Positions 1 to 64,000 of a stretch of 64,000 bases of DNA are shown here, piece by piece (positions within the stretch are counted from its first letter, which is position 1; every line of letters begins with the position of its first letter). Origin of the DNA: Liolophura sinensis (taxonomy: Eukaryota > Mollusca > Polyplacophora > Chitonida > Chitonidae); the NCBI RefSeq assembly GCF_032854445.1, contig NC_088302.1, positions 42,942,645 to 43,006,644 on the forward strand, given 5' to 3'. The translations under genes and the position numbers were made by a program. The notes under the pieces were generated by a model. That model saw only the letters and a program-made list of their open reading frames with translations. It was not told the DNA's origin and did no database searches.

Positions 1-879
1 GATTTCAAGAGTAACAAACTGAATGTGCACACAATATGTATCAACATCGGACAATGTTAGAAGAAGATATTGAAAGGAAAACAAAGCCTGGTGCGGGCAG
101 GCGGAAGGACAGACAGACAGACTTACAAACACACACACCTAAATCAATATCACTCCCTTCTTACAAAAGTGTTGAGGGGAGCGGAGACGGAGAACATTTC
201 TCGCTGTCAGAGCGGCGTTCATGTTTGCTGATTTCTGTGTGGAAATGAACACTTATGTCATTAGATTAATCTGCTCTGCTCATTTTGTTGGCGCATGGAG
301 AATCTCCTGAACTAACAACCGTTCTTGGTTTGATTTAAACCATTGTTTTACGCTGAACGTCAGTCAAGAAGCAGTAAAAGAGAAGAAATTAGATATTGTC
401 GCAACAGTACCCTTTGAAAGAATGGCAGCCAAAAGTGAGGGCTTTGTTAAATACAACAATACAATTGATTGGCTAAGGAGATGTGCTTTGAACTCCCTAG
501 CCAACGAATGTGCATCAAGCTTGGCGCTGTGTTTTAGATTGATTGGTCCGTTTATTCACAGTATCCATGGCAATGACGAATCGGAGTAACCACAATATTG
601 AGATTTCCTCATTTCCATTCATCAGATTCGTCAGTTTATCTAGCTCTTACTTTCTACATTCGCTCCTTACCCTGCTCGGAAGTACCAAGTTTTGGCAAAC
701 GGTGTTTGCCACTTCCCCTGTCAAGTTTCCTAATACCCAATTTGGGAGTGACGCCTTTCAGAGTTTTGATCACTTGACATGATCCCTGTGAACAAAATAG
801 TGGATATACTTGCAATACATTTAGTTTTTGGACTGTTGCCTAACACAACACTACACATTATTCTTACTTATACCATAAT

Positions 880-1210
880 GGTTAGTTACATGCATATGGG
901 TGATGGAAACCGGAGAGCCCGAGGGTAACCACCGACCTTTGGCTGTTGGTGACGAACATTCTCGTATGTGTTGTGCTGATATGGATACCATATTGTTGGA
1001 AGACAAGTTGTCTTCATCGAACGTCAGAATGCGCAATGTGATGACCCACTCACGCGTCATCACTGACCGCTTACTGTCACCAAAGCCGTAAAAACAGTGA
1101 GGACGCGGAAATAAAGAAAATCCGTTGTCCAAAGCAGGGTTTGAACCTCGTGCAAAGATCGTTGTGATTACAAAAAGTAAGCGCCCTAACCCACTCGTGA
1201 CGGCCCACCA
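880..1210 (-). mobile_element. tRNA-derived SINE, family B
   Basis: On the minus strand it starts with a tRNA-like head (A-box-like region near 1,200, B-box-like GGTTCAAACCC near 1,140) and continues into a body ending near GGGCTCTCCGGTTTCC. It is related to copies at 9,290 and 53,240. Confidence 0.6.
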
Positions 1211-1569
1211 TATCTGCTGAAACTTGTCAAATAGCTAATACACGTCTACATGGGCGGTATTCCAGCTTGTTTAACAACATAAACATGTCTATATCAAGGC
1301 AATAATTCCAACAGTGACTATGGATCCGACGAATACATGAACTATAAAATTTTCTAGTCAGAAGACGCATATTTCAACAATTCATATACGATAAATAGTT
1401 CTACACAGGACTACACATAAACATAAACAATTCAATGGCAAGTCCCAAACTTTACTACACAAATACACAAATAAAATAAAATCACATTAGTAATGAAAGA
1501 CATTTTTCGATGATTTAAGAGATTCTTTTTTATTTAGATACTGTGCCACAAGCCTGATAAATTTATTTA

Positions 1570-1795
1570 TATGTTTGGTTGGTCTTTTACGCCGCACTCA
1601 AGAATATTTCACTCATACTACGGCAACCATCATTATAGTAGGCGGAAACTTACGACCATCTACACGTTTCTTGCAGACCTTCCCACGTATGGCCAGAGAG
1701 GAAACCAGCATGAGATGGACTTGAACTCACAGCGACCGTACTGGTGAGAGGCTCCTGTTCCGCTGGCACGCTAACCACCTCGGCTACGGAGGTCA
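1570..1795 (-). mobile_element. tRNA-derived SINE, family A
   Basis: It carries the family core TTTACGCCGCACTCAAGAAT, TTCTTGCAGACCTTCCCACG and the tRNA-like end GCTAACCACCTCGGCTACGG. In SINE orientation the head is on the right and the tail on the left. Confidence 0.8.
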
Positions 1796-2639
1796 TTCGC
1801 TGAAGTTATGGGTTACCATGAGTGTGACACCCTCATTTTGTATCTCACGAATAGCTGAAAAGACGCTAAACGTGCAAAACCACGAAACAGGTTGGGAAAA
1901 TGTGTATATTTATATTCTATTTAGCTATTTTATCACTCGAGAAGGTTGTTTCTTCACCAGTGTAAATATAATCTTACCGATTTGACAATGTACAGCCAGT
2001 CCGAGTGGAGGCTGTCCTTCACAATTACAGCGCTGCGTCTAAAATATATGCAGAAAAGTAGCCAATATATTAGCTATATGTAATTTTAATTTAATGCTTT
2101 ATTTATTTATAGAGGATTTCCCACAGCCAGTGGCCACGAGGGGATATTAACAATATAAAATACGTATCGATGTCACATGGCGTTTCAAACATATTTGTTT
2201 TATACTAAAAAACATATACCACATAGGCAACACCTCAGGGAAGAAAGGATACATAACAAGTCCGTTGGCGATTCAAACCGTTTTGAAAGAAATGTTTGTA
2301 AATCTTTACCAAAATAATGTATCGACTGTTTGTAATGCCGGGTGCACGATTCCTCAGTCTGTCATATTTTGCTTATAATGTATTTATTTATTTGATTGGA
2401 AGTTTACGATGTCCTGAAGACCATTTTCCACCATAAGATGGCGGTCAAATGTATTATGTGCAGACAACCTTGCACGGAGAATCCACCGCTCTCTGGTAAT
2501 CCTTCTAACTTAAAGCCGCAGCCGAACTTTCGGTTGCCATTGTGGACACGTGGGTCACCATTTTCAACCCTGGAGGAAACCCTCCTCTGTTTAGTTACTG
2601 AATTAAACCACATGTGATATTTCAACATATGGCGCCTCG

Positions 2640-2875
2640 CTGGATCATTAAGCTGGTATCTCGTTCTCACCACGACCGGTTGGCTCATGCTCTATTAGGT
2701 CGCAGACTCGAATCCAGTTCTCGCTAGTCCCAAAGCAGCTTTAAATCCTGGGCTTGACGCGTACTTCGCAAGAGCGGTGGTTTCCACACGGCACACATAC
2801 ACCGCACCATCAGCGTATGCGTGAAATATTCTTGACTGCGATTTTAAACACTAAGCAGATAAGTAAAATAATGGA
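2640..2875 (+). mobile_element. SINE, degenerate family A-like
   Basis: GTGAAATATTCTTGACTGCG near 2,820 matches the family A core and is followed by a tail of AGATAAGTAAAATAA. The head is poorly preserved. Confidence 0.4.
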
Positions 2876-3119
2876 TGCAATTCACTGAGGGACCTGACGG
2901 TATTTTGGTTCACAGAGGTATCTGGTTGTATTTTTGTGAGCAGACATGGAAGAGGTATTTGGTTATATTTTGACACTTTACACAAATGTCTGCTAATCGA
3001 AGACTAACCTAAATCGACACCTGACCTCACAAAACATACAACTGGACTAACGAGTAGTAAACCCATTGCTGTTTGCGAGGACAGAATCTGAATCTCTATG
3101 CTCTGAAGTGCCTGGTTGA

Positions 3120-3775
3120 TGGCCATAGGTGACCGTGTTTTGATGGTTCCTGGTTGTATTGTTGTACACTGATTTGTCTGATTGTTTTTTGATGTGCTGA
3201 TGTAGTATATGGTACATGTATTTTGAGGTTCCCGATTTTATTGTTGTATCTGGTGCACTGAGCTGCTTATTGTATTTTGATGTTTTGACGTGGTTGATGA
3301 TATATGCATTTTGAGGTGCCTGATTGTATTTTCATGCTCTGGGGTGTTTTGTGGTAGATGTATTTAGAGATTCCTGATTGTATTTTCATGCACTGAGGTG
3401 GTTTATTGTACATTTATTTTGAGTTGCCTGATTGTATTTTGTACACTGAGGTTTCTGATAGTATTTTAATGCACTGAGGTGAGTCGTTGCATTTTGATGC
3501 CTTAAGGTAGGTAATAGTATTTTAACGCACTGAGGTGGCTGATAGCATTTGATGACAGTAATTTAATGCACTGAGGTGGTTGGTTGCATTTTTGATACCT
3601 TGAAGTGGTTTATGTTTCATGTATTTTGAGGTGGCTAATTGTATTGTGATGCTCGTGTCTTTCTACTAGTATTTTAATTCACTGAGGTGGATAATTGCAT
3701 TTTGATGCCCTTATCTTTCTGATAGTATTTTAATGTACTGAGATGGATGGATGATGCCATTAATTCCGTGGATGG
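3120..3775. repeat. Degenerate tandem repeat 3' of the last CNBD2-like exon
   Basis: Copies of GCACTGAGGTGGCTGATTGT and ATTTTGATG, 30-60 bp apart, with much variation. The array ends about 40 bp from the donor of exon 3889-3812, but I see no exon sequence in the unit. Confidence 0.75.
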
Positions 3776-3811
3776 ACGATTGCATTAACTCCGTTGACTG
3801 GGTGTACTTAC

Positions 3812-3889
3812 TTGAAGAAATGTAGTAGACATTGTTCTGGGTGATCAAGTAAACGCTCAAGGGGCCAGTGCTTCATAAACTCCAGTTGG
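3812..3889 (-). CDS. CNBD2: CNBD2-like exon, last one in the window
   Basis: 78 bp, phases 2 to 2, acceptor CTCCACAG, donor AA|GTAAGT. It encodes QLEFMKHWPLERLLDHPEQC and then LLHFF, matching the segment that follows the first cNMP domain in the family. The gene continues beyond the left edge. Confidence 0.85.
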
Positions 3890-6800
3890 CTGTGGAGACA
3901 ACATCATGTTAAAATTATATACACAATGCACCTGGCAGGACAACGTGTGTTGAGCGGAACAAACCCATTAACTCCATTACTCAACGCTAAATTAGCGCTG
4001 TACTGCTGACTGCCCACCATTTGAATATTCCCACTCTTAAGGGCTGTTTCCACCGAGTTCAATAATCGCAGCGATTCCAGCCACGGTTCCCCGGTACGGA
4101 ACCCGCAGTAGATCACTTCTAACACAAATAAGTCCAACCGCCTACACTAAAATCATAGCGGAAATCGCATTGCAAATAGCCGCAGCGTCTTCCCACTCCT
4201 TCGACTGATTTCAATGCGTTTCCGGTTGCGTCTTTTGATTTGATTGGCCAGTACAAATTGTCCTGTATTGGGTATGGGTACATATACATTTTTTATTCAG
4301 TGTATCTGGAAACATCACAAAGTGAAAGATGGACGTAAAAGGGAGAATAATTTTGGTGAGAAAATACACTGCTATTTGATATGGCGAATCAGAATTACAA
4401 AAGAATCTTCCATGTCGATAATTGAAGTAGTTAGTACAAATTTGTTTTTCCCGCGCTGTGATTTCTGGTCAGAACCGAATGTGGTGGGAACACTTCACCA
4501 TCTGTCAAACGCCATGGGAGACGCGGAGGGAAATGCAGCGGTTCTGGTGGAAACGGCTCTTTAGCTGTCAAATTTGATGCAGTCGGGAATTTCAAATGAC
4601 ACTTGAACAGTCATAAAGATGTTTAATTGCCGGTAGAAATTAAATACACTAATTTACCGTATCCTATTTAAACATTTGGACCCTTACCCGACAAATTTGA
4701 TGTGGTCGGGTATTTCACCCGGTCCCTGACCACTCATAAAGATGTCGAAGAAGTCGTCTCTGCCGATGGTCAGTAGCTGGACATTCTCCTGGGTGGTCAC
4801 TGTGGCTGTCCGGCGAGAGTGATGCAGCAGGGCCAGTTCCTGGGTGAATAAACCGTTCATCCAGAAATACATAAACTTCATCAGACTAAATGCTTAATTG
4901 ATGTAAATACAAATGATGAAGAAACGTCGCAAGCCGTGTTCACATGATGCGACTTGTTGAATGATACAATTGCATGACATAGCGCATGTCCTATTTTCAA
5001 TCCACTATTTGACACGACAATCGCACGACGCTCGCACCGTGTGGACGTAGCGTAAAACTTTGTTGCTTTTATATCCAGAGACACCCTCCTGTCACAGCTG
5101 TCGTAAACTGAATGCACGCTTACCATGTGTTCACTCTGTGTATCTGGGCGTATGTAAGCCAAAAATGAAAAGCGCTTTTAGGAATGGAAACACGAATCTG
5201 GTACGTTCACTAGATAGACTGTATAATCGGTACAATTTAACTCCGCCGATCGCAATGGTCGATTTTCGCATGGTTAGTCAGCAATACTATTGAAAGCACT
5301 CGGTGAGCGTGAAGATTTAACCTTGGGGATCTATTATAGCATAAACTACCCAGTGTTATTTTGTCAAGACACCAGCGGGAAAATTAGCTCTTGTTGTGCG
5401 TATGAAATAATTTTTTTCAACGAGCATATGCATTTGAAACGCCGTATTAAACACAGACGAGAGAGTGGGGGATGGTGGCGCTCCGCGGTAGAGGGGGGAT
5501 AGCACACCACCACGGCACAATGACCCATGATCGCTGTGAGTTCAAGTCCTCTCCCGTCGTCCGAGGAAAGGTCTGTCAGCAGCCTGCGGATGGCCGTGGG
5601 TTTCTGCCCAGTTTCTTTCTACCATAATGGTGTCCACCGTCGTATAAGTGAAATATTCTTGAGTACGGCGTAAAACACCAATCAAATAAATAAATAAGTA
5701 AACACAGAGGTAAAACCAGCCTTCTTAATGCACCTAGCACTCAGCCAAATTTTGTCAAAAACATTTCAATTCAATGACTGAGTCCTTCAGAACAGATACA
5801 TTTCGATACCCTTGTGCAAAGAAAACCAAGCAGTAGAATGCATTCCTCGATATTGAAAATGTTTTGCTCTGTTTTAACCATGCGCTTAAAACTCATCGCT
5901 TTACTAAAACAATGCAGCCATGCCTCAAGAAAAATCCCACTGAACTGAATACACTGTGGTGTTCCAAACATCAGTGTATCAATTCCTTTGCTTTACCTGA
6001 AGACTCCAATCATGTTCACCTACATAGTTTAAATCCTCAGTGCCATAACTCAAAGTTCACGCAAACCGTAATATCTACACTACCATAACCCAAAGCTAAA
6101 GCAAACCTTAATATCCACATTGCCAAAGCCCAAAGCTCACGCAAACCTTAATATCTACACTGTCATAACCCAAAGCTAAAGCAAACCTTAATATCCACAT
6201 TGCCAAAGCCCAAAGCTCACGCAAACCTTAATATCTACACTACCATAGCCCAAAGCTAAAGCAAACCTTAATATCCACATTGCCAAAGCCCAAAGCTCAC
6301 GCAAATATTAATATCCACACTGTCATAACCAAAAACTCATGCAAATCTGAAAACCACATTGCCATAACTCAAAACTTATGCCAACCTTAATATGTACATT
6401 GCCATATCTTAAAGCTCATGCAAATCTTAATAAGCACATTGTCACAACTCTAAATTAATGCAAACCTTAATAACCACATTGCCATATCTCAAAGCTCATG
6501 AAAACCTTAATACGCACATTGCCATTAACATAACGCTCATGCAAATCTTAATATCCACATTAATTACCTTAGCTCAAGTTCATGCAAACCTTCATGTCCA
6601 CATTGCCTTACACAAAAGTTCACACAAACATTCATGTCCACATTGTCTTATCTAAAAGTTCACACAAACCTTAATGTTCCCATTACCTTACCCAAAAGTT
6701 CACACAACCCTTAATGTCCACTTTGCCTTACCTAAAAGCTGGCACAACCCTTAATGTCCACATTGCCTTACCCAGAAGTTCACACAAGCCTTAATATCTA

Positions 6801-9800
6801 CATTGCCTTGCCCCAAAGTCCATACAAACCTTAATGTCCACATTGCCTTACCCCAAAACTCATGCCTCTCCTCATGATGGTCGCGGTCCGGGTCACGGAC
6901 TCTCCAGTATTCGGGTCTTTCACCAGGATAGTTACCACCGCTAAAAAGGAGAGAAGTACAGGGGTGAACTTTCTAAGGGGAAAAAAAAGGTTCCCGTGAC
7001 AGCTCCACTAAATACTGCATACAAACTGCATATTTGGGAATGGTTGAATAATTTACTGTCGCATTAAAATTTGAGATTTAACTTTAATACTCACCTTGGC
7101 CTGATAGAATGAAATAAAAATTCTCCGCTAAATGACCTTGTCGGATGATTTTCCTTTTCGGTGTAACCCTACAAATAGAATAAAACATTATATTCTGTTG
7201 ATATTGAAAGCTAATATGGCTTTATTTTATTCTGGCCTTTGTAAACATGATATATTGCGAATTTTTATGGGACAAATCGACTCTATCCAAACCAAGTGTA
7301 TGGTTGTGAAAAGCACTCTTAGAAGCAGATGTCTACCGTACTGTACACATGTGCAATGTAAAGTGTAGGCACATAAAGGTGACATATGCAACGTACACAT
7401 TAATGTTACTGTGTAAATTCGTTACAATGGGGTACCAGCAGATTTTCCTCTCACATCAGGTGGCGCTTATGTGACTTAGGAGTTCGACATCACAAGTCTT
7501 TTGTTGCGCAACGCAACATGTTGTATGCTGCGGTTTCATCTGTGACGTGATTGACCTACCCACAGTGACGTCACGCTCTTCACGCTTCAACGTCACTGAA
7601 ATGACGTATTACGTCCCACTTCGGACTTCTGCCTGTATCCCATTAACGCGTGCCTGTTCTTTATATACTAATCATGTGTAGTTTTTGTTCACAATTGGTC
7701 AGCAGAAAATTTAGATAAAAAGTCTTCGCTGTCCACAGTACGTTAAGGATATTTTACAATATAGTTTTTCTTCACATACTTGTAAAACCAGTTTTTCTTC
7801 CTGTTTTTATTGATGTTATAAATTTTATATGCCATCTTGAATATGCAAATGTAAATTTGAAATTTGAAAGTTACCCTCAGCCTCCTTGTGCTCGATGGCT
7901 AATAAATATCAACATAATAACCAATAAATACAGTGTTTGGACTTGGGTGATAATTAGGTGACTTACGTAGCAAACCAGGCTACTTTACACAGCTTTTCCT
8001 GCATGTGGAGCGGATACTCGGCGAAAGATCGTAAACTTCGTAATCCATACATGGCCTGCAATGGCAAAATGATATATGTACCTGGATCAACGAAACTGAC
8101 ATGCCAAACTGAAACGGCAAGAGAGTTTGGTAATTTAACCATATACTACAAGACTTACAGCATATAGTGCAAAACCAGAACAGTGACGACAGTGTGAAAA
8201 TTGGCAAATAGTCACACGAACCTTGTGAAATGGGTCCTCTTGTCAACACCCCAGTTAGGGTTTTATTTTAACTATTCATGTAAATGTTTAAATAGTAGCA
8301 AATTACTCGACCCTAGGCAACGGTATATTAATATGTCTAGTTAGATCAACGAATCTGATACGTACATGTATCAGATCTGAAAGGCAAAGAGAACTTCGTA
8401 ATCTATAGGCCTACATAACCAGCAACGGTAAAATGATATACCTAGTCAGATTAAGGGAGCTGATATATTCACCCGTAATAGCAAGTTATGGAGAACTCAG
8501 TAATCTCCAGGCAGAAATAGACTAATTAGCCCGGTTATTTTTGCCATAACGATTGTACTCAAGTAGACCTGTTTCTCACAGAACCCGTTAGATTGTGTTT
8601 CTTTATCAGCGCCGCTGAATCAACGCGACCAAAACACTCGAACCTGCTTCTCCAGCCGGGTGTATAAGAACCAAGCTTAAGCTTGACAACTATAGACACT
8701 GTAGCGGAGGATGGTCGCAACATTTCGGTTTAAGCCATTCAAAAATATGCTGTATATTTTTCCTCCAATAGCCGATTATTCAAGGACTTTATTCAGGACA
8801 TATGACTACCAAGATTTCGCATGTTTATGAATATACAGAAAAAGTAGCGTAGAACAGTCCACAAATGCTTCCATAAAATTTTAAAAATCTGAAGGCATTT
8901 AACTCCTTTAAAAAAATCTATAGCATAAATGAACGTATTTGTACGCATACATGTAGCTCTAGTTGCCTGGTTGACGAACTTAACCTCATGGTTAGCTTTC
9001 TTTCCATTCGAATGAACTTCGCCGAGAAAATGTTGGGAAATTGGTAGATACTAGTACCACGCTAATATGACCCCCACCCCCACCCCCACCTCCACCCCGG
9101 TCCTCTAAGATACCTACCGTTTGTATCTGCTCCGGGGTGCGAGCCTCTGAAGGCAAACTTAAGATGTTCTTCACCTCACTGCTCAAGTTTATCTATAAAG
9201 ACACAAGCAACGGTTTCATGTCAGTAACGCCCAATCAACGGTCATCTAATGTTTAATTTATCTGATTGTTGCTTAACGCAATAGTTAAGAATTTTCCACT
9301 TTTACCATTGGTGAGGGGAACAGCAGTTTCTGGCTTAAACCACCCACCTTTGGCAAGTTACTGCTGAACTTTCCCGAGTGAGACGCACAGATATGCATAC
9401 TATATTGGCAGAAGGTCTTCAACGAAAGTCAGACCGCGCAAATAATGAATAGGGGCATGTATAAATTCCCTGTCCAAGGACTGGAATGAACCCATGCGCT
9501 GTGTATCTACGCGACTGAAACACATGCGCCATCAACCACTCGGCCACGACCGCTGACGTCTGCTGTTTAACGAAGATTCTAAAAGTTAACATTCTTCACA
9601 CAAAATTCCATCGTTAATCAACATATTAAAACTTTGTATAATACAGATTGAACAGTACATTCATTTCTATATTTACACATTGAATCCAAGGTTCAGAACG
9701 CTGTGCTGAACAATATTTTATTTTCATGAGAGGGGGTCAATATTATAAGTGGACCAAACCGGGTGTTGTGAAACAACAACATTGATATTATCTAATTACT

Positions 9801-12800
9801 ACATGCACATGTGTTTCGATGGGATATCGGTAACTGCGGATAATGGCGATCAAGGCAGTAGTGGGTATTCAACTGGCTGGTGAGTGGTTTAGATACAGTC
9901 TATACAGTTAACATCACCCCCCCCCCCCCCCCCAAACACCACACACACACACAAACGTTCTCGTTGCTTGTGTTGTACTTGGTCACAATAAGCAATCGAT
10001 GACGCTCGTGTGGCCGACTGCGAAGTCTAACGTTGAAAGATCACGTTGAAGATCACTCACATGGTGTGCATATTTATGCGTCACACGTGGAAAAGTTTGA
10101 AAGGTTGGTGTTATGCCCCTGGCACTGCAGTTTCCTCTACCCATAACACTGAGCGCCAAAAATGAAATATTTTTGAGTACTTTTTAAAACAACAATCACA
10201 CAAATAAACCAAGCAGTTAGACATAGTCAGACCGCTTGGTTCGGCCCTCTTTCCAGTTTGAATTTTGTAGAATATAATCTTATTAACATGTCAAGTATGA
10301 CTATACACGTTCACCTCTAACTTATCGATATATAATTCATACCATCAACCCTGTGAATTTGGGTCCAAAAACATATATATATGAATAAATGGAAAACAAA
10401 ATATTGAAGACTTACCTCGACTTTAGCCTTGAAATAAGTCGGATCAAAACTGAGACCAGAATTTTTTAGATTCTCGTAGCTATATTCCTTAGCAATGGCG
10501 GCGAAGGTAGGTGCGGAGTCATCGCCTGATTTGTCTCTGCATAACATCAGAAATTGTGTGATTAGTGATTTATTTATATGATGGATGTTTTACGCCGTAC
10601 TCAAGAATATTTCACTTATATGACGGTGGCCAGCATTATGGTGGGAGGAAACCGGACAGAGCACAGGGAAAACATGACCATCATCAGGTTTCTGGTAGAC
10701 ATTGCTACGTGGTCGGGGAGGACGCCAGCCTTAGCTGGATGTCAGCTTACGCGCTGGCACGCTAACCACCTCGGCCACGGAGCCCCCTTGTGACCAATGA
10801 AGTCAGTTGGAGACGAAGTAAATTTAATCGTTGGACTTTGTACACGTATGCTACCTAACAAAATTTCCTGATTTAAAGCCGAGTATCGCTTTATTGATTA
10901 TTCTTTTCACATTATAACTGACAATCTGTAACGTTATCTTTTTGAGATGCCTGAAGATGAAGATAAAGATACTTGCTTTTGCATGAGCGCTGCCACTAGT
11001 CTGCAGGCTATCCTCACCAAGTGTGCGGCATGACGGAACCTCTCCCGAGCCTAGAACACAGCAAATATCATTCTACACAATCTGTCACAATAAGAATTAT
11101 GCAACAGGACAAATATATATCCTGTTAAAACCTTCCGTAATCAACGCTTAGTCTGGTGAGTAATTTGTTAAGTTCATTTATTTATTTAGTTGCTTGTTTA
11201 CTTATTGGAGTGGTGTTCAAGAATTTCTTACTTATAGTACGGTGGGCAAGTTTATCGGTAGAAGAAACCTGCGCGCTGAGAGTAAACAAATGACTTTTAG
11301 CCAGAAACCTGCCAAACTTTTTGACCTAAGGTCACAGTCACATAAGCACAGCTTGGATTTGAACATGCGACCTATATAACCTGCTAAACGCAGTAAGCCC
11401 AGACATCAAGTAACTGGAACGCCACTTTCTATATTAAAAAGTTAGCGTGTGAATAGTCTGATGTTAACCAGAACTAATAAATATATCTGGTGTCCAAGTC
11501 TTAAGTGCCGATTGGATGTGATGTCCTCGTCTTTGGGCGAAGATAAGTCCACCAGCATTAAGAGACCCTGGGAAACCATAAGCTCATGGTTTACCACCAT
11601 GTATAAGTATATGGGAATATTGAATTATGACGCTGTGTTAAAAGCCAGGGATGTCCTCTGCTCGAATACTAAGAATACAAAACAGTTAACTTGATGCCAG
11701 TGTGTATCTTCATGGCAATGACAGAGGCGTCTCTGTGGGACGCCTCTGGTTCAACAAGAGTAAACTTATGCCTGGTTTCACCAAGATTTCAAAGGCTATA
11801 GTTATTGCTGCGATCTATGATTATTCATGTAACAAGCCTACTAGAACTCTTTATACAATCGTTCCACAAGTGTGCCAATGCCAAAACCATATCAACCTAA
11901 TGCTTCGTTATAGATTCGTTGAAGACAACTTGTAGCAGCTATGCATTGTGACTTTAGCTGAACAGTTACAAAACCAATAACTGTTTCACACGTTTTGCAA
12001 ATGCACAGAGGTATTTAAGCCATGCTTGGACTGCATTTATACATGCATATAACAACTCTGAAAATAAGGTGTTAATTTAGTATTAGCACTAAACGCGCGA
12101 AACTCAGTCACCATCTTCGCATGGCACATATAACCACAACAACAAAAACACCGCGACTTTACTTTGGCCTGTCTCTCTATTTGGAGGATTTTCCGTAGCT
12201 GTGAAAGCCGGAAACCAGTTGGTGTGGCTTTTGAGGGTAGAGACACTTGACTTTCCGCGATGTTCCTCCAGCGGCGGTGTACTGTCTTCCTGACAAGTCC
12301 AGACTCTTCCCCCAGGGTATCACATGCCACACCTACAGTAAAGTGTGCGCGACCAAACAGACTACCACGGGTGCTGCCCCGAATCAGTTTCTCTTTCAAC
12401 TGACTCTTACTCTTTGCTAAAGAATCTCTGGCTGCCCCCACGGAACTTAGTGCCAGAAAAGGCAACGTTTTCCTGGCAGCTTCAAAAAGCGTTGGCCTGG
12501 AGGCTCTCTCTCTGTTAAAATCCGCCATTGTAAGTGAGTCTAGGTGATCGGAATCCTGCTGTTGTAATACAGAATCATTTGGCTCCATGTCGTATACTGA
12601 GCACTTTAGAAAAGGTAACAACCTCCAGCTGGCGTAATCCCCGAAGGCAAACACTGCGTGGGGCTTCTGGAGAGGCATTTAGACCTTCTCTGTTCGCAAA
12701 TCTATAAGCAAACGTGAACACTGCAATGGCCGGGTATAAAAACCAGCCGTAAATCAATCCGCCGCATATAGCCGGATTTCTCCCCTATCGACTTCAAGCA

Positions 12801-15800
12801 GGTTAACCTTCCGCTGATTTATGGTACTCTGTACGGTACTGTGTACACAACAATTAAACGTTCTGATTTGAAAGTAATGATCAGTTAGATTCATAAATAT
12901 GTTCACGCTATCAGAGAATGCTGAGCCATTATGCGGGGTTAGGCAGACATTCAAACCAATAAACACATTCTAAACGTAATACGACCATAACGTTCCGAAA
13001 GGTGTTTAACATTTCTTTCATGTTTAAGAAATAGGGTCCAATGAAACCTTTAAACACCCAGGAAGACATATATATGTCAACCAGGCCGTTAGGAATAAGT
13101 TTAGGAAAGAAGTTTTTTCTCGTCTTAAAATTGAATTGTTCTGGCCATGTATATGAACATGGTTTATATGTTGACTAAACAGTATATAAAGTACGTGTTT
13201 TTTAGTTTCCCGGAAAATTAAAAAGCATTAATGCAAAAGGGAAAAAATAGGAAAACATGAGAAACAAGGAAAAAGAAAAAGAGAAAGAATGAAGAGATAT
13301 GCGTCTAATTATATATTTGATTTTAAATATACACTCGTGTGTTTTACATTGATTTGTCACGCTGGCTGTACGATTGGGGTGATATCACTAGGATTGTAGG
13401 TTAAAGGTCTTTAAATAAAGACTTGCCGCCACCGCTTATCATAAATTTCAGCACGCCGTCCATTGAAAAGCTCGTCACGTGAGCACGGAAGTGTGCCAGA
13501 CAGATCGTTTAAAGCGAACAGCAGGTTCGCACCAATTTCTGTTTACAAGCTGGCCTGATACAAAACAAGAATACCACATTAGTATCCTTGGGAACGACCC
13601 AGAACAAAGGCGAAAAGATGAAAAGATACCAGGCTCCCAACTCATTAAAGGTTGGTCGACAACAGGAACACATAGGCACAACACAACAAGCGTTATTCTA
13701 CAGCCAAAGGAAACATAATATAATCACCTGCCTGATTATGAACAGCCTGAATGCTTTAACCGACAACGCACAGGTTTGGTGGAACAGCAGAGGGAATCTG
13801 TATAGTTTGTGCGTACTGACTTTATACATGTAACTGACCTTTACCACCAGCCCCACCCCATCCTACCACCCCAAAACAGTGGAAACAATATCCTCGGGTT
13901 CCGGAAAATACCGTTTTCTAAACACAGTAAGCTAAAGAGAGCAGAATAGAAACTGATGTGATTAGCTGCTACAAACGATATGTGTGAGACAATCTGTATC
14001 GTAGAAAAATACAATTGGCCCTAAATATCATTGGCTTTCTTAAAAAAATTGCAAGAATACTAGGAAGTAGAAAGATATATTACAAAAAGATCAGGGAACA
14101 CAGATTAATCACAAACGGAAAAATTCTATTACTATTTTACAAGACATTTTGAATACAGCCGTTATGAATGCAAGAGATGAAATTAGCACAGAGATGTACT
14201 AGATACATTCTGTGAATTATCACAGATACTGTCTTCTGATTGGAGGAGGAAACAAAACGATACGTGTGTCTATTGGTCGCTCGGTCTCTCAGTCAGATTT
14301 TTTTACATTCTTCCGGTTAATAGGGGTTGTTCACTTACAGAGGGCATCGCCACGACACAGCTGAAATATTGTAGAAGTCGTCTTAAGTCATAATCATTCC
14401 TTCATTCTTAACGAAAGGCCTGAGAGCATGGCCACATACGTCTTGCGCCTGTTCTCATAACCTCTGTGTAAATGATCATTACAGGAGACCCGAAAATAAA
14501 TACATGTATCCATAATTAATTAAAACGTGGTCTTTGCGACCTTACAGAGGACACGGAAGGTGTGGACCCGTGCCCAGAGCGTCTTCCTCGGGCTCGCAAA
14601 GGTCGCATTCAAAATGGACGCCATCAGCCACGGTACATAAACACCGATATTACACTTTGACATTTACACTATGGTTTGATGCTGACACCCTGGGTGACCA
14701 AAGAGAAACGAACCGCATATTACAGATGCATTAAAAGTATACATCATACTCCGCACAGCGCCTGCACCACTACACACTCGCTTCTATCACTGCGACTTCT
14801 GTACCAAGTTTGACAAGTTTGACCTTGGGAGACTGTGACGCAAGAATGCTTGATTAGGCTTAGTCTCGCCACTGGAGTTCTAGCGTGTAAATACTTAATC
14901 AGTATTCAGCAATAAAACGGTAAATAAAATTCAGGAGTTCGATTCTTTAAATCACTACAACTAGTAAACTTCGTACAGAAATCTTGAACAACGCCGAGAT
15001 CACTGTCATCATGGTGATGAGGCAGGAAGCGATGTCACAAACGCTTTGGTTCAACATTTGTTTCTGATAATACTTGATACAAATCCATTTTTCTTATCTA
15101 AAGTATATCGAAATCATAACATGATTCTAACTAACTCCTGATTATTGCTGACTATAGTTTCACACATGGATTTTCGTGGTGAGGCCAAGCCTACGTGCGT
15201 CACACGGGCTCCAAAGGTCAAACTTGTCTACTGGTGGTAGTGATGTGAAGCAAACATAGAGAGCGGCACATGCGCTGTAAGGAGATTTTATTTGATTAGT
15301 GTTTGTCGCCATATTTTAACACAGCTCCAAAGCCTTTAACACTAAATGCAACGGTGAGTAAAGTGTACTCAAAGTGACAATCTGTACACAGTTGCCGTCG
15401 TCATGGACGCTGGGACGGGTCCATTTCGGTAATAAAGTAAAGAGGCTGAGTTGTGCTGTCTGAACGTCTGTTTCTTTAAAATTTGACAGCTGACATTTTC
15501 CGAGGACAAAGGCAAAATAAGTTTAGATATAATTGGTCAGGCAGTTAAGTTGAGAGGAGAATTATTCACTGTCTCCGCACAACTGCAGCCACTACTCTGA
15601 ACCACGCTGATGTTAGAATACAGGAGATAATGTTCGTAACTGGCCACTGGAACGAGTTACAAACAGCTAGAAGTCGCATGAAGAACAACGCCGCTCTTTG
15701 AGCAGTGTTTTACACTCAATCGTTGTTTTCCCCCAATCGTCGGATGCCTCTGTGACAGCGTGCCTGGCCGGTGTGACCCGAGCTGAACAAGTAGGCCTGA

Positions 15801-17208
15801 GTCTGCCGAAATTGGATCTACATGGTCATGAAATTCTCGGCAACGCTACCATCTCAGGAAGCACCTTCCATTTAAGTTTCAACTGAATCTACAAGTTTCT
15901 CCACGAAATTAATCGTTCACTTCTGACAGTTTTTTTTTTATTAGTTTAACTTAAAATCATCATTCCTCTGTCGTCGCAAAACTATTATGTTCCAGTCTCG
16001 AGCTTGAACTGACATGGAGAAGCGCTGGCGGGAAATGTGCATTTATTGGTCAATAACTGTCGCGTGCCTCCCTCTGACTGGATGATGTATTTACCACCCA
16101 TTCCACTGGAATGGACTTGCCCAGAATTATAACAAAACAGCCTAGACCGTTACATATACAGTTGTTTTCGGTATTATTTTTCCCCTAATGGCTCAATTAT
16201 TTCATAATGGTATGTTAGAATAGAAATTCAGAGTTCTCAAACAGTGGACAACTCCCGCCTGCTGTGAAATATCTTGGTGATTTGAGCGTGACAAACTACG
16301 TTTTATTTCTTAACTCAAGAATGTTTCACGTATACGCCGGCAGCCAGCAATATGGTTGGAGGAAACCGGACAGAGTCCCAGGGAAACCCACAATCATCCG
16401 CAGGTTGCTGGAAGACCTTCCCATGTACGACCGGAGAGGAAGCCGGCAAGAGCTGGATTTGAACTTACCGCATTGATGAGGGACTCTTGGTTCGCTAACC
16501 ACCTCGACCATAGAGGTCGCCAGTATGAGTACATACTAATAGAAGACTTACCAATTTAGATTTCACCTCCTGGGTGACGGAGCCGAAGCGCAATCGGGAC
16601 TTGCACACGCTTTTCTTTGAAATCTGGTTCATGGTTGACGAAGAGCTCGTCGTCAGTCCCGAAGACGGCGCTGTTTGTGGGCCGCCAGATTCCAATGTCG
16701 CGGACCGGGGCCCACTGGGCTCGGACCCTGGAGTAATGCTGAGGTTCACCCCAAACACCTCCAAACGGGTGCTCCTGTTGCTAGTTTGAGCGTTCTCCCA
16801 TCGGTCATCAGGGGAGGATTGCCGTGCTTCGGAGGAGCCGACTTTCAGAATCATGGCGCTATCATCTTCGGTCGCCGACAATTCTCGCTTTCTCTTCTCC
16901 TCCCGCATTTGCTGGAGTTCCTCATCTGTAGGGTATATCTCCCGGTATCGCTGGCACAGGAAGGCCATGTTACCTGTTGGTTTGCCGTCATCGTCATCTT
17001 GGTCTTTTGATGTCGTTTTCGGCTCTTTGGAGACAATTACTCTCTGGATAGTCTGAAAGTTGCTAGTGCCAGTGTAGTTCTCTGGACGCGAGAAGTAATC
17101 CAAATCGCTCTCTGGAGTTTCATCCTTTGTCGGAGAGTCACCCTGTGTCGAAGAGATATCCTTTGTCAGGGACTCGTCTATTATCGGCGACTGGGTCTCG
17201 GAATCCAT
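3812..17208 (-). CDS. CNBD2: Cyclic nucleotide-binding domain protein, CNBD2-like (3' end outside window)
   Basis: Coding exons, in transcript order, are 17208-16552, 11050-10977, 10536-10416, 9192-9118, 8055-7967, 7168-7095, 6940-6852, 4839-4688 and 3889-3812. All junction phases agree and no internal stop occurs. The first exon encodes a 219-residue polar, probably disordered N-terminus. It is followed by a basic segment (RERFRHAAHLV) and then a cNMP-binding fold: a beta-roll part (KIIRQGHLAENFYFILSG), a phosphate-binding cassette with the FGELALL and RRTATV motifs, and then IGRDDFFDIFM and DHIKFV, which I associate with CNBD2. The conserved Glu and Arg of the cassette are present, so cAMP/cGMP binding is plausible. 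CNBD2 in mammals is a sperm/testis protein, and a similar role here is only inferred. The last exon ends in phase 2 and no continuation is visible in 1-3811. A generic CNB-domain paralogue is the alternative. Confidence 0.85.
4688..4839 (-). CDS. CNBD2: CNBD2-like exon, phosphate-binding cassette
   Basis: 152 bp, phases 0 to 2, acceptor TTCACCCAG, donor GTAAGG. It encodes ELALLHHSRRTATV (cassette, with the binding Glu and Arg) and LLTIGRDDFFDIFM, ending DHIKFV. Confidence 0.92.
5470..5698 (+). mobile_element. tRNA-derived SINE, family A, sense orientation
   Basis: Head with B-box-like GAGTTCAAGTCC, middle GGTTTCTGCCCAG, core AAATATTCTTGAGTACGGCG and tail AATCAAATAAATAAATAAG. This copy shows the family's 5' to 3' order clearly. 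Confidence 0.8.
6012..6866 (-). repeat. Tandem array carrying exon end plus 5' splice site, CNBD2-like intron (~20 copies, 40 bp)
   Basis: The unit on the minus strand is about 14 bp of the exon end (GCATGAGTTTTGGG), the donor GTAAGG, and CAATGTGGACATTAAGG. The first copy is the real exon 6940-6852 and its intron start. Copies at about 6685-6800 keep strong donors, such as TTTTAG|GTAAGG near 6727. Those farther away have lost the GT. Reading through the first donor meets TAA after six codons. Confidence 0.9.
6852..6940 (-). CDS. CNBD2: CNBD2-like exon, beta-roll; source of the intronic donor repeat
   Basis: 89 bp, phases 1 to 0, acceptor TTTTTTAG, donor GGG|GTAAGG. It encodes VVTILVKDPNTGESVTRTAT and then IMRRGMSFG. 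Its last ~14 bp and its donor recur in the tandem array downstream. Confidence 0.9.
7095..7168 (-). CDS. CNBD2: CNBD2-like exon, beta-roll
   Basis: 74 bp, phases 2 to 1, acceptor TTTGTAG, donor GTGAGT. It encodes VTPKRKIIRQGHLAENFYFI and then LSGQ, the canonical 'RxGxxAxxFYxIxxG' of cyclic-nucleotide-binding domains. Confidence 0.9.
7967..8055 (-). CDS. CNBD2: CNBD2-like exon, start of the cNMP-binding fold
   Basis: 89 bp, phases 0 to 2, acceptor CCATTGCAG, donor GTAAGT. It encodes AMYGLRSLRSFAEYPLHMQE and then KLCKVAWFA, which matches the helix before the beta-roll (LRxLxSFxxY...LxKVxxF). Confidence 0.85.
8160..8290. repeat. Dispersed repeat (also at 18,195-18,312)
   Basis: Shares TAGTCACACG, ATGAAAT, CTTGTCAA, TAGGGTTTT and ACTGTTCATGTAAATG-like segments in the same order with 18,195-18,312. 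The terminal motif TTTAACTGTTCATGTAATGA also occurs at 44,812. The class is unknown. Confidence 0.55.
9068..9100 (-). promoter_or_regulatory. G-tract cluster just inside an intron of the CNBD2-like gene
   Basis: On the transcribed strand three runs of five G and one of four lie within ~35 nt, starting about 20 nt after the donor at 9117. G runs near 5' splice sites are known intronic splicing enhancers and can form G-quadruplexes. The effect here is inferred. Confidence 0.4.
9118..9192 (-). CDS. CNBD2: CNBD2-like exon
   Basis: 75 bp, phase 0 to 0, between acceptor CTTTATAG and donor ACG|GTAGGT. It encodes INLSSEVKNILSLPSEARTP and then EQIQT. A run of G tracts starts about 20 nt inside the following intron. 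Confidence 0.8.
9290..9558 (-). mobile_element. tRNA-derived SINE, family B
   Basis: Similar order to 880-1,210: CCACCTTTGGCAAG, ATATTGGCAGAAG, CCTGTCCAAGGA, and the tRNA-like end AACCACTCGGCCACGACCGC. Confidence 0.6.
9917..9955. repeat. Poly-C and (CA)n tract
   Basis: About 17 C followed by a short CA repeat. Simple sequence in a CNBD2-like intron. Confidence 0.9.
10090..10210 (+). mobile_element. SINE fragment, family A
   Basis: AATATTTTTGAGTACTTTTT, AAACAACAATCA and a tail of CACAAATAAACC match the 3' half of the family. The head is missing or decayed. Confidence 0.45.
10416..10536 (-). CDS. CNBD2: CNBD2-like exon
   Basis: 121 bp between acceptor TTATGCAG and donor GAG|GTAAGT, phases 2 to 0. 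It encodes DKSGDDSAPTFAAIAKEYSY and then ENLKNSGLSFDPTYFKAKVE. Confidence 0.8.
10566..10788 (-). mobile_element. tRNA-derived SINE, family A
   Basis: Well-preserved core TTTTACGCCGTACTCAAGAA, GCATTATGGTGGGAGGAAAC and head CACGCTAACCACCTCGGCCA. It sits in the intron that has the predicted GC donor. Confidence 0.85.
10977..11050 (-). CDS. CNBD2: CNBD2-like exon with predicted GC donor
   Basis: The acceptor TGTTCTAG is followed by 74 bp encoding ARERFRHAAHLVRIACRLVA and LMQ. The only donor that keeps the frame with the next exon is AA|GCAAGT, a GC-type 5' splice site (phase 2). The nearby GT (CAA|GTATCT) would end in phase 0 and run into a stop in the following exon. Confidence 0.75.
11176..11390 (-). 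mobile_element. SINE, family A, degenerate
   Basis: TTATTTATTTAGTTGCTTG followed by TTCAAGAATTTCTTACTTAT and AAGAAACCTGCGC. The rest of the element is diverged. Confidence 0.5.
12163..12588 (-). CDS. Candidate alternative or additional N-terminal exon of the CNBD2-like gene
   Basis: A 142-codon open stretch (MEPNDSVLQQQDS... ending ERQAK) ends at a phase-0 donor GTAAAG, the same phase that the next exon at 11050 requires. It could be an alternative first exon starting at ATG 12588. It could also be an internal exon with a phase-0 acceptor TTTTCTAAAG just upstream, after position 12600. The composition is basic (KSKSQLKEKLIRGS, VHRRWRN). A TATA-like TTTTTATACCC lies about 150 bp upstream on the minus strand. 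I recognise no domain. Confidence 0.45.
16290..16515 (-). mobile_element. tRNA-derived SINE, family A, next to the first coding exon of the CNBD2-like gene
   Basis: ACTCAAGAATGTTTCACGTA, GGTTGGAGGAAACCGGACAG and the head TTCGCTAACCACCTCGACCA. The head ends about 35 bp from the donor of exon 17208-16552. Confidence 0.8.
16552..17208 (-). CDS. CNBD2: CNBD2-like, first coding exon
   Basis: 219 codons from ATG at 17208 (protein starts MDSETQSPIIDE) to the donor G|GTAAGT at 16551, phase 0. It is rich in S, T, D and E and contains an acidic DQDDDDG run and the segment RYREIYPTDEELQQMREEKR. The open frame continues 5' of the ATG without another ATG. No 5' UTR exon was identified. Confidence 0.7.
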
Positions 17209-18194
17209 CTTGAGACCCTTTTTCAAAGTTTTATAGAAATTTAACTCAAAAATTTAGATTATCTTTCCTCTTTCGGAATATTTAACCGTAGTAGGCTCCC
17301 TGCACCTCCTTGTTGAGATCGAACCCTACAATAGATAAACCAAGTTTTTGAGAGTATAGTAATGCAAAGGTGATGACTTCTGGGGTTTGTTTTGTCAGTT
17401 AGGTTATTCATTATGCAAGACTCAGTTTTATGAGTTTTATACTATAACACAGAGCGATCTGGGTATAGACTTACATTACAATGTAACCGCTCGATTGACC
17501 GTGCCGCAAATACTTTGGCTATTATATACATAATATACACGTATATAGATAAGTTCCGGGCAAGCCATAGTGACATAATATAGAAGACAACAGCAAGAAG
17601 ATTAAAGGTGGAGAAAACATAAAAAATACATAAAATTCCGATGAAAGAGTGCGAAAAATTAGTTCTAAATACGGTCTGCATTATTTTTTCGATTTTCGGA
17701 CAGAGAACAAAACACTTGGAAATAATTTGTGTGTGGTGGGAATTTGGGGCCACCTCTTGGTATATATGGTACACCCATTTGCATAATAATGTAATAAATG
17801 AAATGTAACACATGTTTAAATAAATATATTTTCACTAGAATTTGGTCTCTTCGGATAACAAAGGTGTTCAACCTGGAATTTATATTCTAATATATTGATA
17901 AATATTATTGTAATTCAGATTAAAAGCATGTGTTTGGATACAAACAACAAATTTACATTAAAATAAATTTATTAGACATGCATCACATCGCTATTTAGAA
18001 CATTATTAGGCAAAGACGATATACATGTATAGAAAACTTGGTCCCAAGTACCCACCATACCGGTACAGGTGTATTTTCAAATGCTCTTTTCTCTTGAAAT
18101 AAAAAATCGAAAAAATATCAAAGATCATATTTTCACGCTTTTTGATCTGATTTTGGCACCATTATGTTATGTTTTCTTCCATGAAAATAGAGTA

Positions 18195-18312
18195 TGCAGC
18201 GACAACAGTGTGGTTGTTGACATATAGTCACACGTAACTCATGAAATCAGATGCCTTGTCAATTTGCCTATGTAACTCATTAGGGTTTTGCTCTAACTGT
18301 TCATGTAAATGA
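18195..18312. repeat. Dispersed repeat, second copy
   Basis: Homologous to 8,160-8,290, ending TCTAACTGTTCATGTAAATG. It is followed by a poly-C tract at 18,338-18,366. Confidence 0.55.
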
Positions 18313-20239
18313 TGACATATAGTAAGCAGCTTCACACCTCCTCCCCCCCCCCCCCCCACCCCCCCCTCCTCTCCTTCGCACTATGGTCAGAATGCGTTCA
18401 AGTTTTCCTGCTAATAGTATTTGTTGATGTATGGTTGAAAAATTGCCGTGATAAATCTACGCAACCGGGTCTTTTCTTAAAGAAAGAAAAATGTAGTTAA
18501 TACAATATAATATAAGCAGCTTTTAAATAATCCCAAGAGCTTACGATAAGAAGTGTAGAAATGACAACAAAGGCTATAAGGCTAAGGTCTACACAAAATT
18601 TCCATTTCTCGTAAATCGCAGAAAGGGATTCTAACCGCATCAGTGTTGGTGAAAAACAAAACATGAGTCCTTCCAAATAACTGTATGTATGAAACAAAAT
18701 ACTTACCACGTTGGTTGGGAGTCCTTGTTACACCTCCTCTACACAGAGAAAAAAACAGAAGTCAGCGGCGTCAACGTGGGCAAGCAATGGCGTGAATAGC
18801 TTGAAAGATGTCCTGACGTTGCTATAGGGATTCTTCTTACGTCACTATCGCAATAACGTTGAACTGCATTACAATGGCAGAAGACGCAACATTCAATGAC
18901 GTCACAAAGAGCGATCATTATAGCGGCACTATCTGTGTTTCCGTATCCTGCATTTTTACCAACGAACAACATGGACGATTTTCTTTAACCTGAATGTGAT
19001 TACGTCCAATATGAAACCAAAAAATTCTTGTTGGCAACTTTCAGGGAACTTACATGTAGGTTGATTCATTTGCAGACGAGTTGGTTTATTAATCCTGGTG
19101 ATGGCGATCCTCGGTGCTTCTTCATTGCCTTCAATCTGAAGTTCTCATTCGCATGTCTTGTTGGCCTGAACGTTTATCTTAGTACTACTAAACCGTAATC
19201 TTCAAAAATACGCGTACTGCTGCATATTGACACCACGGGCAGTGTGTTGTCTCATCGTCGAAGGTCGTTTTTACTGTAAACTTTGGTTTCTTGTCGCAAC
19301 TATTTTAAGGATTCAACAGATGCAGTCAGCTTGCTCCCAGTGATGTTTGTCCGCCATCCGTGAGTCCTTACGGTGATGAACGGTAACCTCGCGACACTGC
19401 ATATGTATTCAATCCATCCACAGTCAGTTTAGGGCAAGTGTTCCAGTAAGATTGACTATTGCTATGGCATTTCACTTTTAAGGACGGCAGTATTTTGCGT
19501 CAATTCTGAGCTTCCACATGTCAATATTATTGACTGATAAAGAATACCTCGGTATATATTCCATAAATTAATTGCTTATTTTCGCCTATAGGCATATAGC
19601 TGTTAACTGGGACAGTAACGCGGAAGGGTGTGTTTCCTCTGTAATACAGTCCCGACTCCCAATATTATAATGCTGATAAAAGATGTAGGGCTAATGAGAA
19701 CGTCCAACGCTCCAGTGAAATAGATTTCTTGTATGGTTTACAAGTGGCAGGTGTGCACGATAATACTGATTGTTTTAGGTTTGCCTAAATCCGATTTTAA
19801 AGTTATTCTTGGCAGTGTTTCTCCCTGCCTTGCCAAGCTGGCGAGGCTCACTGAGGTGTGACGGGAGTGTGTACTACGGCGACTGATGTGGACTACTGTC
19901 GGCTGCCGGTAATACCCCACCCTCCACAGAGAATTTACTAATTAAGACAACAGCCCTCGCAGGGTATCATGCCTTACATTGCGAGAAGGTACGGTAGTTC
20001 GTATCAGTCAGAATGATATAGGACTGACAGGGCGACACCATTTTCTCGCTCTCTGTCCGGGACAACTCCAATACTCTCATGCTTCGTTACTCCGCAGTCA
20101 TGGTGCCTTCATGGTTGGCACTTTATAGGATAGGCGTTCTGCCAACTGCGACGTACGAAGTACTAGCTGACACGGTGTCTGTGATGTGTCTGGGAGGTGG
20201 CGGGTCTAGCGCTTTGATATAAGGTAACGACAAACAGGG

Positions 20240-20306
20240 ACCGGTTGTTCAAAAGTGGACTGGCGAATACCGCCATTAACTTTTAATCCGCTTCTGAACA
20301 ACCGGC
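20240..20306. repeat. Small palindromic MITE-like repeat
   Basis: ACCGGTTGTTCAAAAG at 20240 and CTTCTGAACAACCGGC ending at 20306 form an inverted pair around a ~35-bp centre. A lone half (GGCCGGTTGTTCAG) occurs near 56,040. Confidence 0.6.
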
Positions 20307-21645
20307 TTCAGATACCTGTGTTACGACCTACCTGCTGCAAGGAAATACTCTCACAAAATGACAAGCTGCACTTTGTGTATCAGTGAACGGTTGTAAGAGG
20401 CAGGGATTGACTCAGTCTTAGAATGCCAAGTACAAAAAAATAATAAGTAAATAAATAAATAAATTTATAAACAGTTCCACCATGTAGAAGGGCTAAGTAC
20501 ACGTGTGTAACTTCATGCCTGTATTTCGGCGCACAATGTAGTATAGGCCTTCAAGTCCTGCGTTTGACGCAGTCAACATTCGGACTCTTCGATGAGTATG
20601 TGAAGTGGCCAGCGAATAATCACCTATTAAATCTGCCTTCCGTTTCACTTTTGAGGCCACTTTTATCACTGCAACATGTAGTGAGGGTGAACTGAAAGTT
20701 GGGGGTGACAGCCAAAAGTACATGTAGTCTCATACTCAGTACTAGAATTTTACATGAGGTGTATGTTTCTTTTTAGTTTACTGCAATGAAAATACTAAGA
20801 AACTTTGCAAACGTCAAATGCAGTATTATAATTTTTTTTGGACAGAAATCCGTTAATAACAAAGTAACAAGATTTTATAACCTTTAGTGATTTTACTAGA
20901 TACATTGATACTGTGACCGCCAGGCATTTAGAGGCCATAGGGGAGTCTCCATGTTAGATTAACAGCGCTTTGATGATGAGATATTTTCACTGAGAGGTCG
21001 CCACCCCTCTCATATTTTCCATAGACTTGATGAAACTTGAACTTACCATCCAGATGAAGCATACGCTGGTCAAGAGAGGATTTTACAAGTTTCAAATAAG
21101 ATGTTTATTTTTATGGCGAACACTTCGTTAAATATGTTAACCGATTATTAGTTGCCCTAATTTTATTTGGTTTAACCACCAGGCGAACCAGTCACCATAA
21201 TGTAGCAAGCCGGAGATTTTATACCGAGCGGTGTCGGAGTGCAATCGGTGCTGATTACTGTAATATGTTATGGATGTTTGTCCAAATTCGAGGAAATCAT
21301 GGCTTGGAATCTGATGAACAATACCGATGTCACGAGTTCATGTCCTTTCTTGGGACTCTTGATGTGGCCAGAGCCGTAAGGTGTTGAGGACTTCTGCTGA
21401 TCAAGTCCCGCGAATTTAAGCTTTAATTGCCACTGTGAAAATTAATACCTGGTTATATGTACCCGTAGGGCTGTCGATCTTGGGGAAAGTTGCTTAAAAT
21501 ATATTATCAGCAAAATATATACTAGCTGTGAATTTCCATAATATTTTAATAATGCTTTTTGTTATGAACTTGTTATCTGGTAATAATGGCTAAAGCCAGT
21601 AACTGTAGGGATCATTCTGCATGCCAATCCAGGACTAAAGTCCCG

Positions 21646-22415
21646 CGGACAGAAACCCCGCGGACATAATGTACCACTATACGCAATTGGTTTGGCCGAG
21701 ATATTCCAGCATGACATACAGGTTATAGCTTACTACCATTCACAGAATCACCTTGCGGTTGCCGTAAAGAAAAAACTCCCAGAAAAAGCGGTGTGGGGGT
21801 TATTCTCTTTCAGAAAACGGAAAAACAGAAAAATCTCCCAGATAAGAGATCGGGTGGGAGTTTTTCTTTTTTTTTTAATGAGGCAAAAAAAAAAAAAGAA
21901 ATCCCCAGAAAAAGATCTCGGGCTCTGATATAATAAGCCAATTCGGATTGCCACTCTAAATCGCGATACCTGCGGGCAAGTGGTTGGCTGGTTATTTGGA
22001 GACCCGAGATAATCATCCAATGATAGTGTCACATACAGGAGTGTTTCAACAATACTATCTCTTAATTATCATCTCTGGGCCTCGAGATCTTTTCTGTGAG
22101 TTTTCCTTTTCTTCTTATTTAAAACAAAAATACGCCCACCCGATATAATTCATAGTATTATAGTTCAAAGGAAAATGTTTGAATACTCTTAAAAAGAATA
22201 AAAAATATATTTTTATAGGTTACCGTGTATTTTTTTCTATATTATATGCCATACCTGGATGTACATGATAAATAAAAGGAATCAGTGATCTTAACGTTGT
22301 ACTGGAAACTTTCTATTTTGAACAAGCAAACAATCGTTGTCATTTACCATATACACTTAATACTGATCGACGGGCTTATGCCCGCCGGGTGTTTTGTCCG
22401 CGGGGCTTCTGTCCG
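21646..22415. mobile_element. Element with GC-rich 21-bp inverted repeats
   Basis: CGGACAGAAACCCCGCGGAC at 21646 and its complement with one mismatch at 22395-22415 bound ~770 bp. Between them are A-rich and T-rich tracts and further inverted segments around AGATCTCGGG (about 21,915 and 22,085). The motif CCCGCGGAC is repeated within each end. True element ends and class are uncertain. Confidence 0.6.
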
Positions 22416-22479
22416 TACCTTGATTTTCGATATACCCATACACGCTTTGCATATTTTGTCAAAATACTTCACTTTAACT

Positions 22480-22793
22480 CAGTGAGTGAGTGAATGCTTG
22501 GCGATTAAAGTCGTACTTAACCCTTTTTCAGGTCGGATTTCCGCCGTTCTTTTATCTAGTGCTGCTTCATCTTTTATTTAGTGCTGCTTCATCTTACTTA
22601 CCGAAGGCAAGTAAAATGCCCCACCCGAGCCATTATACTGATACCGGTTAACCAGTCGTACTATGCCCTTCATGCTGAACGACAAGCGAGGAAGTTACAA
22701 CTTCCTCTTTTAAGGTCTTAGGTGTGACCCAGGATTAATCCTGTATCTACCGCTCATGAAGCGGACGCTCTACTAACTGTGCTATCAGGGCCG
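22480..22793 (-). mobile_element. tRNA-derived SINE, family C
   Basis: Minus strand: tRNA-like head (GATAGCACAGTTAGTAGAGC, stem-loop GTCCGCTTCATGAGCGG), then CACACCTAAGACCTTAAAAG, GAGGAAGTTGTAACTTCCTC and a body ending in CACTCACTCACTG. From memory this body is common in bivalve genomes, which supports the mollusc assignment. The acceptor stem does not pair, so it is not a working tRNA. Confidence 0.75.
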
Positions 22794-22799
22794 GTTCGG

Positions 22800-24600
22800 T
22801 TTAACTGAAGTCGGAATGAACTGAACGAGGTTTCCCAATGATATATTTTGAAATACCTGGTTATATAATTAATGATACGATGTCATATTGTGCATCATTC
22901 GTACATTTTAAACATACCTTTAGAGTGATTAGTAGATAAATAACCATGAGAATTTGGCAATTCTCTTTACTTTAGACAAAATGTATGGCCTTGCGTCTGA
23001 AAATGACTTTCCAGAGCCTCGAGTGTCCCACACATGCACGTGCCAGATGAAATCTACATGGTTTGTATTCTCTTATGGAACTGGGAAAATCTGGCTTTTC
23101 ACCTTTTCAGCTTGATCAAACCACTTCACGTTTTCTGAGCTAAAATTGTGTCATATTAGCCATACCTTTCACAGCAATACGTACTCCTCAGAGATAGACA
23201 TTTTCTCAAGGTCGTCTGATACGTAACAGCGGGCTTCGACCAAGTATAAAGCCCGGTTTAGCTAATTAAATGATATTTACATATACATGAAAATACATGC
23301 ATGACTGATCTTTTCTTCAAATACCCGTGGTAATATGTTACAAATACATCTTTTTCGAATTACTCTAAAAAGGATGTAGCCACCCCCACCGCCGTTCCTT
23401 CCCTTCCTGGTTAAGACTCAGTTGTCAGATTAATGGCATGTTCCCACCAAAATGTACAGGTCGTGAGTCATAAATGTAAATTATGCCAACAAGTCGGCTC
23501 AAACGCCAATCATCCATATTCCATTCTTATAAGGGCCCCCAAACACGAGCGTGGAGGAAGTCCGGCTGTCGGTATATTCAAGACCATCCTGCGGATATTA
23601 TGCCTAATACATGGTTTTCTTGAATGTTCCTCTGTCAATAATGCCACACAACCATCGACTTTAAACATCGTATAGTATAATTTGTGGAACACAACTGGGA
23701 AAACTACGTGCTGAGTGTTTTGGGTAAAGAAATGGCAAAGAGATATATTCGCTAGGTTGATTTTCCAGTATCGATATTTTTTTTATTTTTTTTTTAACTT
23801 TATAAACAAGCGTGTACACGGAAAAATGACATCGTCAATTGCCTTTTACAAGCTGTTGGGAAAGGCTGGCTTTATGTTAAAGGTGATGGTAGACCTATAC
23901 TCCAGTTGGCATGCCCATATCACCCACTGTGAGCGCTTTTGGGGAGAGATCCGTGATCGACCAGCTTACTTTCAATGTCTTTGTAATTACTGAGAACGTT
24001 CTGTATGTGTACATACTGCATGTTCAGCAGCCTGACATGTTATTTAATACATTCTTGCAACATTTATTGGATCCAATCAACAAAAGACAAGGATTTTATT
24101 TCTCGTCTCATGCAAACAATTCAAAAATATACTCGAAATCATACATCATGCCACAGCACTATGGCTTTATCTTTAACATTTTCATTCAATTTACAAAGTC
24201 ATGGCATTTTAATAAGGTACCTATAACAATCACAGAAAAATAGCACTTGCATACAATATTCACTTACAACAGTCAATTTATAGCTCCCCTTCATCTGGAG
24301 ATGGTAGAAAATTGTTGGTTTGCACTAAATACTCATCAAACAACGCTTCTGAAGTTGTTGTTACTCAAAAATATGGAAATGGTAAAAGGTTGACGTAGCT
24401 GGACAGAAACATTGAGAACACACTCACATTATTATTCACATAAGACCAGTATTAACCTTACAGTCATGCTGGTTTACAAGTGTTAGATCATCATATCAGG
24501 CATGAAAAAGAGGAAACCATACATCATACTCAAAATTGTGAACTTTTCAGCACTTCTGAATTCAATTCTGAGCACTTGTATCTTGCATTTCTTGTATAAA
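22800..24600. other. Intergenic stretch, no gene recognised
   Basis: AT-rich sequence without repeats I recognise. Several short open frames (for example around 23,715-24,243) have no domain or splice context. The right part may be the 3' UTR of acid ceramidase. Confidence 0.45.
24063..24100 (-). promoter_or_regulatory. Possible polyadenylation signals for acid ceramidase
   Basis: Two AATAAA hexamers on the minus strand (24063-24068 and 24095-24100) are the first I find downstream of the stop codon. If they are used, the 3' UTR is about 1.3 kb and includes the 42-bp minisatellite. No other support. Confidence 0.25.
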
Positions 24601-24676
24601 TGAAGAGGAATTTCCCCCAAAAAGAGGACAAATCTCATGTCTGTTATTCAGGTTTTGAAGATAAAGTCGTCTTCAG

Positions 24677-25150
24677 GGATCAGTATACACAAGTTAGAGG
24701 TCATAATTCACAGGTCAGGTATCAGTATACACAAAACAGAGGTCATAATTCACAGGTCAGGGATCAGTATACACAAAACAGAGGTCATAATTCACAGGTC
24801 AGGGATCAGTATACACAAGTTAGAGGTCACAATTCACAGGTCAGGGATCAGTATACACAAGTTAGAGGTCATAATTCACAGGTCAGGTATCAGTATACAC
24901 AAAACAGAGGTCATAATTCACAGGTCAGGGATCAGTATACACAAAACAGAGGTCATAATTCACAGGTCAGGGATCAGTATACACAAGTCAGAGGTCACAA
25001 TTCACAGGTCAGGTATCAGTATACACAGGTTAGAGGTATATGAGCTAACTGACAGGTCAGGGATCAGTATTCACAGGTTAGAGCTATATGTAATAACTGA
25101 CAAGTCAGGGATCAGTATTCACAGGTCAGAGGCCAGTTTTCACAGGACAG
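24677..25150. repeat. 42-bp minisatellite downstream of acid ceramidase (~11 copies)
   Basis: Unit GTCAGGGATCAGTATACACA, then AGTTAGAGGTCATAATTCACAG. Because 42 is a multiple of three, two plus-strand frames stay open, which explains the long repetitive open frames here. It lies in the probable 3' UTR of acid ceramidase. Confidence 0.92.
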
Positions 25151-25406
25151 GATTCACGAAGATGTCTGGTTGGAAATAACTGGCCTAACATATTTACACA
25201 GGAGTTCATCGTTCACATGTGTTAATCATTTGAAGATCACCATTCTTCACTGATCATCATCCATAAATCCCGTTCAACATTCTACAGAGGTATTCCTCCT
25301 TCATCCAGAGATTATGATCTTAGTCTCATCCTTAGCTTCAAGTCATACATGTAGGTTATCATCTACAGGTCACAGGTCACCTATGAAGGTGAGCTGGATG
25401 TCATGA

Positions 25407-25496
25407 TCACCATGGGAAGCATGGTTCCTCACAAGCCTGGATCCAAGTCTCTAAATGTCCTGAGTCCACCTGCATTAGAGCAGTGTATGTGGTCAG
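25407..25496 (-). CDS. ASAH1: Acid ceramidase exon 13 and stop
   Basis: 29 codons plus TGA, acceptor TTTATTTCAG. It encodes [20 protein letters not shown] and then ACEEPCFPW. The two cysteines and the final Trp match the family C-terminus. Confidence 0.92.
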   Translation of the reverse strand: MTTYTALMQVDSGHLETWIQACEEPCFPW

Positions 25497-28400
25497 CTGA
25501 AATAAAGAATATACCACATTTACAGAGCATACACCACATTGTAATCCCTGCATGTATCAAATGAATATAAGACTTTGGAAATACCTTTGTTTAGTACTTC
25601 CTACATAAGAAAACACGGCCTAATTATGATTACATACTCACCTTGTTTAGAACTGGTTTTGAGGACAACACATCAAATATTCCAGCCACAGAAACCTTCT
25701 ACAAAGAAACACCATTTTTCTGTGATTACAGAATGCAATAAATACACACTTTGACAGCAACATACAGTCCATCGTAGCTGTCAATCAACTTCCTCTGTAC
25801 TCAGTATTACAAAAGCATTTGACATTCATTGATTTATTTCATTGTTGCAGATTGATTTGAATGCCACACTCAAGAATTTGTCTCACATGTAATATACAAA
25901 ACTGGTCAGTTATATGGCCAGAGGAAACTGCAGTGCCTGGAGTAAACCTCTGACCTTTGGCAACACATGCCACATCGATAATGCCACATCATTATGAACC
26001 TTTGTAATACGGTCCAGCTCCATTTATTTATTTATTTGATTGGCGTTTTAAGCCGAACTCCATAATATTTCACTTATAAAACGGCAGCCAGCATTATGGT
26101 GGGAGGAAACCAGGCAGAGCCCGTGGGAAACCCACAACCATGGCATAAAACCCCAATCAATCAAATAAATAAATAAATATTTATTTATGGATCTGAAAAC
26201 TCCATATCCAAGAATTTTCCAATCATACAATGATTGTCAGTTTTATAAGTGGACGAAATCAGAGCACCCATGCCCCAGGTTTTGGCACTTCCTCATACAC
26301 ATATGCACACCACACTGATGAGAGATGAGAAGTGATCTTCAGCAAGGCTGGATTGAGTAAACGGCCATGTGAGTGCCATTGATCAGGTACATGTATTGTC
26401 TCCATGGCCCCTTGATCAGAGTCTCCCTTTATGGTATGGAGATACCACCAGTGGCCAATTCCTCAAAGCCATTTCAAAATTTAAAACCTCCTTAATACAA
26501 TGTGTAGTTTTTAGTTCTTGAAGTAGGAATGTGGACACTTTTGTCTTAAACTAATAATGATGAAGTGGACAAAATTTAAATTTGTAAAGCTGAAAAATAA
26601 GCTGGATCATATTTCAATTTTTGACTTAAGTCTGGCCAAATGGCTTTGTGAAATCAGATGTACATGTGGGGGTTTTCCATGGCACACTCCAAGCAGGATT
26701 CTAGCATTTCACTACCACTCCAAAAGCAAACTACGGGCTGATCAGTTGGTCTAATATCTGGGTTGTGTGGAGAAAAAATCTACCTTGGCATGTACTGTAT
26801 GACACATTATTATGGTTGACTGGTAGACATTTACCTTCTGAGTGAGAGTGTTCATACACTTGTGTGCTGGTGTGCGTCGGTCATCCAGGAATAGAGGCTT
26901 CTGCCAGTGATCATAGTTAGTCTCCAGAATGTACCACATAGAGCTGTTCATACACCAGACATCTACAGCAGACTCCCGGGCACGTGTTATAACACAGCCC
27001 TACAACACAAAAGTGGTCACAGTCTGAAGAATGTACCACACAGAGCTGTTCATACAGCAGACTCCCAGGCACGTGTTATAACACAGCCCTACAATACAAA
27101 ACAGTGGTCAGAGTCTGAAGAATGTACCACACAGAGCTGTTCATACAGCAGACTCCCAGGCACGTGTTATAACACAGCCCTACAATACAAAACAGTGGTC
27201 AGAGTTAGCCTTCAGAATGTACCACATAGAGCTGTTCATACACCAGACATCTACAGCAGACTCCCGGGCATGTGTTATAACACAGCCCTACAACACAAAA
27301 CAGTGGTCACAGTCTGAAGAATGTACCACACAGAGCTGTTCATACACCAGACTCCCAGGCACGTGTTATAACACAGCCCTACAATACAAAACAGTGGTCA
27401 GAGTTAGTCTCCAGAATGTACCACATAGAGCTGTTCATACACCAGACATCTACAGCAGACTCCCAGGCACGTGTTATAACACAGCCCTACAACACAAAAG
27501 TGGTCACAGTCTGAAGAATGTACCACACAGAGCTGTTCATACACCAGACTCCCAGGCACGTGTTATAACACAGCCCTACAATACAAAACAGTGGTCAGAG
27601 TTAGTCTCCAGAATGTACCACATAGAGCTGTTCATACACCAGACATCTACAGCAGACTCCCGGGCACGTGTTATAACACAGCCCTACAACACAAAACAGT
27701 GGTCACAGTCTGAAGAATGTACCACACAGAGCTGTTCATACACCAGACATCTACAGCAGACTCCCGGGCACGTGTTATAACACAGCCCTACAAACACAAA
27801 ACAGTGGTCATAGTCTGCAGAATGTACCACATAGAGCTGTTCATACACCAGACATCTACAGCAGACTCCCGGGCACGTGTTATAACACACCCCTACAACA
27901 CAAAAGTGGTCACAGTCTGAAGAATGTACCACACAGAGCTGTTCATACAGCAGACTCCCAGGCACGTGTTATAACACACCCCTACAACACAGAAGATCAC
28001 AGTTAGCCTTCAGAATGTACCACATAGAGCTGTTCATACACCAGACATCTACAGCAGACTCCCGGGCACATGTTATAACACACCCCTACAACACAAAAGT
28101 GGTCACAGTCTGAAGAATGTACCACACAGAGCTGTTCATACAGCAGACTCCCAGGCACGTGTTATAACACACCCCTACAACACAGAAGATCACAGTTAGC
28201 CTTCAGAATGTACCACATAGAGCTGTTCATACACCAGACATCTACAGCAGACTCCCGGGCATGTGTTATAACACAGCCCTACAACACAAAACAGTGGTCA
28301 CAGTTAGCCTCCAGAATGTACCACAGAGTTGTTCATACACCAGACATCTACAGCAGACTCCCGGGCACGTGTTATGACACAGCCCTACAAACACAAAACA

Positions 28401-31400
28401 GTGGTCACAGTTAGTCTCCAGAATGTACCACAGAGTTGTTCATACACCAGACATCTACAGCAGACTCCCGGGCACGTGTTATGACACAGCCCTGCAACAC
28501 AAAACAGTGGTCATAGTCTGCAGAATGTACCACATAGAGCTGTTCATACACCAGACATCTACAGCAGACTCCCAGGCACGTGTTATAACACAGCCCTACA
28601 ACACAAAACAGTGGTCACAGTTAGCCTCCAGAATGTACCACAGAGTTGTTCATACACCAGACATCTACAGCAGACTCCCGGGCACGTGTTACGACACAGC
28701 CCTACAACACAAAACAGTGGTCATAGTCTGAAGAATGTACCACATAGAGCTGTTCATACATCAGACATTTACAGCAGACTCCCGGGCATGTGTTATAACA
28801 CAGCCCTACAACACAAAACAGTGGTCACAGTTAGCCTCCAGAATGTACCACAGAGCTGTTCATACACCAGACATCTACAGCAGACTCTTGGGCATGTGTT
28901 ATGACACAGCCCTACAACACAAAACAGTGGTCACAGTCTGAAGAATGTACCACACAGAGCTGTTCATACATCAGACATTTACAGCAGACTCCCGGGCACA
29001 TGTTATGACACAGCCCTACAACACAAAACAGTGGTCACAGTCTGAAGAATGTACCACACAGAGCTGTTCATACATCAGACATTTACAGCAGACTCCCGGG
29101 CACATGTTATGACACAGCCCTACAACACAAAACAGTGGTCATAGTCTGAAGAATGTACCACATAGAGCTGTTCATACATCAGACATCTACAGCAGACTCC
29201 TGGGCATGTGTTATGACACAGCCCTACAACACAAAACAGTGGTCACAGTTAGCCTCCAGAATGTACCACATAGAGCTGTTCATACACCAGACATCTACAG
29301 CAGACTCCCGGGCACATGTTATAACACAGCCCTACAACACAAAACAGTGATCACAGTTAGCCTCCAGAATGTACCACATAGAGCTGTTCATACACCAGAC
29401 ATCTACAGCAGACTCCCGGGCACGTGTTATAACACACCCCTACAACACAAAACAGTGGTCACAGTCTGCAGAATGTACCACATAGAGCTGTTCATACACC
29501 AGACATTTACAGCAGACTCCCGGGCACATGTTATGACACAGCCCTACAACACAAAACAATGGTCACAGTCTGAAGAATGTACCACACAGAGCTGTTCATA
29601 CACCAGACATCTACAGCAGACTCCCGGGCACGTGTTATAACACAGCCCTATAACACAGCCCTACAACACAAAACAGTGGTCACAGTCTGCAGAATGTACC
29701 ACATAGAGCTGTTCATACACCAGACATCTACAGCAGACTCCCGGGCACGTGTTATAACACACCCCTACAACACAAAACAGTGATCACAGTTAGTCTCCAG
29801 AATGTACCACAGAGCTGTTCATACACCAGACATCTACAGCAGACTCTTGGGCATGTGTTATAACACAGCCCTACAACACAAAACAGTGGTCACAGTCTGA
29901 AGAATGTACCACACAGAGCTGTTCATACACCAGACATTTACAGCAGACTCCCGGGCACGTGTTATAACACAGCCCTACAACACAAAACAGTGGTCACAGT
30001 CTGAAGAATGTACCACATAGAGCTGTTCATACATCAGACATTTACAGCAGACTCCCGGGCATGTGTTATGACACAGCCCTACAATACAAAACAGTGGTCA
30101 CAGTCTGAAGAATGTACCACATAGAGCTGTTCATACATCAGACATTTACAGCAGACTCCCGGGTACATGTTATGACATAGCCCTACAACACAAAAACACA
30201 ACTAAAACACAGAGACCTATCAACAGAACTGAACCACAGGTATCTAAGCTCAGCACAACAACATAGTTGCTATGACTTTTTAACTGATTTTAAGGATATA
30301 ACCTTACAAATGAAAACACATATATTGTACAGATGTAATAAAAAAGAGTGCAATACATCTAGAATATGACCCTCAGCTCAAGCTGGCTTCCTCACCAGTC
30401 GTACATGGTGGGTCTGTCAGCAATCTGTAGATGGTCATGGGTTTACCCACTCATATGAGTGAAATATTCTTGAGTAAGGCAGTAATACACCGATCAAATA
30501 AATAAATAAATTATATAATAACGTTCAATCTCTCACCTCCCCTGGTTTAGTTCCACCTAGGATGAAATAAGCTGGAGCTAACATTTTTGTGTTGGTCAGG
30601 TTTTTCTTGGCTTCCTCAAAGCTGTGAGAATTCTCCAGGGTTTGTCTGGTCAGGAAACCCATCCACTGACCGCTGTGGTCACCCAGTATCCACTCTATGA
30701 CACCTATAGACATAGACACGAAATGAAAAAATAGATGTTTTCATGCTCATAGACGGCTACATGTACATGGCAAAACAATATCTGTGAAATTTGAGCAGAA
30801 ACAGCTAGGTGCGTTCTCAGGCATTAGAAATAATTAAAGTTGAATTAGTTGAAATTGCTAACACCGTTTTGCTTTCAATAGTCTTAACATACATGATTTT
30901 GCTTTCATTGAACTCTTACATCTTGGTTTTGCAACATCAGATGAAGGAGCTTTGTCCTTCATTTTTTTTTTTACTTCATGTGTCATATGATACCAGACAT
31001 GACACCCACTCAGTCACATTATCATAATTACACTGACACTGTGCCAACCATTCCTGTTCCCTTGCTCTAACCTCTCTAAGCCTAACTAAGCACCAAGCAA
31101 GGCAGCAATTAGTACCAATTTGGAAGTCTTTGGTATGGCCCGAATCAGGTTTTTTATTCCAGATCCCCCAACTTCAAGGTGTATGCTCTATAACCACGGG
31201 GCCACCGAAGTGGTCAATTTGCTGAATATACTCTTGAAGTCAAACATACCCATGAATCCACCATCTATGTTGAACCTTTCATTCATGGTCAGGGTGAAGA
31301 CACCCTACAATTAAATGTGTAAACACTACATGTATGTACTGTATGTGCACTAATATTTCATACAAAACATACATGCCCATCATATTAGCTAAATCAAACA

Positions 31401-34400
31401 GTTTCAAACCAAATTATTTTATTAAATAAACCTTCATTGATTTTCCAAGATTTTCTGTCTGTTACTCACTGCATATCCAGAATGGCAATCAAATAAATGA
31501 TGCCTCGTTTTTAAATGTCTTACAGTTCACTGAAGTACAATGTAGGTATAAATCCATCTGTAATATTGTGCAGAGGACAGTGTGTGAAACTTCACACACA
31601 GTGTGCAGAACACAAGAGTACGTGAAACACAATTAACACTCTTAACCATGTTAACTGAAAACCTTTTACATACTCACATTCATTACAGAACTAGAGATTA
31701 AAAGTACAGAGTGTCTTCAACCAACCTGCAACTGGCAAAAAGCTATGTGTATCCTAAACATTTGACCAACAGATACATGTATCTATGAATATTTCTTTAT
31801 GTACAGGACTCTATTAAAGAGGTGTGTTCCAAGTGAGTCTTAGGTGTGTAAGTCAGGGGTGTGTCACACAAGGTGTCGGAGATGTATCACAGGTGTGCCA
31901 AGGATGGATTAGACTTGTGTGAGAGGTGTGCTACAGGAACAGCAGCAGAGTGTGACATGTGCACTAGAGGTACAGCGGAAGTGTGTCAGAATTGCACTAG
32001 AGGTGCAGCAGAGGTGTGCTAGAGGTACAGCAGAAGTGCTTCAGGTGTATAGTAGATGTGTTTGAGGTGCACTAGATTTAGTTATCATCAGATTGGTTAT
32101 TTATGCTGTACTCAAGAATATATCACTTGCAGACCTTCTCAGATGGAACTCACAGTGACCGCATTGGGGAGAGGCTCCCGAGTCATTGCACTGTTGTCAG
32201 AGGGGCATTAGAGGTACAGCAGAAGCGTGTTTGAGAGGCACAACATGTGTCAGAGGTGCTCTAGAGGTACATGTACATGTACAGTAGAAGTTTGTCAGAG
32301 GTGTTCCAGAGGTACAACAGAAGCGCGTCAGAGGTGCACTATTGACTTACAGCAGCAAAGATACATGTGCAGTAGAAGTTTGTCACAGGTGTTCCAGAGG
32401 TACAAAAGAAGTGTGTCAGAGGTGCACTATTGACTTCCAGCAGCAAAGATACATGTACAGTAGAAGTTTGTCACAGGTGTTCCAGAGGTACAAAAGAAGT
32501 GTTAGAGGTGCACTATTGACTTACAGCAGCAAAGGTACATGTACAGTAGAAGTTTGTCACAGGTGTTCCAGAGGTACAAAAGAAGTGTGTCAGAGGTGCA
32601 CTACTGACTTACAGCAGCAATGGTACATGTACAGTAGAAGTTTGTCTGAGGTGTTCTAGAGGTACAACAGAAGTGTGTCAGAGGTTCACTATTGAATTAC
32701 AACAGCAAAGGTACATGTACAGCAGAAGTTTGTCAGAGGTGTTCCATAGTAGCGCTAGAGGTACAGCAGAGGTGTAAAGGTGCAAAAAGAGGCGTGTTTT
32801 TTCTAAATCTTTATACTGAGCCTTAAAAATTACTGGTTTCACTCCTGTCAAGACACCAAGGTAACCGGCAAAGTGCACCGACTTGAAGACGGTTTTGTTG
32901 TTACGTCTAAAGTCGATATTGACAATGGTGTGCCGAAGAGCCTCTGTGATGGTCCAGCTATCAGTTTTCACGTCCCAGCTACATGTAGAGGTAAATAAGA
33001 AGTTAAAACAACCACTGAGTGACTAAACATACGTAGGTAAAATGATGCATTTATTCAAATAATAAAAAACGACACTAGTAAAATGTACAAATATCATCTC
33101 AGGATGTTATAACACTTATTATAAAAAGCTACAGCATTTATCATTATAGAAAGCTATGTCATTTATCATTGTCAAAAGTTTATTATCGGTTTCAAATATG
33201 GAACCATACACCTGTGATGTGGCATTTGAAAACACATCTCAAAATGTTCAGCCCGTATTCATGAGACATGCTATAACTAGTCAACCCAAATTCATGAGAC
33301 ATGGTAAAACTAGTCAGCCCAAATTCACGAGTCATGGTATAGCTTGTCAATCCAAATTCATGAGACATGGTAATCCCAGTCAGCCTAAAATCATGAGACA
33401 TGGTAAAACTAGTAAGCCCAAATTCACGAGTCATGGTATAGCCTGTCTGTCCAAATTCATGAGACATGGTAATCCCAGTCAGCCTAAAATCGTGAGACAT
33501 CGTAAAACTGGTCAGCCCAATTTCATGAGACATGTACCAAGAGTCAGTCAGCCCAACTTCACAATTAAGTTGAAATGTATTATCCTATCACTCAATAAAC
33601 ATGCACATGTTCAAACATGTGTACATACAGAATATATCTAACAGCACTTTTTGGGTCCTCAGCCAAATAGCCACAAAGTGCAAAATTCTTCACGTTACCG
33701 GTAAAGTTTATAAATATTATATGCTTATATTAAATTAAAGAGAAGGATAATTTGTGCATGAATGCTGGAAATATTATACTCACCCCAAAAACAATCCAAA
33801 ATCCAAGTTCCTGGCATGAAAGAGTTTTCCTGTTTAAACAGTGTCATAACAGAACCGAATAATTTATTTATTTGTCTGGCATTTTATGCTGAGAATAGAA
33901 CAAACAAAGCAACCCACACATGTACAGCAGAATTACCTGCATTTAAGTAAAGACTGTAAAATGTCCTATATTTACATTTTACATCTACTTTACATTGGGC
34001 ATATAAAAATACAAACACATGTACAAACATAAATAAAAAAAACATAAAAAACAAACATAAAAACCTACATCTTTATGTACATCTTAATTAATACTGACTT
34101 TATATCCATATATTTTACATCTACTTTCAGGACTTTACAATAGGACATTATAAACAAATATGAACATCAACATGTGCATGTATAGATATAATATATATAA
34201 TATTTGTTTCTGTAATAAATACGTACATGTATGAAGTCACTGCTCACAGACACATTCAAATAAATGAACAGTTATTAAAAGCTGGTATGATCTCTTTTAA
34301 CTTCATCTACACTACCGTCACATTATGACTACACAATACTGCACATTTGGATTCACAACCCAGGCTAAACCTGAACCACAGTTCAGGTGCAAAAACTAGA

Positions 34401-37400
34401 CCTCTTGTAGAACATATTTTACAGCCCTCATGTCTTAAGTCACCCACCTGATGAACACGGGCCACAGTTACAGCACAGAAAGTAATGTAAATCTCCAAAC
34501 CTTTCAACTATTAAATCACCTTATTATGAAAATGATGCTAATTGATCTGTTTGTGTCACTTAAGATGCATTCTTCATAACACTGCACAAATTATTTCTCT
34601 ACACCCCATATATCTCTCAGAATGTTTCAAAATATTGGTTGCTGATTAAGGCAGTTGAAAAGGTTGAAGAATTAGGCTAAACAACTGATATATTCACATT
34701 CTGTATTAACACTTATATCCCAAGTCACCTACCTGAGGAATCCTGGGCCACAATGGAGGTGCAGAAAGTAAACAACTCATAGAAAACATTGTAGAACACA
34801 ACCTCACCTGAAAAACAAAATTACATCAAGTCAGAACACCACAATTTTAAAGGAGAGAACTGGTGACTTTTTATAGTGATAAACACACGTTCTACAAATG
34901 AATATATATATCTGCTACATATAGGTAATAAATAACATATTAGACAAGCTAGAGTATAACGTAATCTTCCCATGACTGGCTGTGGAAAGCAATAAAACTA
35001 TTGTAGTGGTTCAACTGTTGTATTTCTCTTATGTGCTTTCGTTTCTTATGATGTCTTCTCCTCAAGTATGCAGGCACCTATGAAGTGCGACACCATCCAA
35101 TCACTTTAATCCTGTTTGATATTTAACGTGCTGAGCTAAGCTTGTTAAATGAATTAACCAATCAGGATTCTTTCCCTTGAACTCAGAGATGCTGCTACTA
35201 TTTGGATCCAATTTCATAACAGTTCCAGGGCTGTTATCCAGTATGACTTGTACATGAGATTCAAGATTCTTATACGAAATTAAAGTTCTCCAAGAACAGA
35301 TTGTCAGTGAATGGGAAGATGAATATTTATTATGATGAGGGAGGAACCAGCAGTTGACACAAGTACCAAACAATTGACTGTCATATGGGACAGAGTCCCA
35401 GTTAAGTGCCATATGAGACAGAGAGTCCCAGTTGTGTGTCATATGAGACAGAGTCCCAGTTGAGTGTCATATGAGACAGAGTCCCAGTTGAGTGTCACAT
35501 GGGACAGAAAGTCTCATGAGGCTCTTGTCTCAAATTATGGTACCAAAGTTCAGTTGATATATTCTGGTATATAGTCTCAGTGGTCCACTTTTGATATCTC
35601 AGATAATTTCTACTTGCATGACACTGGAGCTGGATTCTTAGGTTTCGTGAGACTGGAGAGTCCTAGAATTTTTGGACTGGGATAAGTCTCATGAGACTCG
35701 TCTCAAGTGATAGCACCAAAGTTCAGGTCACTTATTCTGGTATTAAGTCTCACGAAAACCTGAGAATCCAGCTCCAGTGTCATGCAAGTAGAAATTATCT
35801 GAAATATCAAAAGTGGACCACAGAGACTATATACCAGAATATATCAACTGAACTTTGATACTGGCAAATATTGATTTCTTAAATTAACCATTAAGGCCTC
35901 AGATAACGATCTTATCAAATCTTTTGTGAAAATTCATAAAACATGAATATATGCAACTTCCCTACATCAAATTTATTTTTTAAATCCTGCTTTCTTAAAT
36001 TCCACTACAGTATTAAAGTCCCAAAGAATGAGAAGATTATTCCAGGAATGATTTTAATGAAGATCATTCTGTGAAATCTATATAATGACAACAAAATAAA
36101 GGTAGGTGCGATTTTAAGACGAGCTACAAGGAGAAAACTTGCCCAGTGGTAGGCCAGTGGCATTGGCTATGCCCCTCATTTCATCAGCGTATGGTAAGGT
36201 AGACACCATCTTCTCCTACAAAATGTACACAAACTTAAATACAGCGCAGGCAGAAAAGTAGATGTGCAGGTTATGTATCTATCAACAATTCATAGTGGCT
36301 GTGAAGATTACAACTTAAACAAATGAATGTCAAATCGTCAGATGTTCCTAATGTGAATTTAAGATCATGAAGTTGCAATAGACATTTTCTTACCAATGAT
36401 ATCTTCCCAACAATAAGAAATAAGAGCTTCCGACATGTAAATACAAAAGGTTACTCACACACACTCAAAAATTTTTCACCAACATACAATGGCTGTCAGT
36501 TTTACAGGTGGAGAGATGCGATGCGCCCATGGTAACCACCAACATAAATTGGCCAGGTCCTGAGACCTTTCCCACATGAGTGATGTACAGAGATATATGT
36601 ACGGCATACTAATGAAAGACAACGCTGGTATTCAACGTAAGTTTAACCGACTGTACCAATGACCATACAAGCGCCAGCGGTAGCTTACTGTCACTGTACA
36701 CAACCCGTGAACAGTAACCATGGCGTAGGTAACCACAGCCTTAGAACAATACATGTTGCAACAGCTTCACAACACCTTACCCCGTTTGTGTCTACGAACT
36801 TGATGATTTTCTCTGTGCGGTTGCCGAAGTCACGAATGAATTGCTTGAACATGGACAAGAGGTGCCGTATCTGTGACAGAAAAACACAAAACATTGGAGG
36901 ATGAAGAACACATGGATGTCAAATAAAGGACAAAATCAAGGCATCTATTTGTAAGTACATGTAAAGTATATCCTCCACTCATATTTGTTTATTTATTTAA
37001 CTAGTGTCTTATGTTGTACTCAAGAATAATTTCACAGAAAACCTATGATCATCTGCAGGATGATACCAGACTTTCCAACGTATGACCAGATAGGAAGCCA
37101 GCATGTACTGAACATACAGAGTGATGCTTTGGTGAACTTTTTAAGTCCTCCTGCTGCACTTACATCTCCATGTTAACTACCAGGCCATGTGGGCCCTCTC
37201 CACTCATGCATGTATCAGACACAAGATACCAATAGGCCATGTGGGCCCTCTCCACTCATACATGTATCAGACACAAGATACCAATAGGCCATGTGGGCCC
37301 TCTCCACTCATGCATGTATCAGACACAAGATACCAATAGGCCATGTGGACCCTCTCCACTCATACATGTATCAGACACAAGATACCAATAGGCCATGTGG

Positions 37401-39092
37401 GCCCTCTCCACTCATGCATGTATCAGACACAAGATACCAATAGGCCATGTGGGCCCCCTCCACTCATACATGTATCAGACACAAGATACCAATAGGCCAT
37501 GTGGGCCCTCTCCACTCATGCATGTATCAGACACAAGATACCAATAGGCCATGTGGACCCTCTCCACTCACACATGTATCAGACACAAGATACCAATAGG
37601 CCATGTGGGCCCTCTCCACTCATGCATATATCAGACACAAGATACCAATAGGCCATGTGGGCCCTCTCCACTCACACATGTATCAGACACAAGATACCAA
37701 TAGGCCATGTGGGCCCTCTCCACTCATGCATGTATCAGACACAAGATACCAATAGGCCATGTGGACCCTCTCCATTCGTACATGTATAAGACAAGATTTT
37801 TAAAGTGTAAATTAGCTTAATATTAAAGCGCAAGTACATCTTCCCATTTCATGAAAGCGCTTAATTCAAAAACTGTGAGAAGTTTTTCTGCAAAAATACC
37901 ATACAAAGTTTTTACAACTGTGAATCTTTTATAACCTTCATGACTTTTCATATTTTCATCAAGATGTAAGAACTGAGTTGACTTTGCATGTACATGCATG
38001 AAGAAGTTCTTTGTTTTCATTGTGTGCCTTTTCCTTGTCTTCATTATTTGGGAAAAAAGTTATTTCAAATACTCCATTACATTAACCCTTAAAAACACAT
38101 ATCAAAGACTGTTTTTCATCTCTTGCCACATATAGAACAATATCCTGTGTCATGTGAGTCATGCACTGAAGTTAATTTTATTGTGAAGAATCACAGGCCT
38201 ATGATTTAATAAAGTTTAAAACCACAGAACTCTAAACCACAAAAATGATGGAAGCTTTGGTTATGTACATGTATTTTTGCATCTTGTACATGCATGTAAC
38301 GCAGAACACCCATTATTGTGCATAATACAAGGAGTGCATAAAGGAAGTTTTGTTCACATGCTGAAAAAGTTTTAATGCACAGGTTTAAAGGAAGTAAAAA
38401 ACAAGCCTCCTTCCTGCACATGCTGAACATGATCTTTGACCACAGCTAAAAAAATCATGCAAACAACATTACAAAAATATACAAATAGAGCTCTGTGAGT
38501 CAGCATTGTCTTTCAGACCTTCAGGGTTGGTCTGCATGTGCTAACATAAAGTCAAAAGTTTATACAGAAACGTGCCATTTTAATTCACATCAGCTGAGTC
38601 GGCATCATTTACAGGCAGCGAAATTTGGTCTGCCTGCGAAACCCAGAAATCGGTTACGTCTTTTCCGCCTCGCCTAACCGATCATTCGGTTACGCCACGT
38701 ATGTTTATCAACCCGATCGGTTACGCTAATTGTTTACGTGGTTTATGTTTCAGGCATCATTCTGGATCATTAAGAAAAGTATTCAGCTCAATGTTATGTT
38801 TGTTTTTCTTTTCTATATCTAGCAGCTCATACCGTAAGGTTGGTGAACAAAAGGAAGAGAAATTTTACACTCACACGGTGTTTCAACGTTGTGTGTTGCC
38901 TGGTTGGTACTTGACTCCTGTGGCACATTTTTACGTGAAATTCCGTTATACAGGCTTATATGTTTGCAATATGCCCAGTCCAACATTAAGTACTTCCAGT
39001 AAGTGTCATTACCATATTGGGGAGCGAGTTTGGTATCCCTGATTACTGATAATTAACGCAGTTTCCAACGCACGTGTGTGAGTCTTACCACA

Positions 39093-39129
<37 letters not shown>

Positions 39130-42100
39130 TCACTACAGGGCCGGGAGAGACGTCACAGGCCTGTGCTCTAAATCAGAATGCAGCCGGTGAGGTCCCGTAA
39201 GGGTTCCATTAATCTGTACGATAAACTCTACTAATTTGGGCTCGAGTAGCAGTTAAACTACACGTACATGAAAAGGTAACCTTGTTTTATTTACTTGCGT
39301 GATCGTGAAAAGATAAGTCAAAATAAATAATTTGAGTATTATCTCAAAGCCTGTAAAGCATATATGAATGATTACATTTCCATGTGACCAGCACAGGCAG
39401 CTGGCTGTGGCTGAAATTGATGTTTCTATTTTTAGACGCGTTGCCATACTGGCCGCGTTGTGATTATGAAAGCTGTTCAGTCCAGTTTATCTGTAGTTAC
39501 CTAATGCACACTGACTCTAAGGACGTTCTCGTTGGACAGTTGGCCTAACCGATTTTCCGGTTAGCCAAATTGAACCGCACGTAACCGTTCGCGCCAAATT
39601 TCGATGCCTGCATTTAGATCATAGTAGGATAATAAGCAAGAGGCCATAAACATTCTACGTCAATCACTTTATATTTTTACATTAGAAAGTATGTACAAAA
39701 TTTCACTTTCCATAATCTGAAAATAACAAAGTGGTCTGGATATTAAGATGTAAAACTGGGTGTATCTTGAGAAATTCTAAGCTGCTTGTGGTCTAGACTG
39801 TCTGAGCCTTTTCAAACTGCACACCACCCTACAGGTGCACTATAAATACAGGTGTGACTGCACCAGTAACAATAGGGATTATTTAAACCACAACAGGTGT
39901 ATTTATATAAGACACGCACATATACATATAAATGTACATATAAGCTTATCAAGTACAATGCATCTAAACTGGGCTAGCAAGTTTCACGTGCATGTATTAA
40001 AAGATCAGGTTTATTAAAAATTAACCCATACTTGAGCTGTTTTGTTTTCAAAAAAAAAAAAAGAGGTTGAAACAGACATCCTGTTTGAAGACTGGCTGAC
40101 TCATATGGCAGTCAGTCAGTCAGTCAGTCAGTCTGACAACCATAGCAAAATCAAGTTTCTTATCCTTTTAACGCAATTCAAACAATCTGTAAATGCAACT
40201 GCTAAATATACAGGACGTGATCACGGATGAGTGAAGGAGACCTTGGATGGGTGGAAGTGATCAAGGACGGGTGGAGACTTTGGATGGGTATTGGTGATCA
40301 TGGATAGGTGAGGAGATCATGTGCAGGGGAACAGGGATGGGTCGATACCTTGGATGGGGAAGGAAACCTTGGATGGGTGTTGGTGATCATGGATAGGTGA
40401 GGAGACCACGGATGGAGGGTGCAGGGGATCAGGGATGGGTCGATACCTTGGATGGGGAAGGAAACCTTGGATGGGTGTTGGTGATCATGGATAGGTGAGG
40501 AGACCACGGATGGAGGGTGCAGGGGATCAGGGATGGGTCGATACCTTGGATGGGGAAGGAAACCTTGGATGAGTGTTGGTGATCATGGATAGGTGAGGAG
40601 ACCACGGATGGCGGGTGCAGGGGATCAGGGATGGGTTGACACCTTGGATGGGGAAGGAAACCTTGGATCGGTGGTAGTAATCATGGATAGGTGACGAGGC
40701 CATGGATGGAGGCTGGAAGGGATCAGGGATGGGTGGAGACCTTGGATAGGTGGAGGAGCCCTTGGATGGGAGGAGAGAAAATTGGATGGGTGGAGGAGGC
40801 CATGGATGGATGGGTGGGTGTAGGAGGCCATGGATGGGTGGAGGGACCTACTGCTGGATGGATAAGAAGACAATAGATAGGTGGGGGCAATCATAGATGA
40901 TGGGTAAAGGAAATCATGAATTTGTAGTTGATATATCATGGATGGGGAGTTATGCATTTCTTTGTTTGACTGGTGTTTTACGCCATCATCAATAATATTT
41001 CACTTAATATACAATGACAGCCAGCATTATGGTGGGAGGAAACCATGCAGAGCCCCAGGGAAACCCACGATCATCTGCAAGTTGCTGCCAGACCTTCCCA
41101 CGTACACCCGAAGAGGAAGCCAGCATGAGCTGGATTTGCTCACAGCGACCTCATTGGTGAGAGGCTCCTGTATCATTGCCGCGCTGGCATGGTAACCCAA
41201 TCGCCCATAGAGGACTCTGGATGGGGAGAGAGGGCACAGAAATATGATGATGAGGGGACACATTACCTGTGGTCCTCTGTCCTTCATCACTTCAGTCCAT
41301 CTCTCTTCCCCTGGCAGGTCTAGATTAACCACATAAGTGGGGATACTCCAACTGAAACATGGCAAAGTTTACCAGAACAGCATACATGTACATTCAACAA
41401 CATCTGGACTTTAAAATATACCATATGATTACTTTATGTCCTAAATCTACATTAGAGGTATTTCATGTTGTTTACGAGGAAATAACGGTATCCTACTGTC
41501 TACAATTTCCTCTACACATATAACTACTAAACCATATGAAGACATGTTAGTGAAACATTCTTCAGAAACATATTTCAATCCGAAGCAGGATTCTCAAGCT
41601 TATAAAAAGTATCATGCTTTATTATTTTTATGAGATTTCACCAAATAACACGTAGAAAAAAATGACAATACTGCACATGTGACTGGTGTGGATCGAGGCA
41701 GATATCTTGGGAATTTTATCCAATGAAGCACTTTGCTATCAGATTGTGCAGGATGAGCTGTGACGTAGCCTTTACTCATTCGTTCCATGAAGTGACATTT
41801 GATAATGCACAACTACTGTATAAGACATTATTTTGAGATTGTTTACGATTTAGTTACGTTTTGCTGAGGGGCCATTTCGCATAGTGTTGTGGGACAGGTC
41901 TTTATCATAGTAGACCGTAGGCATACTTAGACATGCTGTTCAAATTATACAGTACAAATACATTTCTTGTCGTTCATTTTACTATCTGGTCAGCTGCTTC
42001 TAAATAACAAATATCACAGTAAAAAATTTGTTAGGGATACCGAAAGTTTGATGGGAATGAGAGGACAGGATCTCAACAGACAATGCTTAAAATTAATTAA

Positions 42101-44973
42101 ATCTCATGATATTATTTTTTTCTTTATGTTAGTGAGAACTGAAGAATTTTCATTTTTCTCCTTTGTCTTTTTTTTTCTGTTTTCCTTTATAAAATACAGT
42201 CAAATTACTGAAACACCATGTTCAAGCAGAGGTGCTTTCTCTGATGTCCTCAATAACTAGGTCAGCACTGCTCTCATCTTAGAAGCCATCTCCACAAAAG
42301 TGAAGCATAAAATTCAGCGACAGTCAAATGCCTTTATCAGCCTCAGTGGTGTTTAGATTTATTTCCATGTGTTCACATCTGAGCATAAATCTTGTTGTAC
42401 AACAATGCTACTGTAATTTTGTACACATGTCATGGGGTCAAAATTACCAGCACAACTCAGTAGGCTAGGACCTTAGACAGGAATATCCTGATGGTGCATC
42501 TGCAGGTTACTTAAACTATGAATGATACACTGAAAAAACAAATGTTTATCATTTAAACATATCTTTGCAACAGATAATAAAAGTTAAAATGAATCCAAAG
42601 TTTCAAAAGGCTATAATTTGAACCCTTTTATACATTTTAGGCAATTCATCAACTATTTTGAATGGTAACACGTGCACACACTATAACAACTGCTTACTTT
42701 TAACATGTTCAACATGTACTTATTTTTCAAATACACATCTTTGTTTCATAAATATATTGATTTATTTTATAAATACATGCAGCATTTTATAAATACTCAC
42801 ATTTTTTGTATAAATGCAATAGTTTATGTAGTAAATTGGATGGGTTTATTGCTTAAACAGAGTGACAAAGTTTTCAATGTATATGATAAACATTACAAAG
42901 CGGTCTTATTATGAGTTGTTGGATTAACATGTTTAAGTGTTTAAGTATTAAACATGTTACAATTAAACATTAAGCACATTTATTATCTGTTGCAAAGAGA
43001 TGTTTAAATGTTACACATTTGTTTTTTTCAATGTATAGCAGCCTTCCTGTATCAACAGATCAAGCAGTGGAAGAAATATCCTTCCAGTATGTCCAATTTC
43101 TGAGAAAGCTATTTATCACTTGAACCTTCATCCGCAGTCAACAACTGTATCTGCCATAGGCTACTGCTTTGACTATAATACCTAAAATAACTTTGACATT
43201 AGAGAGCTAGAGTAAATGGAGATACCCTGAATCTGTATCAAGACGAAGTTTCACCAAACTTTTCCTGGGTTGAAACAAATCTAAAAATAAATTTGATGCC
43301 AGTTTAAGATACACTGAATGGTAGTTTTGCAATGAACATAGACATTAATCAGAGGCTGTCTTTCACATTAAATTTATGATAAATACACATACACAAGTAC
43401 AAATGGCCACACATATTTATCATCTTGCCCATGGCTACACCACATCTGTCATACCACATAGAATCTTAATCAGTTCAATCATTAACTTACTTGCTGTCTG
43501 GTGGATAAAGGCCACTCTCACATTTTTCTGTAAACTGTACAACAGAAATAAATTAAAACACATGAAGATTTTGCAGAATATCAAAATTGATATTTGCAAC
43601 CATGAACTACACTCAAAGCTGTTTTATTATATACAGAAAAAAAATCCACATCAGAACAACAAAAAAATAATAATAAAAATGAATGACTTAAGATGAACAA
43701 GGATTGCTTTGCTTGCTTGTTACCAAATCAATATCGGGCTTTCAGATTTGATGATACAAAATTATGGACATTATCTTCTGATGCTGCTTTACGTGGCTCT
43801 CAAGGGCTCATCAGTGCATCTTAACATAGGTGGTATATAGAACCTTGAAAATTAGCAACAAACGATTACCTTAAAAATCCACTGAAATACATATTTTAGG
43901 AAAACAATTTTATTCAATGAATAATCATAACATATAAATCCCAACAAAACAATCAAGAAAACATCACGAAAGGAAGCTAATATCTGACCATAACACATGG
44001 TTTATTTCGTTAAGCGCACTGACATGTCATACTTGAGTGAAACTATTTCCAGGAATTTCTTCACATTTTTTCATGCCTCTATAATGGGCCTCTGGCGATT
44101 CTCTCCAACAGACCTATAATAAAGGTCCTTTATTGCAGATAATTTTAATTACTGTATATACTCATCAATGTTAAAGTTCAATAATACATGCTCATTCTAA
44201 ATAGACCTAGTCTAATTGATGCTTGGGTTTATGTGCCATGCGAAAGTTCAGCATTAAATAATGCATTCAGACTGAATGTGAATGTTCGGGTGACAACCTT
44301 CATACTACATGCACACTGATGCTTTAGGCAACCAAAGCTTTGCTTCCTTTTTAATCTTCAATAATTATTGCAAACAGTGATGCGAATTCAGTTCGTGACA
44401 ATGTCTACAAGGTTTATTGTAAGTGATCCAAGTTGGGAAACCTGGGACGAAATCCCAGTTCGGTCATTCTAAAACTTTAAAACTGGTACATGATACTTGG
44501 TGCTCAGACTGATGCTTGAGGTTAGAGCAAGAAAACAGGACATGTTGGCCCGATGTCGGTGAAATGTGACTGCATAGGTGGGGTGTCATGTCTGATATCT
44601 TCGGCATGATTTTTCAGTGGCGGCAGCACGTTGGCTCACACTGCCACAAGAAGATGCGGTATGAGCACACACTAAAAGACTATTCGTCGTTCTATGACTA
44701 CAGCAGTATTTTAAACTCGAATACCAAGACCTTTGTTGGGTTTACAATCGACTGTTGCTACGATCAAGAATCTTTGTGCAACGGGCCAAGGAATAAAGGC
44801 TTCTGGATTTAACTGTTCATGTAATGACGTACATTAATACTAGACAGAGAAAGATGCCGATTATAGTGCATACATGTACATACCGGCGGGACTTGGGACA
44901 AAACACTTGTCAGCCCAAGAAAACCAATAAACAACACGTCAATTATCATCTTCTTGTTAACACAGTCAACCAT
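25407..44973 (-). CDS. ASAH1: Acid ceramidase (N-acylsphingosine amidohydrolase), complete, 13 exons
   Basis: Thirteen phase-consistent exons give 1,182 bp of coding sequence and 393 aa; as I recall, the human enzyme has 395. The lysosomal enzyme hydrolyses ceramide to sphingosine and fatty acid. It is made as a precursor that cleaves itself, an N-terminal nucleophile hydrolase. A signal peptide ([15 protein letters not shown]) is followed by PPFTEKC, as at the mature alpha-subunit start. Exon 6 carries [11 protein letters not shown] with Cys at residue 143, the expected nucleophile and new N-terminus of the beta subunit. Exon 7 has ARNLDFG (Arg159, Asp162). Exon 11 has TNYDHW (Asn318) and LDDRRTP, the other active-site residues. 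The C-terminus is PCFPW. NAAA is a paralogue, but the length and C-terminal part favour ASAH1. The gene is head to head with the ATOX1-like gene. Confidence 0.94.
25642..25698 (-). CDS. ASAH1: Acid ceramidase exon 12
   Basis: 57 bp, phase 0 to 0, acceptor CTTTGTAG, donor AAG|GTGAGT. It encodes [19 protein letters not shown] (family 'DVLSTKPVLNK'). Confidence 0.92.
25833..26010 (-). mobile_element. SINE fragment, family A, degenerate
   Basis: GATTGATTTGAATGCCACAC then TCAAGAATTTGTCTCACATG and GCCAGAGGAAACTGCAG. It lies in acid ceramidase intron 11. Confidence 0.45.
26022..26190. mobile_element. Two truncated family A SINEs tail-out, acid ceramidase intron 11
   Basis: The left end TTTATTTATTTATTTGATTG reads as a SINE tail on the minus strand. 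The right end AATCAATCAAATAAATAAAT reads as a tail on the plus strand. Between them is one shared ~100-bp core, so the element is bounded by inverted tails. Confidence 0.7.
26835..26999 (-). CDS. ASAH1: Acid ceramidase exon 11; its 5' half is the source of the intron 10 array
   Basis: 165 bp, phase 0 to 0, acceptor GTGTTGTAG, donor AAG|GTAAAT. It encodes [20 protein letters not shown], then [20 protein letters not shown] and [15 protein letters not shown]. The first ~95 bp plus the acceptor are repeated in tandem immediately upstream. Confidence 0.93.
27000..30190 (-). repeat. Exon-derived tandem array in acid ceramidase intron 10 (~31 copies, ~103 bp)
   Basis: Each unit, read on the minus strand, is TTTTGTGTTGTAG (3' splice site) followed by the first ~95 bp of exon 11, through the codons for GCVITRAR...TNYDH, up to the shared CACTG where it joins the next copy. 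Units are 90-111 bp. Variants lack 13 bp in the middle or 4 bp near the end. The copy next to the gene is the working exon at 26999. Read in the exon frame, each unit ends in TAG at its splice site, so splicing to an upstream copy would introduce a stop. Units have no good 5' splice site. Confidence 0.95.
30400..30512 (+). mobile_element. SINE, family A, 5'-truncated, acid ceramidase intron 10
   Basis: GGTCATGGGTTTACCCACTC, AAATATTCTTGAGTAAGGCA, tail AATAAATAAATAAAT. It ends about 25 bp from exon 10. Confidence 0.75.
30537..30703 (-). CDS. ASAH1: Acid ceramidase exon 10
   Basis: 167 bp, phases 1 to 0, acceptor GTCTATAG, donor GAG|GTGAGA. It encodes [20 protein letters not shown] and [15 protein letters not shown], both strongly conserved in acid ceramidase. 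Confidence 0.95.
31250..31304 (-). CDS. ASAH1: Acid ceramidase exon 9
   Basis: 55 bp, phases 0 to 1, acceptor AATTGTAG, donor G|GTATGT. It encodes [18 protein letters not shown] (family 'TLNERF...GG'). Confidence 0.92.
31850..32790. repeat. Minisatellite in acid ceramidase intron 8 (~88-bp unit)
   Basis: At 32,215-32,760 the unit contains AGAAGTTTGTCACAGGTGTT, CCAGAGGTACAAAAGAAGTG and CACTATTGACTTACAGCAGC, about six copies. The left part, 31,850-32,080, is a looser version based on AGAGGTGTGCTAGAGGTACA. A SINE fragment (32,080-32,205) splits the two. The array ends about 45 bp from exon 8. Confidence 0.85.
32080..32205 (-). mobile_element. SINE, family A, internally deleted, acid ceramidase intron 8
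   Basis: Has TACTCAAGAATATATCACTT joined directly to GCAGACCTTCTC and GAACTCACAGTGACCGCATT. The middle of the element is missing. Confidence 0.65.
32834..32978 (-). CDS. ASAH1: Acid ceramidase exon 8
   Basis: 145 bp, phases 2 to 0, acceptor ACATGTAG, donor CCA|GTAATT (weak). It encodes the segment with [20 protein letters not shown] and GVLTGVKP, conserved in the family. Confidence 0.92.
33240..33560. repeat. 33-bp minisatellite in acid ceramidase intron 7 (~9 copies)
   Basis: Unit CCCAAATTCATGAGACATGG then TAAAACTAGTCAG, with variants. The unit length keeps frames open on both strands, so the open frames here are not taken as genes. Confidence 0.9.
33784..33829 (-). CDS. ASAH1: Acid ceramidase exon 7
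   Basis: 46-bp micro-exon, phases 1 to 2, acceptor TTTAAACAG, donor GG|GTGAGT. It encodes [14 protein letters not shown] with the active-site Arg and Asp of 'ARNxDFG'. Confidence 0.92.
34733..34807 (-). CDS. ASAH1: Acid ceramidase exon 6, catalytic cysteine
   Basis: 75 bp, phases 1 to 1, acceptor TTTTTCAG, donor G|GTAGGT. It encodes [20 protein letters not shown] and then QDSS. The Cys of FTFCTS is the self-cleavage site and nucleophile of the family. Confidence 0.95.
35380..35510. repeat. 28-bp tandem repeat in acid ceramidase intron 5
   Basis: About five copies of a unit like GACAGAGTCCCAGTTGAGTG then TCATATGA. It directly precedes the inverted repeat at 35,543. Confidence 0.8.
35543..35857. 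repeat. Long inverted repeat (fold-back) in acid ceramidase intron 5
   Basis: The arms 35543-35652 and 35745-35857 are nearly perfect reverse complements (left arm starts CCAAAGTTCAGTTGATATAT; right arm ends ATATCAACTGAACTTTG). The loop is ~92 bp. The intron transcript could form a ~110-bp hairpin. A fold-back MITE is the likely origin. No target duplication was identified. Confidence 0.9.
36143..36215 (-). CDS. ASAH1: Acid ceramidase exon 5 with predicted GC donor
   Basis: 73 bp, phases 0 to 1, acceptor TTTTGTAG. It encodes [20 protein letters not shown] and then GLPL. The frame and the family match with exon 6 (GLPLG then EVV) require the donor G|GCAAGT, a GC-AG intron. Confidence 0.88.
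36781..36870 (-). CDS. ASAH1: Acid ceramidase exon 4
   Basis: 90 bp, phase 0 to 0, acceptor CTGTCACAG, donor GGG|GTAAGG. It encodes [20 protein letters not shown] and then [10 protein letters not shown]. Confidence 0.85.
36985..37195 (-). mobile_element. SINE, family A, acid ceramidase intron 3
   Basis: TTTATTTATTTAACTAGTGT, TACTCAAGAATAATTTCAC, GACTTTCCAACGTATGACCA. Its head appears to run into the 52-bp minisatellite, which may have started from it (AGGCCATGTGG). Confidence 0.65.
37182..37795. repeat. 52-bp minisatellite in acid ceramidase intron 3 (12 copies)
   Basis: Unit AGGCCATGTGGGCCCTCTCC, ACTCATACATGTATCAGACA, CAAGATACCAAT. Copies alternate between ATGCATG and ATACATG and between GGGCCC and GGACCC. 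This suggests that a 104-bp pair was the amplified unit. Confidence 0.95.
38612..39610. mobile_element. Non-autonomous DNA transposon in acid ceramidase intron 3
   Basis: Terminal inverted repeats CAGGCAGCGAAATTTGG (left) and its near complement at 39594-39610. They are flanked on both sides by CATTTA, a probable 6-bp target duplication. Subterminal motifs based on AACCGAT/ATCGGTTACG occur at both ends. About 1 kb. The interior includes an (AT)n run and no recognisable transposase. Confidence 0.75.
39093..39128. repeat. (AT)n microsatellite
   Basis: About 17 uninterrupted TA dinucleotides inside the DNA transposon of intron 3. Confidence 0.97.
40205..40935. repeat. 98-bp minisatellite in acid ceramidase intron 3
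   Basis: The regular part has period ~98 bp (the anchor GTCGATACCTTGGATGGGGA recurs at about 40,341, 40,439, 40,537). The edges are more degenerate, built on GGATGGGTGGAG. The minus-strand open frame rich in His, Pro and Ser here is a by-product. Confidence 0.9.
40953..41215 (-). mobile_element. SINE, family A, acid ceramidase intron 3
   Basis: TTTGACTGGTGTTTTACGCC, GCATTATGGTGGGAGGAAAC, CAGACCTTCCCACGTACACC and a tRNA-like head near 41,190. It ends about 50 bp from exon 3. Confidence 0.8.
41267..41351 (-). CDS. ASAH1: Acid ceramidase exon 3
   Basis: 85 bp, phases 2 to 0, acceptor GTTTCAG, donor CAG|GTAATG. It encodes [20 protein letters not shown] and then VMKDRGPQ (family 'NLDLP...RW'). 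Confidence 0.9.
42526..43037. mobile_element. MITE with ~57-bp inverted repeats, acid ceramidase intron 2
   Basis: The left end TACACTGAAAAAACAAATG and the complement of the right end TACATTGAAAAAAACAAATG begin long inverted repeats that also share TTTGCAACAGATAATAAA. The ends and the possible TA duplication suggest a Tc1/mariner-type non-autonomous element. About 510 bp, no transposase seen. Confidence 0.75.
43491..43534 (-). CDS. ASAH1: Acid ceramidase exon 2
   Basis: 44 bp, phases 0 to 2, acceptor TTGTACAG, donor AA|GTAAGT. It encodes [14 protein letters not shown], like the family's 'WTEDC...YPP' start of the mature protein. A second AG seven bases inside would shift the frame. Confidence 0.85.
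44884..44973 (-). CDS. ASAH1: Acid ceramidase exon 1, signal peptide
   Basis: 30 codons, starting [20 protein letters not shown] and ending QVPP, phase 0, donor CCG|GTATGT. A second in-frame ATG (residue 9) would give a tighter signal peptide and is an alternative start. Confidence 0.85.
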
Positions 44974-45437
44974 CACGCCACAAAGTCACGTTCACAGCAT
45001 TCCTCACTGGGTCTGCCTCTGTTCAGCTAACTTCCTTTTGCAAAATTGTACTGCGAGAAATCCATGCAGCCGTCAAAACCAGCGCCTCGTGACAAGCTGA
45101 CCTTGACCTTTGCCCTTGAAAATTAGCCTCCGCGCGGAGACGTGATATAAACTCGGTTATTTAGTGCCCTTTATTACGTCTATTCTATTAAATTATTCTA
45201 ATATCTTGCGACGTGTAAATAAAATCATGAAATTGTGACAACATAACAAACTACAAAAAAAAAACACAGCTCACAGAAAAACGCCAAAACTTAACCTTTG
45301 GGTTGCAGAGATTTTTGTTGCCCCTGTGAGGAGATCAGAACCCGGAAACGTATGTTTGCACCCGGAGCCACATGACAGGGTTTAATACTAGCTGGTGTCC
45401 AGTGTGAACACAGTTTTCAAGAGCTTCATCATTCAGC
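44974..45437. promoter_or_regulatory. Bidirectional promoter region between acid ceramidase and ATOX1
   Basis: The start codons of the two divergent genes are about 465 bp apart, so the promoters must be shared or abut. Visible candidate sites are a nuclear-receptor-type element at 45098-45112 (AAAGGTCAAGGTCA on the minus strand, with overlapping half-sites), a metal response element core at 45357-45365, and an E-box CACATG near 45370. No obvious TATA box lies close to either start. The site calls are pattern matches only. Confidence 0.6.
45357..45365 (+). promoter_or_regulatory. Metal response element-like site upstream of ATOX1
   Basis: TGCACCCGG fits the MTF-1 core consensus TGCRCNC with the following GG, 73-81 bp before the ATOX1 start codon. 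Metal control of a copper chaperone would make sense, but a single short match can occur by chance. Confidence 0.35.
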
Positions 45438-45449
45438 ATGTCAGGCCAG
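45438..45449 (+). CDS. ATOX1: ATOX1 exon 1 (12 coding bp)
   Basis: ATG TCA GGC CAG is followed by donor GTAAGA. The coding part is only four codons (MSGQ); the rest of the exon is 5' UTR. Confidence 0.88.
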
Positions 45450-47730
45450 GTAAGAAACTGGGGGGAATAGATCACTGATTATCCACATATTGTAACTCGC
45501 ATCTTCTCATTTTGAAATCCAGTAAATGTTAATGCCCATTCGTGTAAAACTGGTGTTGGGAACACTCACTGACTCAGGCTGGTCAGTGAAGGCCTATAGG
45601 CCTATGCCATTATAGGATATACATGCATGTTGTATATTAATATAGAGAGAATGCCAACATATGTGTGCTGTTTTGTGCAGCTTTAACATCGTGGGAATTA
45701 TAGCTTTATGGGGATATGGTTACATCTACAGCTAGTTCAGTGAAATGAAATATTGAGGTCTGTTTTCAACAACGTCTGATATTCACTTGCCTCAACGTTT
45801 AATTTAATTGAACTAATATATACAGCATGTAGTCAAGGAAGTGGAAAGCACAATTACAAATGTTTACATGGTGAAGGGATTGGTAGTTGAAAACATGTAA
45901 CTCTGATTCAAGTGGTGCCGGCACCACAAGCATGACAAGAGTCAAGGCAAGATCAAACGGAGCTGGAGTACTGGCCAAAAGATATATTTAGCGTTTGATA
46001 TGTTCAAATAAAGAACCGCAAATTCATGTCCACAACAATCACTGGTAGTTGTGTATTGTATTTCTCTACCTGTAGGACTACTGCTAAGAAATATTGCATT
46101 GAAATGTTTGCATTTTGCCACATCTCCTGTTTTTTCTGCCAATTCAGTACTCTTTATTTATGAGTATGGTTCTACACAGATATGGCGAGATATTGTTTTG
46201 GTATTCCACCCTGCCTAATATGCAGATATGGCTGCCAAGAATAAGAACGCAATTCAGATATTGGCTATACTGAAATAAAATTCCTGTGTGTAGAGGAAAT
46301 GAAAAATGTCCTACAACAAATCTCATCAGGTCAGTTTTAATGCTTCCATGATAAATATGTAGAGGCAGTTATTGTATGATACATGTGTATGGTGTACAAA
46401 GTGAGTAGTGTGTATAATGATGTTGTTGTCGTCATCTGTCACAGACATGTTTATATTGTCGTGTGTAATAATGATGGTTATGTTATCCAACATAACTTGA
46501 TGTAGGTGTGAAAATTTGATCTGTTGACAGAAACACAAGTTCGAGATGGAGATGACCTGTGATGGCTGCTCTGGGGCTGCCAGGAGAGTCCTGTCCAAAT
46601 TAGAAGGTGATGATAATGCTTGTGCATTCAAGTTGATTTTAATATTAAACTAGAATTTGGGGCCTCTGTGGCTGAGAGTGGTAGCATGGCAGCAAGGAAC
46701 AATGACTCAGCATTCTCTCACCAATGCGGTCGCTATGAGTTCAAGTCCAGCTCTTGCTGGTTTCCTCTCTGGCCATTTGTAGGAAGCTCTTCCAGCAACC
46801 TGTTGATGGTTGTGGGTTTGCCCTGCACTCTGCCTGGTTTCCTCCCTCTGTAATATATGTTGTCATGGTAGTTACAGCCTGCTCAGTTTGTAATCGATTA
46901 ACTTTGTTGTTAAATTGATAATGCAGTTTCAAAACCAAATTCTTGTATTGTGAAAGTTAAAAATAGTCTTTCTGTGTTGTATCACCTGTGGAAAATGTTA
47001 GGCAATGTTAGTAAACATTAATTTATCTATCACTTGTCTGTGTTCCAGATGCACAAATGACACCTCTTTCCTATAGAAACTTCTCAGGTTGAAAACATGT
47101 TCAGCTCCTCAATTTTCCCCATTGTTTATCTACTCTAAATAACATTTTTGTGAAACTGTTTTCATACAGACACCCATGTTATAGTAAATGTGAGCATGCA
47201 ATTATTGACTGGTCACATTAAGCAGTTGGACTTTTTTTTTTTTTTGCTTTTTTTTGGGTGATAAAAGAATTCAGAAATAAAACATACATTTTTCTTCAAG
47301 TATTTAAATTTCTAACACATGCTCACAAAACAGGTAGATGTAATAATATAGTCTAGAATAATTGGAATATGGATTAATCGTTTGTTTCTTGAAGAAAAAC
47401 AAACAGTTAAACCATGCTCCAACTACATGTGCATGTAAACCTGCTGCATATCTCATACCATGTGCAGTGAACATGTATTAGAAATTCAAATACATGTATC
47501 ATTTTTATAACTTGATTATTCCATGTTTAAAGTCTTGTTTAAGTCTATTAAATGAATATCAGTGCTCAATAAATGTTTTTGGTGTGCATTTTGTCTGTGC
47601 AGGTGTTACAAATATTGAGATAGACATGGAGAAGCAGAGAGTGTACGTTACTTCAGACTTAACATCTGAACAACTCCTGGAGACGCTGAAGAAAACTGGC
47701 AAAACCGTGTCTTATGTGGGAAAAGCGTGA
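45438..47730 (+). CDS. ATOX1: Copper chaperone ATOX1-like, complete, three exons
   Basis: Exons 45438-45449, 46531-46606 and 47603-47730 give 71 aa (the human protein is 68, from memory). ATOX1 is a cytosolic carrier that hands Cu(I) to the copper ATPases of the secretory pathway. The heavy-metal-associated fold shows the copper site MTCDGC (Met12, Cys14, Cys17) and the C-terminal LKKTGKTVSYVGKA, including the loop lysine typical of ATOX1. Introns are in phase 0 and phase 1 with standard GT-AG ends. The gene lies head to head with acid ceramidase. A minisatellite begins at the stop codon, so the 3' UTR is probably repetitive. Confidence in the family is very high; single-domain length excludes the ATPases themselves. 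Confidence 0.96.
46531..46606 (+). CDS. ATOX1: ATOX1 exon 2, copper-binding motif
   Basis: 76 bp, phases 0 to 1, acceptor GTTGACAG, donor G|GTGATG. It encodes KHKFEMEMTCDGCSGAARRV and then LSKLE. The MxCxxC motif is at positions 12-17. Confidence 0.95.
46655..46855 (+). mobile_element. SINE, family A, sense orientation, ATOX1 intron 2
   Basis: Head GGGGCCTCTGTGGCTGAGAG, B-box-like GAGTTCAAGTCCAG, then TGGTTTCCTCTCTGGCC. The 3' end is truncated after TGGTTTCCTCCCTCTG. Confidence 0.8.
47603..47730 (+). CDS. ATOX1: ATOX1 exon 3 and stop
   Basis: 128 bp, acceptor TCTGTGCAG. It encodes VTNIEIDMEKQRVYVTSDLT and then SEQLLETLKKTGKTVSYVGK A, ending in TGA at 47728-47730. Confidence 0.96.
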
Positions 47731-49840
47731 ACTCAGGTACAGGTGTCTGAATTGGGCACTGGTGTGATGGTGTGTGTGTGTGTGAACTCAGGTACAGGCG
47801 AGTTAGCCTTTGTGTGAACTCAGGTACAGGTGTGATGGCCTGTGTGAACTCAGGTACAGGTGCCTGTGAATTGGGCACTTGTGTGATGGTGTGTGTGTGT
47901 GAACTCAGGTATAGGTGAGTTAGCCTGTGTGTGAACTCAGGTACAGGTGTGATGGCCTGTGTGAACTCAGGTACAGGTGCCTGTGAATTGGGCACTTGTG
48001 TGATGGTGTGTGTGTGTGAACTCAGGTATAGGTGAGTTAGCCTGTGTGTGAACTCAGGTACAGGTGTGATGGCCTGTGTGAACTCAGGTACAGGTACCTG
48101 TGCCTGTGAATTGGGCACTGGTGTGATAGTGTGCGTGTGAACTCAGGTACAGGTGTGATGGGCTGTGCGTGAACTCAGTTACATGTGTGATGGCCTGTGT
48201 TTGAACTCAGGTACAGGTGTGATGGCCTATGTGTGATGGCCTGTGTGCAATCTCAGGTACAGGTGTGATGACCTGTGTGTGAACTCAGGTACAGGTGTGA
48301 TGGCCTGCGTGTGAACTCAGGTACATATGTGATGGCCTGTGTGCGATCTCAGGTACAGGTGTGATGACCTGTGTGAGAGCTCAGGTACATATGTGATTGC
48401 CTGTGTGTGAACTCAGGTACATGTGTGATGGCCTGTGTGTGAACTCAGGTTCAGGTGTGATCGCGTGTGTGTGAACTCAGGTACATATGTGATGCCTTTT
48501 GTGTGATCTCGGGTACAGGTGTGGTGATGGTCTGTGTGTGAAATCAGGTACATGTGTGTTGGCCTGTTTGTAAACTCAGGTACAGGTGTGATGGCCTATG
48601 TGTGACCTCAGGCACAGGTGTGATCGCGTGTGCAAGCTTGGGTACAGGTGGGATGGTCTAGCTGTGTGTGAACTCGGGTACAGATGTGATTGTCTGTGTT
48701 TGAACTCAGGTATAGGTGTGATGGTCTGTGTGTGAACTCAGGTACAGATGTGATAGCCTGTGTGTGAATTCAGGTAGAGGTGTGTGAATTCAGGTACAGG
48801 TGTGATGACCTGTGTGTAAACTCAGGTACAGGTCTGATGGCCTGTGTGTGAACTCAGGCACAGTTGTGGTGGCCTGTGTGTGACCTCAGGCACAAATGTG
48901 ATTACCTGTGTGGGAACTCAGGTACATGTGTGATGGCCTGTTTGCAAACTCAGGTACAGGTGTGATTCTCTGTGTGTGAACACACATACAGATGTGATAG
49001 CCCCTGTGTGAACTCAGGTACAGGTCTGATGGCCTGTGTGTGAACTCAGGTACAGGTGTAATGGCCTGTGTGTGACGTCAGGTACAGGTCTGATGGCCTG
49101 TGTGTGACCTCAGGCACAGATGTGATTACCTGTGTGGGAACTCAGGCACAGTTGTCATGGCCTGTGTGTGAACTACGGTAATGGTGTTATGGTTTATGTG
49201 TGAGCTCATGTACAGGTGTGATGGTCTGTGTGTAAATTCAGGTACAGGTGTGATGGTCTGTTTGAGCTCAGGTGCATGTGTAATGGCCTGTGTGTGATCT
49301 CAGGTACAGGTGTAATGGCCTGTGTGTGACCTCAGGTACAGGGGTGATGGCCTGTGTGTGACCTCAGGCACAGGTGTGATGGCCTGTGTGTGACCTCAGG
49401 TGCATGTGTAATGGCCTGTGTGTGATCTCAGGTACTGGTGTGATGGCTTGTGTGTGATCTCAGGTACAGGTGTGATGGCCTGTGTGTAAACTCAGGTACA
49501 GGCGTGATGGCTTGTGTGTGATCTCAGGTACAGGTGTGATGGCCTGTGTGTAAACCCTGGTACAGGTGTGATGGCTTGTGTGTGATCTCAGGTACAGGTG
49601 TGATGGCCTGTATGTGAACTCAGGTAGTGGTATTATGGTTTGTGTGTGAGCTCATGAAACAGGTTTGATGGTCTGTTTGTGAACTCGGGTAAGGTGTGAT
49701 GGTCTGTGTGTGATCTCAGGTACAGGTGTGATGGTCTGTGTGTGAACACACACACAGTTACAGGTGTGATGGCCTGTGTGTGAACTCAGGCACAGGTGTG
49801 ATGGTCTGTGTGTGAACCATGGTACTGGTATGATGACATA
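47727..49840 (+). repeat. Minisatellite starting at the ATOX1 stop codon (~32-bp unit, ~60 degenerate copies)
   Basis: The unit is about GTGTGTGAACTCAGGTACAG followed by GTGTGATGGCCT. The first copy begins inside the last codons (AAAGCGTGAACTCAGGTACA), so the stop TGA is the TGA of the repeat. At 47,740-48,120 there is also a higher-order period of about 120 bp, marked by GTGAATTGGGCACTT. Every unit holds CTCAG|GTACAG, a donor-like site. Confidence 0.92.
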
Positions 49841-50449
49841 TGCATCAACAAAATTAATTGATGGCTGAATTTTTTAATAAGTCATAACATGTGATTAACC
49901 TAAATACACTACTGCCTATTTGTTTAAGCCGCCTACGTGTACATGTGTTAACTCATCAGTTGAACAGGTTTGAATGAAAACCTATTTTGGGCATGGTTAC
50001 ATTTATGTCAATTTATGCCTGTCAGTAAAAATATATAAATTTTTACAAGGTATTTACTAGGTGAAAACTGACATTGCATGTAGATTATAGGTAATAATCA
50101 TTTGCCATCTGATGATGCATTCATTGTACATGTGAATAACTGCATGTCAGATGTAAGGAATAGAAATAAATCAGGTGAAAACTCTGTTCCAGGGTGCTGC
50201 ACAACTGCAGAATGGTCTGACTGATCTACACACCTATACTTGTCATTGTGCCTAAGGGTAGAGGACTGAGAAGAAGCTTACACATAGAACAATGTGTGGG
50301 GGTTAGGAATATCATATATACAGTTTATACATAGATATTACTTTATATTGTCTTGGACATAATTACTACTGTACCTTCTACATGTGTATTAGTGTCAATG
50401 CTTATTGCTTTTAAACAAGTATTTTGTCCTTTTTATAAACCCCGCCATT

Positions 50450-50760
50450 AGGCAGAGCGTATTATGTTATAGCGATTTTGTCCCGCTGTCCATGTTCATG
50501 TCCGGGCTATAACTTCAACAGTTTTCCACACAGAGTTTTAATTTTTGGTGGATATATAGATACACAGATGGTGATGTGGTGTGGCTCACATTTTCTTCAT
50601 TTTTGTAGTTGTCATGGTAACTGGATAGCCATTTAATATATATACTATATAAATAGATTTGATTTTCGCATCTGGGCTACAACCCCAACTTTTTTCCACA
50701 TAAAGTTTGGATTTGAGGTGGACACCTTTGTCCACTTGTAATGAAGATTCCCCTCAGGGA
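50450..50760. repeat. Dispersed repeat with an internal direct duplication
   Basis: GGGCTATAACTTCAACAGTT, TTCCACACAGAGTTTTAATT at ~50,507 recurs, diverged, at ~50,675 (GGGCTACAACCCCAACTTTT). The opening AAACCCCGCCATTAGGCAGA looks like the start of a dispersed element. No coding capacity. Confidence 0.5.
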
Positions 50761-51949
50761 TTATATTCCCCACAATGCTGCTGGTATTCTTTTATAGATT
50801 TCAAACAAATGCATTTGTTGGGGCGTATGTTGTGTTCACCTGTTGGTTTTGGAAGAGTATTTTTTCATACAGTATGTCCTTAAACTAACAGATTGAAGTT
50901 GTCTTATAATGCCTTGGGATCATCTGCGATATTCTCTATGAAAGCTTGTTTTTACTTTGTGTCCTTCAACATGCATGCAAGTATAGATTCTTAGAGAAGA
51001 CAAAGCAGTTTAATGTTGTGGACAGAAATTTGCGTAATATTCCATCATATTAATCTTGAATTTCATAAAAACATAGAAAGAAAAATAGACACCCATATGC
51101 ACGCAAATATTACCTTTAAACACCACTAAATGTGTGTGGTAATTGATTATGGTTTGATAATGAACTGCACTTCTCCAAAGAAAACATCGTTAGTGTATGT
51201 AGAATGCTCAATGAACAGCTTACATTTTGACAAGGTACCAGTTACAACTTTACAGTGTACCAGTTTCATGTATATACTGCATGCTATATTTGAGACAGTG
51301 TTATTAATCAATAGGAAAGGAGTAGTTTAATACATTTGAAAGGTCTGGTTATGGGTGTTTGCAGGAATTCAAATATAACTGACAAGGATTTATGTAAAGG
51401 AAACAAAAAACATGTAAATAACATAATCATGTAAGGGGACTTGCCATTCTCAGATTTGTGTACATGTACTTAAATGTTAATAACAATTGTGTACTATGTG
51501 CTTGTATGTGGTGACCAATTTAATGGTATTTTGTTGCTTATAACATTGTCAATGATCAATTCTGAAACATCTCACAGAAAAACTGTATCCGGTACTATAA
51601 TGCTTGTTGCTTTAAAAACTGAGGGATTCTGCTTTTTTGACATACATGTATGTACGTATGTACTTACGTATATATCGCTTAGAAAATGTTTTCTGTTCGC
51701 TTTATTTGAAACTTTTGTGTTAATCTCCGGTAATGAAGTGTATCTTCAGATATTATGGACACAAAACACAGTGTTTTTTTTCTATGTTAAGTATCATATT
51801 AAATTATACCTTTAGTTTATCCCGAGCAAGAAATAACCAGGACCCAGTCCTTCAAAAAGCCTTAAAAGTTAATCTTTGATCCTGAGGTGACAGTGATATA
51901 TGGGATTAAAAGGGCGTATACTTTAATTCATTGGTATTTTAACACGAAG
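50761..51949. other. No gene recognised
   Basis: AT-rich sequence with two short open frames (51,130 and 51,474) lacking any family features. The left part may belong to the 3' flank of the ATOX1-like gene. Confidence 0.45.
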
Positions 51950-52780
51950 AAACTGTATTCACAAACCCTTAAAAAACCTTGGATGTGCCAAGTCACGGCC
52001 TGACTGTTAAACCACTCTGATCAAAATGAACATTTGTTCGCGGAGTACAGCGGTCTTTGAAAAACTGAATGTTATAGTATAATGGATACAATGTTAACAA
52101 CCAAATTTCAGGTTGGTGACTGCAAGTCTGAGAGTCATTACATGGAATGTCCTAGCTCTACTCAAGACACTTGAGTTTCGCCGGCCGTTGTATCATTGCC
52201 ATTTCGTTTGGTGTTCCACTTGTACCAGATGTTCTCTAAAACTCAGTGGATTATAAAAGAATAAATCCAGTGTCATCACATTTGAGTTTTATGTTATTTT
52301 TACGTGTAGAGAGAAAAATTCTCGACACAGAATTGTCTTAAATACATATGCTGCTCACTAAGCGTTCAAAATTTATCCCTTGATTACGACCATACAGTTT
52401 GATTTTGATTTCGTCAATGGGGTTGTTGTAAATCAAAAAACATGAAGCTTGGCGCTCGAGGCGACCCAACTCGGTCAACTTGACTGTTGAGTCGGGTCCT
52501 AGGATGCCTTAGTGCTCGTGTATGCTAAACAACGACGCCACTCTATGTGGAGTTGTAAGCATACTCTGGTCGTTACATGTATGCCGGCTCAACCTAAAGT
52601 CGTATGGCCGTAGCGACTGGGAACAACTCCGTACGACCACTTGAGAGTGGCGTCTTAAACTCATGTATGCCGGTTCAATATAGAGTCGCAAGGCCATAGC
52701 CACTGGAACCCCGTATGACCAGTTGAGTTGAGTCGTGTCTTAAATTCACGTATGGAGGTTCAATCTGAAGTCGTAAGGCC
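51950..52780. repeat. Dispersed duplicated segment, copy 1
   Basis: Shares with 58,735-59,449 the blocks CCTGACTGTTAAACCA, TCTGAGAGTCATTACATGGA, GATTTCGTCAATGGGGTTG, GGCGACCCAACTCGGTCAAC and GTCGTATGG in the same order, roughly 80-85% similar by eye. No coding sequence recognised. Confidence 0.8.
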
Positions 52781-52930
52781 ATAGCAACAGGAACTGCGTA
52801 CGACCAGTTGAGTTGAGTCGTGTCTTAAACTCTTGTATGCCGGCTAAATATAAAGTCACAAGGCCATATCCAGTGGAAATCCGTACGACCAGGAGAGTTG
52901 AGTCGTGTCTTAAACTCCTGTGCATGCCGA
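52540..52930. repeat. ~93-bp tandem repeat (about 4 copies) at the end of copy 1
   Basis: Unit: TTGAGTCGTGTCTTAAACTC, TGTATGCCGGTTCAAT, AGTCGTAAGGCCATAGC, CCGTACGACCAG. Copy 2 of the duplicated segment has only one or two units before the LTR element interrupts it. Confidence 0.85.
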
Positions 52931-53239
52931 TGTGAAACTAATCCCTACACATAATTAACCTCCACCTCCTGCATGACTGATTTCATTACTAGCACACCGG
53001 CTAAAGGACATAGTAGTTGATTTTGGAATTTTAACGCAGTACTTTGAATATGAAGTATATGATATGGCCTAACGTATGAAGGTACAAAGAAGTTTCTCAC
53101 CTTTCGTCGCGAGACGTAAATATGGATTTAAGGTACAATTTCCCTAAAGATCCAGTGGTCAGTACGAACTTAGATTAACGTGGTTTGGTGGCGTCAAAGG
53201 TGCTAACCGTCACAGCAACTTTGTTCGTTGGGAGAACCT

Positions 53240-53400
53240 ATGTTGGGGTCGTGGCTGAGGAGTTACCTTTTCACCCCTGGGGACAGAAGTTTCCGGTTTT
53301 ATTCCAGCCTTGGACAGGAAATTCATAGATGTCTCCCGATCCCCATGTGCTTGGTGGCCTTAGTGACAATTGTTTTCTAATGTAATGAAAACAGTAAAGG
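53240..53400 (+). mobile_element. SINE fragment, family B, sense orientation
   Basis: GGGGTCGTGGCTGAGGAGTT resembles the tRNA-like head (GGTCGTGGC...A box), followed by GGTTTTATTCCAGCC and TTGGACAGGAAATTCATAG. Confidence 0.45.
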
Positions 53401-55340
53401 TATTACAGGATATATTTTCACGCCAGTGTGCGAGATGTTTAATTTGATTAAATCAGTTTGCACTTATAACAGCAGCATATCCACCCCATATATGCAATAG
53501 TTCAACTTGCCTACGACTCGCTGATGCGAGTCTTGGCAAGATGCCAACATGCTTATGACGTCACGTTATATGACACCTCCTTGTCCTAAGTTCCTACCCT
53601 GAAGGACGAAGAGCGACAAAATGAATAAATGATTGAATGATTATGGCTTAACGCCACATCGACAATAAGTCAGCTATATCGTGGCGACAACAAGGTGAAA
53701 ACGTCAGACGGTTAGCGACAAAAGGAGAGCGAAAAGGAATAGAACAAGAAACTTAGCTGTGCAGACACGGATCCTAAGCTAACCTGCCGTTCATTAACAA
53801 TGCATTTGTACCGTGAAGACATATCTTGCTCTTCGTCCATATGTATACTTATCAACCATCGTTTACATCCTGCTAATATTCATACACCTCGTGAGGCACC
53901 CCGACTACAATTTAACTCCACCATGCTACCTCGTTTTGAATTTTCGCTGTTGCTGAACCCACCCCATTTCACTATCGCTTATTCCTGGGCTCTCCTCTCC
54001 ATTAGCATACCAAGGGAGTGTCACAGCACTGTAAAAATCTAAAGTAAATTGGTTCTTTCTCTACGTCTGTCTTTGCCATTGTGTAACAGTCTGAATTCAT
54101 TCTTCTATATAAATCCCGATATTTTATTGGCTTGTATCACCATTGCCACTTTTCCGGGAGGGAATATTACATGTACAGAATAAAGATGTGATGAAAAAAA
54201 AAACATCCAGAGCCAATAATTATATTATTACAGAATCGTGGGAACAGCGCCTTTCCACCGTCGTCATTCTTTTGAAGACACACGTGTTGACTACAATAAC
54301 GATTGTTTTCATTGTCTCTAGTTTTCAGTCCCGACTTTCCTCTGAAAGACAAAAGTGTGTATAACGATGGCAAAAAGTCACGTGGATACTGTATGATCAC
54401 GTGCTAACTAGGAGCGATGGGCTTTGCATAACATGGACGGAATTCAGGGGCTAAAGAACTGTTTTATCTGTCAACTGATAAAACAATTTCAGCGGGCAAA
54501 TTTGTCCCTATCTAGTCAAATTTTATACTTAATTTACCTTTTATAATTTACGTTACCCGTCCTGTCAAAAGGCAAATTTGAAACCTATAAAAAAATCTGT
54601 ACATAAATGAATGATCACATATTTGTTTAAATTGTAAAGTGGTCGAAGAAACGTAACTAACATATTATTGTTCTGATGAGAGTGTCTCTGGCCTTCTCGT
54701 AACTCTCCGATCATTATCAAGTGCTTTTATACTTTTAACCTTGCGTCAGATACTCACACTAGCCTCACAAAATATGTCATTTTATTCAAAAAAATTTTAC
54801 AGGCAACTTTTTCTTCTAATTAACGTTGCACAACACGGCAACTAAACAATACATATATTTAAAAGGCGAACAACTTTCAACTGAATACTATTAAATCTTA
54901 TCTCCTTTAATACATTTAATACATACATTTAACTTTGATTAGCTCATGTTCGACTGGCACACAACAAAATGATGTCGAAAAATATATTCCCAAAATAGGG
55001 TGCTGCACAACAATGCAAATATTTTGAAGCGTTCAAATCAATGTCAATAAAACCATATAACATTTGCACTGCTTATAAACACAGCGAAAAATTGACTTCG
55101 TAAATTTATCTATTTCAAAGTGTTGCGTGCGTTTATAATATCTTCCCGGGCGAATCAGCACAGCACAACTAATTTCTCGCTATTTCATCGTGACACCCCA
55201 AATGTTCTCTCGAACACTTCCTGATCCTGTAACGCTTTATCCCGGACACAGTTCCACAAATTATATATGTTTTGACGTTCCTTTATTCTCGAAAGAAAAA
55301 ACATCTCTAACCTACATCTTAAAAAGAAAACAATGAAACA
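53401..55340. other. No gene recognised upstream of the six-cysteine peptide gene
   Basis: AT-rich. A short repeat fragment occurs at 53,625-53,700 (GGCTTAACGCCACATCGACA). The open frames at 53,800, 54,143 and 55,185 lack splice or domain support. The right end is presumably the promoter region of the six-cysteine peptide gene. Confidence 0.45.
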
Positions 55341-55359
55341 AACGTCACGACTTGTTGTG

Positions 55360-55447
55360 TATATAAACACCCTATATTCCGACGTTCTTTGTCTCTTGCA
55401 ACAGCTGAAGAATCACCAACTTCTCAACAAACACACAGCATTTGAAG
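55360..55447 (+). promoter_or_regulatory. TATA box and 5' UTR exon of the cysteine-rich peptide gene
   Basis: TATATAAA at 55360-55367 is followed, about 30 bp on, by a likely transcription start and a short non-coding exon ending at 55447 in AAG|GTATGT. A strong TATA box with a non-coding first exon suits a small inducible secreted-peptide gene. The start site itself is not visible. Confidence 0.55.
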
Positions 55448-56386
55448 GTATGTTTTCATTTGTATTAATCTTCAGAGGTTTATATTCAGGTAAAACTTCA
55501 TAAACCCAGCGTGTTCAGTAACAATCCAAACCTGAAATTATAGGTTTCTAGCAGGCCGGGAACAACTCCGGTCCAACAGATTTAATTATTTTTCTGATCA
55601 AACGACTGGAGCGTGACCATTGGGAACACGTCTGCCCATTCCTGGTGGGCGTCATGTGTGTTGCAAATCGAGATACCGTGCTTTCTGTGTTCGAATTTCT
55701 CCTACCTCCTCCTGTATGCCTGAGCACCACCTGAATCCCTACGAACCATTTTAAAAACGAAATGCACACCGCCTAAATCCCCATTTTTTGTGGACAATTC
55801 AACAAAACACGGACTAAGGCATAAAAGAGGCCCATTTTTGTTTTTTGTTCATTGGTTGTTTGTCCTTTTAATCTAAAATATGAAGAAAGCTGCAAGCTGA
55901 TAACATATTACTGCTTTGCTATTGTGTTTAGATAAGATTCTGCTTGATTTCTATTGAAATCACGAATTGTTTTGTTTGCATGGATGCATGTTTAGTACAC
56001 CACATGCATGTGGGGAAGTTTGTCAGTTATTTGCCAGAGGCCGGTTGTTCAGTCTCACCTTTTGCTATTTGTCCACCTACAACACTGACTGTTAAGATAA
56101 ATTAAGAAAGAAACAAATGAATAGACAAACAAATCAGAATATTTAACTAAAATCTATAATAGGAGGGCATTAACTTAGATTTCATTTATGAAATTATAGT
56201 AAAATCGTTTCCTAAATGTTTATACAACGTCGTTTCGGCATGCTGTTTGATTTTTCTGACATAGATGGGCAGAGAAAGAGACCCCGAGATATACTGTAGG
56301 TTTTGCTGTTAAAAAAAGTTTGTCGACGAGCACCACGAAGAACACTTTACTGTCGATACATGAACAGCTTTTTGTTTCTGTTACAG

Positions 56387-56557
56387 ATGAAGACTAGGGC
56401 CCTTCTCCTGATTCTCTTAATTACTTTTTTTGTCATCCAAAGTGGTGAAGCGGCGAGTCGTCTGTGTAGACCATGTATCCGACGATGTCTGCGGAAAAGA
56501 CCCATCCGTGTCTGCAGAAAAGTTTGCTTTCGCTTCTGCCGACGTACTGGTAGAGAG
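56387..56557 (+). CDS. Six-cysteine peptide, signal and mature-peptide exon
   Basis: 57 codons, phase 0, donor GAG|GTAACT. All six cysteines are in this exon, so one exon holds the whole predicted active peptide. Confidence 0.7.
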
Positions 56558-56882
56558 GTAACTTATGAAGCTCACAGTTACAATGGCTGTGGGGTTTTCT
56601 TGGTTTTCTTTTTTGTTTGTTTGTGTGTTTGATTTTGTTGGTTTTTTTGTGGTGTTTTGCAAAAAGATTTCGGATTAAATATTTTAAATATTTAAAAATA
56701 TACGACATGCCATGTGATAGTTAGGAATACAAAAGGTAAGATCTTACTGCTCTTTTTATTCCCTTCCATTTTGGCAAACCCTACTTTCCTCTAATATCAC
56801 CTATGTACATTTTCAGGCTGTCGCTGAAGATCAGGCGCTTGACGAAGATCATCTCGACACCACCAGCTTTCTGGAGGAGTAG
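56387..56882 (+). CDS. Secreted cationic six-cysteine peptide precursor (putative antimicrobial peptide)
   Basis: Exons 56387-56557 and 56817-56882 encode 78 aa, with ATG directly after the acceptor GTTACAG. Residues 1-23 are a clear signal peptide (RALLLILLITFFVIQSGEA). The next ~34 residues are very basic with six cysteines spaced C-x2-C-x3-C-x8-C-x3-C-x3-C (CRPC, CIRRC, CRKVC, CFRFC). They end in RRTGRE, after which exon 3 adds an acidic tail (AVAEDQALDEDHLDTT and SFLEE). Signal, cationic Cys-rich core and acidic C-terminal extension is the layout of mollusc antimicrobial peptide precursors such as mytilins. The spacing, however, is not one I recognise; paired CxxxC motifs suggest a helical hairpin. 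The function is inferred. A secreted peptide of another kind is possible. Confidence 0.7.
56817..56882 (+). CDS. Six-cysteine peptide, acidic C-terminal exon
   Basis: Acceptor CATTTTCAG, then 21 codons (AVAEDQALDEDHLDTTSFLE and E) and TAG. Eight of 21 residues are Asp or Glu and none is Lys or Arg. The exon continues as 3' UTR to 56900, where a donor GTAAGT follows. Confidence 0.65.
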   Translation, partial: AVAEDQALDEDHLDTTSFLEE

Positions 56883-57194
56883 AGTTAGATCTCTAATTGG
56901 GTAAGTAGGGATATATAACATAGACGCTTTGTAAAGATTCAAAGCAACGCTTTTATCTTTTCCATAAGTTGAGCTAAATGACAACTAATTATACACGATT
57001 GTGTCTCAAACATGGCAAGATACAGTGAGATTGTCTTTGGTTTCAAGTTTTACAAATGCTGAAAATATTAGCGTGTTTCTAAAAAATGGGCTATATTCTT
57101 CTCTGTAATAATGCCTGGGTCATCTGATCAATAGACAATGAGATAGATTTGTAACTAATCCTTGCTTTCTTTTTCTTTTCGGATCAATTTTTAG

Positions 57195-57300
57195 CCTGGA
57201 CCAGACCGTTGAACGTCATCAATGAAGAAAACCGCACGGATAGCGTTCGGAAGCACCGTCAAGATCCCAGTTCTTCTCAATAAACCAGTCTTATAAAAGC
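57195..57300 (+). other. 3' UTR exon and polyadenylation signal of the six-cysteine peptide gene
   Basis: The acceptor AATTTTTAG at 57194 pairs with the donor at 56901. AATAAA at 57279-57284 is the likely polyadenylation signal. The cleavage site near 57300 is a guess. Confidence 0.45.
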
Positions 57301-57439
57301 ATATATTATCTTACCCGCCTTAGTAATTTCTCATCAGGTAAACAAACAGCATTTAATAACTGAAGCCTATACACCAGATCAGTTCAACAGTTTTGCCGTC
57401 CGCGTCTCAGAGATTGATAACTAAAACTCCGATACTGAG

Positions 57440-57660
57440 ACTGATTATCAAGGCCATGATCCTGTCATTCTGATATTCAAGACTAAAGCTATGATTCTCA
57501 TATTCACAACTGAAAGTTTTATACGGACATTGATCACTAAAAGTGTGATCCTAAAGATCATTACTAGATCCGTGATTCTGGTATTAATAACTAAGTCTGT
57601 AGACATGACATTCATAACTAAGGCTGAGATCATGGCATTCGCAAATAACACTGTGAAACA
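57440..57660. repeat. Degenerate ~25-bp tandem repeat
   Basis: About nine imperfect copies of a unit like ATTCATAACTAAGGCTATGA TCCTG, just 3' of the six-cysteine peptide gene. Both strands stay open, which explains the open frames here. Confidence 0.7.
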
Positions 57661-58734
57661 TGGCTATGATCATAGTATTTAGACCGATTGCTAAAACAGT
57701 TTATTAATGTTGATTGATACTCAAGAATTTATCATTTGGATGGTTGATAGTTTTGTCGGTGGAGAAGGCGTGACTCATTATAGTCAAAACCACCGAACTT
57801 TACTGACGAACTTTACCGTATGTGATGTACAGGTCATATATTGTGTGATACATCATATTTTGTGTGATGTAAAGAGACCTTCTGTGAATGTTATACTGTT
57901 TAAACGGCCACGGAAAGTTGACAACCGATTGAAGTCGCCAAGAACAACTAACAGTGCTTGTTTCTTTGGGGTTTAACATTTGAGACTATGGTCGAATAGT
58001 GAAGATGTGTGTTCACTTTTGACAGCAGTCTTTACTGTAAAGTGTTATTCAGTGTGACATGTTTAGGACAATTTTGGACTTTACCAGCACGATCAAGCAT
58101 GCCGGATCAAGCACGATCACCACGAAAAGAACAACTTTCTGGAGTGGATTCCACAGGATAGGCTTCTTTCTCTTGTTTTTGTTGGTTTTGTAGCAGCCTA
58201 TTGCCCTTTTTGCTGAAAGAAAACTTTTATGTCTGCTAGTAAATTGCTGCCCCAGCCTTGCCAAATAAAGTGTGGAAGACATTAAATCTGGAGTTGACTT
58301 GATTTTATCGTCTACACAGTCGTCAGCCTAATCCCGGCGTACAACCAACTAAACCTGTTAACTGTATGAACGCACTCGATGGAAATTAACTGGATACGAA
58401 TGATACGGACAGGCAGACGTATCCATGGGAGGGTTCCAGTTACCCCGTTTAAGAAGACGGAAGGATAATTATCATTAACTTGAAGTCGCACATTCTACGC
58501 GTTATTCAGCCGTACGTTACAAGGATCATGCATTGATAAATAGAGTTATAAATGACCCTACATCTACTACTGTCTGATTGCTTCATTCCAGTTATATGAA
58601 CCGGTGGTGTCAGATCTGAATTGTCAACATTTGACGATTTATCATCATCGCCTTCCTGACCGATGAACCATTCAATTCCATTTATTAAAGCCTATATATT
58701 GGAGTATAGGTTGGCCATAGCAGTATTATAATGT
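57661..58734. other. No gene recognised
   Basis: It holds a short family A SINE remnant (ACTCAAGAATTTATCATTTG at 57,720), an isolated AATAAA at 58,262, and otherwise unrecognised sequence. Confidence 0.4.
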
Positions 58735-59449
58735 AAAGAAACTATTCAGAAACCGTTGAAAAACCTTGAATGTTCCAGGTCATTTCCTGACTGTTAAACC
58801 AATCTGTTCAAAATGAAAATTTGTATGCTGAGTACAGTTGTCTATACAATGAAAAGCTGGATGTTAAAGTATAATTGTTTACAGTTTAGTGTACCAAATT
58901 TCAGGGTGATGACTGCGAGTCTGAGAGTCATTACATGGAATGTCTTAGATCTAATCAAGACGACTGAGCTTCGCCGATCGTTGTATCATTTCTATTTCCT
59001 GTAGTGTTCAGCTTGTACCAGTGGATCATAACAGAATCAGTCCAGTACCATTACATTTGAGTTTCATATTATTTTTATGTGTCTCGTCACAGAATTGTCT
59101 TAAAAAGATATGCTGCTCACCGAGTGTTCTAAATCGATCACGACTTTACACTTTGATTTTGATTTCGTCAATGGGGTTGCTCCAAATCAAAAGACATGAA
59201 GCTCGGCGTTCTAGGCGACCCAACTCGGTCAACCTGACTGTTGAGTCGGATCCTAGCATGCCGCAGTGCTCGTGTATGCTAAATAACGACGCCACTCTAA
59301 GTGGAGTTGTAAGCATACACCGCTCGTTACATATATGCTGGTTCAATCTAAATTCGTATGGACGTAGTGAGTGGGACCAACTCCGTACGACCACTTGAGT
59401 TGAGTCGCGTCTTAAACGCAAGCAAGGCAGTTCAATCTGAAGTCGTAAG
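58735..59449. repeat. Dispersed duplicated segment, copy 2, interrupted by the LTR element
   Basis: Homologous to 51,950-52,780. It stops at AGTCGTAAG, exactly where the LTR begins; copy 1 continues as AGTCGTAAGGCCATAGC. Confidence 0.8.
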
Positions 59450-60052
59450 TGTTGTGTCTTTGTACTGATTTAACTATTAAAGACATCTGAATGAAGACAG
59501 AACACTGTTGTGTAACTGCACACTCGCACAGTCTATTCCATACCATAATACTCATTCGCTCAGTGATGCAAAAACCTAACTTGTGCAAGTGCGGAACACT
59601 ACATCCCTCCCTGTTTAAGATAAAACCTTCCGTTAAACCAGTTAACTCAATCGCAAAAATTACAGTTACTCAAAGTACAACAATTATTCAAACCGGCTTA
59701 ACCAGAAAACGTCATTACGTTAGACTAACACGATGGTTGATCAAGAACAACTTTGTAAGCACATGTAACTAGAAAGAATGTTTGTGTTGAAGTTTTTTTC
59801 CAGTCCAAGTTCTAACAGTCCCTTGAGCATTGCAGGTAAACATGTACTATTTGGCATATGTTAGTCATGGAACAATATAGAGTTCCACTTGCAACTGCAC
59901 CATTAATTGAAATAGATGTTCAATGTGAACTCACTGAATCACCATTCAAATAAAGTCTTTAAATGAAACGATAGTTCACAGTCTGACTGTTCAGTTAATC
60001 ATCTGAAATAAACGCATTTATCACATAATCACCAATTTTACGGTTTACCACA
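59450..60052 (-). mobile_element. 3' LTR of a Ty3/gypsy retrotransposon (603 bp)
   Basis: The window-left end TGTTGTGTCTTTGTACTGAT matches the sequence at 63918. On the minus strand the LTR starts TGTGGTAAACCG and ends ACACAACA, giving TG...CA ends. A purine-rich GGATTCATGGAGAA precedes it as the probable polypurine tract. Confidence 0.85.
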
Positions 60053-60078
60053 TTCTCCATGAATCCAAGTTAGAGCTC

Positions 60079-63000
60079 TCAGCGTGAGACATAGTCATTC
60101 AGGTAAGATGGAACTCTGACATTTGGACCAGAGAGCGTTCGCCGAGGTTCTGGCGCGTTGACAGGCGGATTCATAGGTTGTGGTAAGTCATCATCTGGAT
60201 GATCAAAAAAGTCGGGTTCACTATCGGAATCCTGTTGATCGGTTAACCACTCGGAATTTGGGTTGTTTCCGTTGGACAGTTTCAAGAGGGACGCATTGCG
60301 TTTCTTGAATTTCCCGCCATTGTCGCGAATCGTAATCATGTTTCCCGTTTTACTTACAACAGTGTACGGCGTCGGTTCGAAGGTTGTGGACAGTTTGTTG
60401 AACTTCTTCTGGCGAAGCAGAACTCGGTCACCAGTTTTGAATGTTTGAACTTTCGCGCGACGGCGTTTGACAGCATACTGTTTCCCTTTCTCCTTTTCAG
60501 TAAAGTCTCGGTGTCGAACGATTGGTGCGGCTGTGGGGGTAACTGGCTGAGACGGAAGTTTTGTTCGGATTTTGCTGTTGAATAACATCTCAGCTGGACT
60601 CAAACCGGTTACCACATGAGGTGTACTGCGATAAGCCATTATGAATGTCGATAGTTTCTGACGCCAATCTTTGCGTTCCGTGTGGCTTGTTCGAATCGCT
60701 TTCAACAGAGTCCGGTTAAGTGTCTTAATCTCACCGTTTGCTTGTGGCCAATACGAGGTAACATGTCGCAGAGTTACGCCGCGATTTTCCATGTTCTCCC
60801 TGAATTCAGGAGATGTGAACTGAGGTCTGTTGTCTACGGTAACCTTCAGTGGTAGACCATGTCTAGCGAATACTTGATCTAACCAGTCTGTGATTGTGCT
60901 GATCGTTACATTTCGCATAACCAACAGCTCCGGATACCTCAAATGGTTGTCAACAAGTGCAACCACGTAGTCACCATCGGGGAATGGACCCAAAATGTCC
61001 AATAATAATTCTTCCCATGGGTTGTCTGGCGGGGTGGTAGGATTTACGGGTTCTGGAACGGCGGATTTACCGACTAGTTGGCAGGCGTGGCACTTTTCAG
61101 TGCAAGTTGTAATATCCTTATCGATGCCAGGCCACAAGACTTTCTCTCGAAGTCGCAGCTTTATCTTTACAATGCCTTGATGGCCTTCATGTGCCAGTTG
61201 AAGAACACGATGTCGTAGCTGTGCGGGTATGACAAGTCTTGTACCACGTAACACAACCGATTCTACAACAGTCATTTCTCCAAATATGTTTCGGTACGCT
61301 CCAGGACATTTGTCCTTGTCGGCACACTGGACGGCTGATTTAACAGTCTCTAGTTCAGAATCATTCTCACTTGCTTCAGCGATATGGTCGTATGTCAAAG
61401 CTTTGGGTATAGCACTTTGTACAAAGAAATTGACATACTCGTCAGCGGCGTTCGGTTTCTGGTTTGTCGACTTTACAGATAACCTGGATAATACGTCAGC
61501 TGTGTTCGTTGGTCCTGGTCGGCACACAATCTTGAACGTGTAAGGCTGTAGTCGTAATACCCATCGGTCAATGCGCGGAGAAGGTTTAGAGCGGGCTGAG
61601 TAAATGAGTATAATGGCTTGTGGTCCGTGACTATTCAAATACAAGACCGTACAAATTGAGATGACAGCGTTCGCAGGCCCAACCTACCGCGAGAGCTTCT
61701 TTTTCAGTTTGCGAATAACGCGTTTCTACGTCTGTCAAAGCTCTACTTGCATACAAAATTGGTCGATACTCACAGTCTGGCTGCTGATGAGCCAAAATCG
61801 CTCCATAACCATCCGGGCTTGCATCCACGATCAGTCGTGTGCTGGCTTCTGGGTACGTTAGCACAGTGTCACTTGACAACAGGTTTTTAATCTTGTCAAA
61901 GGCTTGTTGCTTTGCAATGTCCCATTTCCACTCCGCGTTTGCCCGTGTCAGGCGTCGTAGCGGCTCGGTGATATTGGAAAAGTCTTTGATGAAACTTCGC
62001 GCAATAATTTGCCACTCCGCTTTTCCTTCGCGTTGCGTGGTTCTCGCGTGTTTTTGATAGCATCCACTTTGGAACTTTCAGGCGAGATCCCTTTCTTGGA
62101 CAGAACGTGTCCCATGAACACAAGACGAGCCATTCCGAATTTGCATTTTTCGGGGTTTACAGTGAGATTTCTGTCCTTGAGGCGCGGAAAACTTCTTCCA
62201 GCCGTTGGTCGTGCTCACTGTCGTCTTTGCCGCATACGATAATATCGTCGTACAAGTTTCGAACACCCTCACACCCTTCAAACACTTGACTAATTACGTT
62301 CTGATACATTTCTGGTGCGGCGGAAATTCCAAACATAAGTCTTTTGTATCGAAACAATCCTTTGTGAGTCACGAACGTTGTGATGTTACGCGATTCTTCA
62401 TCCAACTCGATTTGGTGATATCCCCATTTAAGATCAATCTTGGAGACGACTTTTGCGCCATTCATTTCGTGTAGAATGTCGTCCACTGTCGGAATCAAGT
62501 GACGCTGTCTTACCACAGCTTCGTTCGCCATGCACACGTCTACACATATCCTATCCTCACCATTTGGTTTGGGGACAACCACTAGCGGTGAAACCCATTC
62601 CGATACAGATACTGGTTCAATTATATCGAGAACCTGTACCCGTTTGAGTTTTTCTTCAACTTTACCTCGTACCACATATGGAAGTCGCCTAATTGGCTGC
62701 GCAACTGGTTTGACGGATTGGCTGGTTTTGTCACTCAACGCGTTCACTTTCGGTCCAATTTTCAATATACCAAGTTGCATCGCGGTCTCTTTACCTAGCA
62801 GTGATCTGGTACCCGTTGACGCTATCAAGAGTTCGGTTTTCGCGGTTCTGTCTCCGAAACGAACGATTGCGCTGCATTTCCCCAGTAATTCCAAGGGCGT
62901 GGTCGAACCATAGGGAAACACATTCTTTGAGCATTGTTCTAATGTTACACCAGTCTTCTTTATTTGTTCCCACGCGGACATATCAACAATGTTAACGCTT

Positions 63001-63254
63001 GCGCCTGAATCGATTAACATCGGCACGTTAATGTTCGCGATATTCACCTTGATCTGTCCATTTGAATTGTTGCTGTGAAGAATGAACACATATTCATCGT
63101 CTGACCAGAAACTTGCATTAACTTGTGACTGAACGAAATTCGCGTGTCCAGCGGCCCCTCCTTTATTTGGGGGAGGCAGAAAATTCTGCATTTTGAGTCC
63201 GTTTTCGTTTTTTGTGTGACTTTGGGTTTTCATTTTGCCGTGCTCGGTTGCCAT
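60079..63254 (-). pseudogene. pol: Ty3/gypsy pol: protease, reverse transcriptase, RNase H, integrase (broken)
   Basis: In order along the minus strand: aspartic protease with LIDSGAS near 62,985-63,030; reverse transcriptase with the catalytic LYDDIIV near 62,240; RNase H with VDASPDGYGA and SQTEKEALAV at 61,631-61,879; and integrase at 60,079-61,644. The integrase has the zinc-binding HEGH...CHAC pair, core residues in LDILGPF, VDNRPQF and ANGEIK, and a C-terminal GPY/F-type region. The protease-RNase H-integrase order is that of Ty3/gypsy. The frame is broken after the RT active site (about 62,160-62,200), again around 61,880-62,130, and between RNase H and the integrase (about 61,640). 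It cannot make a complete Pol. Confidence 0.92.
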
Positions 63255-63902
63255 GGTTACGCTGGGACGGCTGTTTGGCTCTACCAGTGCTTTCTGTGTT
63301 TTCCGATCTAGCAGTTCGATTGATATGAAATGAATTAACGTCTGTTGTCAGTTTATTCACACTCACAGCACCCTCAATTTTGTTGACTTGTTCAGATGCT
63401 TCTACAGTGCGTGCAATGGATAATAGTTTGTCCAAAGTTAATTCAGGTTCACGCAGAAAACGTCTCCGTAACCGATTAGAGCAACATGTTTCAATTACTT
63501 GAACTCTGATCATCCCCTTAGATCACCAAATTCACAGTTCTGAGCTAAGGATCTTAATCTTGTTACATAGAGGTCGGTAGTCTCACCTTCAGTTCGTACT
63601 GCATTACGGAACATGTGACGCTCGTAGGGAATGTTTTTCTTCGGCTCGAAATACTCAGACAGTTTGGCAAAAACTGTGTCATAATCATTGCCAGTGTCAT
63701 TGAAAGTATCAAATATATCCTGGACGTCGGCTCCAACCAAATGGAGAAGAACGGCACGTTTCTTTTTAGCATCGGTGGTGCCGGTAGCTACGGTGTAGTA
63801 CTCGAAACGCTTAACCCACGTCTCTCATCGCTGTGCGAGGCTCGTCGGATCACCGTAGACGTCAAATGGAGGTACGGCACGCAGGTCAAATGGTCTGGCC
63901 AT
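63163..63902 (-). pseudogene. gag: Ty3/gypsy gag (broken)
   Basis: The ATG at 63902 follows the primer-binding site by a few bases. Codon 26 is TGA (63825-63827) and a frameshift lies near 63,512. Between them are typical gag segments (FAKLSEYFEP, RTEGETTDLYVTRLRSLAQN), then LREPELTLDKLLSIARTVEA in the next frame. I see no zinc-knuckle cysteines in the basic C-terminal part. The gene is inactive. Confidence 0.85.
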
Positions 63903-63905
63903 ATT

Positions 63906-63915
63906 CTCGTCGCCA
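63906..63915 (-). other. Primer-binding site, tRNA-Ser type
   Basis: Minus strand TGGCGACGAG, two bases after the 5' LTR. It would pair with the 3' end of tRNA-Ser(GCU), ...CUCGUCGCCA. The tRNA sequence is from memory. Confidence 0.65.
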
Positions 63916-63917
63916 AT

Positions 63918-64000
63918 TGTTGTGTCTTTGTACTGATTTAACTATTAAAGACATCTAAATGAAGACAGAACACTGTTGTGTAACTGCACACTCCCACAGT
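63918..64000 (-). mobile_element. 5' LTR of the retrotransposon, cut by the window end
   Basis: Its 83 bp match 59450 onward with about two differences visible (CATCTAAATG versus CATCTGAATG; CTCCCACAGT versus CTCGCACAGT). The low LTR divergence implies a fairly recent insertion even though the genes are broken. Confidence 0.9.

Follow-up and report, generated by a model that had tools for sequence, protein, structure and literature searches.

The acid ceramidase gene of the chiton Liolophura sinensis carries, in one of its introns, an array of 31 head-to-tail partial units, each made of a 3' splice signal and the 5' part of the exon that follows, and a 32nd copy continues into the full 165-bp exon. 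An initial annotation of the same DNA had proposed that the 5' part of an exon, together with its own acceptor, was tandemly duplicated within its own intron, and our analysis of the window (the whole stretch of 64,000 nucleotides) bears this out. We consider it very probable that the array is a mirage: a minisatellite whose unit came to include a splice site, and which serves no dedicated function and is tolerated.

Results

The acid ceramidase gene and the repeated exon

The features on which the analysis rests are listed by window position:

25405..36870, minus strand: ten acid ceramidase exons, 320-aa open reading frame to the stop
26835..26999, minus strand: complete exon, 165 bp, phase 0, 55 residues, 5' part forming the 32nd copy, donor AAG|GTAAAT
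27000..30195, minus strand: array of 31 partial units, each a 3' splice signal (in most of them TTTTGTGTTGTAG) followed by about 75-100 bp from the downstream exon's 5' part
30183..30230, minus strand: unique sequence at the upstream edge, supplying unit 1 with its acceptor context, which includes a branch-point-like TTGAT at -38
30537..30703, minus strand: preceding acid ceramidase exon
41030..41368, minus strand: open frame with an upstream acid ceramidase exon (PF15508, NAAA-beta, E 2.9e-10)

When joined, the ten exons (the gene's first exons lie outside this set) preserve an intact reading frame of 320 aa that matches acid ceramidase in PDB with an E value of 9.8e-121. The repeated exon corresponds to the segment GCVITR...TNYD...DDRRTPA (PDB 6mhm, E 1.3e-16), and units free of frameshifts read GCVITxAxESA... 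in the same frame as the real exon, in agreement with the earlier assignment of the units to an acid ceramidase exon. The intron between the preceding and the repeated exon (30536-27000) measures 3537 bp, of which the array makes up 3183 bp (90%) and unique sequence about 354 bp. In the assembly the locus was found once only. Distant acid-amidase-like matches lie elsewhere in the genome (C1:57.76 Mb and C3:0.49 Mb), one of which, on C1, spans the intron position (query 179-238), which suggests that this gene is without the intron. When the 5' part of the exon was searched against the genome as DNA, with very common words and withheld stretches skipped, the 32 matches listed all fell inside the array, which speaks against a dispersed repeat.

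Anatomy and origin of the array

The first exon base of the 32 acceptors runs from window position 30182 down to 26999 on the minus strand, and mean unit identity is 93%, so the expectation of more than 30 near-identical acceptors in series holds. Units are 89-117 bp long; among the 31 spacings, 24 measure 104-108 bp, six 89-91 bp and one 117 bp, the last reflecting a 13-bp internal duplication. As this spacing is unbroken, no unit was missed by the acceptor pattern. The main block of the array has a TRF score of 3789. The exact string TTTTGTGTTGTAG occurs at 22 of the 32 acceptors, and the acceptors end in TAG in 31 cases and in CAG in one (the pattern used to list them demands AG, so that retention of AG is by construction). 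Long open frames of up to 232 aa also run through the array on the plus strand.

Pairwise identity among the units ranges from 85 to 100%, with ordered sub-patterns within the array. Long and short units alternate at the exon-proximal end. With regard to concerted evolution and divergent edge units, identity between units at lag 2 (0.944) slightly exceeds that at lag 1 (0.933). Identity to the exon copy is 89% for unit 1, 98% for unit 27 and 91% for the adjacent unit 31. The pairwise differences between units and the ordered sub-patterns speak against an artefact of assembly, as do the HiFi reads, whose mean length of 8,347 bp at 14x (PMC11068029) exceeds the 3.2-kb array, although the exact copy number may be off. 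Tandem arrays are prone to mis-assembly, and contig C99 of the same assembly, with seven COX1 copies, looks like a mitochondrial concatemer; even so, we find an artefact at this locus barely credible.

At the copy junction, exon sequence ending ...CACTG is joined to intron sequence beginning TTTTGTG.... The duplication had been attributed to microhomology between TGACCACTG and TGATCACTG, an explanation we do not retain: the two strings are ordinary exon homology, and by-eye comparison of the original flanks gives only about 2 bp (TG) in common. A tandem duplication fused mid-exon sequence (...TATGATCACTG) to a point about 13 nt upstream of the acceptor of that exon; unequal exchange would then have multiplied the unit until there were 31 extra copies. 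The genome is rich in minisatellites: in 14 pieces of 10 kb, 28 arrays cover 9.4% of the sequence, and the window has 16.

Coding and splice-site properties of the units

Use of any of the 31 upstream acceptors would lead to a premature stop, and the only acceptor that could yield the enzyme is the one adjoining the complete exon, as had been anticipated. The annotation had also placed each such stop at the TAG of the next unit; the early stop holds in all 31 cases, whereas this location is found in five and the stop lies elsewhere in 26. Variable exon columns number 9, 5 and 5 at codon positions 1, 2 and 3. Because all 31 upstream acceptors are non-productive and variable columns show this distribution, the units are not maintained as coding sequence, and coding selection on them is ruled out by the in-frame stops and the codon-position pattern. 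Conservation is not elevated in the acceptor columns, of which 8/12 are invariant, versus 66/85 of the exon columns (permutation 0.41).

Nor is the real acceptor locally the best of the array. Its pyrimidine count, 11/16, is shared by 30 of the 32 acceptors, and it lacks a CTAAC or CTGAC motif, which 13 other acceptors have. For 12 acceptors the strong branch-point motif is ACTAAC, formed by the exon's Thr-Asn codons in the preceding unit; 18 acceptors have weaker motifs only, such as TGTGAC. All 32 acceptors read AG|GG and none AG|GT, which excludes recursive splice sites.

Tandem (mutually exclusive) duplicated exons need a donor in each copy. No GT in the units exceeds 6/9 consensus matches, against 8 for the donor of the repeated exon, and we reject this class on that basis. 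The test is a weak one, since, of eight real acid ceramidase donors that were scored, three reach just 6/9, no higher than some unit GTs, so that donor score alone is a weak criterion against donors within units. A related proposal is that units serve as in-frame cassettes, with the GTAAAT located 33 nt past the acceptor acting as donor in seven of them and adding 11 residues (GCVITxxRESA). The sequence GCT|GTAAAT does stand exactly 33 nt in, without an intervening stop, in units 1, 2, 3, 7, 11, 12 and 14, but it is not preceded by the exonic AAG found in the real AAG|GTAAAT, it has fewer than 6/9 consensus matches, and no such insert appears in the four acid ceramidase alignments looked at (three plus one); we judge such cassettes highly improbable.

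The upstream copies might alternatively act as a rheostat, in which decoy acceptors recruit U2AF/U2 and copy number sets acid ceramidase output, transcripts that are spliced at decoys or retain the intron being destroyed. Such a role would fit the premature stops, all of them 218 nt or more short of the end of the exon, and the CTAAC motif present at 12 upstream acceptors and absent from the productive one; intronic repeats that can bear on splicing have precedents in the TERT intron 6 VNTR alleles (PMC11830802) and in C. elegans minisatellites (PMC4039745). Yet the acceptor columns, with no extra conservation, offer it no positive support, a similar array exists elsewhere in the genome in a gene that is not related to acid ceramidase (see below), and RT-PCR on the amphioxus analogues points to normal splicing (PMC3087553). 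Regulation of this kind is in our view improbable.

Other boundary arrays in the genome

In an ABCB1-like gene, eight identical CTCCAG|GTAAGG donors with 86-bp spacing follow one exon, and all seven extra donors lead to a stop. This donor array is the mirror image of the acid ceramidase acceptor array. The genome thus holds at least one further clear boundary array (the ABCB1-like one), together with one probable and one possible case. The window itself contains a possible second boundary array:

47728..49835, plus strand: array with 29 copies of donor-like CAGGTACAG, whose start coincides with the stop codon of an ATOX1-like gene

A by-eye search for mirages in seven protein families revealed one tandem cluster of six among the 808 matches listed (138, 107, 99, 83, 111, 150 and 120 per family). 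This search was insensitive because only part of the candidates was scored (131/842, 103/105, 92/386, 88/95, 82/487, 149/168 and 99/99) and because short exon pieces fall below threshold.

Discussion

Interpretation as a probable tolerated minisatellite

Our reading of the array as a mirage draws on head-to-tail units that span an intron-exon boundary and carry a splice signal, next to an authentic exon that is intact in a coding-competent gene. Each unit would be a potential 3' splice site in its own right, as the branch-point motifs suggest. Under exon definition, the real donor would pair with the nearest acceptor, that of the last copy, to give an exon of 165 nt and not one of 254-3348 nt; we favour this pairing because no donor within the units scores as well as the real one. 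Leakage to upstream acceptors would produce early-stop mRNA, probably cleared by NMD. Tolerance of the minisatellite would thus follow from the advantage that exon definition gives to the acceptor closest to the donor. A paper on 3' splice-site proximity describes an overall preference for upstream sites that is only 'significantly reduced' in its long-intron class; the overall preference counts against the proximity reading.

Studies of how one splice site is chosen over equal competitors usually rely on short duplications made by engineering. The chiton offers a natural set, with 32 near-equal acceptors for one donor in acid ceramidase and eight identical donors for one acceptor in the ABCB1-like gene. 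As the one productive site in both genes is the nearest across the exon, chiton RNA-seq can measure the fidelity of proximity against distance, and RNA-seq from five tissues of L. sinensis is published (PMC11068029, Table 1, samples from SAMN35319765).

A far wider claim, to which we give a small chance, is that boundary minisatellites form a recurrent, animal-wide mutation class giving perhaps hundreds of chiton genes banks of identical acceptors or donors, that allele length shifts productive splicing, and that acid ceramidase output is length-regulated. If so, boundary arrays would amount to dose-response experiments set up by nature, with splice-site choice as the readout, and some of them would also regulate output according to their length.

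Comparison with known systems

In NAGNAG and other closely spaced tandem acceptors, several acceptors compete for one exon. The chiton acceptors likewise compete for one exon, but lie 89-117 nt apart, which rules out this type and leaves each acceptor with its own pyrimidine stretch. Intron gain at AGGT proto-splice sites, as described in PMC3087553 and PMC4974935, also proceeds by intragenic tandem duplication with splice signals; the chiton acceptors are followed by GG and not GT, and no new intron is evident. The array is relevant to a proposed role of mirages as the seeds of new introns (PMC3087553).

The view that an exon fragment amplified with its acceptor had not been described as a class does not stand, since mirages are reported in the amphioxus globin, Adh3 and TnC genes, with similar repeats in PGBD5. 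New here are the mollusc host and a copy number about five-fold that of the amphioxus globin case. Among the papers listed in literature searches that covered few subscription papers, no mirage outside amphioxus was noticed; the chiton array carries mirages to another phylum and suggests a wider animal phenomenon.

The lancelet PGBD5 repeats, whose units of 60 and 108 bp span 5' and 3' splice sites, are alike in unit length and splice-site overlap, but have few copies (3 x 108 bp) and are 'imperfect' in their authors' words (PMC3902484). The amphioxus Adh3 (PMC3087553) and TnC (PMC3902484) mirages are boundary-spanning repeats too, said there to leave splicing undisturbed; the units of Adh3 differ from the chiton ones in length, at 10-72 bp, and somatic length instability is reported for that gene (PMC3087553). 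Closest are the BflGb6 mirages of amphioxus (PMC3087553), in which the 3' end of an intron and the 5' part of the following exon are duplicated. Its two haplotypes have 6 and 3 units, of 150-160 bp each, as against 31 of about 104 bp in the chiton, and RT-PCR suggests that its splicing is unaffected. Both are minisatellite-like tandem duplications of the end of an intron with the start of the next exon, many of the amphioxus units carry a splice signal, and unit identity is comparable, at 81-100% in amphioxus (PMC3087553) and 85-100% in the chiton.

The acceptor array and its intron

On the minus strand, the array comprises 31 partial units and a 32nd copy that runs into the complete exon, which bears out the count of about 31 tandem acceptor-plus-partial-exon copies given in the initial annotation.

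Window 30195-26900, minus strand: acceptor-plus-exon array, 32 copies
Window 26999-26835, minus strand: complete acid ceramidase exon, continuing the last array copy

Spacings are 104-108 bp in 24 of the 31 units, 89-91 bp in six and 117 bp in one; unit alignment revealed a 13-bp internal deletion in the six short units, and the single long unit carries a 13-bp internal duplication. The main block has a TRF score of 3789. Pairwise identity between copies, gaps ignored, averages 0.929 (range 0.853-1.0), and identities between the complete-exon copy and the remaining ones range over 0.89-0.98. The array accounts for 3183 bp (90%) of the 3537-bp intron (window 30536 to 27000), so that the same intron without it would measure about 354 bp.

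The Liolophura genome paper gives 632 scaffolds and HiFi reads of mean length 8,347 bp at 14x (PMC11068029), a length exceeding that of the array. The assembly was first published under Liolophura japonica, the name later being corrected to L. sinensis. Mitochondrial gene order, taken from open frames translated with code 5, is consistent with a mollusc. Contig C99 has seven matches to COX1 at intervals of about 15.5 kb, and looks like copies of the mitochondrial genome joined head to tail as an artefact of assembly.

The acid ceramidase gene

Ten exons from the window, when joined, yield a 320-aa open frame closed by a stop, the gene's first exons lying outside this assembled frame. The best solved relatives of the product are acid ceramidases (5u84, E 9.8e-121), and an NAAA-beta domain (PF15508) is found in open frame upstream of the ten exons. 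In genome searches, all strong protein matches to the gene and 32 of 32 matches to the exon's 5' part fell on contig C8, with weaker relatives on C1 and C3; searches with the protein and with the exon's 5' part found no close paralogue.

One intron of the gene has a GC donor instead of GT (TGG/GCAAGT, window 36142-36137, minus strand, after the exon ending at 36143). An intron also holds an inverted repeat (window 35540-35645 and 35756-35861) with 106-nt arms, 96% complementary and 110 nt apart. Further minisatellite stretches lie in introns of the gene or past its stop codon (window 24673-25151, 31917-32026, 32273-32746, 33118-33178, 33248-33534, 35374-35508, 37182-37793 and 40321-40842), and touch none of the ten exons read; a further exon of the gene lies near 41030-41368.

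Elsewhere in the window, minus-strand open frames at 60079-63824 match RVT_1 and Integrase_H2C2 above cut-off, and an integrase core and aspartyl protease below it; we take this retroelement to be Ty3/gypsy-like. A plus-strand open frame at 56300-56632, with a signal-peptide-like start, a small Arg/Cys-rich part and no Pfam match at E 0.01, could encode a secreted cationic peptide.

Consequences of upstream acceptor use

Upstream exons were joined to each acceptor in turn and translated as far as the real donor. All 31 upstream acceptors led to a premature stop, located 36-114 nt from the exon start and leaving at least 218 nt of exon beyond it, and the full frame was obtained from the 32nd only; the proposal that the acceptor adjoining the complete exon is the only one able to yield the enzyme holds. 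The initial annotation had further placed the stop at the next unit's TAG: termination was indeed premature throughout, but that TAG (nt 105) was responsible in 5 of 31 cases, the others stopping at nt 36 (n=6), 42 (n=6), 78 (n=5), 102 (n=1) and 114 (n=8).

Branch-point-like CTAAC occurs at -22 to -27 in 12 acceptors, three of which also have CTGAC; one acceptor has CTGAC without CTAAC, and unit 1 has TTGAT. The strict yUnAy pattern found no match at 18 acceptors, among them the productive one, which has only TGTGAC. In many units the branch-point-like sequence is supplied by the exon part of the preceding unit, the CTAAC being the exon's own ACT-AAC, the Thr-Asn codons of the conserved TNYD motif, whose Asn is a predicted active-site residue. 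Because the motif comes from the exon part, about 13 nt of intron sufficed to copy a possibly complete acceptor. Donor-like GTs inside units match at most 6 of 9 consensus positions, against 8 of 9 for the real donor of the exon, and three of the eight real GT donors scored in the gene (GC donor left out) also reach just 6. In seven units, GTAAAT 33 nt past the acceptor is a potential in-frame cassette donor in poor exonic context.

One study (PMC9225289) describes pairing of the splice sites closest across the exon under exon definition with long flanking introns, and finds that 3' splice sites lying upstream are preferred overall, a bias that the long-intron class reduces but does not abolish. 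The introns beside the array-adjoining exon measure 3.5 and 1.1 kb, so that the acceptor of the 32nd copy, at 165 nt from the real donor, should outcompete the next one at 254 nt. Given the reported upstream preference, some leakage to upstream acceptors would be unsurprising. In the closest published analogue, amphioxus BflGb6, a globin gene with duplicated acceptors, splicing appears regular by RT-PCR (PMC3087553).

Entropy, permutation and codon-position counts over the array copies gave no sign of upstream acceptors being kept, purged or coding. The 12 acceptor columns did not exceed the rest in conservation: their mean entropy was 0.123, the 85 exon columns averaged 0.152, the permutation value was 0.41, and conservation equal to theirs was seen in 45 of 86 contiguous windows. 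The test is a rough one, given that the units are related by copying. Variable exon columns numbered 9, 5 and 5 at codon positions 1, 2 and 3.

Further boundary arrays

Minisatellites are common in this genome: a sample of fourteen 10-kb pieces, drawn from eight contigs, contained 28 arrays covering 9.4% of the sequence, and the window contains 16. Inspection by eye of the 808 matches listed in seven protein-family searches revealed one tandem cluster, six matches at C5:3399596-3400243, which on closer reading proved to be the ABCB1-like donor array listed first below. G000 is the L. sinensis genome, and L027 and L028 are stretches of it.

L027 (G000:C5:3397500-3402500), about 2695-1874, minus strand: ABCB1-like donor array, exon 3' part plus CTCCAG/GTAAGG, 8 identical donors
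G000:C5:3397084-3398251 (L028/L027), minus strand: 36-bp array holding 27 additional GGTGAGT sites, within the intron that follows a later ABCB1-like exon of the same gene
Window 47728-49835, plus strand: 32/64-bp array beginning at an ATOX1-like gene's stop codon, donor-like CAGGTACAG x29
Window about 46530-46610 (limits judged visually) and 47603-47730: ATOX1-like copper chaperone exons (PDB ATOX1, E 3.8e-6)

The exon carrying CTCCAG/GTAAGG, taken together with the neighbouring exons, codes for an ABCB1-like transporter (E 2.8e-66). Spacing is exactly 86 bp across the eight copies, followed by two decayed ones; the first donor is productive, and the seven others all lead to a stop. This array is clearly a 5' splice-site mirage, the mirror image of the acceptor array. 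The 36-bp array, whose first GGTGAGT lies 98 bp past the donor of the later exon, is probably a third case: that donor's context matches the array consensus at 23 of 36 positions, and the comparison sites score lower, with 13-18 matches (nine GGTGAGT sites taken from the window) and 8-18 (eight real donors). The ATOX1-like array is a candidate: it could be a mirage of a 5' splice site or lie in a 3' UTR. Further boundary arrays are to be expected in this genome, at a rate too uncertain for firm extrapolation.

Relation to known mirages

The acid ceramidase array is a real and striking structure, and its worth lies in letting splice-site choice be tested in a natural setting. A regulatory role is possible but unsupported; most likely the array is a tolerated minisatellite, and adds a new, extreme case to the mirages, minisatellite-like tandem duplications of an intron-exon boundary. 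Of the six features listed in the mirage definition, the array clearly shows three. The class, which the initial annotation had not seen described, is already known, for example from BflGb6. Compared with the amphioxus globin mirages, of 6 and 3 copies, the present array has 31 and resides in a mollusc, and L. sinensis differs further in that acceptor and donor arrays are both present, in unrelated genes of one species.
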